Of a stretch of DNA of 41,142 nucleotides, positions 1 through 41,142 are shown one piece after another. This DNA comes from an uncultured Spartobacteria bacterium. GTDB taxonomy: Bacteria > Verrucomicrobiota > Verrucomicrobiia > Chthoniobacterales > UBA6821. Position 1 is the first letter of the stretch; the number at the start of each line of letters is the position of its first letter. The notes under the pieces were generated by a model that was given only the letters and a program-made list of their open reading frames with translations, did no database searches and had not been told where the DNA came from. The translations under genes and the position numbers were made by a program. Where the stretch lies: the NCBI GenBank assembly GCA_903858595.1, contig CAIOJL010000240.1, positions 1-41,142 on the forward strand, in the 5' to 3' direction.

Positions 1-138
1 AATGGCTCCCTGCAGGTTTTTCAGGGCAGTGGACGTGCTTGCGGAACGGATATCCGCATCCCGCACCTCCCGAAGTATCGGCGCCGCAGACGCCCATTGG
101 GCGATGCGCGTTTTCAGTGCGGAGGCGGTCGATTCCAT
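1..138 (-). CDS. N-terminal part of an unidentified protein, running off the left edge
   Basis: Reverse-strand open frame MESTASALKTRIAQWASAAPILREVRDADIRSASTSTALKNLQGAI... continues to base 1; GGAGGG-like sequence upstream of the ATG. Confidence 0.4.
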   Translation of the reverse strand, partial: MESTASALKTRIAQWASAAPILREVRDADIRSASTSTALKNLQGAI

Positions 139-174
139 GTATTCAGGATAACCCTCCCGTTTGCTGAAGTCCAA

Positions 175-212
175 GCCTTTCAGCCTTTCAGCCTTTCAGC
201 CTTCAGCCCTCA
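175..212. repeat. Short tandem repeat (gcctttca)x3 followed by degenerate units
   Basis: gcctttcagcctttcagcctttcagccttcagccctcag read directly. Confidence 0.7.
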
Positions 213-274
213 GTCTAAACACCTGTCACCTGAGACGAAGACCGAATAGTCAGGCAATCATCCCGAGCGCTCAC

Positions 275-1003
275 TTAGTTCGTCGTGGGGGTGGCCCCTG
301 ATCCTGCAGGCGCAAGCAAGGAACCCGGCACAACATAGAGCGGCGGCATGGGCAAGGGGGGCAGTGGAGTCATGCTGGCTGAGGGTGAAGGAGTTGGCAC
401 AAGTTCTGGCACCGAGGGAGCGCCTTGTCCTTGTCCTTGTCCTTGTCCTTGTCCTTGTCCTTGTCCTTGTCCTTGTCCTTGTTGTTGTCCTTGTTGTTGA
501 GGTTGAAGTTGTGGTTGAGCAGTAGGTTTCGGCTCGGGTCGGAACTCCGGATGGCGGATCCGGCCTCCGGCCTCGGCCGTCCAGACGCTCAGGGCGATGG
601 AGAGAGTGCTTCCCACAAGCACTGCCCAGCCGATCCAGGCGGCCTGACGGGGAAACTTGATCAGGGCAAGAAGCGCCACCAGAGACAGGATTCCCGCTGC
701 GTAGACCACAGGGGCGGTGAACTTGGCACGATGGCCGTGCTCCCGGAAGGCAGCTTTGCCCGCAACATCCATCCCGGGACTGATCGATCCATCGGTAAAG
801 GATTCATAAGCCTCCTCCCCCGTCTCCATGATGAAGGGCATGGCTCCAGCACACAGAATCACGGCGAGTAGACCGGAAGCAAGGGCTCCACGGCTGTGGA
901 AGAGAATACCGATCAGGACAGGCAGGCAGGCGACAGCTAGGCCAATGATCGGGACATGGTTGATCGCCAGATGGATGTGTGCGGGGGTTAAGAGAGTCTC
1001 CAT
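275..1003 (-). CDS. DUF2231-like multi-pass membrane protein with C-terminal Pro/Gln/Gly low-complexity tail
   Basis: HIHLAINHVPIIG motif, several hydrophobic helices, then a QQQGQQQGQGQGQ... tail. Confidence 0.7.
   Translation of the reverse strand: METLLTPAHIHLAINHVPIIGLAVACLPVLIGILFHSRGALASGLLAVILCAGAMPFIMETGEEAYESFTDGSISPGMDVAGKAAFREHGHRAKFTAPVVYAAGILSLVALLALIKFPRQAAWIGWAVLVGSTLSIALSVWTAEAGGRIRHPEFRPEPKPTAQPQLQPQQQGQQQGQGQGQGQGQGQGQGQGQGAPSVPELVPTPSPSASMTPLPPLPMPPLYVVPGSLLAPAGSGATPTTN
423..482. repeat. Hexanucleotide microsatellite (ccttgt)x10, encoding Gly-Gln repeats on the minus strand
   Basis: Ten consecutive perfect ccttgt units, followed by degenerate units. Confidence 0.95.
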
Positions 1004-1093
1004 AAGTTGATATTGAGAGAGGCTTCACCGAGGGACCGCATCAGGCAAGAGAGAAGCTCGACAGCGTTGGCCTTGTTATTGAAGAATTCAGTC

Positions 1094-1246
1094 ATGAGCG
1101 ATGGACAAGGCACCGCCGGTAACGTAATCGCTTCTTTGGCGAGCTTCTTCATCCCTGGACTGGGACAACTCCTTCAGGGGCGCCTGCTGCCCGCCATCCT
1201 CTTCTTTGTCTTCACGGGGATTCTCTGGGTTTTCCTACTGGGCTGA
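1094..1246 (+). CDS. Small (50 aa) membrane protein
   Basis: MSDGQGTAGNVIASLASFFIPGLGQLLQGRLLPAILFFVFTGILWVFLLG; start chosen downstream of the ORF-track start. Confidence 0.55.
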   Translation: MSDGQGTAGNVIASLASFFIPGLGQLLQGRLLPAILFFVFTGILWVFLLG

Positions 1247-1428
1247 ATCATCCATCTCTGGGCTTGCCTCGACGCCGCACTCTGGAAGCCGCGGAGTTAA
1301 AAGCTTTTACAACCGCAAAGCTTCGAGGTGCACATGCCTCGCTGGTGATTTTTTCTCACCAACCATGCGCAATCTAAGCATATTGCTTAGAGAAAAAATT
1401 ATCTTCTCTGTAGAAATCAAAAAAGAAC

Positions 1429-1446
1429 TTGGCACGCCGTGTGCTT
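1429..1446 (+). promoter_or_regulatory. Candidate sigma-54 promoter upstream of the porin
   Basis: TTGGCACG-CCGT-GTGCTT; GG and GC dinucleotides in -24/-12 spacing; one mismatch in the -12 TTGC. Confidence 0.55.
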
Positions 1447-1540
1447 ACTATGAATTCGAAAAAGAACTTGGCACACAGAGTGTCAGTTATTATCAAAACC
1501 ACTTCAACCAGTCCAAAAACCAAACCAAACCAAACCTACC

Positions 1541-2509
1541 ATGAAACTCGTCTCACGCATTGCCGCGTTCGCCCTTACGGCGGTTGTCGGCACCTCCGCA
1601 CTTCATGCGGAAAACAACGCCGCCCAGCAGGAAGATGCCCAGCAGGAAGCAGCAGCCAAGAAGGACTATTCCACCACGAACGCCGTTGCCACAGGCAAGG
1701 ATGTGAAGGCTCCCGTGGTACCCGTCGCAGCAACAACGACCCCGACCTTCACCTGTTTGGTGAGCGAGAACTACGACAGCCGCTACATGTTCCGTGGCGT
1801 CGACGTTCTTGCTGGAACGGGACTCCTGTCCACCACCTTCGCTCCGACCTGGCACATCACGGCCAACGATGCAATCACCGTACCCCTCTGGTACGCAACT
1901 GCTGTTAAGAGCAACAAGAATGCCTCACAGTACAGGGAACTCGATGTGCCGATCAACTATCTGCACACCTTCGACAGCGGCTTTTCGCTCGGTGCGGGAT
2001 ACACCCTCTACAACTACTTCAATCTCCCCGGCGGCAAGCGTCCTAGCGGCACGGGCATTCAGAACGAAGTCAATGTAACTGGTGGCTACACCAAAAAGGT
2101 TGGCGACGTCACGCTGAATAGCTCGCTGACCTACTACTATGAGCTTGGAACCGCCAATCAGTATACCTACGGATCCATCAATCCCGGATCGAGCTTCCTG
2201 ACTCCTTCTCTGGGCGCCTCGATTCCTCTCAACTTCATGAAGAAGGATGGATCTGTGACCTTCAATCCGAACACCCAGTACAACTTCTCCTTTGTGTACA
2301 ACACTGGCCAGAACAACGGTGCCACAGATTACGTCTCCGGCGCCAACAACTGGCAGTTCCAACTCCCAGTGACCTGGCAGGTCACCAAGGTCTGGTCCGT
2401 CACCGGTTACTGGGCTTATTCCTATCAGGGGCTCGGCCTCACGGGTGTTAATTCGCAGACAGCCTCCAGCCTTGGCTGGGCAGGTTGCAGCATCGGTGCT
2501 TCCTTCTAA
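1541..2509 (+). CDS. TorF family (Gcw_chp-like) putative outer-membrane porin
   Basis: Signal peptide, VSENYDSRYMFRGVDVLAG motif, alternating beta-strand pattern, C-terminal ...GASF. Confidence 0.75.
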   Translation: MKLVSRIAAFALTAVVGTSALHAENNAAQQEDAQQEAAAKKDYSTTNAVATGKDVKAPVVPVAATTTPTFTCLVSENYDSRYMFRGVDVLAGTGLLSTTFAPTWHITANDAITVPLWYATAVKSNKNASQYRELDVPINYLHTFDSGFSLGAGYTLYNYFNLPGGKRPSGTGIQNEVNVTGGYTKKVGDVTLNSSLTYYYELGTANQYTYGSINPGSSFLTPSLGASIPLNFMKKDGSVTFNPNTQYNFSFVYNTGQNNGATDYVSGANNWQFQLPVTWQVTKVWSVTGYWAYSYQGLGLTGVNSQTASSLGWAGCSIGASF

Positions 2510-2534
2510 GATTTAGTGGTTAACTGACAATGAA

Positions 2535-2565
2535 AGCCCCGGAGGAAACTCCGGGGCTCTTTTGT
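2535..2565 (+). terminator. Rho-independent terminator of the porin gene
   Basis: AGCCCCGGAG-GAAA-CTCCGGGGCT perfect 10-bp stem with GAAA loop, then CTTTTGTG. Confidence 0.85.
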
Positions 2566-2589
2566 GTCCTGGAATCACGCGCCAGTAGA

Positions 2590-2747
2590 TTTTCTCCCGC
2601 AGAGGCGCCGAGGCGCTGAGATTTTATGAATACTCTGATCACCTCGGAGTCCTTTTAAGGAAAGAATTAGATTTTTCTGACTGCCCAATATTCAGAATCT
2701 CTCTGTCGGCATTTTCCCTCTGCGTCTCTGCGCCACTGCGGGAAAAC
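2590..2747. repeat. Imperfect inverted-repeat intergenic element (family A, CGCAGAG-type arms)
   Basis: Left arm ttttctcccgcagaggcgccgaggcgctgag; right arm ccctctgcgtctctgcgccactgcgggaaaac is its approximate reverse complement. Confidence 0.6.
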
Positions 2748-2752
2748 AAAAA

Positions 2753-3502
2753 TTAGTAAGCTAGGACCTTGGCCAAGAAACGCTGAACCACGAGTGACTG
2801 AGGATTGTTGAAGAACTCTCCCGCCGGCCCCTGCTCCACGACACGCCCCTCGGCCAGGAACGCCACCTGATCGGCGATCTTGCGAGCAAATCCCATCTCG
2901 TGGGTGACCAGCAGCATGGGAGTCCCGGCATCCTTCAACTCGGCGATGAGCATTAAGACCTCAGCTGTCATCTCAGGATCAAGTGAAGAGGTCGGCTCGT
3001 CGAAAAGGAGAAAGCGGGCCTTGGATGCCAGCGCGCGCGCAATCGCGATCCTCTGGCGCTGCCCACCGGAAAGCTGAGCTGGAAACTTCAGACCATGTTC
3101 TGCCATGCCAAGACGCTCCATCACTTCCAGGGTTCGACGGGTGGCCTTCTGCTCATCAAGACCGTGAACCTCAGTCAAAGGCACCATCACGTTCGCGAAA
3201 GCCGTCATGTGGGGAAAGAGGTTGAAAGCCTGGAAGACCACGCCGAGCTTGCGACGGTAGTCCCGAAGGACCGTCTCTTTTTCGCAAAGGGGTGCCACGT
3301 CTCCGTTCAGGAGCAACGATCCCGCATCTGGCCGTTCCAAGCCGGCGATGACGCGAAGAAGTGTCGACTTTCCACTGCCGCTAGACCCCAGAAGAGCGAG
3401 CACATGGGGAAACTCCACACTCAGGCAGAGGTCGTCGAGCACAGTACGTCGCTCAACTCCGGAGCCAAATGATTTGGAAAGACCGTGAACAGTTAGATTC
3501 AT
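2753..3502 (-). CDS. Polar amino-acid ABC transporter ATP-binding protein (GlnQ-like)
   Basis: Walker A GSSGSGKST, LSGGQRQRIAIARAL signature, Walker B LLFDEPTSSLDPE. Confidence 0.9.
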   Translation of the reverse strand: MNLTVHGLSKSFGSGVERRTVLDDLCLSVEFPHVLALLGSSGSGKSTLLRVIAGLERPDAGSLLLNGDVAPLCEKETVLRDYRRKLGVVFQAFNLFPHMTAFANVMVPLTEVHGLDEQKATRRTLEVMERLGMAEHGLKFPAQLSGGQRQRIAIARALASKARFLLFDEPTSSLDPEMTAEVLMLIAELKDAGTPMLLVTHEMGFARKIADQVAFLAEGRVVEQGPAGEFFNNPQSLVVQRFLAKVLAY

Positions 3503-3528
3503 TGCTTAGAGCGCTTTTAGTAAAAGTG

Positions 3529-3650
3529 TAGCCACAAAAGGCACAAAGGACACAAGAGGGAAAATCTCCATCGAAACCATGTATCTCTGCTGGGAGCGCC
3601 TCTCCGGATTACTCCATTCCCTGTGCATTCTGTGCATCTTGTGGCCATGA
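3529..3650. repeat. Imperfect inverted-repeat intergenic element (family B, GCCACAAA-type arms), copy 1
   Basis: tagccacaaaaggcacaaaggacacaagagg ... ccctgtgcattctgtgcatcttgtggccatga. Confidence 0.6.
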
Positions 3651-3671
3651 CTCAAATTCATCTGCGTTAGT

Positions 3672-4454
3672 CTAGGATTCATAACGCAGACGCTGTTCCA
3701 GAAACTTGGAGAGCAGGGAGATCGGCAGTGTCAGGGCCAGATAACCGAGAGCCAAGGGAAGATAGCTCTCCAAGGTGCGGTAGGTACCGGAGTTCACCTG
3801 CTGGGCGGCGAGCGTGAACTCACCGATCGCAATAATCGAGAGGAGCGAAGAGTCCTTGATCAACGAGGCGAACTGCCCAGTCAGCGGAGGGAGGATCTGC
3901 CTTAGCGCCTGCGGAACAATCACGATCCGGTAGGTCTGCCATGGTGTGAATCCGATGGCCCGTGCCGACTCCAACTGAGAAGCGGAAATGGACTCGATCC
4001 CGGCACGGATCATCTCAGCTAGATAAGCTCCGCCGAATAGGGAGAGGATCAGGATTCCGGCAACCAACCTGTCCTGAAGTCCCATGCCGTTGGCGACTAC
4101 GTAGTAGAGAAAAAGGATAAGGACAAGGAGAGGCATGCCCCTCACCACATCGATATAAAGAAGCGCCACGGACCGCAGGGGCAAAATGCGCGAACGTCGG
4201 GCAAGAGCGGCAACGATGCCGATTAGCGTACTCAGACAGAGAGAGAGCAGGGAAATGATGATCGTCAGTAACCATCCCTTCCAGAAGACATCCCGGTATT
4301 TCCAGACAGATTCCCAAGAGCCGCGGGAGAAACCGGCAGCCCAACTCATCACGCCGAAGCAGAGGAGGGTTGCCAGCAAAAGCATCCACATCACGCGGAT
4401 CCAAACAGGTGCCTTTCTCCCCGCCGGCTCAATAAGGAGAGAGAGGAGATTCAT
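3672..4454 (-). CDS. Polar amino-acid ABC transporter permease (GlnP/HisM-like)
   Basis: EMIRAGIESISASQLESARAIGFTPWQTYRIVIVPQALRQILPPLTGQFASLIKDSSLLSII motif. Confidence 0.9.
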   Translation of the reverse strand: MNLLSLLIEPAGRKAPVWIRVMWMLLLATLLCFGVMSWAAGFSRGSWESVWKYRDVFWKGWLLTIIISLLSLCLSTLIGIVAALARRSRILPLRSVALLYIDVVRGMPLLVLILFLYYVVANGMGLQDRLVAGILILSLFGGAYLAEMIRAGIESISASQLESARAIGFTPWQTYRIVIVPQALRQILPPLTGQFASLIKDSSLLSIIAIGEFTLAAQQVNSGTYRTLESYLPLALGYLALTLPISLLSKFLEQRLRYES

Positions 4455-5320
4455 TAGGACTGCCGCGCAAACCTGAAGAAATCCCCCGCCGTTCGGGTGG
4501 TCTCTGCGGCCACCTGCTCAAGGGTGGTTCCACGAACCTGCGCAACCGTTTCGGCAACAAGCCGGGTATGGGCTGGCTCGGCACGCTTTCCTCGATGTGG
4601 CACCGGGGCCAGATAGGGGCAATCGGTCTCGACCATGTAGCCGTCGGCAGGAACTGCCGCAGCCGTCTCACGCACCTGCTCCGCATTCTTGAAGGTGATG
4701 ATGCCGGTGAAGGAAACCAGATGGCCGAGCGTAGCCAACTCGGCGCCCTCTTGAGAAGTGCCTCCGAAGCAGTGGAAGACACCGCGGACTTTCCCGGTGT
4801 AGTCACGGAGCACATCGAGGGTGTCAACCCAGGAGGAGCGCTGATGGATCACGACATTGAGTCCCAGCTCCACTGCCAGATCGAGCTGCATTCGGAAGGC
4901 ATCGGCCTGATCGGCCTTCCATGCTTCCTCGGCGATCAAGCGCTCCTGATCCCCTGTACTCTGGGCCAGCAGAGCGGAGTCGACTGCCGCAACCTTGGGC
5001 ACCTGCAATTCCTCCGGAAGATGATGGTAGTCGATCCCGGTCTCGCCGATCGCAACGACCTTCGGATGGAGAGCCAATTCCCGGAGTGCCGGGAGAAAAT
5101 CGCCCCCCTCCTCAATGACATTCGTCGGATGGATCCCAATCGCGGCGTAGACATTTGGGAAACGCTCCGTAAGGGCAACCGCGCGGCGACTGCTCTCGAT
5201 CCCCGTCCCAATCGTAATGATCCGCTTGACGCCCTCTTCACAAGCCCGTGCGACGATCCCGTCGAGGTCCAGTTCGAAATCGGGATAGTCGAGGTGGGCG
5301 TGAGTATCGATCAGCTCCAT
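4454..5320 (-). CDS. TatD family metal-dependent hydrolase
   Basis: MELIDTHAHLDYPDF, GETGIDYHH, VFHCFGG, ETDCPYLAP motifs. Confidence 0.88.
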   Translation of the reverse strand: MELIDTHAHLDYPDFELDLDGIVARACEEGVKRIITIGTGIESSRRAVALTERFPNVYAAIGIHPTNVIEEGGDFLPALRELALHPKVVAIGETGIDYHHLPEELQVPKVAAVDSALLAQSTGDQERLIAEEAWKADQADAFRMQLDLAVELGLNVVIHQRSSWVDTLDVLRDYTGKVRGVFHCFGGTSQEGAELATLGHLVSFTGIITFKNAEQVRETAAAVPADGYMVETDCPYLAPVPHRGKRAEPAHTRLVAETVAQVRGTTLEQVAAETTRTAGDFFRFARQS

Positions 5321-5382
5321 GAGGAAAAAGGCAGAATGAAAAATGAAAAGTTGGGGAACGAAAATCCGGCAGCAGGAATTTT

Positions 5383-5410
5383 CCTTCAGCCTTCAGCCTT
5401 CAGCCTTTCC
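5383..5410. repeat. Short tandem repeat (ccttcag)x3, related to 175-212
   Basis: ccttcagccttcagccttcagcctttcc read directly. Confidence 0.7.
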
Positions 5411-5412
5411 TC

Positions 5413-6387
5413 CTAGTCTCCGTAGCCGTTCGGGTGCTTCACATGCCAGGCCCAAGCGCTCTCGATAATCGTTCGGATGTCCTGATACTTCGGCTGCCAG
5501 CCGAGTTCGCGGCGGACCTTATCGGAGCCAGCAATGAGGTGGGGCGGATCACCGGCGCGGCGTGGTTTCTCCTCGGCCTTGATCTCCTTACCTGTGACAG
5601 CTCGACAGCAATCGATGATCTCCTTCACGGAGGTTCCTCCACCGGTACCGAGGTTATAGAAGGCGCTCTCCTTGGCGCTCAGCGCAAGGATGTGGGCCTG
5701 CGCCAAATCGATGATGTGGATGTAGTCGCGGATGCAGCTGCCGTCAGGCGTCGGGTAATCCGTGCCGTAGATGTCGACCGATTCCTTCTGGCCGAGGGCG
5801 ACCTTCAGGACATTGGGAATGAGATGTGTCTCGATCCGGTGATCCTCGCCGAAGATCGTGCTGGCGCCGGCGGCATTGAAGTAACGCAGCGCCACAAAGG
5901 TGATGCCGTGCAGTTCGCCGTACCAGCGAAGCACCTTCTCGAACATCAACTTCGACTCGCCGTAGGGATTGATCGGCTTCTGGGGAAGCGTCTCGTCGAT
6001 CGGCATCGACTCGGGCACGCCGAATGTCGCACAGGTGGATGAGAAGACAAAGCGCTTCACCCCCTCGGCCACCATCGCTTCCAGGAGGTTCACGCCATTG
6101 GCCACATTGTTGCGGAAGTACTTGCCGGGATTTGTCATCGACTCGCCGACCAGTGCATTGGCTGCGAAGTGCATGACGGCTTCGGCCTTGGATTCACGGA
6201 GAGCCAGCTTGATCGACTCGATGTCAGCAAGATCACCTTGGAAGAAATGAGCGCGGGAATCGATGGCAAGCTTATGACCCTCGCTCAGGTTGTCAAAGAC
6301 GGCCACCGTGTAGCCGGCATTCAGAAGCTCCTCGACGCAGATGCTGCCGATATAACCGGCTCCGCCCGTAACTAGGATAGTTTTCAT
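5413..6387 (-). CDS. galE: UDP-glucose 4-epimerase
   Basis: MKTILVTGGAGYIGS, NPYGESKLMFE (YxxxK), SVDIYGTDYPTPDGSCIRDYIHIIDLAQAH. Confidence 0.93.
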   Translation of the reverse strand: MKTILVTGGAGYIGSICVEELLNAGYTVAVFDNLSEGHKLAIDSRAHFFQGDLADIESIKLALRESKAEAVMHFAANALVGESMTNPGKYFRNNVANGVNLLEAMVAEGVKRFVFSSTCATFGVPESMPIDETLPQKPINPYGESKLMFEKVLRWYGELHGITFVALRYFNAAGASTIFGEDHRIETHLIPNVLKVALGQKESVDIYGTDYPTPDGSCIRDYIHIIDLAQAHILALSAKESAFYNLGTGGGTSVKEIIDCCRAVTGKEIKAEEKPRRAGDPPHLIAGSDKVRRELGWQPKYQDIRTIIESAWAWHVKHPNGYGD

Positions 6388-6449
6388 GGGATCAGGCTAG
6401 ATTGTCAGTCAGACGCTGAAAATCATAAACAACTGTACCCCAGAAGGGA

Positions 6450-6467
6450 TTGGTACGGCGTTTGCTT
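6450..6467 (+). promoter_or_regulatory. Candidate sigma-54 promoter upstream of the transglutaminase-like gene
   Basis: TTGGTACG-GCGT-TTGCTT; one mismatch to TTGGCACG-N4-TTGCWT with correct spacing. Confidence 0.6.
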
Positions 6468-6654
6468 GAACAAAGAACATTCACAAGTACCCGACGCATT
6501 CCGGTTGGAGCCTCAGGTTGGTCAGAGCACAATACGTCGTGCTCTCCATCCTCTCGCGGCCACGCCTCTATGTCTTGTTGAGCTTTCTTTTCCGATAGCC
6601 TCGTAAGTTTCCTCACAGAGAGCAGACTCTCTTCCTCCAAATCATCCACCTTTC

Positions 6655-7542
6655 ATGTTTCTTCGAATCGAACACTCCACCTCCTATCGGTACAGCAAGC
6701 CAGTGGAGTTCACCCCTCACCTGCTGAGGTTGATGCCCAAGGGATCTCCCGGCCTTCATCTGGTGAACTCTTCGGTCACGGTAAGCCCTCAAGCCACGAT
6801 CCGCTGGAGACTCAACGCGGAGGAAAACATCGTCGGGATAGCCACGATCACCGGGAAATCCGACCGATTGCTGATCGAGAGCAGCATGGTGCTTGAGCAA
6901 CGATTCACTAATCCCTTCGACTTCGTCCTTGAGCAGCACTCGCTGCAGCTCCCCATGACCTACACAGCCGGGGAGATAAGCCTGTTGGCTCCCTACCTGG
7001 GAGTTACCGAGACATCCCTTTTCATCCTGAGCGAGTGGTTGGATCCCTTAATCAGGAATACCCAAGAAGTCTCGATGGGGTCTTCGACGACACTCGGATT
7101 ATTGCTCGCTATCAACAGAACAATCTCCGCCCAGTTTCGATACAGCCGGCGGCACGAACACGGCGTGCAACCTCCCTCCGAAACACTCCGCAGCAGTGAG
7201 GGCACTTGCCGGGATTTCGCCTGCCTCATGATGGAAGCAGCCCGCTCTCTGGGAATAGCGGCACGCTATGTGAGCGGTTATCTCTGCACCTCCGTCGGGA
7301 CGGCGGTGGTGGAGTCCGACACTCATGGCTGGTGTGAGCTCTATCTTCCGGGAGCGGGTTGGCTGGGATTCGATCCGACCAATGGCATCCTCACAGGTGC
7401 CCATCATGTACCGGTGGCGACGGCAGTGACGCCTGGAGAGATCCCTCCCGTGGAAGGGACTTATCTGGGAGCCGAAGGGGAATGCTTAAGCCATGAAGTG
7501 AGCATCACAGCCACCGAACTTCTACCAGGGGAAACCCCCTAG
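6655..7542 (+). CDS. Transglutaminase-like superfamily protein
   Basis: MFLRIEHSTSYRYSKPVEFTPHLLRLMP N-terminal domain; GTCRDFACLMMEAARSLGIAARYVSGYL, THGWCELYLPGAGWLGFDPTNG catalytic motifs. Confidence 0.9.
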   Translation: MFLRIEHSTSYRYSKPVEFTPHLLRLMPKGSPGLHLVNSSVTVSPQATIRWRLNAEENIVGIATITGKSDRLLIESSMVLEQRFTNPFDFVLEQHSLQLPMTYTAGEISLLAPYLGVTETSLFILSEWLDPLIRNTQEVSMGSSTTLGLLLAINRTISAQFRYSRRHEHGVQPPSETLRSSEGTCRDFACLMMEAARSLGIAARYVSGYLCTSVGTAVVESDTHGWCELYLPGAGWLGFDPTNGILTGAHHVPVATAVTPGEIPPVEGTYLGAEGECLSHEVSITATELLPGETP

Positions 7543-7603
7543 ATTTTACCTCTTTCCACGGACGAGACTCTGAGTGGACTGCGCCTCCAGGAGAGGCTGG
7601 CAG

Positions 7604-9521
<1,918 letters not shown>

Positions 9522-9598
9522 TTTCCATAAGCGAGTATTTCATAATTATTCGCGATCTTTTGACAGATCGTCTCCTTCAGCTTATTGAAACCGGATAC

Positions 9599-9635
9599 GA
9601 AAAAAGGCAGAGACCGAAGCCTCCGCCTTTCCTTG
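9599..9635 (-). terminator. Terminator-like hairpin downstream of glnK copy 2
   Basis: Minus strand aaaggcggaggc-TTCG-gtctctgccttttttcg: 12-bp stem with two GU pairs, UUCG loop and U-tract. Confidence 0.75.
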
Positions 9636-9653
9636 GTAACGATCTAAAGAGTC

Positions 9654-11544
<1,891 letters not shown>

Positions 11545-11590
11545 AGGGTGGTGGTGTTGTTTTACCCCTTTAGGGGCGCTAAAGGCTGAT

Positions 11591-11608
11591 AAGCAACCCC
11601 CGTGCCAA
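11591..11608 (-). promoter_or_regulatory. Sigma-54 promoter of amtB2-glnK2
   Basis: Minus strand TTGGCACG-GGGG-TTGCTT matches TTGGCACG-N4-TTGCWT fully; ~47 nt upstream of the ATG. Confidence 0.85.
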
Positions 11609-11614
11609 CTTTCG

Positions 11615-11681
11615 AAAGACCCTGATTTTGGCGTTCAGCTGCGTTTAACCTCATTGCACTCCATTCAAAATCAGGGTCTTT
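11615..11681. promoter_or_regulatory. 16-bp perfect inverted repeat upstream of the sigma-54 promoter (possible activator site)
   Basis: aaagaccctgattttg (11615-11630) and caaaatcagggtcttt (11666-11681). Confidence 0.6.
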
Positions 11682-11804
11682 GCAGTAAAATTTGAGTTTC
11701 TGGCGATTTTTGATCCCCGAAGCCGTCGCGGGTAAGAATTGGCTGTTTTTAGCCATATCTTGAGTGCTCTCATCCAGGGGTTGCCCCCTCTGCTATAAAA
11801 GCCC

Positions 11805-13580
11805 ATGCGAATTTTGCTGCGAGTTTTCGGTTACACGGCGCGCTATCCTTGGATGGCGGCAGCCACGATGTTCTGTGCGATCGTCGGCACGCTGATGGTA
11901 GCGGTTTTTCCTGCCGTCACCCAGAAGGTCATTGAGGTCGTTCTCTTACAGCATCATCCGGAAAAGCTGGTTCCTCTGATCGCAATGGGTTTTGCAGCCT
12001 TCTTCGCCCAGGATCTCCTGAACTGCCTCCGTATTCTGGTGAACAATCACTTTGAGCAGCGGGTGATCTTTGACCTCCGGAGTGATCTCTATGCCCGGAT
12101 CCAGATGCTGCCCCTCCCGTGGTTCGACAACCGCGCGACGGGCGACATCATGACCCGGCTCGTGGAGGATGTGACCAACGTGGAGCGAGTCCTGATCGAC
12201 GGCATCGAGCAGGGAACGGTAGCTCTGCTGCAGATCGCTATCGTCCTTGTCCTCATGGCCCATTACAGCATGGTCCTGATGCTGGCTGCCTTGACGCCCG
12301 TTCCCTTCCTGGCTCTCGGGGCACTCTTCTACACGCTGACTGCCGGAAAGCGCTACCGGGCCACCCGCAAGGCTACCTCGGCCCTGAACTCCCTTCTCCA
12401 TGATAACCTCGACGGGATCCGCCAGATCAAGACCTACGCCACCGAGGAGAGGGAACACGCCCGATTCAATGCATCAAGCGAAGCTCTCAAGAAAGCCTCT
12501 CTCATCGTGATGCGCTATTGGGCGATCTACAGCCCGACAATGAACCTCCTTGGGAACGCGGGAATGATCCTCATCCTTGCCGTGGGGGGGATGCAGGTAC
12601 TGCATGGAACGATGGAGCTTAGTGTCCTGGTCGCCTTCCTCCTGCTGGCACGCTATCTCTATGAACCGGTCGGACGCCTCCATTCCCTCAACCAGTTGCT
12701 TCAGGCGGGCCGAGCCGCAAGCGAACGGGTCTTCTCGATTCTGGATGCCCCGTTGGAGGAGGGCTGGAGGAATCCCGCTGCGAGCGCCGAGGCTATCTCC
12801 CTGAAGGGTGACGTCCGTTACGAGTCCGTGGGATTCGAGTATCAAGCCGGGACTGCTGTACTCCATGACATCTCTCTCCATGCCAAGCCGGGCGAGATGA
12901 TCGCGCTGGTGGGATCGACCGGTGCAGGAAAGACCTCGCTCGTCCACCTGCTCAGCAGATTCTACGAGCTCAGCTCCGGAGAGATCCTGCTGGATGGGCG
13001 CCTGATCCATGAGATCCCCCTGAGCGAACTCCGCCGCTCCGTCGCCATGGTGACGCAGGAGAGCTTCCTCTTCAACGGCACCACGGCCGACAATCTGCTC
13101 ATTGCAAAACCCGATGCCACTGAGGAGGAGATGTGGAGGGTACTAGCCGCCGCGAATGCAGAAGCCTTCATACGCCGTCTTCCTAAGGGGCTCCACACGC
13201 AACTCGGCGAACGCGGCGTCAAGCTGAGCGTCGGTGAGAAACAGCGTCTCTCCATCGCGCGCGCCCTGCTGAAGAACCCGCCGATCCTTGTCCTCGACGA
13301 GGCGACTGCCAGCGTGGACAACACGACGGAACGTCTGATCCAGGAGGCACTAGCCCACTTGCTGGAGGGTCGTACCAGCTTCGTGATCGCCCACCGACTC
13401 TCAACCGTCCGCCATGCCGACCAGATTCTGGTGCTGGAGAGGGGACGCATCGTCGAGAGGGGCAATCACGAGACGCTCCTTGCCGCGGGCGGACTCTATT
13501 CCTCCCTCTGCAAGGAAGCCGAAGCCCATCACGCGGTCTTCGGGGAGAGCAGAATTGACATCTCGCGCGATTTGGACTGA
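11805..13580 (+). CDS. ABC transporter, ATPase-permease fusion (MsbA/LapB-type exporter)
   Basis: N-terminal TM domain, GSTGAGKTSLVHLLSRFY, LSVGEKQRLSIARALLKNPPILVLDEATASVDN. Confidence 0.92.
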   Translation: MRILLRVFGYTARYPWMAAATMFCAIVGTLMVAVFPAVTQKVIEVVLLQHHPEKLVPLIAMGFAAFFAQDLLNCLRILVNNHFEQRVIFDLRSDLYARIQMLPLPWFDNRATGDIMTRLVEDVTNVERVLIDGIEQGTVALLQIAIVLVLMAHYSMVLMLAALTPVPFLALGALFYTLTAGKRYRATRKATSALNSLLHDNLDGIRQIKTYATEEREHARFNASSEALKKASLIVMRYWAIYSPTMNLLGNAGMILILAVGGMQVLHGTMELSVLVAFLLLARYLYEPVGRLHSLNQLLQAGRAASERVFSILDAPLEEGWRNPAASAEAISLKGDVRYESVGFEYQAGTAVLHDISLHAKPGEMIALVGSTGAGKTSLVHLLSRFYELSSGEILLDGRLIHEIPLSELRRSVAMVTQESFLFNGTTADNLLIAKPDATEEEMWRVLAAANAEAFIRRLPKGLHTQLGERGVKLSVGEKQRLSIARALLKNPPILVLDEATASVDNTTERLIQEALAHLLEGRTSFVIAHRLSTVRHADQILVLERGRIVERGNHETLLAAGGLYSSLCKEAEAHHAVFGESRIDISRDLD

Positions 13581-13582
13581 GT

Positions 13583-13668
13583 CATGGCCACAAAATGCAC
13601 AGGAAGAGACTCATAGGGGCATCCGCACATTCCCCCTTTTTGTGTTTTTTTGTAACTTTTGTGGCTAA
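13583..13668. repeat. Imperfect inverted-repeat intergenic element (family B), copy 2, opposite orientation to copy 1
   Basis: catggccacaaaatgcacagga ... ccccctttttgtgtttttttgtaacttttgtggctaa. Confidence 0.55.
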
Positions 13669-13718
13669 ATCTTTTCTTAAGATATTCTAGGAATAGGAGA
13701 CGTCGAAAAATTCGTCCC

Positions 13719-13746
13719 TTGACCCGGAGTTACTATTTGGTATATT
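13719..13746 (+). promoter_or_regulatory. Sigma-70-type promoter of the ars operon
   Basis: TTGACC (13719-13724), 16-nt spacer, TATATT (13741-13746). Confidence 0.7.
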
Positions 13747-13756
13747 TGCCAAATAG
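13733..13756. promoter_or_regulatory. Putative ArsR operator
   Basis: CTATTTGG-TATATTTG-CCAAATAG perfect 8-bp inverted repeat spanning the -10, abutting the arsR ATG. Confidence 0.75.
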
Positions 13757-14083
13757 ATGCCTCCAAAACTTCAGAAGCTCAAATCCAACGCGACGGTCCG
13801 CGCCTCCATCGTGAAGGCGATGGCCCATCCCTCGCGCCTCCTGATCATGGAGGCCCTGATGCAGGGCGAGCACTGCGTGAACGATCTCACGGAAATGGTA
13901 GGTTGCGACGTGACGACTCTCTCCAAGCACCTGGCAGTAATGAAAAAGGCCGGACTCCTTATCTGCGAGAAGCGCGGCCTTCAGGTCTTTTACCAGATCG
14001 CCTGCCCCTGCTTCACGGAGTTCTTTCGCTGCATCGACCTCATCTCCAGCTCCAACAACCGCAGGCTTCGGTGCGCCTGCTGA
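13757..14083 (+). CDS. arsR: ArsR family arsenic-responsive repressor
   Basis: AMAHPSRLLIMEALMQGEHCVNDLTEMVGCDVTTLSKHLAVMKKAGLL wHTH; Cys-rich C-terminus ACPCFTEFFRC. Confidence 0.9.
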   Translation: MPPKLQKLKSNATVRASIVKAMAHPSRLLIMEALMQGEHCVNDLTEMVGCDVTTLSKHLAVMKKAGLLICEKRGLQVFYQIACPCFTEFFRCIDLISSSNNRRLRCAC

Positions 14084-14089
14084 TTTTTT

Positions 14090-14413
14090 ATGAAAACCAT
14101 CCAAGTCTACGACCCGGCCATGTGCTGCTCCTCCGGGGCCTGCGGTCCTGACATCGACCCGATCCTTCCCCAGGTGGCGGCCTTCCTTCATCAGTTGAAG
14201 GAACATGGGGTGGCGGTAGATCGATTCAATCTCTCTCAACAGCCGCTGGCCTTTGTGCAGAACGCTGAGGTGAAGAACCTCCTTCAATCCGAGGGAACCG
14301 AAGCCCTACCCCTCTTCTTCATCGACGGAAAGCTCGCTCTCAAGGGTGCTTATCCCGATCACGACAAGCGCAAGGAGTGGCTGATCGCTCACAAACTGCA
14401 GGCCACCCAGTGA
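14090..14413 (+). CDS. arsD: Arsenic metallochaperone ArsD
   Basis: MKTIQVYDPAMCCSSGACGPDIDP; vicinal CC plus third Cys. Confidence 0.93.
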   Translation: MKTIQVYDPAMCCSSGACGPDIDPILPQVAAFLHQLKEHGVAVDRFNLSQQPLAFVQNAEVKNLLQSEGTEALPLFFIDGKLALKGAYPDHDKRKEWLIAHKLQATQ

Positions 14414-16206
14414 TGTATCTTCACCTTTCCAGCCTTGTTGGGAGTGCGACACGGTTTCTTTTTTTCACCGGCAAAGGGGGTGTTGGAAAAACGTCCCTTG
14501 CCTGTTCCACAGCCGTGGCCCTCGCAGATCTAGGAAAGAGGGTTCTTCTTGTCAGTACCGATCCTGCTTCCAACCTGGATGAGGTATTGGGAGTCCAACT
14601 CAGCAACCAGCCCAGGCCTCTACCGGGAGTTCACAATCTCTTTGCCTTGAATATCGACCCCGCGCAGGCAGCTCATGCCTATCGGGAAAAGATTGTCGGC
14701 CCCATGCGGGGCATCCTTCCCGAGGCTGCCCTCCGCAGCATGGAAGAACAACTCTCCGGTGCCTGCACGATGGAGATTGCGGCGTTTGATGAGTTCGCTC
14801 GGCTACTTGGAGATCCCTCCATTACCAAGGAATACGATCATGTGGTTTTTGACACGGCCCCCACGGGTCATACGCTGCGCCTGCTCACTCTTCCGAAAGC
14901 CTGGACTGGCTATTTTCAGACCAATACTTCAGGGACTTCCTGCCTCGGACCACTGGCCGGATTGGAACAACAGAGGGCTGTTTACGAGGGTGCCCTGAAT
15001 GCCCTCGCCAATGCCGAACAAACGACTCTGGTTCTGGTCAGCCGAGCCCAAGTTCCGCCACTCAGGGAGGCAGAACGTACATTCAAGGAGCTTTCTCAAC
15101 TTGGAGTCATCAATCAGCGACTTGTCCTTACTGGTCTCTTCAAGACTTCAGAACCTGGAGATCCCGTGGCCGATGCCTTGGAAGTCCGAGAACTAAAGGC
15201 CATTGCCCAGTTTAAGGATTTTCTGACTCAGCTTCCGGTTTATTCGGTTCCACTTCATGCCAACAATCTCCTGGGACTTGATGCACTTCGGGCGATTGTT
15301 TCAGAATCAACATTGGAGAATCCATCCCAATCACAGGAAAATAGCCTTGTTACCCCGGAATTTCTTTCTATCGAGAGTCTGATTGAATCCCTTATCTCAA
15401 CGGGACGAGGCGTCATCATGACGATGGGCAAGGGGGGGGTAGGGAAGACCACCGTTGCCGCCGCCCTTGCCATGGAACTTGCCCGGCGAGGACATCCCGT
15501 TCATCTCTCGACAACCGATCCCGCCGCCCATGTTGGTGAGACCCTGGGGGCTGCTGTTGACGGGCTGACCATCAGCCGTATCGACCCTGCCAAGGAAACC
15601 GAAGCCTATGTCGCTCAGGTCATGGAGGCTCAGGGGGCAAATCTTGATTCCGATGGTCGCGCCTTGCTGGAGGAAGATCTCCGTTCACCTTGCACTGAGG
15701 AGATCGCCGTCTTCAAAGCCTTTGCCCGAACGGTGGCCCAGGCTGAAGGATCTTTTGTGATTCTGGATACCGCTCCTACGGGACATACCCTGCTCCTCCT
15801 CGACGCCACAGAAGCCTATCACCGCGAGTTGGGACGTCAGGCACGAGAGAGCATTCCGGAGGAAGTCAGCAAGCTGCTGCCCCGTCTCCGAGATCCCAAC
15901 TATACCAGAGTTCTTCTGGTTACGCTCCCGGAGGCAACTCCTGTTCACGAAGCTGCTGCCCTCCAGTCTGATTTAAGGCGTGCGGGAATCGAACCCTTCG
16001 GATGGGTGGTAAACCAAAGTTTCTACTGCCTCCATACCGAGAATCCTCTGCTGAAAAGAAGGGCCAAGAACGAGATCCCCTACCTTCTAGAGGTCAGCCA
16101 AAAGCTCGCTTCCAGGGCCTATCTCCTGCGCTGGCTGGGGGAAGAGCCTACAGGCCCTACCGCGCTAGGCTACCTCCTTCACCATCCTCCCAACGCCAAA
16201 CCCTAA
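14413..16206 (+). CDS. arsA: Arsenical pump-driving ATPase, two fused halves
   Basis: Two P-loops (GKGGVGKTS, GKGGVGKTT), two DTAPTGHTLRL-type motifs, SGACTMEIAAFDEF and SPCTEEIAVFKAF Cys sites; start overlaps the arsD stop (TGATG). Confidence 0.93.
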   Translation: MYLHLSSLVGSATRFLFFTGKGGVGKTSLACSTAVALADLGKRVLLVSTDPASNLDEVLGVQLSNQPRPLPGVHNLFALNIDPAQAAHAYREKIVGPMRGILPEAALRSMEEQLSGACTMEIAAFDEFARLLGDPSITKEYDHVVFDTAPTGHTLRLLTLPKAWTGYFQTNTSGTSCLGPLAGLEQQRAVYEGALNALANAEQTTLVLVSRAQVPPLREAERTFKELSQLGVINQRLVLTGLFKTSEPGDPVADALEVRELKAIAQFKDFLTQLPVYSVPLHANNLLGLDALRAIVSESTLENPSQSQENSLVTPEFLSIESLIESLISTGRGVIMTMGKGGVGKTTVAAALAMELARRGHPVHLSTTDPAAHVGETLGAAVDGLTISRIDPAKETEAYVAQVMEAQGANLDSDGRALLEEDLRSPCTEEIAVFKAFARTVAQAEGSFVILDTAPTGHTLLLLDATEAYHRELGRQARESIPEEVSKLLPRLRDPNYTRVLLVTLPEATPVHEAAALQSDLRRAGIEPFGWVVNQSFYCLHTENPLLKRRAKNEIPYLLEVSQKLASRAYLLRWLGEEPTGPTALGYLLHHPPNAKP

Positions 16207-16229
16207 TAATCCAAAAATCCAAGCACACT

Positions 16230-16445
16230 ATGCCAACCTACATCTACGAAACTGTGATTGAAAACGTATCCGCGAGCTGCTGCTCAGACCCGACGTATTG
16301 CGAGATCGACCAGAGTGAGAACTCACAGCCCCTGAGCCAACATCCCGATACGGGAGCAACCATCAAGAGGGTAATCATCGACGGCAAACCCTTGGTGAAA
16401 GAAGAAGAGGGTGATTCCTGCTGCAGCAGCACCGGATGCTGCTGA
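16230..16445 (+). CDS. Small Cys-rich FmdB-like protein (71 aa)
   Basis: MPTYIYETVIENVSASCCSDPTYCEIDQSENSQPLSQHPDTGATIKRVIIDGKPLVKEEEGDSCCSSTGCC; start downstream of the ORF-track start. Confidence 0.75.
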   Translation: MPTYIYETVIENVSASCCSDPTYCEIDQSENSQPLSQHPDTGATIKRVIIDGKPLVKEEEGDSCCSSTGCC

Positions 16446-16470
16446 TTTCAAAAGCCTTGGGAACTCATCC

Positions 16471-17400
16471 ATGGAACAAGTCGTCATCATTGGATCCGGA
16501 TGCGCTGGATGGACTGCCGCCATTTATACGGCTAGGGCAAACCTCTCTCCCCTGTTAATTACCGGACAACAACCCGGAGGACTCCTCACAACGACCTCTA
16601 GCGTCGAGAACTTTCCCGGCTTCAGCAATGGCATCGAGGGGACTGCTCTGATGTTGGAAATGCAGGAGCAGGCAACCCGCTTCGGCACCCGTATTGAGTA
16701 TCTGAGCAAGGTGGATTCGGTCGATTTTTTATCTTCACCGTTCAAGCTATCCGTTGAGGGCAAAGTCATTGAGGCCAAGAGCGTCATCGTTTCCGTAGGT
16801 GCCGGGCATCGGCATCTTGGAGTTGGCGGGGAGCATGAACTGGAGAATAAGGGCGTGACCTATTGCGCCACCTGTGACGGAGCACTTCCCATCTTCCGCA
16901 ATAAGCCTCTCGTGGTGGTTGGTGGTGGGGATTCCGCCTGTGAGGAAGCCAGCTACCTCACCCGCTTTGCATCACAGGTCTATTTGATCCACCGCAGGGA
17001 CACCCTGCGAGCCTCCAAGATCATGGCTGAGCGCACACTAGCCAACCCCAAGATCACGATGGTATGGGACTCCGTCGTCGAGGAAGTCCTCGATGTCACC
17101 CAGGACAAAGTGACGGGCGTTCGTCTCAAGAATATCGAGACCGGAGAAACCAGCACTCTGGACTGCGCCGGAGTCTTTGTTGCGATTGGTCACACTCCAA
17201 ACACCCAGATCTTCAAGAGCCAATTGGAAATAAACGATGCTGGGTACATCACTCTCGGAGAAGGGAGTCGGACCAGTATCCCGGGTGTCTTTGCCGCAGG
17301 AGACTGCGCTGACTCCGTTTACCGCCAGGCCATTACCGCATCCGGAATGGGATGTTCAGCCGCCATCGATGCCGAACGCTATCTCGCTTCCCTTCAATAA
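16471..17400 (+). CDS. trxB: Thioredoxin reductase (ars-associated)
   Basis: VVIIGSGCAGWTAAIYTARANLSPLLITG, TYCATCDGALPIF redox motif, VFAAGDCAD. Confidence 0.92.
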   Translation: MEQVVIIGSGCAGWTAAIYTARANLSPLLITGQQPGGLLTTTSSVENFPGFSNGIEGTALMLEMQEQATRFGTRIEYLSKVDSVDFLSSPFKLSVEGKVIEAKSVIVSVGAGHRHLGVGGEHELENKGVTYCATCDGALPIFRNKPLVVVGGGDSACEEASYLTRFASQVYLIHRRDTLRASKIMAERTLANPKITMVWDSVVEEVLDVTQDKVTGVRLKNIETGETSTLDCAGVFVAIGHTPNTQIFKSQLEINDAGYITLGEGSRTSIPGVFAAGDCADSVYRQAITASGMGCSAAIDAERYLASLQ

Positions 17401-17421
17401 TCACCCAACAAACCAAAAACC

Positions 17422-17868
17422 ATGAGCAACAAACCTCTCGTCCTTATCCTCTGCACGGGCAATTCCTGCCGCAGTCACCTTGCGGAAGGAACCCTCCGTG
17501 CCGCCGCCGGTCATCTCATCGAAGTCGCCAGCGCGGGCTCCAAACCTGCCGGATACGTCCACCCGAAGTCCATCGAAGTGATGAAGGAGATCGGCATCAA
17601 TATTTCCGGACATCATTCCAAACACCTTGATGAGTTTCTGAATCGTTCCGTCGATACAGTGATCACAGTCTGCGGGAATGCCGACCAGTCCTGCCCGATG
17701 TTCCCAGGTCAGGTGAACCGCTTCCATTGGGGCTTCGAGGATCCTGCCCATGCAACGGGTAGTGAAGAGGAGATTCTCAACGAGTTCCGCCGAGTCCGCG
17801 ACCAGATCAAGCTCGTGTTCGAGGCGTACGCCGCGGGTCTCAAGCGAGGGAAGGAGCTTTCATTTTGA
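17422..17868 (+). CDS. arsC: Arsenate reductase, thioredoxin-coupled LMW-PTP type
   Basis: [17 protein letters not shown]-loop; [17 protein letters not shown] resolving cysteines. Confidence 0.93.
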
Positions 17869-18563
17869 ACCCCGCTCTTTCACGTAAACTCCTGGCCGAG
17901 TTCCTCGGAACCTATGCGATGATCTTTGCCGGAATAGGTGCGATCGTGGTCGATCAGGTCTCCGGCGGTGCGATCACCCATCTGGGCGTGGCTCTCACCT
18001 GGGGACTGATCGTCATGGTGATGATCTACACTTTTGGCGACCTCTCCGGAGCCCATCTCAATCCCGCTGTGAGCATCGGCTTCACCGTGGCGGGAAGATT
18101 CCCTCTCCGGGAATTGCCCCCCTATCTTATTGCCCAATTAACAGGTGCCCTAGCTGCCAGCGAAACCATCCATCTGCTCTTTCCAAAGAATAGTCTGCTT
18201 GGTTCCACCTTGCCTGCAGGCAGCAGTCTCCAGTCCTTCATTCTGGAATTCCTACTGACCCTGATACTGATGATCGTGATCCTGAATGTCTCTCATGGAG
18301 CCAAGGAGAAGGGCATCACCGCTGGCATTGCCATAGGCGCAACCATCGGACTCGAAGCCCTCTTTGCCGGTCCGATCTGCGGAGCGTCGATGAATCCCGC
18401 CCGTTCACTCGCCCCCGCCCTCGTCTCCGGTCACCTGGAGCACCTGTGGATCTATTTGATCGCTCCGGTGCTTGGGGCGATTGCTAGCGTTCCCCTCTTC
18501 AGGCTGCTGAGAGGAGGCAAATCAAACGCAGACGAGCAGATAAATATCATCCGGAAGAAGTGA
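17865..18563 (+). CDS. MIP/aquaporin family channel (AqpS-like)
   Basis: [24 protein letters not shown] and [17 protein letters not shown] motifs; TTG start overlaps the arsC stop, with AAGGAG upstream. Confidence 0.9.
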
Positions 18564-20426
18564 GGCCACCTCGCGGATGATATTCCCCCTCAGCACGTGC
18601 AGCAGAGTATTCCGCTGCGGAGCACCGAGAAGAACCCGCTCGGCACCGATCGTGGAGGCAAGGTCGGCAATAGTATGGGCCGGTGCATCGCTGACGGCGT
18701 AGCAAGGGATAATGGTCTCACCGAGCCCTTTGTCTCTGAGTGACTCGAAAGTCTCACGGGCCTGCTTGTCATCGGTCCATTTCTTTTTACGGTCACCCGG
18801 TGCAATGACCGGTTGCTCGCGGACGAAGAGCACATAGAGAGGCTGGCCGTTCTCAGCAGCTTCTTTCACTGCAAAATCGAGCGTGCGCCCCTTACCCCTC
18901 ACGGCAACGAGGACAGGGCCGTTATAGACCTTGGGCACAGGCACGGGTGCCGCGGCCGTTCCTGTAGCGATAGGAATTCTTGGTGAAGAAGCAGGAACGG
19001 ATTCGCTGGATGTTGTGGAAATCTTGCCGGTGCTCTCCATGGCCAGAACGGCTGCCTCCAGGGCTGCTTCCTGAGCTGCCTTGGCTTTTCGTTCCGAGCT
19101 TTCCTTGGCAAGCCCACGGAGAACCAGCCCAATGGCCAGCACCGTGAAGGCAAAGATCCTGGCATTCGGCTTATCGATGAACAGAGAGATCTCAATCACT
19201 GCCATGATCACGAAGGTCACGAACATAAGGGCGCGTTCGGACGACTTAAGTTGAAGCTTCCAGTCTGTGCTGGTCGCACCCAAGTTCACTGCAATGGCTC
19301 CCACCACGCCGACAGCATAGAGATCGGCCAGACCGGACATATCGCTAACGGCGATCACCAAACCCGCAGGAACAAGCACGGCGAAGAAAAGGCCGGCATT
19401 GGGGACGCCGAAGGAGTTCAGCTTTGCAAAGATCGGCGGCATCTCCTGGTCGCGGGCCATCAGGAAGGAAATTCCGCTCAGCGCCACGATCGCCGTGTTC
19501 ACGGCACTTAGCAGAAGGACACCGAAAACGATGCTGACAGTCCAGGCCGCGATGTGTCCGAGAACAGGCCCAAAGAGGTTGCCTGCAAAGATCTGGGCCA
19601 TGTAGCGGAGCATGTAGTCGCGAACCCCCTCGGCACCGGGGGCGTTGACATCACCATTGACGACAACCATTCCCGGAAGCGCCGCCATGGCGAGGCCCAA
19701 CAGGGCCGTAAGGAGACAGACCTCCAGCATGACGACGATAATGGCCTTGTTGGCGGTCTTGGAAACATTCGGGTTTTCAAGCGTGCTGCCTGGATTGAGC
19801 TTCATCACACCCGTCGAGTTGGCGATCGCCTCGACACCCGAAAGCGCCAGAACAATAGCTACGAAGGCATTCCAATTATGAGGAAAACCGCCGTGAAGAG
19901 GTTGCGTGTGAATCACTGCGTCTCCCAGATGGGGAATAGCTAGGAGACCGAGCAGAACAACCACGATGACCGTGGGAATAGCAACAAGGATAGCGGCACC
20001 GCCGGTATGCTTGGGGCCGAAGTAATTCAATGCCCCTATAATCGCGATGGAGCCGGCGGCAAACAACTCGGGGTGAGGCACTCCAAGGTATAGGAAAGCG
20101 GAGAGGGCGCTGACAGCTGCCGTCACGATATAGTCGGCAATCAGCAGAAATGCGCCCACGATCGAGATGATCTCGGAGCGATGCCGGACGCTGGCGTAGA
20201 CGCCGCCGCCGTTCGGATAATGCCGGCAGATGACCATGTAATTGACGCCCACGAGCGCCGTGAGCAGACACATGGCTCCTATGAGCCATGGTGAGCCGTA
20301 ACCCGCTACCGCAAAGGCCAGACCGATGACATAGGCCTTGCTGGTGCCCCAGTCGCCGTAGAGGATCGCGGCGGCCCTCTTCCAATCAACATTGCGGGGA
20401 CGCGTCGTTGTGTTGGATTCAAGCAT
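18522..20426 (-). CDS. APC superfamily permease with C-terminal universal-stress-protein-like domain
   Basis: DWGTSKAYVIGLAFAVAGYG, NYMVICRHYPNGGGVYASVR; C-terminal GPVLVAVRGKGRTLDFAVKEAAENGQPLYVLFVREQ...; start at MLESNTTT assumed. Confidence 0.8.
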   Translation of the reverse strand: MLESNTTTRPRNVDWKRAAAILYGDWGTSKAYVIGLAFAVAGYGSPWLIGAMCLLTALVGVNYMVICRHYPNGGGVYASVRHRSEIISIVGAFLLIADYIVTAAVSALSAFLYLGVPHPELFAAGSIAIIGALNYFGPKHTGGAAILVAIPTVIVVVLLGLLAIPHLGDAVIHTQPLHGGFPHNWNAFVAIVLALSGVEAIANSTGVMKLNPGSTLENPNVSKTANKAIIVVMLEVCLLTALLGLAMAALPGMVVVNGDVNAPGAEGVRDYMLRYMAQIFAGNLFGPVLGHIAAWTVSIVFGVLLLSAVNTAIVALSGISFLMARDQEMPPIFAKLNSFGVPNAGLFFAVLVPAGLVIAVSDMSGLADLYAVGVVGAIAVNLGATSTDWKLQLKSSERALMFVTFVIMAVIEISLFIDKPNARIFAFTVLAIGLVLRGLAKESSERKAKAAQEAALEAAVLAMESTGKISTTSSESVPASSPRIPIATGTAAAPVPVPKVYNGPVLVAVRGKGRTLDFAVKEAAENGQPLYVLFVREQPVIAPGDRKKKWTDDKQARETFESLRDKGLGETIIPCYAVSDAPAHTIADLASTIGAERVLLGAPQRNTLLHVLRGNIIREVASLLPDDIYLLVCV

Positions 20427-20446
20427 GGGATGAAAAGATGGCGAAA

Positions 20447-20932
20447 TTAATGGGCGCAACCACAGGAGCCATGAGTCTGCGGCTCAACAGACTGAGAGCC
20501 GCCGCAGCAACCGCTCTCACCGCTCCCCCCACAGCAACCCCCGCTGTCTGCAGCCACCTCGCCGATCACGACAACCTCAAGGCTGATCTGCTGGAGTGCG
20601 AGTTGGTCGCGGGCCCGTCCAAGGAAGCCCATTGCTTTCTCGGAAGGTTCCTCGCAAGTACGGAGTTCGATCCGCACGGGTTTTCCCTGAAGATGGGGAA
20701 AATTTTCCTTCATCTCGCCGTCCAGGATGAAGGAGACATAGGCATTCAGCTTTTCCTGGAGTTGGAAGAGCTGTCGCTCTCCATGCTCCCAGGAACGGGT
20801 CTCGAACATCGCAAGCACCAGGACATCCTCGCGGGTGTCGTGGGCAAAGGCGTCCAGCATACCGGCCCGCTCGATCCCCGAACCGGGCGGAGGGGAATTC
20901 GTGCCGGTTAGATCTTCGCGGAGGGAAACCAT
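20447..20932 (-). CDS. Hypothetical protein with Cys-rich C-terminal tail
   Basis: ...VIGEVAADSGGCCGGSGESGCCGGSQSVEPQTHGSCGCAH; start uncertain. Confidence 0.65.
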   Translation of the reverse strand: MVSLREDLTGTNSPPPGSGIERAGMLDAFAHDTREDVLVLAMFETRSWEHGERQLFQLQEKLNAYVSFILDGEMKENFPHLQGKPVRIELRTCEEPSEKAMGFLGRARDQLALQQISLEVVVIGEVAADSGGCCGGSGESGCCGGSQSVEPQTHGSCGCAH

Positions 20933-21339
20933 ACGTAGAGCATCATGTAAACAAGCACACCCGTAACCGAAACATAGAGCCAGATAGGGAGGGTCCAGCG
21001 TGCAATCCTCTTATGGGCATCAAAGCGCTGACGAAGAGCCGGGATGATGGTAAGCGCTATCAGGGGAACGATCGCCAGAGCCAACGGAAGGTGGGTTAAC
21101 AGGATCACAAAGTAGAGCGTCCTCGGCCATCCGAGATGCGTGAAGACAACATGGCCAACATGAAAGTGGTAGTAGAGGTAACAGGCAAGGAATGCGGCAG
21201 ATGTAACGATGGCTCCGAGCATGCAGGCCGCATGAGCCATTTTGTGCTCATTACGAATCATAATCCACCCCGTGATGATCAGCAGGGTGCTGATCCCATT
21301 CAGCGAGGCGTTGACCGCCGGAAGTTGGTGAACAGTCAT
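20908..21339 (-). CDS. DUF420 family membrane protein (cytochrome oxidase assembly, YozB/CtaM-like)
   Basis: LPAVNASLNGISTLLIITGWIMIR, YYHFHVG, HLPLAL, RIARWTLPIWLYVSVTGVLVYMMLY. Confidence 0.8.
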   Translation of the reverse strand: MTVHQLPAVNASLNGISTLLIITGWIMIRNEHKMAHAACMLGAIVTSAAFLACYLYYHFHVGHVVFTHLGWPRTLYFVILLTHLPLALAIVPLIALTIIPALRQRFDAHKRIARWTLPIWLYVSVTGVLVYMMLYVWFPSAKI

Positions 21340-21352
21340 TTCCTCCCGGGCC

Positions 21353-21607
21353 TCAAGCTTCCAGTGAAGAAGAGAGGGAGCGCTCCCGACTGATTTCACG
21401 GCACGTCTTCACCATGATCCAACTCATGAAACCGACTACGGAAAAAACCACGCCGATCATGAAGAGGGTACTGGAAGAGAAAGCCAACTTGGAAACAATC
21501 GTGAGAGGTTCAATCTGACCCCCTGTCCCTTGGAGGGCACAGTCGGGACAGGCCATGGCATTCACCAGTGACAGGATCAGAACCGGAAGGAAGGTAAGTA
21601 ACTTCAT
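21353..21607 (-). CDS. Small secreted/membrane protein with CPDC motif
   Basis: MKLLTFLPVLILSLVNAMACPDCALQ... plus one TM helix; packed between sco and DUF420 genes. Confidence 0.65.
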   Translation of the reverse strand: MKLLTFLPVLILSLVNAMACPDCALQGTGGQIEPLTIVSKLAFSSSTLFMIGVVFSVVGFMSWIMVKTCREISRERSLSSSLEA

Positions 21608-22263
21608 GGTGCCGTGGGCTTACTACAAGGTTCCCTCAGGAGGTTCCCGATGTCGATCAAAAGCTTTTGAACCAACTCCGGTTCATCAAGCTTGCGGGCA
21701 ATGCGGATCTGCCCCTGACGATCGATCACCAAGAATCGGGTCGAATGAACCGGCGCGGCCGGATCGGCCGTGGAGAGGGCCTGGAGCATTCCCTTGGTGG
21801 TGAACTCATGCACCTGATTAGTGGGACCGGTCAGGAAAATCCACCGATTCGGATCGACATTAAAGCGCCTGGCGTACTCCTTCAGGACCGCCGGCGTGTC
21901 ATGCTCCGGATCGATCGAGAGGGAAACCAGGCGCACGTCCTTAGCTTTTTTAAGTTCCTCGGAGATCTCGGCCAATCGCGAAGACATCATCGGGCAAGGA
22001 CCCGGGCATCGGGTGAAGAAGAAGTCGATTACCCAGACCTTGCCCAGCAGGTCCGCACGCGTAAAAGGATTCCCCTCCTGGGTAATGAAGTGGAAATCAG
22101 GAACTGTTCCTATCGCTGGCGTCTCATCATAACCTCGGTGCTCCGAGCTTCGGAACATCCGTACCGCTCCCGAAATCAGCACCATCACAACCAAAAAAGT
22201 CATGACCCAAGCCATGAGGGGGAGCCGCTTCGGGGGGGGCGGTTCCAAAGATGGTTCGTTCAC
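21604..22263 (-). CDS. SCO1/SenC family copper chaperone
   Basis: VWVIDFFFTRCPGPCPMMSSRL (CxxxC), VRLVSLSIDPEHDTPAVLKEYA. Confidence 0.9.
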   Translation of the reverse strand: MNEPSLEPPPPKRLPLMAWVMTFLVVMVLISGAVRMFRSSEHRGYDETPAIGTVPDFHFITQEGNPFTRADLLGKVWVIDFFFTRCPGPCPMMSSRLAEISEELKKAKDVRLVSLSIDPEHDTPAVLKEYARRFNVDPNRWIFLTGPTNQVHEFTTKGMLQALSTADPAAPVHSTRFLVIDRQGQIRIARKLDEPELVQKLLIDIGNLLREPCSKPTAP

Positions 22264-22297
22264 AATGAGTTCCTGATCAAATACGAATCAAGTCGGA

Positions 22298-22954
22298 TCA
22301 GAGCAGGTAGAGGATCGTGTAAAGGAGTACCCAGACAACGTCGACGAAGTGCCAGTAGAGGCCGACATTCTCAAGCGCGACATGGCGTTTCGGAGTGAAG
22401 GTCCCCTTGGTGACCTGAAGGAAGAAGCACCAGAGGATCAGGAGGACGCCAATGCAGACATGGGCGCCGTGGAATCCCGTGAGCGTGAAGAAAGTGGAGC
22501 CGTAGACACCGCCTTTGTTGAACCAGAGGCCCTCATGGTAGAGCTCCGTCCACTCGATGCACTGGATGCCGACAAACGTTGCTCCCATCAGCGCGGAGAG
22601 GAGCATCCACCCAGCACCGGATTTCCCTTTCTTCACCGCCACTTCGGCAAAGTGATAGACAAAGGAACTGGAGACTAGGATCACCGTGTTGATGCCGGTC
22701 AGGAGCTTTGGCATCGGAGGAAGCTCGATGCCATCTCCGAAGTTCGGGGGCCAAGAACCAGCCGCCTGCCGAAGCACGAGATAGGTTGCGATTAGTCCGC
22801 CGAAGAGCATTGCCTCGGAGCAGAGGAAAATGCACATGCCCAGCTTGCAGGTCGCGGGTGAGGTGGGCGGAGCTGCATGATGGTCATGCTCGGAAACCTC
22901 TGCGACCATGGGCGCGTGAAAGAGGGCGGAGTCGTTATAGGCTGCGTTATTCAT
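22298..22954 (-). CDS. coxC: Cytochrome c oxidase subunit III
   Basis: GMCIFLCSEAMLFGGLIATYLVLR, TGFHGAHVCIGVLLIL, YWHFVDVVWVLLY. Confidence 0.92.
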   Translation of the reverse strand: MNNAAYNDSALFHAPMVAEVSEHDHHAAPPTSPATCKLGMCIFLCSEAMLFGGLIATYLVLRQAAGSWPPNFGDGIELPPMPKLLTGINTVILVSSSFVYHFAEVAVKKGKSGAGWMLLSALMGATFVGIQCIEWTELYHEGLWFNKGGVYGSTFFTLTGFHGAHVCIGVLLILWCFFLQVTKGTFTPKRHVALENVGLYWHFVDVVWVLLYTILYLL

Positions 22955-22964
22955 CGGTAAAGCT

Positions 22965-23090
22965 TCAGTAGGCCACGGCTGGACCGCGACGTAACATCAT
23001 GAACACGACGAGCCCACAGAGGGCGAGCGCAAAAATGACCAGACCCGCAAGAATTGTGAACTGGGTTTTGCGTTGACGAGGCGTAGTCAT
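22965..23090 (-). CDS. 41-aa single-TM protein, possible small oxidase subunit
   Basis: MTTPRQRKTQFTILAGLVIFALALCGLVVFMMLRRGPAVAY, tightly packed between ctaB and coxC. Confidence 0.5.
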   Translation of the reverse strand: MTTPRQRKTQFTILAGLVIFALALCGLVVFMMLRRGPAVAY

Positions 23091-23101
23091 GGAAAGATCG
23101 G

Positions 23102-23998
23102 TTATTGGCGAGCGAAGGCGATCAGCACCCCAAGCAACAGCGGGAGATAGATGATTGAGGCGAAGAAAAGACGGCGAGCCGAAGCGTTGGTCCTGTTCCT
23201 GATAAAGGCCACCGAGAGATAAATCATTGCGGCACCAAGGGCCAGTGCTGCAAAGAAATAGTAGGGGGAGGCCATCCCGAGGATACCCGGCAGGAGAGAG
23301 ACGCCGAGAAGAGCCACGGAATAGATGAGGGCCTGCCACGCCGTGGACCATCCATCCGGGTCGCGGGTGCTGAGCATCTTGAATCCAGCCGCCGCATACT
23401 GGTCACGATAGAGCCAAGCGATGGCCAGGAAGTGAGGCATCTGCCAGAACCAGAGGATTAGGAAGAGGACCCATCCACCCACACCTAGATGATCTGTAGC
23501 GGCGGTCCATCCCAGCAACGGAGGAAGCGCCCCCGGAATGGCCCCAACAAGGGTATTCAGCTCCGTGAAACGCTTGAGCGGGGTGTAGAGGGCGGCGTAA
23601 ATGAGAATAGTTAATCCCGCCAGCAACGCGGTCAAGGGATTGGCGAAGAAGGCAAGGATCGCAACCCCACAACCACTGCAAAGCAAACCGAAGAGTAGGG
23701 CGTCGGAAGGGTGCATCCTGCGGGCAGGCAAGGGACGGTCCGAGGTCCTCGGCATCAGTGCATCGAGATCACGCTCCAGCCACTGGTTGAGGGCCGAGGC
23801 TCCGGCGGCACTCAGGGCCGTACCGAGTAGCGTGGCTACAAGCAGCGTATAATCCATCGGGCCCCTCCATCCGAGCAGAAATCCGACCAGAGTGGTCATC
23901 AGGACCAGGAAGGAGAGACGCGCCTTTGAAAGCTCGCTCAGATTGGAGAGTAGTCCCACCTTGAGCTCGGATTTCACGGTTCCCTCGGAAGCGCTCAT
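23102..23998 (-). CDS. ctaB: Protoheme IX farnesyltransferase
   Basis: NQWLERDLDALMPRTSDRPLPARRM, MPHFLAIAWLYRDQYAAAGFKML. Confidence 0.92.
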   Translation of the reverse strand: MSASEGTVKSELKVGLLSNLSELSKARLSFLVLMTTLVGFLLGWRGPMDYTLLVATLLGTALSAAGASALNQWLERDLDALMPRTSDRPLPARRMHPSDALLFGLLCSGCGVAILAFFANPLTALLAGLTILIYAALYTPLKRFTELNTLVGAIPGALPPLLGWTAATDHLGVGGWVLFLILWFWQMPHFLAIAWLYRDQYAAAGFKMLSTRDPDGWSTAWQALIYSVALLGVSLLPGILGMASPYYFFAALALGAAMIYLSVAFIRNRTNASARRLFFASIIYLPLLLGVLIAFARQ

Positions 23999-25068
23999 GA
24001 GAGTGCCTCCCGAGAGTGAGATGTACCGGGGGATTCCGAACCGGCGCAGAAGAGGCGGAAGGTGAAGAGAATACCGAAGGCTGTCAGCAGCGCACCGAGC
24101 GCCATGTGGGAGGTGGCGACATCTGCCGCCTTATTCGTCCAGATTGTCACAGCCCCAAGCAGGATCTGAAGCAGTATAGCGCCCACCCAGAGAAGACTCC
24201 AAACGCGGAGCCAATGTCCTAGAGGCGTCCGGGCCACGGCCAGCGCGGCGGTGGCGATCACGATAAGCAACAGTACAAAGGCTCCGGCACGGTGGGTTAA
24301 CTGCAAGTGGATTTGAGCGACGGAAACAGGAGCCATTTTGTCATTGGCCCTCTCTTCATTGATGCGCGTCAGGGCGCCCTCCGAGGTATCAGGAATCAGC
24401 GTGCCGTAGGCGGTTGGGAAATCACGGATCGCAAGCGGCGCGTGTTGGTGGCGGATGGTCGCGGCGATACCCAGCTGGAAATAGGTCAGCACAAGGCCGG
24501 CTAGCACGAGCCAACGAAGGGAGGCTGCCGCGCTGTCGGCAAACCAGACTCCCGAAAGGAATCCCCTCCCCGTCACGGCGGTGATCACCAGCAGCAGGCC
24601 GAAGAAGCTCTGGGCAAGCGCCGCATGGAAGATGCCGATCTGGTCCTTGTAGAGGGTCACGCGGAGACCACCCAGCACGCCCTGTGCTATCACGCCGATC
24701 ACGGCCGCCACGGCCAGCCATTTGACCCAGGTTCGTTGTTCTTTCCAAAGTGTTACACCGGCAAGCACGAGTGTGATCAGGCCGATTCCACTGGCCAGCA
24801 AACGATGCGAGTGCTCCCAGAAGATACCTCCCACCCACTTCGAGTAAGGAAAGCGGAACATGTTGTACCCGTAGGTGGTCGGCCAGTCCGGAACCGACAT
24901 GCCGGCCCCCTTCGATGTGACAAGGCCTCCCACAACAATCAAAAGGAATGTAGCCACCGAGGCGATCAGAGCAATTCGGTGAACCGCCCCGGATGATCCT
25001 GCGGATGAAGCAGAAGCGATGCCCGAAGGCCTTATTCTAGCCGTTTCCACAGTTCCCCCTGTTCCCAC
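23995..25068 (-). CDS. ctaA: Heme A synthase
   Basis: VGGLVTSKGAGMSVPDWPTTYG, WEHSHRLLASGIG, QLTHRAGAFVLLL, TSHMALGALL. Confidence 0.9.
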   Translation of the reverse strand: MGTGGTVETARIRPSGIASASSAGSSGAVHRIALIASVATFLLIVVGGLVTSKGAGMSVPDWPTTYGYNMFRFPYSKWVGGIFWEHSHRLLASGIGLITLVLAGVTLWKEQRTWVKWLAVAAVIGVIAQGVLGGLRVTLYKDQIGIFHAALAQSFFGLLLVITAVTGRGFLSGVWFADSAAASLRWLVLAGLVLTYFQLGIAATIRHQHAPLAIRDFPTAYGTLIPDTSEGALTRINEERANDKMAPVSVAQIHLQLTHRAGAFVLLLIVIATAALAVARTPLGHWLRVWSLLWVGAILLQILLGAVTIWTNKAADVATSHMALGALLTAFGILFTFRLFCAGSESPGTSHSREALS

Positions 25069-25077
25069 AGGCTGACC

Positions 25078-26877
25078 CTAGTGGGCTTCCAAAGTGATGT
25101 GGGCGGGGGCCTTCTCATTCTGAGGCAGGAAATCCCTTGCCAGACCGGGAACGCTATACTCGTAGGGACCGTGATAGACAGTCGGCGTCACTGCAAAGTT
25201 TCCGTGAGGGATCGGATGGGAAACCGTCCACTCCAGGGTGGTGGAGTTCCAGGGATTCGCAGGGGCCTTGGGACCATTCAACATGCTCCATACGATATTC
25301 ACGACAAAGGGAATGGTGGCGAGTCCGAGGCCCATCGCCCCGATCGTGCAGACAACATTCAGGGGTTGGAGTTGCTTGAGGCAGTCATAGACTGTCGGAT
25401 CGGCAATGCGGCGCATCATGCCTCCAAGGCCCAGATTATGCATCGGGAAGAAGGTCAGGTTGAAGAAGACGAAGGTCATCCAGAAATGGATCCACCCAAG
25501 CGTGTTATTGAACATTCTGCCCGACATCTTTGGAAACCAAAAATAGACTGCCCCGAAGATCGCGAACATGCTACCTCCGAAGAGGACGTAGTGGAAGTGG
25601 GCGACGATGAAGTAGGTGTGGTGAACGAAGAGATCCACAGGAGTAGAAGCCATGAAGATGCCGCTCAGCCCCCCGATCACGAACATTGAGACAAAGGAGA
25701 CAGCAAAGGCCATCGGCACCGTGTAGTGGATCGACCCGCGCCAGATCGTGCCCATCCAGTTGAAGGTCTTGATAGCACTAGGAACCGCGATGACCATCGT
25801 CGAGACGGAGAAAGCCGCACTCAACGTGAGGTTCATGCCGCTGACATACATATGGTGTCCCCAGACGATGAATCCGAGGAAGCCGATCGAGATCATTGCC
25901 CAGACCATGGCCTTGTAGCCGAAGACGGGCTTGCGGGAGAAAACCGAGAGAATTTCAGACGTGAGACCGAACGCAGGCAGGATAAGGATGTAAACCTCCG
26001 GGTGGCCGAAGAACCAAAAGAGATGTTGCCAGAGAAGAGGCTGTCCGTAGCCGGAGGGGCGGTAGAAAGTGGTGCCGAAATTCAAATCGAAGATGATCAG
26101 GGCGGCCGCCGCCGAAAGAACGGGGATCGCCAGAATAAGTAGGATCGCTGTCAGAAAGATCGCCCAGACGGGAAGAGGCATCCGAAACATTGTCATTCCG
26201 GGAGCCCTCATCGTGATCACGGTGGTGATGTAGTTGACCGCGCCAGTGATCGAGGAGAGACCGTTGATAAAGAGAGCAGCGCACCAGAGGCTCTGACCCA
26301 TGGGCGTCTGGTTGTAAGCAGCAACACTGCTGAGCGGAGCATAGGCCGTCCATCCGGTACCTGGAGCGCCTCCTGGCACCCAGAAGGAGCTCAACATGAT
26401 GATCCCGGAAAGAGCGAAGAGCCAGTAGCTCAACTCGTTCAGTGCCGGAAAGGCCATGTCGCCAGCCCCGATTTTGAGAGGAATAAGGAAATTTCCGAAT
26501 ACGCCGATCAGCAGCGGCATTGCCACGAAAAAGACCAAGATTGTCCCGTGCATGGTGACCAGCACATTGTAACCGCTGGGAATGATGGCGCCCTCGTCAT
26601 TCACAACACTGTGGGGAAGGAGGTGGCCAATCACGGGTATAGGATGGCCCGGAAAGGCCAACTGCCAGCGCATCGCCAAGGCCATTGCTCCACCAAAAAT
26701 CAGGAAAAACGTGGCGGACCAGAGGAACTGGAGCGCAATCATCTTGTGATCGGTGTTCCAGAGGTAGTGCATGATGCCGGGCTTCCCCTGTCCATGCCCA
26801 TGCCCATGGTCATTATGATGACTCCCGCTGTGAGTCTCCACGGTCGCAATGCTGTCGTGGGTGATTGATGCACTCAT
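25078..26877 (-). CDS. coxA: Cytochrome c oxidase subunit I (caa3/aa3 type)
   Basis: HLFWFFGHPEVYILILPAFG, VWGHHMYVSGM, HTYFIVAHFHYVLFGGSMFAI; all ligand histidines present. Confidence 0.95.
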   Translation of the reverse strand: MSASITHDSIATVETHSGSHHNDHGHGHGQGKPGIMHYLWNTDHKMIALQFLWSATFFLIFGGAMALAMRWQLAFPGHPIPVIGHLLPHSVVNDEGAIIPSGYNVLVTMHGTILVFFVAMPLLIGVFGNFLIPLKIGAGDMAFPALNELSYWLFALSGIIMLSSFWVPGGAPGTGWTAYAPLSSVAAYNQTPMGQSLWCAALFINGLSSITGAVNYITTVITMRAPGMTMFRMPLPVWAIFLTAILLILAIPVLSAAAALIIFDLNFGTTFYRPSGYGQPLLWQHLFWFFGHPEVYILILPAFGLTSEILSVFSRKPVFGYKAMVWAMISIGFLGFIVWGHHMYVSGMNLTLSAAFSVSTMVIAVPSAIKTFNWMGTIWRGSIHYTVPMAFAVSFVSMFVIGGLSGIFMASTPVDLFVHHTYFIVAHFHYVLFGGSMFAIFGAVYFWFPKMSGRMFNNTLGWIHFWMTFVFFNLTFFPMHNLGLGGMMRRIADPTVYDCLKQLQPLNVVCTIGAMGLGLATIPFVVNIVWSMLNGPKAPANPWNSTTLEWTVSHPIPHGNFAVTPTVYHGPYEYSVPGLARDFLPQNEKAPAHITLEAH

Positions 26878-26881
26878 AAAA

Positions 26882-27823
26882 TTATAGTTTATTCCCAGCC
26901 GCTGGAGCAGTCAAGGAGGCCGCCTTTGCAGGACTCGGTGGCGCAACAGGAACAGACGTAGTCGCGGGTATGATCCCCGCATTCTTCTGCTGCCGGGGGA
27001 TCAACCACTTCTGAAATTCCTCCTCAGAGACAATCTTGATCGGAGCCTTCATATTATAATGACCCGTTCCGCAAAGTTGGTTGCAGGCTAACTGGAAGTC
27101 ACCGGTCTGTGTTGCTTGGAACCAAACCCAGCCGATGGTCCGGCCCGGGACACAATCTTGATAAAGACGGAACTCAGGAACGTAGAAAGAGTGGATCACA
27201 TCGCGGGAGTGAAGAAGAACATGGACAGGACGGCCAACTGGAATCACGAGATCCGTGGTAATGACATCCTGGGCCGTCTTGGGGTTCTCGGGATCGGTGC
27301 CGAAAGGATTCAGCGGGGTTATGTTGCGTACATCCATCGGGGCGAGCTTGCCGCTAATTCCCGGATACCGCATCTGCCACCCAAACTGATAGCTGGAGAC
27401 ATCGATGGTCAGGGCGTTGTCGGGTGCCGGACGATGAATTTCCTCCCAGACACGGTTGCTATAGATGGCGAGGGCAAGGAAGATGATGGTTGGGGCCGTG
27501 GTCCAGATGATCTCCAGCGTATTGTTGCCATGGCTGTAATGGGCCGGAACTCCTGTTCGACGACGATAAACAATCAGACAGTAAATGTAGACCCCCTGGG
27601 TAACAACGAAGACCACGGCCGTCAGCCAGAAGATCATCTTGATGATCGAGTCAATCTGCACACCCGTGGTCGTCACGCAAGGGGGGAGTCCGTAGACATT
27701 TCCACTGCGCTGCTCGGCGAAGGCCCCGCCAGCCATGACTAAAGAGGCCAAGAAAATGCCGCTTGTCAGCAAGCGTGAAGCTATTCGTTTGGTGAAGAGC
27801 TGAGAAAGCATGGTGGTGGTCAT
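26882..27823 (-). CDS. coxB: Cytochrome c oxidase subunit II
   Basis: CuA motif HSFYVPEFRLYQDCVPGRT ... CNQLCGTGHYNM. Confidence 0.93.
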   Translation of the reverse strand: MTTTMLSQLFTKRIASRLLTSGIFLASLVMAGGAFAEQRSGNVYGLPPCVTTTGVQIDSIIKMIFWLTAVVFVVTQGVYIYCLIVYRRRTGVPAHYSHGNNTLEIIWTTAPTIIFLALAIYSNRVWEEIHRPAPDNALTIDVSSYQFGWQMRYPGISGKLAPMDVRNITPLNPFGTDPENPKTAQDVITTDLVIPVGRPVHVLLHSRDVIHSFYVPEFRLYQDCVPGRTIGWVWFQATQTGDFQLACNQLCGTGHYNMKAPIKIVSEEEFQKWLIPRQQKNAGIIPATTSVPVAPPSPAKAASLTAPAAGNKL

Positions 27824-28464
27824 TTCATGGCCGGAGTGGCTCCCGATGTTACATTGGGTTTTACTGGAGGAACGGCCAGCAGTTGCTCCTGGGTCCAGGA
27901 ATCGCTCTGGGCGGCGTCAGTCTTACGGATTTGAGTAACAAATTCCGGAGAAATAGCGGGCGTATTATTGCCCCAATCCGAACGAATGTAGGTGAGGATG
28001 TCTGCGATCTGCTCATCCGAGAGTTGCTTCCATGGCACCATGGCGTTGTTGTATTGCTGCCCCTTTACTTCGAAGGTCCCCTGCAGGCCGTTCAGGACAA
28101 GCATCACCAGATGATTTTCCGCGTGGTTCCCCTCGGTAAGCACCCACTCGCTGCCAGCAAGCGGAGGGAACTGGCCCGCCACCCCCATGCCGTTCGGCTG
28201 ATGGCAGACAACGCAGTTCTGCGTGTAGAGGCGCTTGCCAACGACCTTGGGATCCACGGGAGCCGCAGCAGTAGCACCACCGCCGACCCAGTTCACGGCA
28301 TTGCTCTCATAGACATCCTGACGAAATCCACCGCTGTTAAAGCCGAGGTAGAGGCCACCCCAAATCAGCGCCAGCATGAAGGCTCCGACAAGCCAAGGAG
28401 ACAGCGGCCTATTCGTCTCCTCAGTTACTTGCTTGGGATGTTGGTTGTGGTGATCGTTATTCAC
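27820..28464 (-). CDS. Membrane-anchored monoheme cytochrome c
   Basis: N-terminal TM, CVVCHQPNGMGVAGQFPPLAGSEWV, SDEQIADILTYIRSDWGN. Confidence 0.88.
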   Translation of the reverse strand: MNNDHHNQHPKQVTEETNRPLSPWLVGAFMLALIWGGLYLGFNSGGFRQDVYESNAVNWVGGGATAAAPVDPKVVGKRLYTQNCVVCHQPNGMGVAGQFPPLAGSEWVLTEGNHAENHLVMLVLNGLQGTFEVKGQQYNNAMVPWKQLSDEQIADILTYIRSDWGNNTPAISPEFVTQIRKTDAAQSDSWTQEQLLAVPPVKPNVTSGATPAMK

Positions 28465-28483
28465 GGCTGGTCGTCTTATCGTC

Positions 28484-29122
28484 TTATTTTGCAGCCCCGA
28501 TCTTCTTCACGGGAGCCTCCGGCAACGGGTAATCATGGCGCAGGGAAAGGAGATAGGCGACGAGGTTTTTGGCGTCGGCTGTGGGAACTACTTCATAGCC
28601 CTCCTGCGGAGCATCGTCCCCCGTCAGGGCAAGAGCCTCGTTGGATCGCTGGCCCTGGATCTTGCGGATAAGGTAAAGATCACTGAAGCAGGGCATGAGC
28701 GACCCCTCGCAGACGGCGGAGGGATGGTAGAGGTGGATTAAGTGCCACTTGGCATCGGGACGACGCACACCGACGTTCGTGAGATCCTGCCCAAGGCGGC
28801 GTGATCCCAGGAAGGCCGTTGAGTCACGCAGATAGTCACGGGCTACAGAGGGACGAGCACCCCAACCCCGATCAACATCCGACGAGGTAATGCTGGTCTG
28901 GCGCACTTGCTGGCTATGGCAGGAAATGCAACCCTCGGTCGCGTAGATGCGCTGTCCTGCAATGGCTTGACCTCCATAGGTAGGGGGAAGGGAGCCCCCG
29001 TTATCGGCATCGGCTACTGGCGTGAGACGACCAAGCTGGAGAGCCGGATAAGCGACGAGGCCGAGCCACGAAGTCAGGAAGACCAAGAAGATACCGCTCA
29101 GCAATGTAGGGAGACGATGCAT
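28484..29122 (-). CDS. CcoO-like (cbb3 subunit II-like) monoheme cytochrome c
   Basis: MHRLPTLLSGIFLVFLTSW, EGCISCHSQQVRQT, WHLIHLYHPSAVCEGSLMPCFSDLY. Confidence 0.85.
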   Translation of the reverse strand: MHRLPTLLSGIFLVFLTSWLGLVAYPALQLGRLTPVADADNGGSLPPTYGGQAIAGQRIYATEGCISCHSQQVRQTSITSSDVDRGWGARPSVARDYLRDSTAFLGSRRLGQDLTNVGVRRPDAKWHLIHLYHPSAVCEGSLMPCFSDLYLIRKIQGQRSNEALALTGDDAPQEGYEVVPTADAKNLVAYLLSLRHDYPLPEAPVKKIGAAK

Positions 29123-29123
29123 G

Positions 29124-30581
29124 TTATTTCCCGTTGTGCTTGTTAAGGAGATAATCACCCGCCAGAGCAAACGTGATGTTCGCGCCAAGAGTCAGCATGG
29201 CTATAAGGAGCAGCAACTGCGCAACACATTCCATCAAGTGAAAGGGGTAGGAGTAGGAGGTGATGTTGAGGAAGGAGACCGTGGGGTCGGCAAGAGCAAG
29301 CCCAGTAAAGAGACCTCCGAGAAGCATCAAGACGACCAGCATACCGAGCCCCACCAAGGTCAGGATGTAGTGGCGTCCCGAGAGCACCGGACACCAGCAA
29401 TCGCGCCCGAGGAGTTGGGGCAGCGACTCGTAAAGCACGCCGAAAAGCGGCAGGGAGATGGCTCCTAGGATCCAGAGCTGGGTCTTAGCCTCAGTGAAGG
29501 CGGTGAACCGGACAGCTCCGCTGACATCCGGCAAGGAGGCGAGCGCTCCGATCACGCCAACGATGACAAGCGCGTAGAGCCCCATCAGCAGAAAGCGACC
29601 AGGAAGACTTGCAGAAACAATGACTTCATTGCGAGGCATCCCGAGGAGATTGATCGAGATCATGATGATCGGAATCAGGAAAAGGACTCCGGCGACCACG
29701 CCGGCAGAAGTCATCCAGGCTGGAACGGGTCCTCCGATGAGGCGGTCCATGCCATTCCATCCTCCAAGGAGAAGAAGCATCCAGAATCCGAGAGTAGAAA
29801 GATGGCGACGGTTCATGTGGCATCCCAGAAGTCGGGGAAGCAGCGCATAGGCCGATGCAAGCGCCACTGGTAAGAGCCAGAGGGCCAGCAGGCTGCCGCA
29901 ATACCATGACTGGATTGGGCCTTGAGCCGAGGCCTGAACAGGCTTCCAGGTGAGGAGGAGATTGGCCGTTCCGTAAACCCATGGGAACCAGCAGAAGGCA
30001 GCGACAAGATACCACTGGGCCACCTCGGCGCGAGGGTTGCTCCGGCGATCAAAAAGCAGAACCGCCCATATTCCAATCAGCAGGAATGAGAGCAGGAGCA
30101 TCGCGGAAGCCCAGTTGGGATACTCGAGCCATTCGACGCCCGTGCTGTAGCCTGCGAAGATCGCGAGCGTTCCTAGTAGAACAGCCAGGTTCCAAAGCAC
30201 CGTTGCGCTGATGATCAACGTCCTGAGCAGCATGCCACCCATGCCTTGGCCATCTCCGCCACCGAGAGGACGACCACAGAGGCGGGCCATTAGCCAGACG
30301 CCGGCGCCAATCGCAGCTTGAGAAGCCCATCCGTAGAGCATGAGATCGCGGGCCATCGGAGCAAGGCGACCGTAGTTCAGGAAGCTGATACCTCCAAGGA
30401 ATCCGGGAGCGATCAACTTGATGGAAACAACAAGAGAGAGTAAACAGGCGATCACAAGCCAGTGGATAGCGTTTCCGAAGAGGATGATCACCGGCAAGCG
30501 GACCGAGGCGTCGATGGCCTTGTTGTCGACGGGTTCATGACCCGGCGCGGGATGATGATGGGGAAGGTTGTGATGGCTCAT
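29124..30581 (-). CDS. CcoN-like (cbb3 subunit I-like) membrane protein lacking heme/CuB ligand histidines
   Basis: YGRLAPMARDLMLYGWASQAAIG, WYCGSLLALWLLPVALASAYALLPRLLG, FWMLLLLGGWNGMDRLIGGPVPAW, FTAFTEAKTQLWILGAISLPLFGVLY aligned by eye to CcoN; neighbouring CcoO-like gene. Confidence 0.8.
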   Translation of the reverse strand: MSHHNLPHHHPAPGHEPVDNKAIDASVRLPVIILFGNAIHWLVIACLLSLVVSIKLIAPGFLGGISFLNYGRLAPMARDLMLYGWASQAAIGAGVWLMARLCGRPLGGGDGQGMGGMLLRTLIISATVLWNLAVLLGTLAIFAGYSTGVEWLEYPNWASAMLLLSFLLIGIWAVLLFDRRSNPRAEVAQWYLVAAFCWFPWVYGTANLLLTWKPVQASAQGPIQSWYCGSLLALWLLPVALASAYALLPRLLGCHMNRRHLSTLGFWMLLLLGGWNGMDRLIGGPVPAWMTSAGVVAGVLFLIPIIMISINLLGMPRNEVIVSASLPGRFLLMGLYALVIVGVIGALASLPDVSGAVRFTAFTEAKTQLWILGAISLPLFGVLYESLPQLLGRDCWCPVLSGRHYILTLVGLGMLVVLMLLGGLFTGLALADPTVSFLNITSYSYPFHLMECVAQLLLLIAMLTLGANITFALAGDYLLNKHNGK

Positions 30582-30594
30582 GGCAATGGCAAGG

Positions 30595-30933
30595 CTATGG
30601 TTGGCCCTCCTTGGGAGCTTTGTTCGCAGAGTTTTGCAGGGTCGGAAGGACCAGTTCCAGTGCCCTGCCGATCGGAATATGGACGATTCCCTTGGCTTGA
30701 TCATTCCAGCCATAGGTGGTGAGGGCGTTCGAATCGGCGGCCTGAAGCTCCACGAGATTCTTCGTACGGACGGCAGCCCGGTCTGCATCTTCGGTTTCCG
30801 TGGCGGTGTTAGAGCGGTTGAGCCAGAGAGCTCCGAGCACAGCCGCGAGCAGTAGAATCAGAACTCCGATCCAGAGCAGAATGCCGGTCGATAACCGCGG
30901 GTTTTCAGAATTGGACGTATGATCGTGGCTCAT
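30595..30933 (-). CDS. Small single-TM hypothetical of the respiratory cluster
   Basis: ILLWIGVLILLLAAVLGALWLNR and YGWNDQAKGIVHIPIGRALELVLP; operon packing. Confidence 0.7.
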   Translation of the reverse strand: MSHDHTSNSENPRLSTGILLWIGVLILLLAAVLGALWLNRSNTATETEDADRAAVRTKNLVELQAADSNALTTYGWNDQAKGIVHIPIGRALELVLPTLQNSANKAPKEGQP

Positions 30934-32165
30934 CAGTCGATGTAGTTGACGGCCTCAGCTAGACGGGGATCCCGCGAGGGCCAGAGTGGTGAATCGCCGA
31001 GGCGCTTCAGGAAGAAGGCGCTCAGCGTGCAACCGATCGCAAGCAGCGAGACGACGTCCAGGACGGCAGGGTGGAAACCTTCCGGATGCAACACGGGCAG
31101 GATCATTGTATAAACGTCCAGCAGGTGCATGCAAAGAATCCAGCCGGCGACCAGACCTAGGAATCCGGAGCTGGCCTTGGGACCACGGAAGAGCAGTAGG
31201 ACAAAGGGAACCAGGAAGTGGCCGACCACTAGAATGATCCCCAGAACATTCCAGGACGTGGAGGAGCGCAGGACGTAGTAAACGCTCTCTTCGGGGATGT
31301 TCGCATACCAAATGAGCATGTACTGGACGAAGGCAATCCAGGACCAGAAAAGCGTAAAACCAAGCAGCAACTTACCAAAGGCAAAGTTATGCTGAGCAGT
31401 CAGCACTTTCTTAAGATAGCCGGCGGAGCGAAGTGCATTCGAGAGCAGTATGATGACGCAGAGTGCCGATAGGACTGATCCGGCGAAGATGTAGAGTCCC
31501 CAGATCGTTGAGTTCCACTTCCAGTTCAGACCCATGATCCAATCGATCGACCAGAAAGTGAGTGAGATGGCACCAACCGGCACCAGGAAGAAGGCGACCC
31601 TGCGATTGCGGATGGTGTGGATGGCATCGCCATCCTTGTCCTGAGCCAAGGAATTCCGACGAAGCAACAGTGCTCCAGCTCCGAAGAGCAGGAAGTAAAA
31701 GGCCGTGCGAACCCAGAAGAAATTCACATTCAGGAAGGCGGATTTTTCTGCCAGCTCATGGTTGGTGGAGGGTGACAAAGCCATCCAAGTCCAGAGATCC
31801 GAAGCCACAAAAAGAAGCGGCACCAGCAGCAGCGTGAGAAGCGGCAGCAGACAGGAGATATTCTCCAGTTGTCGTCGGATCCCGACGCTCCAGGCCGCAT
31901 CCACTGCATGATGAACGACGATCCAGAAGAGCGATCCGATCAGGATCGTGAAGAAGAAACACCCTGCAAACATCCACGAGAAAGCGAACTGGTGGGGATT
32001 AGCTAGCCCTAGGATCAGCGAGAGCAAAAGCCCGATCAGGGCAGTCACACAGAGCCCGACAAAACGTCCGCCGACATGCTTGTAGTCGAAGGTCTCGGCG
32101 GGCGGAAGGATTCCGGATGCCGATCGTGCTTGCTGTGCAGGGAATGATTTATGTTCAGCGATCAT
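30933..32165 (-). CDS. actF: Alternative complex III subunit ActF
   Basis: Multi-TM protein following actE; FSIDWIMGLNWKWNSTIWGLYIFAG, FWSWIAFVQYMLIWYANIPEE. Confidence 0.88.
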   Translation of the reverse strand: MIAEHKSFPAQQARSASGILPPAETFDYKHVGGRFVGLCVTALIGLLLSLILGLANPHQFAFSWMFAGCFFFTILIGSLFWIVVHHAVDAAWSVGIRRQLENISCLLPLLTLLLVPLLFVASDLWTWMALSPSTNHELAEKSAFLNVNFFWVRTAFYFLLFGAGALLLRRNSLAQDKDGDAIHTIRNRRVAFFLVPVGAISLTFWSIDWIMGLNWKWNSTIWGLYIFAGSVLSALCVIILLSNALRSAGYLKKVLTAQHNFAFGKLLLGFTLFWSWIAFVQYMLIWYANIPEESVYYVLRSSTSWNVLGIILVVGHFLVPFVLLLFRGPKASSGFLGLVAGWILCMHLLDVYTMILPVLHPEGFHPAVLDVVSLLAIGCTLSAFFLKRLGDSPLWPSRDPRLAEAVNYID

Positions 32166-32902
32166 GGCTTGGCGGCGCCGGTTGTGGCGGAAGCCGCGTT
32201 GGTGCCGGTGAGTGCGGCACGATTAGCCGTGGGCACGTCGTTGATCGTCGCATTCTGCGAACGCTGCAGCGCGCGCATGTAGGCAACGATGGCCCAGCGG
32301 TCTGGCACCTGGATCACCGAACCGTAGCCCATCATCGTATTCTTGCCGTTCACGATCGTGTTGTAGATCTCGCCATCACTCATATCGCGAATGCGCTGTT
32401 GCTGTAGGTTGGCGACGCCGACCAAACCATATTTTGTAGCGATACCATTGCCGGCTCCCGTGGCACCATGACAGACGGCACACTGAATCTGGTAACGCTC
32501 GCGTCCCCGTTCCAGAGTAGCCATGGTCGCGGAGAAGGGAATGCCATTGCCCCAGTTCGTTCCGATCTTGCCCGTGTCGGCATAGTCCTGCTTGCCGGAG
32601 AAAACAACAACGCTGTAGGGACTTCCCATGGTCGCGACTCCCTCAGAGGCCTGAGCACTGGACTCTGGAGCCGAGTACCCAACAGGAACAGTCCCGGCTA
32701 CATTCGCACGAGCGCCGCGTCCATCGTCATAGAAGTCGCTCGGGGCCTGCGCCTTGACTTTGTCCTGACGGACCATATCGGGGAAGATCTCGATCGGAGG
32801 ACGCTTGGTCTTGTGCGGCAGAAAGGAGTAGTCGCGCAATCCGGCAATGGAGACCACCAGGATGGTGATGAGGACAAGAAGGAAAAGGAAATAGCGTACC
32901 AT
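32162..32902 (-). CDS. actE: Alternative complex III monoheme cytochrome c ActE
   Basis: RYQIQCAVCHGATGAGNGIATKYG, MMGYGSVIQVPDRWAIVAYMRALQRSQNA. Confidence 0.9.
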   Translation of the reverse strand: MVRYFLFLLVLITILVVSIAGLRDYSFLPHKTKRPPIEIFPDMVRQDKVKAQAPSDFYDDGRGARANVAGTVPVGYSAPESSAQASEGVATMGSPYSVVVFSGKQDYADTGKIGTNWGNGIPFSATMATLERGRERYQIQCAVCHGATGAGNGIATKYGLVGVANLQQQRIRDMSDGEIYNTIVNGKNTMMGYGSVIQVPDRWAIVAYMRALQRSQNATINDVPTANRAALTGTNAASATTGAAKP

Positions 32903-32907
32903 GGCAA

Positions 32908-33510
32908 TTATTTCTCTTCTGAGGCCTCCTGATGGATGGCGGTGATGTCACCGGCACCGAGTTCATGGAGTAGCTCGGTCAGGGCCGAGGTTGAGAATTT
33001 CCGGTCGCGGGCTTCTATGGCAATGAAGAAACCGCGCGAAGCATCCTTGGCAAAGAGATCCCAGGCAAACATCGGATTATTCCATCGGGGCATCCCCCCC
33101 AGCAGGATCATCCCTGTAACGGCCGTGATCGCGCCGATCATGAGGGTCAGGGCCACCACGATAGGAACGTACTGGGGCAGCGCCAGAAGATTGAGAGGCT
33201 TCCCATCAACCACCAGCGGATAGATGATGCAGCTGGGGATCAGTTGCATTGAGAGAGCAATCAGGACTGCGGAAACACCCCCACCCAGGACGAGTAAGCT
33301 CAGGATTGATTTGGGGAGCTTCATCGCCTCGGCAAGTCCGTGAATAGGGTAGGGAGTCAAGCACTCGTAGAGTGAAACTCCCTCGTCGCGGAGGCGATCG
33401 ACGGCATGGACAAGGGCCTCAGGCGTCTCGAATCGGGCTCCAAGAGCATAGAGCGGCTCCTCTTTGGAACCAGCAATCGGCAGGTGATGACCTTGAAAAT
33501 GATTGCTCAT
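32908..33510 (-). CDS. actD: Alternative complex III subunit ActD (DUF3341)
   Basis: YALGARFETPEALVHAVDRLRDEGVSLYECLTPYPIHGLAEAM. Confidence 0.9.
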   Translation of the reverse strand: MSNHFQGHHLPIAGSKEEPLYALGARFETPEALVHAVDRLRDEGVSLYECLTPYPIHGLAEAMKLPKSILSLLVLGGGVSAVLIALSMQLIPSCIIYPLVVDGKPLNLLALPQYVPIVVALTLMIGAITAVTGMILLGGMPRWNNPMFAWDLFAKDASRGFFIAIEARDRKFSTSALTELLHELGAGDITAIHQEASEEK

Positions 33511-33511
33511 C

Positions 33512-34957
33512 TCAGTGTGTTTCCTCCGTGGAATTATTGGAATGACCCGCGCCAGCATGAGGCTGGGTGCCTGGCAGGACAGCTTTCAACTCGTTCATGC
33601 TCATGATTGGCACAAACCGGATGAAGAGCAGGAAGAGGGTGAAGAAAATGCCAAGTGTTCCGGTAGCCGTCAGGATATCGACGATTGTCGGGTGGAAGTT
33701 CCCCCAGGAAGAAGGAAGGAAATCGTGCGTGAGCGTCGAGGTAACAATCATGAAACGCTCGAACCACATGCCGACATTGCAGAGGATCGCGAGAATGAAG
33801 ACCAGCGGAAGGCAGCGGCGGACCGCCTTGAACCAGAAGAGTTGCGGCACCGTCAGGTTGATCGAGAGGCAGGTGATGGCGTACCAGCTGCAGCTGCCGG
33901 TGAAGCGCTCCCAGAAAGCCCCGCGCTCGAAAGGATTCGCGCTATACCAGGCATTGAAGAGCTCGAACACATAGACATAAGCCACGCAGGAACCCATCAT
34001 CAGGAGGAGTTTGCAGACCTTGTCGAGTTGGGACGGGGTAATCAGATCCCTGAGCTGAGGATAGATCAAGCGCAACGGAAGCAGCAGCGTCAGGATCGCC
34101 GCACTGCCGCTGTAAACCGCGCCGACCATGAAGTAGAAGGGGAAGATCGTGGCATGCCATCCAGGAATCACCGAGGTAGCGCAATCGCTGGCCACAATCG
34201 TAGTGACGGTCACCACCAACACAGAGGTAAGCCCGGCTAGCAGGACATACATCATCTCGTAATGGCGCCATTGACGCGCCGTACCAAGCCATCCTAGGGA
34301 GACGATACCGTAGGCGAACTTGCGAACTTTTGTCGTGGCGCGGTCTCGAAGGACGGCCAGATCGGGAATCATGCCGGCGAACCAGAAGAGCGAGGAGACA
34401 GTCAGGTAACTCGTCACTGCGAAGACATCCCAGAGAAGAGGGCTCAAGAAATTCGGCCACATGCCATAGCTGTTCGGCACAGGGAAGAGGAACCAGACAA
34501 ACCAGACGCGGCCGATATGGATCGCGGGATAGACGCCGGCACAGACAATCGCAAAGACCGTCATTGCTTCGGCCGCTCGGGAGATCGAAAGACTCCACTT
34601 CTGACGTGTCAGAAAGAGCAGGGCCGAGATGAGGGACCCGGCATGCGCCATAGAAACCCAGAAGATGAAATTGGTGATATCCCAAGCCCAGAAGCAAGGG
34701 CTGTTTGATCCCCAGACACCCACACCGGTGCAGATCATGTAAAGGATGCAGGCTCCGCCAATCGCAGCGAAGGTGCCCGTGAAGGCGATCGCTGCATACC
34801 ACCAGAGCGGGGTTTTCCCTTCAACAATTGAACAGACCGCGTCGGTCACCCAGAGGGGGCCGCGGTTGTTGAGCACCTGCGGCGGACGCTCCAAGACATG
34901 AAGATCAGGCGTCTCAGTCTCGGCGGCAGTGATGATCGAAGGAGTTGACATGGACAT
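33512..34957 (-). CDS. actC: Alternative complex III subunit ActC (NrfD/PsrC-like)
   Basis: NNRGPLWVTDAVCSIVEGKTPLWWY, FWVSMAHAGSLISALLFLTRQKW. Confidence 0.92.
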   Translation of the reverse strand: MSMSTPSIITAAETETPDLHVLERPPQVLNNRGPLWVTDAVCSIVEGKTPLWWYAAIAFTGTFAAIGGACILYMICTGVGVWGSNSPCFWAWDITNFIFWVSMAHAGSLISALLFLTRQKWSLSISRAAEAMTVFAIVCAGVYPAIHIGRVWFVWFLFPVPNSYGMWPNFLSPLLWDVFAVTSYLTVSSLFWFAGMIPDLAVLRDRATTKVRKFAYGIVSLGWLGTARQWRHYEMMYVLLAGLTSVLVVTVTTIVASDCATSVIPGWHATIFPFYFMVGAVYSGSAAILTLLLPLRLIYPQLRDLITPSQLDKVCKLLLMMGSCVAYVYVFELFNAWYSANPFERGAFWERFTGSCSWYAITCLSINLTVPQLFWFKAVRRCLPLVFILAILCNVGMWFERFMIVTSTLTHDFLPSSWGNFHPTIVDILTATGTLGIFFTLFLLFIRFVPIMSMNELKAVLPGTQPHAGAGHSNNSTEETH

Positions 34958-34965
34958 GCTCGCTC

Positions 34966-37900
34966 TTAGGAATGGTCTGCCTGTTCAGCGCCACGATTCG
35001 CGGCGCCGACGAGATCGGCTCCCGGCATCGCAGGGTTGGGATTGCGGATCCTTGCCATGTAGGTCACGCGGGGACGCGTGTTCAGATAGGCAAGTGAGGA
35101 ATAGGTGCGTGGGTCGGCCTTGGCCTGTGAGACGGCGCTCTTGGGATCGTTGATGTTGCCAAAGACGATCGACTCGGATGGGCAGGCCTGCTGGCAGGCG
35201 CTCTTGAAGACTGGGAGAGGGGTCTTGGTGACATCACTGGCACCGGCCTTGACTGAGCGGGCGATCTTCGCCTCCTCGATGCGCTGGATGCAGAAGGTGC
35301 ACTTCTCCATGACACCGCGCATACGGACAGTCACGTTAGGGTTCTTCGACATCTTGAGGCTGTCGGCCATTCCCTTCGGTGCAAGCGGTCCGTAGTAGAG
35401 CTCATCCAGCGGACGCTCGTTGTAGTCGAACCAGTTGAAGCGGCGGACCTTCCAGGGGCAGTTGTTCGCGCAGTAGCGGGTACCGATGCAGCGATTGTAG
35501 GCCATCAAGTTCAGACCCTCCTCGCTGTGGACGGTTGCGTTCGCTGGGCAGACCGCCTCGCAGGGTGCGCTCTCGCACTGCTGACACATGATGGCCATCG
35601 GGATCATCTCGAGGCTTTCCTCCTTATGATCCGCGCTCGCGAACCAGCGGTCGATGCGGATCCAGGCCATATCACGGCCGCGGCGGACCTGATCCTTGCC
35701 GACGACCGGAATGTTGTTCTCAGCCTGGCAGGCAACGATGCAGGCATTGCAACCGATGCAGGAGTTGAGATCGACCGAGAGCCCCCACTGGAGATCGGAG
35801 GTAAGGGGGGGATTCGGGTAGATGGAGATCGGCTCCGGCAGCTCGCCATCCATTTCTCGGGCGAATTCGGGCTGCTTCTGGAGGGTAGCAAGAGTTCCCG
35901 TACGGGCGAGGTTGCGCCCTTCCATGTTCTGGTGCTCCTGGGTGCGGGCAAAGACGTAGGAATCCTTGGGCAGAGCCTGCACCTTGACGCCCAATCGGAA
36001 GCAAAGGCTTGAGGAATGACGCAGTGGGTAAGCGTCAAATCCAACGTTCTCCATCACATGGGAGACGCCCTTGCGGCCGTAGCCGAGGGCGATGCTCAGC
36101 GACTTGTCGACATGGCCGGGAGCAACGATCGCCGCGGCCTCGATCGAGCGGACGCCTGCAGTTATCTTCAGCCAATCACCATCTTTGATGCCGAGCATGC
36201 GGGCGTCGGCCGAGCTGACAAGAGCTGCATTATCCCAGACTAGCTTAGTGACATAGTCAGGGGTTTCCTGAAGCCAGGAATTATTCGCGTAGCGCCCATC
36301 ATCGACGCTGGAACTGCGTAGGAAGACCACTTCGAAATCTTTGGAATCCAACTTCGGAGCCGACTGAACCGCAGCAAGCGCGGCGGAGGCACTAAAGGAA
36401 GGGTTGGAGACCGGCCATGCGGTTCTGGCCGCAAACCCGTTTCTCAGGAACTCATTCCAAGATGCATCGGAGCCATCCTTGGTCACTGATGAAAAGGTGG
36501 TTCGGACTACGGAAGGCCCGTCGACTTTCTCTCCGGCCAAGGCGGCAAGGATCTCGAGGGACGAAATGCCATTCCAGAGCGGCAGGATCATCGGTTGGAC
36601 GGAGCAGATTGTTCCGTCGATCGATCGGGCATCGCCCCAGCGCTCCAGATAGTGGGCGGCAGGCACCTGCCAATGGGTCACCTTGCTGGTCTCATCAACA
36701 AACTGGGAGAGATGCAAGGTCTCGGCAACTCTGGACAGCAGGTTCGGAAAATTCAATTCAGCAGGGGCGGTGAGCACTGGGTTGCCCTCTAGGATGAGCA
36801 GGGTCTTGACCGAACCTGAACCCATGGCCTTTGCGAGATCGGCAAGCGTTGCGGCAGGCTTCACTCCGGTCTGGACCACATTGATAGTCGAACCAAGATT
36901 GCCGAGCGTGTTGTTGATGCCTAGGGCCATCGCCTGCACCGCGACGGACTGACCGGCTCCCAGTATCACAACTCCCTTACCCTTGGCTGAGATGAGGTCA
37001 TCAGCCACGCCGTTTACCCATGCAGGGTCAAAAGAGACACCCGACGCGGGATATGCCGCCGCCAGCGAGGAGAGGGATGTGTTGCCCGACTTCGTGGCGA
37101 TGACCTTGGCTAACGCAGCAGTGAAGTCACCGATTTCACTGGCTCGCACACGGAGGCGATGGTCGGCCATTCCGCCTGTGAGCGAGAAGTGATTCTCGAC
37201 CACATAAAGACGATTCATGGTTCTCCCATTGGAACCATTAGGATTGCGCCGCTTTGCAAAGCCCTTCGCGAATCCAAGTCCGCTCTCGGAGGGATTCAGG
37301 AAATCACTGCCTAGTGAGAGGATCACGTCGGCCTTCTTGAAATCATAAACAGGCCGAGCGCCCGTACCTAGCAGAGAGTCGAAGGCGGCTTCATCCGACT
37401 GGATCGCCTCATCCTGCACCCATAGAAGCTTGGGGAACTGGGAGGTGAGTTCCGTCCGGAGGCGCTCGACGGTCGGAGAGTTCTCCTTACCGACCACGAT
37501 CGCAAGCCCGTCACCGCCATTGGTTCCCGCAGCAGCGCGGATCTTGGAGATTAAAGAGTTCAGGTCGGAGCGGGAGGCCTTGGCGGAGTCACGGGTGATC
37601 TCCTTGGATCTGTAAGGGTCGTAGAGGCCCAAGATAGAGGCCTGGGCAAAGACGTCGGTCGAGCCGTTGCTGACGGGATGAAGCGGGTTGCCCTCGATCT
37701 TGGTGGGGCGACCATCCGAGGTCGTGACAGTAAGCGGTACGGCTCCCGCCGGGGTAGGCATGGAGCTGGCGTAGTAGAGGAACTTGCCGGGGATCGTCCA
37801 CTCGGCGCTCTTCGCGAAGGGAACGAGATGAGCCTCGGGACGGCGGCAACCAGTGAGCCCGACGCCGGTCAGCGCGGTAGCTGCTCCCATCAGACGGACA

Positions 37901-38067
37901 AAGTCGCGGCGGGAGAGATTGTTATCCTCACCATCGGATCCCGCGGCACCGGGAGTGAACTCGCGGGCGAGATCTTCGGCAAAGGCAGGCGAGTTCTCGC
38001 GCTCTCCCTGACTTCTCCAGAGGGCTGGCTTCAGATCACGCGTGGGATGTTGGAAAATCTTTTTCAT
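34966..38067 (-). CDS. actB: Alternative complex III subunit ActB (molybdopterin-like plus Fe-S domains)
   Basis: Tat-like SRRDFVRLMGAATALTG; CIGCNACIVACQAENNIP, CQQCESAPCEAVCP, CTFCIQRIEEAK clusters; start at MKKIFQHP assumed. Confidence 0.92.
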   Translation of the reverse strand: MKKIFQHPTRDLKPALWRSQGERENSPAFAEDLAREFTPGAAGSDGEDNNLSRRDFVRLMGAATALTGVGLTGCRRPEAHLVPFAKSAEWTIPGKFLYYASSMPTPAGAVPLTVTTSDGRPTKIEGNPLHPVSNGSTDVFAQASILGLYDPYRSKEITRDSAKASRSDLNSLISKIRAAAGTNGGDGLAIVVGKENSPTVERLRTELTSQFPKLLWVQDEAIQSDEAAFDSLLGTGARPVYDFKKADVILSLGSDFLNPSESGLGFAKGFAKRRNPNGSNGRTMNRLYVVENHFSLTGGMADHRLRVRASEIGDFTAALAKVIATKSGNTSLSSLAAAYPASGVSFDPAWVNGVADDLISAKGKGVVILGAGQSVAVQAMALGINNTLGNLGSTINVVQTGVKPAATLADLAKAMGSGSVKTLLILEGNPVLTAPAELNFPNLLSRVAETLHLSQFVDETSKVTHWQVPAAHYLERWGDARSIDGTICSVQPMILPLWNGISSLEILAALAGEKVDGPSVVRTTFSSVTKDGSDASWNEFLRNGFAARTAWPVSNPSFSASAALAAVQSAPKLDSKDFEVVFLRSSSVDDGRYANNSWLQETPDYVTKLVWDNAALVSSADARMLGIKDGDWLKITAGVRSIEAAAIVAPGHVDKSLSIALGYGRKGVSHVMENVGFDAYPLRHSSSLCFRLGVKVQALPKDSYVFARTQEHQNMEGRNLARTGTLATLQKQPEFAREMDGELPEPISIYPNPPLTSDLQWGLSVDLNSCIGCNACIVACQAENNIPVVGKDQVRRGRDMAWIRIDRWFASADHKEESLEMIPMAIMCQQCESAPCEAVCPANATVHSEEGLNLMAYNRCIGTRYCANNCPWKVRRFNWFDYNERPLDELYYGPLAPKGMADSLKMSKNPNVTVRMRGVMEKCTFCIQRIEEAKIARSVKAGASDVTKTPLPVFKSACQQACPSESIVFGNINDPKSAVSQAKADPRTYSSLAYLNTRPRVTYMARIRNPNPAMPGADLVGAANRGAEQADHS

Positions 38068-38723
38068 CGGTGGCAGCCTCCGCAGTTGACGGGTGGATTG
38101 ACCTTCCACTCCTCTTTGAACTTTGTTCCCAGCTCACGCTGCGCCTCGGGCGAGGCGGGATGCCAGTTCATGTTAAAGATCTCTGAGGGCGGGCGAAGGA
38201 AATTCTCAGGGGCGCGATGGCAGTCCAGGCACCACTTCATGCTGAGTGACTCGGCCTCGTAGACAACGCTCATCTCGTTTACTGCACCATGACAGCTGTA
38301 GCAGCTGACCCCACGGTTCACGTGGACCGCATGGTTGAAGTAAGCGTAATCGGGCAGGCGGTGGATCTGCACCCACGGGATTGGCTGGCCTGTCTCCCAG
38401 CTGTCGCGCACAGCGGCCAGACGGGGACTGTTCGGCAGGATCTTGCCCTGGCCGTGGCAGTTGATGCAGGTCTGGGTGGCAGGAAGGTTCGAGTGACCGG
38501 CTACCTCTACGAAGCTATGGCAATAGCGACAGTCCATCCCGAGCTGCTTCACGTGCAGGGCGTGGGAGAAGGGCACTGGTTGGTCGGGCTGATAGCCGAC
38601 GCGGGTGTACTTCGGCGTGAAATAGTACCAGATCCCGAGAGTGATGGGTCCGCCGATCACCAAGCCGCAGACAAGCAGCTGGAGCGGAAGCCAATTGGCC
38701 CATCTGGGAAAGAAATTCGACAT
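38064..38723 (-). CDS. actA: Alternative complex III pentaheme cytochrome c ActA
   Basis: Five CxxCH motifs: CRYCH, CINCH, CYSCH, CLDCH, CGGCH; start at MSNFFPRW. Confidence 0.92.
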   Translation of the reverse strand: MSNFFPRWANWLPLQLLVCGLVIGGPITLGIWYYFTPKYTRVGYQPDQPVPFSHALHVKQLGMDCRYCHSFVEVAGHSNLPATQTCINCHGQGKILPNSPRLAAVRDSWETGQPIPWVQIHRLPDYAYFNHAVHVNRGVSCYSCHGAVNEMSVVYEAESLSMKWCLDCHRAPENFLRPPSEIFNMNWHPASPEAQRELGTKFKEEWKVNPPVNCGGCHR

Positions 38724-38878
38724 TCGGGTGTTAGAGAAACGCCCGGATGGAGGAATTCTCAGGCCTGAACAGAGTAGAAAGTCAGCGGCCGAAGGCAAGA
38801 AATTTGCCGCAAAAAATCAAGAACCGCCGAATGCTCTCGCGCAGCCGTAACGGATGCGCAGCAACGGCAGGGCAAGCA

Positions 38879-38902
38879 ACCGCAGAGAACGCAGAGAGAA
38901 GC
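38879..38902. repeat. Half-copy of the CGCAGAG-type dispersed element (family A)
   Basis: accgcagagaacgcagagagaagc. Confidence 0.4.
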
Positions 38903-38983
38903 AGTATGAGAATTCTTTTCTTTCATGAATTCCATATTTTCACCTCTTCACTACGATCATCATTCATTAACCCGTGCCCCACG

Positions 38984-39442
38984 ATGAGAAAGCCATTCCT
39001 TATACTCCTTTCCCTATTCCTCGCAGCATCCGTCCTGCAGGCCGCGCCTAAGCCTCAGCTCGACCTTCCCAAGGCAACACTCACCTTAGGGACTAACTCC
39101 CTGAAAGCCCAGATCGCGGCCGATGATGCCTCACGGGAACTTGGCCTGATGTCGCGGACGAATCTTGGGGCCGACGAATCGATGGTCTTCGTCTTCCCGT
39201 CGCCGCGCCAGGTCACTTTCTGGATGAAGGATACCCCGCTCCCACTCTCCATCGCCTACGTGGGTCGCTCGGGCATGATCTTCGAAATCCATGACATGAA
39301 GCCCTTCGATGAAACCCCCATCCCCAGCGCCTCCAGCGCCGTCATCTATGCGATCGAAACGCCCTTGGGTTGGTTTTCCAAACACCATGTTATGGCAGGC
39401 AGCACGGTGGAAGGGCTGCCATCCGCTTCCTCCGCCAAGTAA
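38984..39442 (+). CDS. DUF192 family protein
   Basis: Signal peptide; ASRELGLMSRTNLGADESMVFVFPSPRQVTFWMKDTPLPLSIAYV. Confidence 0.9.
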   Translation: MRKPFLILLSLFLAASVLQAAPKPQLDLPKATLTLGTNSLKAQIAADDASRELGLMSRTNLGADESMVFVFPSPRQVTFWMKDTPLPLSIAYVGRSGMIFEIHDMKPFDETPIPSASSAVIYAIETPLGWFSKHHVMAGSTVEGLPSASSAK

Positions 39443-39474
39443 GGAAAAATTGGCGAAATTCTTAGCAGATCCCG

Positions 39475-40941
39475 CTAGTAGGCGTTTTTTAGAGGGAAAA
39501 AAACCTGTTTGACCGTGCGCAGAATGATCAGCAAGTCCTGATAGATGTTCCATTTCACGATATATTCCACGTCGCATTCCACGCGTTTTAAGATCTCGTG
39601 GTCGCTGAAGGCCTCGCCGCGGAATCCCCTGACCTGAGCCAGACCCGTGATGCCTGGCTTTACCGCGGTTCTCGCGTGGTAATTCTTTAGGACCCTGGCC
39701 CAGCGCTCATCGTGCTCGAGCATGTGCGGTCTCGGCCCAACCACGCTCATCTGACCCATGAAAACGTTAATGAATTGGGGAAACTCGTCAATCGAGCTTC
39801 TCCTGAAGAAGCCGCCCCCTTGGTAAATCCGGGGGTCGCCTTTGGTCGCCTGCATTGCCTGATCATGTTGATGAACGTGCATGGTGCGGAACTTCAATAC
39901 CTCGAAGGACTGCTTGTTCCTGCCGCATCGCTGCTGCCGGTAAAGAAGAGGGCCCGGCGAGACGATGCATTGGACTAGGAAGACGAACAGGGTTAAAGGT
40001 GGCAAAATGAACAGGATGACCAGCGAGGAAATCATGATGTCGGTTAACCGTTTGATGATCCGACTGAGCGGATTCTGGAGGGGCTCCACGCGGAAGAGAA
40101 GCATGTTGACGCCGTCCACAATGATCGTCTTGGAGGGCCTGCCGAACTCTAAGAGCAAGTCCTCCACCAGTGCATATCTGGCCCCGAACTTCTCGCAGCA
40201 ATCGATGCAGTAATTGAAAATATTGGCCTGCGGGGGGCGCTCCATCATGATGAGCGAGGTGGCGCGCGTCGATTTCAGGGCATTGTTGATATCCTCAGGG
40301 GTTCCCAAATGGGGAATATCGAGGATTTTGGGGATCTTCGGGTTATTCGTCAGGATACCAATAATGTCCACTCCATAGCTTTTCTGGCGATTCAGCCATT
40401 GGTGCAGCTTGTGCATCTGCAGATCCTTCTGTTCGTCAGTCAGATGCTTCTTTGACATTCCGTTCCAAGTGATCAGCAGGCACTTTTCCCGGGATCTGTC
40501 CGAGAAGAACAGCCTCATGATGACCTTGGGGAAAAATGCGTTCACCAAACCTATCGAAATGAAGATGACAGGAATGAAGGAGACCACGAAAATACGCGAC
40601 AGCACTTGGCTCTCATTGAGGCCCCTTCCCTTGGTGCCGACCAGGAACAAGATGATTCCCAAGGTGGCTGCTGTGCCTTGACGCAGGCTGAGCGTGATGC
40701 GGTTTGAGGGGCTTCCCATGAAGTTCGTGGCCTCGGCATCCCTGTTCAACATACTGTAGAAGGTCAAGGCGAGTACCATGGCCCATTCAAGGTCCAAAAT
40801 CCCCCAGGGATACCAGGCTCCCGAATATCGGTCGCCGCAATGTCTCCAAGTCAAAAACCATCCATACAAGGAGATCAGGAGACCCAGGCATTGAACAATG
40901 GTCAGCAGCGAGTAAACGCCTTCTTTTCTTTCTGTAATCAT
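39475..40941 (-). CDS. Undecaprenyl-phosphate sugar phosphotransferase (exopolysaccharide, WcaJ/WbaP-like)
   Basis: N-terminal TMs; KRLTDIMISSLVILFILPPLTLFV, FEVLKFRTMHV, RRSSIDEFPQFINVFMGQMSVVGPRPHM, PGITGLAQVRGFRGE. Confidence 0.92.
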   Translation of the reverse strand: MITERKEGVYSLLTIVQCLGLLISLYGWFLTWRHCGDRYSGAWYPWGILDLEWAMVLALTFYSMLNRDAEATNFMGSPSNRITLSLRQGTAATLGIILFLVGTKGRGLNESQVLSRIFVVSFIPVIFISIGLVNAFFPKVIMRLFFSDRSREKCLLITWNGMSKKHLTDEQKDLQMHKLHQWLNRQKSYGVDIIGILTNNPKIPKILDIPHLGTPEDINNALKSTRATSLIMMERPPQANIFNYCIDCCEKFGARYALVEDLLLEFGRPSKTIIVDGVNMLLFRVEPLQNPLSRIIKRLTDIMISSLVILFILPPLTLFVFLVQCIVSPGPLLYRQQRCGRNKQSFEVLKFRTMHVHQHDQAMQATKGDPRIYQGGGFFRRSSIDEFPQFINVFMGQMSVVGPRPHMLEHDERWARVLKNYHARTAVKPGITGLAQVRGFRGEAFSDHEILKRVECDVEYIVKWNIYQDLLIILRTVKQVFFPLKNAY

Positions 40942-41007
40942 CTAAGAGAGAAACGGTGGATATAGTATTTTAAATAAAAAAAGAAATTTTTTATCTAGAT
41001 AGTGTAG

Positions 41008-41142
41008 TCACGAGATATTGGCCCAGAGGGCAATACAGCGGATGTGGATGGCAGCAAGGAAAGAAGAGGCATTCTTTGCGTGCCGGGTAGCGACGCCACG
41101 CCAGCGTTTGAGGTGAAGGAAGGCGTTCTCAACGAGATGCCG
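41008..41142 (-). mobile_element. C-terminus of IS5-family-like transposase, running off the right edge
   Basis: Reverse translation RHLVENAFLHLKRWRGVATRHAKNASSFLAAIHIRCIALWANIS*. Confidence 0.75.

Follow-up and report, generated by a model that had tools for sequence, protein, structure and literature searches.

A few described systems come close to the locus analysed here. In Acetobacter, a COX1-like protein lacks all metal-binding residues, and a structural role has been suggested for it (PMC10715153). In the ACIII-aa3 supercomplex of Flavobacterium johnsoniae, contact is made via oxidase subunit III, and a CcoN/CcoO-like subunit is not mentioned (PMC8361435). ACIII genes have also been described as co-located with a cbb3 oxidase, whose high affinity was considered in line with the observed oxygen affinity (PMC6688271), and the same ACIII neighbour has been called a cbb3 oxidase in other studies (PMC8498564, PMC11102522). 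No earlier description of an ACIII-linked, ligand-less CcoN family was found in the open-access literature, which is what the search covered.

We analysed a stretch of 41,142 nucleotides (the window) from an uncultured Spartobacteria bacterium, in which genes occur in the order ActA-B-C-D-E-F, X112, CcoN, CcoO, cytochrome c, CoxB, CoxA, CtaA, CtaB, a 128-aa ORF, CoxC, SCO1 and DUF420. The features assigned were as follows.

38064..38798, minus strand: ActA pentaheme cytochrome c (five CxxCH)
34966..38109, minus strand: ActB, molybdopterin-like plus FeS (profile match)
33512..34957, minus strand: ActC, NrfD-like (profile match)
32908..33558, minus strand: ActD (PF11821)
32162..32902, minus strand: ActE-like monoheme cytochrome c (CAVCH)
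30933..32165, minus strand: ActF-like ACIII subunit, assigned by position and class-wide synteny, without a Pfam match
30595..30933, minus strand: X112, a small conserved protein which most loci encode between ActF and CcoN
29124..30581, minus strand: ligand-less CcoN-like heme-copper oxidase subunit I (485 aa), from profile searches and alignments; ligand state AGDRGKQ
28484..29122, minus strand: CcoO/FixO-like membrane-anchored monoheme cytochrome c (FixO, 3.3e-19; CISCH and S-x-M-P motif retained)
27820..28464, minus strand: membrane-anchored monoheme cytochrome c, third gene of the module (CVVCH)
26882..27823, minus strand: CoxB, with a CuA site (CNQLCGTGHYNM) and without heme c
25078..26877, minus strand: CoxA, A-type oxidase subunit I, ligands present
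23995..25068, minus strand: CtaA/COX15 heme A synthase (profile match)
23102..23998, minus strand: CtaB heme O synthase (profile match)
22298..22954, minus strand: CoxC, oxidase subunit III (profile match)
21604..22263, minus strand: SCO1/SenC copper chaperone (profile match)

X112 had no family match in Pfam, and its motif TYGWNDQAKGIVHIPIGRALEL is, we presume, akin to one from other respiratory operons. The CcoO ATG lies one base past the CcoN stop. The CxxCH-bearing CcoO partner typical of cbb3 oxidases is present in the window, as a sequence-only reading of this DNA had noted; the diheme CcoP is not, the third gene encoding a monoheme cytochrome c. That reading also held that coxA of the same cluster retains its ligands, and the motifs MHGT, WFFGHPEVY, HHM and HFHY were all read from the translation. 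Its label of caa3 for the neighbouring oxidase has to be given up: the window CoxB carries a CuA site and lacks CxxCH, and the oxidase is therefore aa3-like. Elsewhere in the window are two adjoining ammonium transporter genes (PF00909; 7986-9521 and 10036-11544, both minus strand) and a plus-strand gene (14377-16206) whose 609-aa product matches ArsA-type ATPases in each half. It adjoins genes for a MIP-family channel and a pyridine nucleotide-disulphide reductase, in a possible arsenic-related cluster.

The CcoN-like ORF runs from an ATG at 30579-30581 to a TAA at 29124-29126 and is open throughout, bearing out the intact frame of 485 codons originally described. Residues 32-455 matched COX1 (PF00115) in Pfam (6.7e-29), placing the protein in the COX1 fold by profile, and phmmer gave a near end-to-end match (approximately residues 38-468) to solved cbb3 subunit I chains (9g6b, 6xkw, 9g83, 3mk7, 8smr). 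The top seven Foldseek matches were also cbb3 subunit I, with a low-confidence AlphaFold model as query (pLDDT 45, 10-row alignment). These matches identify the window protein as a heme-copper oxidase subunit I of the C-type (cbb3/CcoN-like), and its core is read as that of a former oxygen reductase. Heme-copper oxidases hold two hemes and CuB by six His ligands, which the window CcoN lacks: in whole-family MAFFT alignments H60 is replaced by A77, H207 by G229, H257 by D279, H258 by R280, H347 by K366 and H349 by Q368, and the helix-VII cross-link Tyr by G273. Identical ligand-column residues were obtained from alignment with CcoN and with differing family sets. The replacement of all six metal-ligand His proposed from the sequence alone is thus upheld by profile alignment to the oxidase family, and every one of the motif readings behind it was correct. 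Only H40, H404 and H448 are invariant His in the window clade, all outside the ligand columns, and H404 is conserved in liganded family members too. It is close to certain, judging from these columns, that the CcoN core is redox-dead, with heme b, heme b3 and CuB no longer held at their known sites. Searches of the host genome (2.35 Mb, 96% complete) yielded just two heme-copper oxidase subunit I genes, the ligand-less CcoN and the window CoxA.

We assessed how widely the family is distributed and whether its gene context is shared. In a protein search, Spartobacteria MAGs yielded close orthologs (61-91% identity). By profile, the family is present in most of the Verrucomicrobiia sampled: of 384 class genomes, 300 matched at E<=1e-60, a figure that takes in some canonical ccoN, and ActD matches, some of them weak, occurred in 319 of the 384. 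The CcoN module is encoded together with ACIII, and the order ActABCDEF-X112-CcoN-CcoO-cytc was near-invariant across the Verrucomicrobiia loci fetched with flanks; the synteny test proposed across Verrucomicrobiota thus gave the same slot in about 90 loci. The module is not strictly obligatory, since at least one methanotroph genome with ACIII (G008) had no CcoN member detected. Plasmids of Proteobacteria (Azoarcus, Paraburkholderia, Cupriavidus, Paracoccus) carry liganded relatives as well, in the order CcoN-CcoO-cytochrome c. One genome, G632, holds two family members on contigs C47 and C78, the latter (L202) fully liganded. Two ActD genes were seen in each of several further genomes, where a pair of ACIII operons may coexist. 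Further afield, a divergent ligand-less CcoN-CcoO-cytc module (L157, G078:C1; state ESARGVD) had no ACIII genes detected around it in a 20-kb stretch, and none were detected in an 11-kb stretch around a remote COX1-like protein (L061, G361:C2; H-EHSHH), which has part of the ligand set and an adjoining CcoO-like match.

Ligand loss was widespread among relatives and took many forms. Fully liganded proteins (HHHHYHH) were found at 28 of 97 loci, with ligands lost at the other 69; in a further draw of 52 loci the counts were 25 and 27, respectively. Lost states varied (AGDRGKQ in the window, QQRHGQQ, AHSRSRW, FEADAVQ, HSQKAFI, SESHSFV and others), and intermediates were present, including HHQHGFI and HRHHYHH, in which a single ligand is lost (L184). 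Six relatives (L072, L075, L199, L218, L230 and L231) had the state HNQR[SA]YH, in which just the low-spin heme His pair is kept, and are possible single-heme b proteins. Both kinds occur in a single genus-level group (g5), where G473 and G590 were fully liganded and G502, G609 and G125 were not. In liganded members 114 columns are invariant, and their median retention in ligand-less representatives was 66%. When these columns were ranked from the least retained upwards, the seven ligand sites took five of the first 11 places together with ranks 28 and 30.

The number of state changes required differed between trees: three in the best CcoN tree (57 rows, ligand columns removed), four in a denser CcoN tree (one being the single-ligand loss of L184), five for CcoO with cytochrome c, and nine each for ActB+ActC, ActF, and ActB+ActC+ActF. 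A single origin, with all ligand-less rows in one clade, was rejected (AU p=0.0006); neither the joining of clades 1 and 3 nor that of L078 and clade 3 was rejected (AU p=0.19 each). The cleanest case is L078, which lies amid liganded sisters in CcoN and ACIII trees alike. We conclude that ligand loss happened at least twice. The gap between the CcoN and ACIII trees could stem from many in-place losses that long-branch attraction masks in CcoN, or from module replacement or exchange between operons.

Across an inventory of 80 genomes, CoxA was present in every ligand-less genome and absent from two, G128 and G146. Both of these are liganded, and the searches of G146 showed no CoxA- or CcoN-type gene besides the liganded module. 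The pattern hints at, but does not prove, a working terminal oxidase in the liganded form and a reliance of the dead form on some other oxidase, although nearly all liganded genomes have CoxA too, so its presence discriminates weakly. In Methylacidiphilum, as in the window clade, the aa3 genes directly follow the module. A strict tie of ligand loss to adjacent coxABC was rejected: in many ligand-less loci (QQRH and AHSR groups) coxABC is not adjacent and CoxA is encoded at another place in the genome, and the liganded L073 does have coxABC beside it.

Ligand-less CcoN was also carried by methanotroph genomes with pmoA, in state ADAHAQT (G266) or SESHSFV (G042, G054 and G072), with CoxA-CoxC-CoxB following the module in these loci. 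The state SESHSFV recurs in their genus mate M. kamchatkense Kam1 (G152), in whose genome the search found no further ccoN. The 'cbb3 oxidase' beside ACIII in Kam1, published as functional, is therefore a member of the ligand-less family, and its sequence gives no support to an oxygen-reducing role. Since the Methylacidiphilum 'cbb3 oxidase' lacks the known heme b3 and CuB ligands, name-based annotation overstates the oxygen-reductase content of the class, and the ligand-less reading corrects published respiratory-chain reconstructions of Methylacidiphilum.

We consider it somewhat probable that the ligand-less CcoN is a redox-dead membrane scaffold holding a CcoO/cytochrome c heme-c relay between ACIII and a separate aa3 oxidase. 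The former CcoN core would persist in the ACIII operon to anchor and position CcoO and the third-gene cytochrome c; electrons from ACIII (the ActA/ActE hemes) would pass to the two c-hemes of these proteins and from there to a separate A-type oxidase, which in the window would be CoxBAC, encoded by the next genes. These parts would presumably form a physical complex.

Retention of the relay and of the protein itself bears on whether CcoN is instead a slowly decaying relic, kept through operon context without a function of its own. We regard this as unlikely, even though some observations favour it: the rate of CcoN relative to ActC rose from 1.9 to 4.1 upon ligand loss (CcoO and cytochrome c became somewhat faster, and ActB and ActF were about unchanged), the module is undetected in some ACIII genomes, and the CcoO S-x-M-P Met, present at all 28 liganded loci, was retained in 45 of 68 assessable ligand-less loci and missing in 23, where the relay may have changed or disappeared. 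In the HSQK clade (L090, L095, L106, L115, L117, L133 and others) the CcoO motif is S-x-C-P, likely with Cys in place of the heme c axial Met. Against decay, none of the listed family matches had internal stops, and CcoN was near full length almost everywhere among them. Moreover, dN/dS was far below 1 in more than one clade. The window clade, whose synonymous sites are close to saturated, gave 0.08-0.17, and ligand-less pairs from elsewhere gave 0.09-0.29; several of the latter are unsaturated, such as L148/L151 (0.096) and SolV-like versus Kam1 (about 0.15 at dS 0.25). Liganded pairs with usable dS had lower values (about 0.05-0.08). Methylacidiphilum has kept the ligand-less CcoN on very long branches and in small genomes, and CxxCH was kept in CcoO at 97 of 97 loci and in cytochrome c at all 95 where it was found. 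Ligand-less CcoN is thus not the product of random decay, given synteny in about 90 loci, purifying selection and retained heme-c partners; the sequence-only reading had suggested as much, and a strain-specific degenerating copy is not borne out by the dN/dS values.

Other functions for the dead subunit were also weighed. An assembly or chaperone role, in which it stabilises heme-synthesis or oxidase-assembly proteins (CtaA/CtaB/SCO) and carries no electrons, fits the presence of ctaA, ctaB and SCO1 in the window cluster, and such a role has been suggested for the Acetobacter protein, which clusters with ctaB (PMC10715153); in most loci, however, ctaA and ctaB are not neighbours, whereas CcoO and, nearly always, cytochrome c are, which leaves this role with a small probability. 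It is rather improbable that the fold serves non-redox transport as a proton or ion path aiding ACIII energy conversion: many residues (W41, G71, W130, N131, W201, W226, Y384 and H404 among them) are conserved in at least 80% of ligand-less members, but they may be purely structural. Least probable by our estimate is a hidden cofactor, that is, a heme or metal bound by other residues at new positions. Heme b may persist in the HNQRSYH relatives (L072, L075 and L218), where the low-spin pair is kept, but the three invariant His of the window clade lie off the ligand columns, and one of them is shared with liganded members.

The scaffold for a heme-c relay fits best overall, and this part of the original proposal, a scaffold linked to ACIII and a separate oxidase, remains the favoured reading, its docking or bridging being putative, with an aa3-like oxidase in place of the caa3 once envisaged. 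The idea needs widening, because the change is class-wide, graded and has occurred more than once, and some relatives keep one heme site. Whether Verrucomicrobiia as a class have recurrently and by degrees converted an oxidase core into a redox-dead subunit of an ACIII/c-heme/aa3 supercomplex, with some members midway and liganded relatives still oxidases, we judge to be evenly poised. An oxidase core retained more than once without metals makes the other roles of subunit I testable, and the liganded and ligand-less versions inside genus-level group g5 are natural experimental pairs.

Compared with the cbb3 oxidase CcoN/CcoO, the window protein shares the COX1 fold, a one-heme-c CcoO partner and near full-length alignment to solved CcoN, and liganded family members keep the six His and the helix-VII Tyr; it differs in lacking any metal ligand, in scoring 63.8 bits against TIGR00780 ccoN, below the equivalog cut-off of 583.15, and in having a monoheme cytochrome c at the place of the diheme CcoP, inside an ACIII operon. 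The published 'cbb3 oxidase' beside ACIII in Methylacidiphilum and Opitutaceae (PMC6688271, PMC8498564, PMC11102522) occupies the same operon position. The F. johnsoniae supercomplex likewise combines ACIII with an A-type oxidase, and there electron transfer takes place inside the supercomplex. The Acetobacter protein is also a heme-copper oxidase subunit I homolog without metal-binding residues, but it is COX1-like, lies in a ctaB cluster and belongs to Acetobacteraceae, whereas the window family is C-type and lies in ACIII operons. A ligand-less COX1-like protein was already known from Acetobacter, and what is new, within the open-access literature searched, is a C-type, ACIII-linked family in which the loss is class-wide and graded and the heme-c partners are kept.
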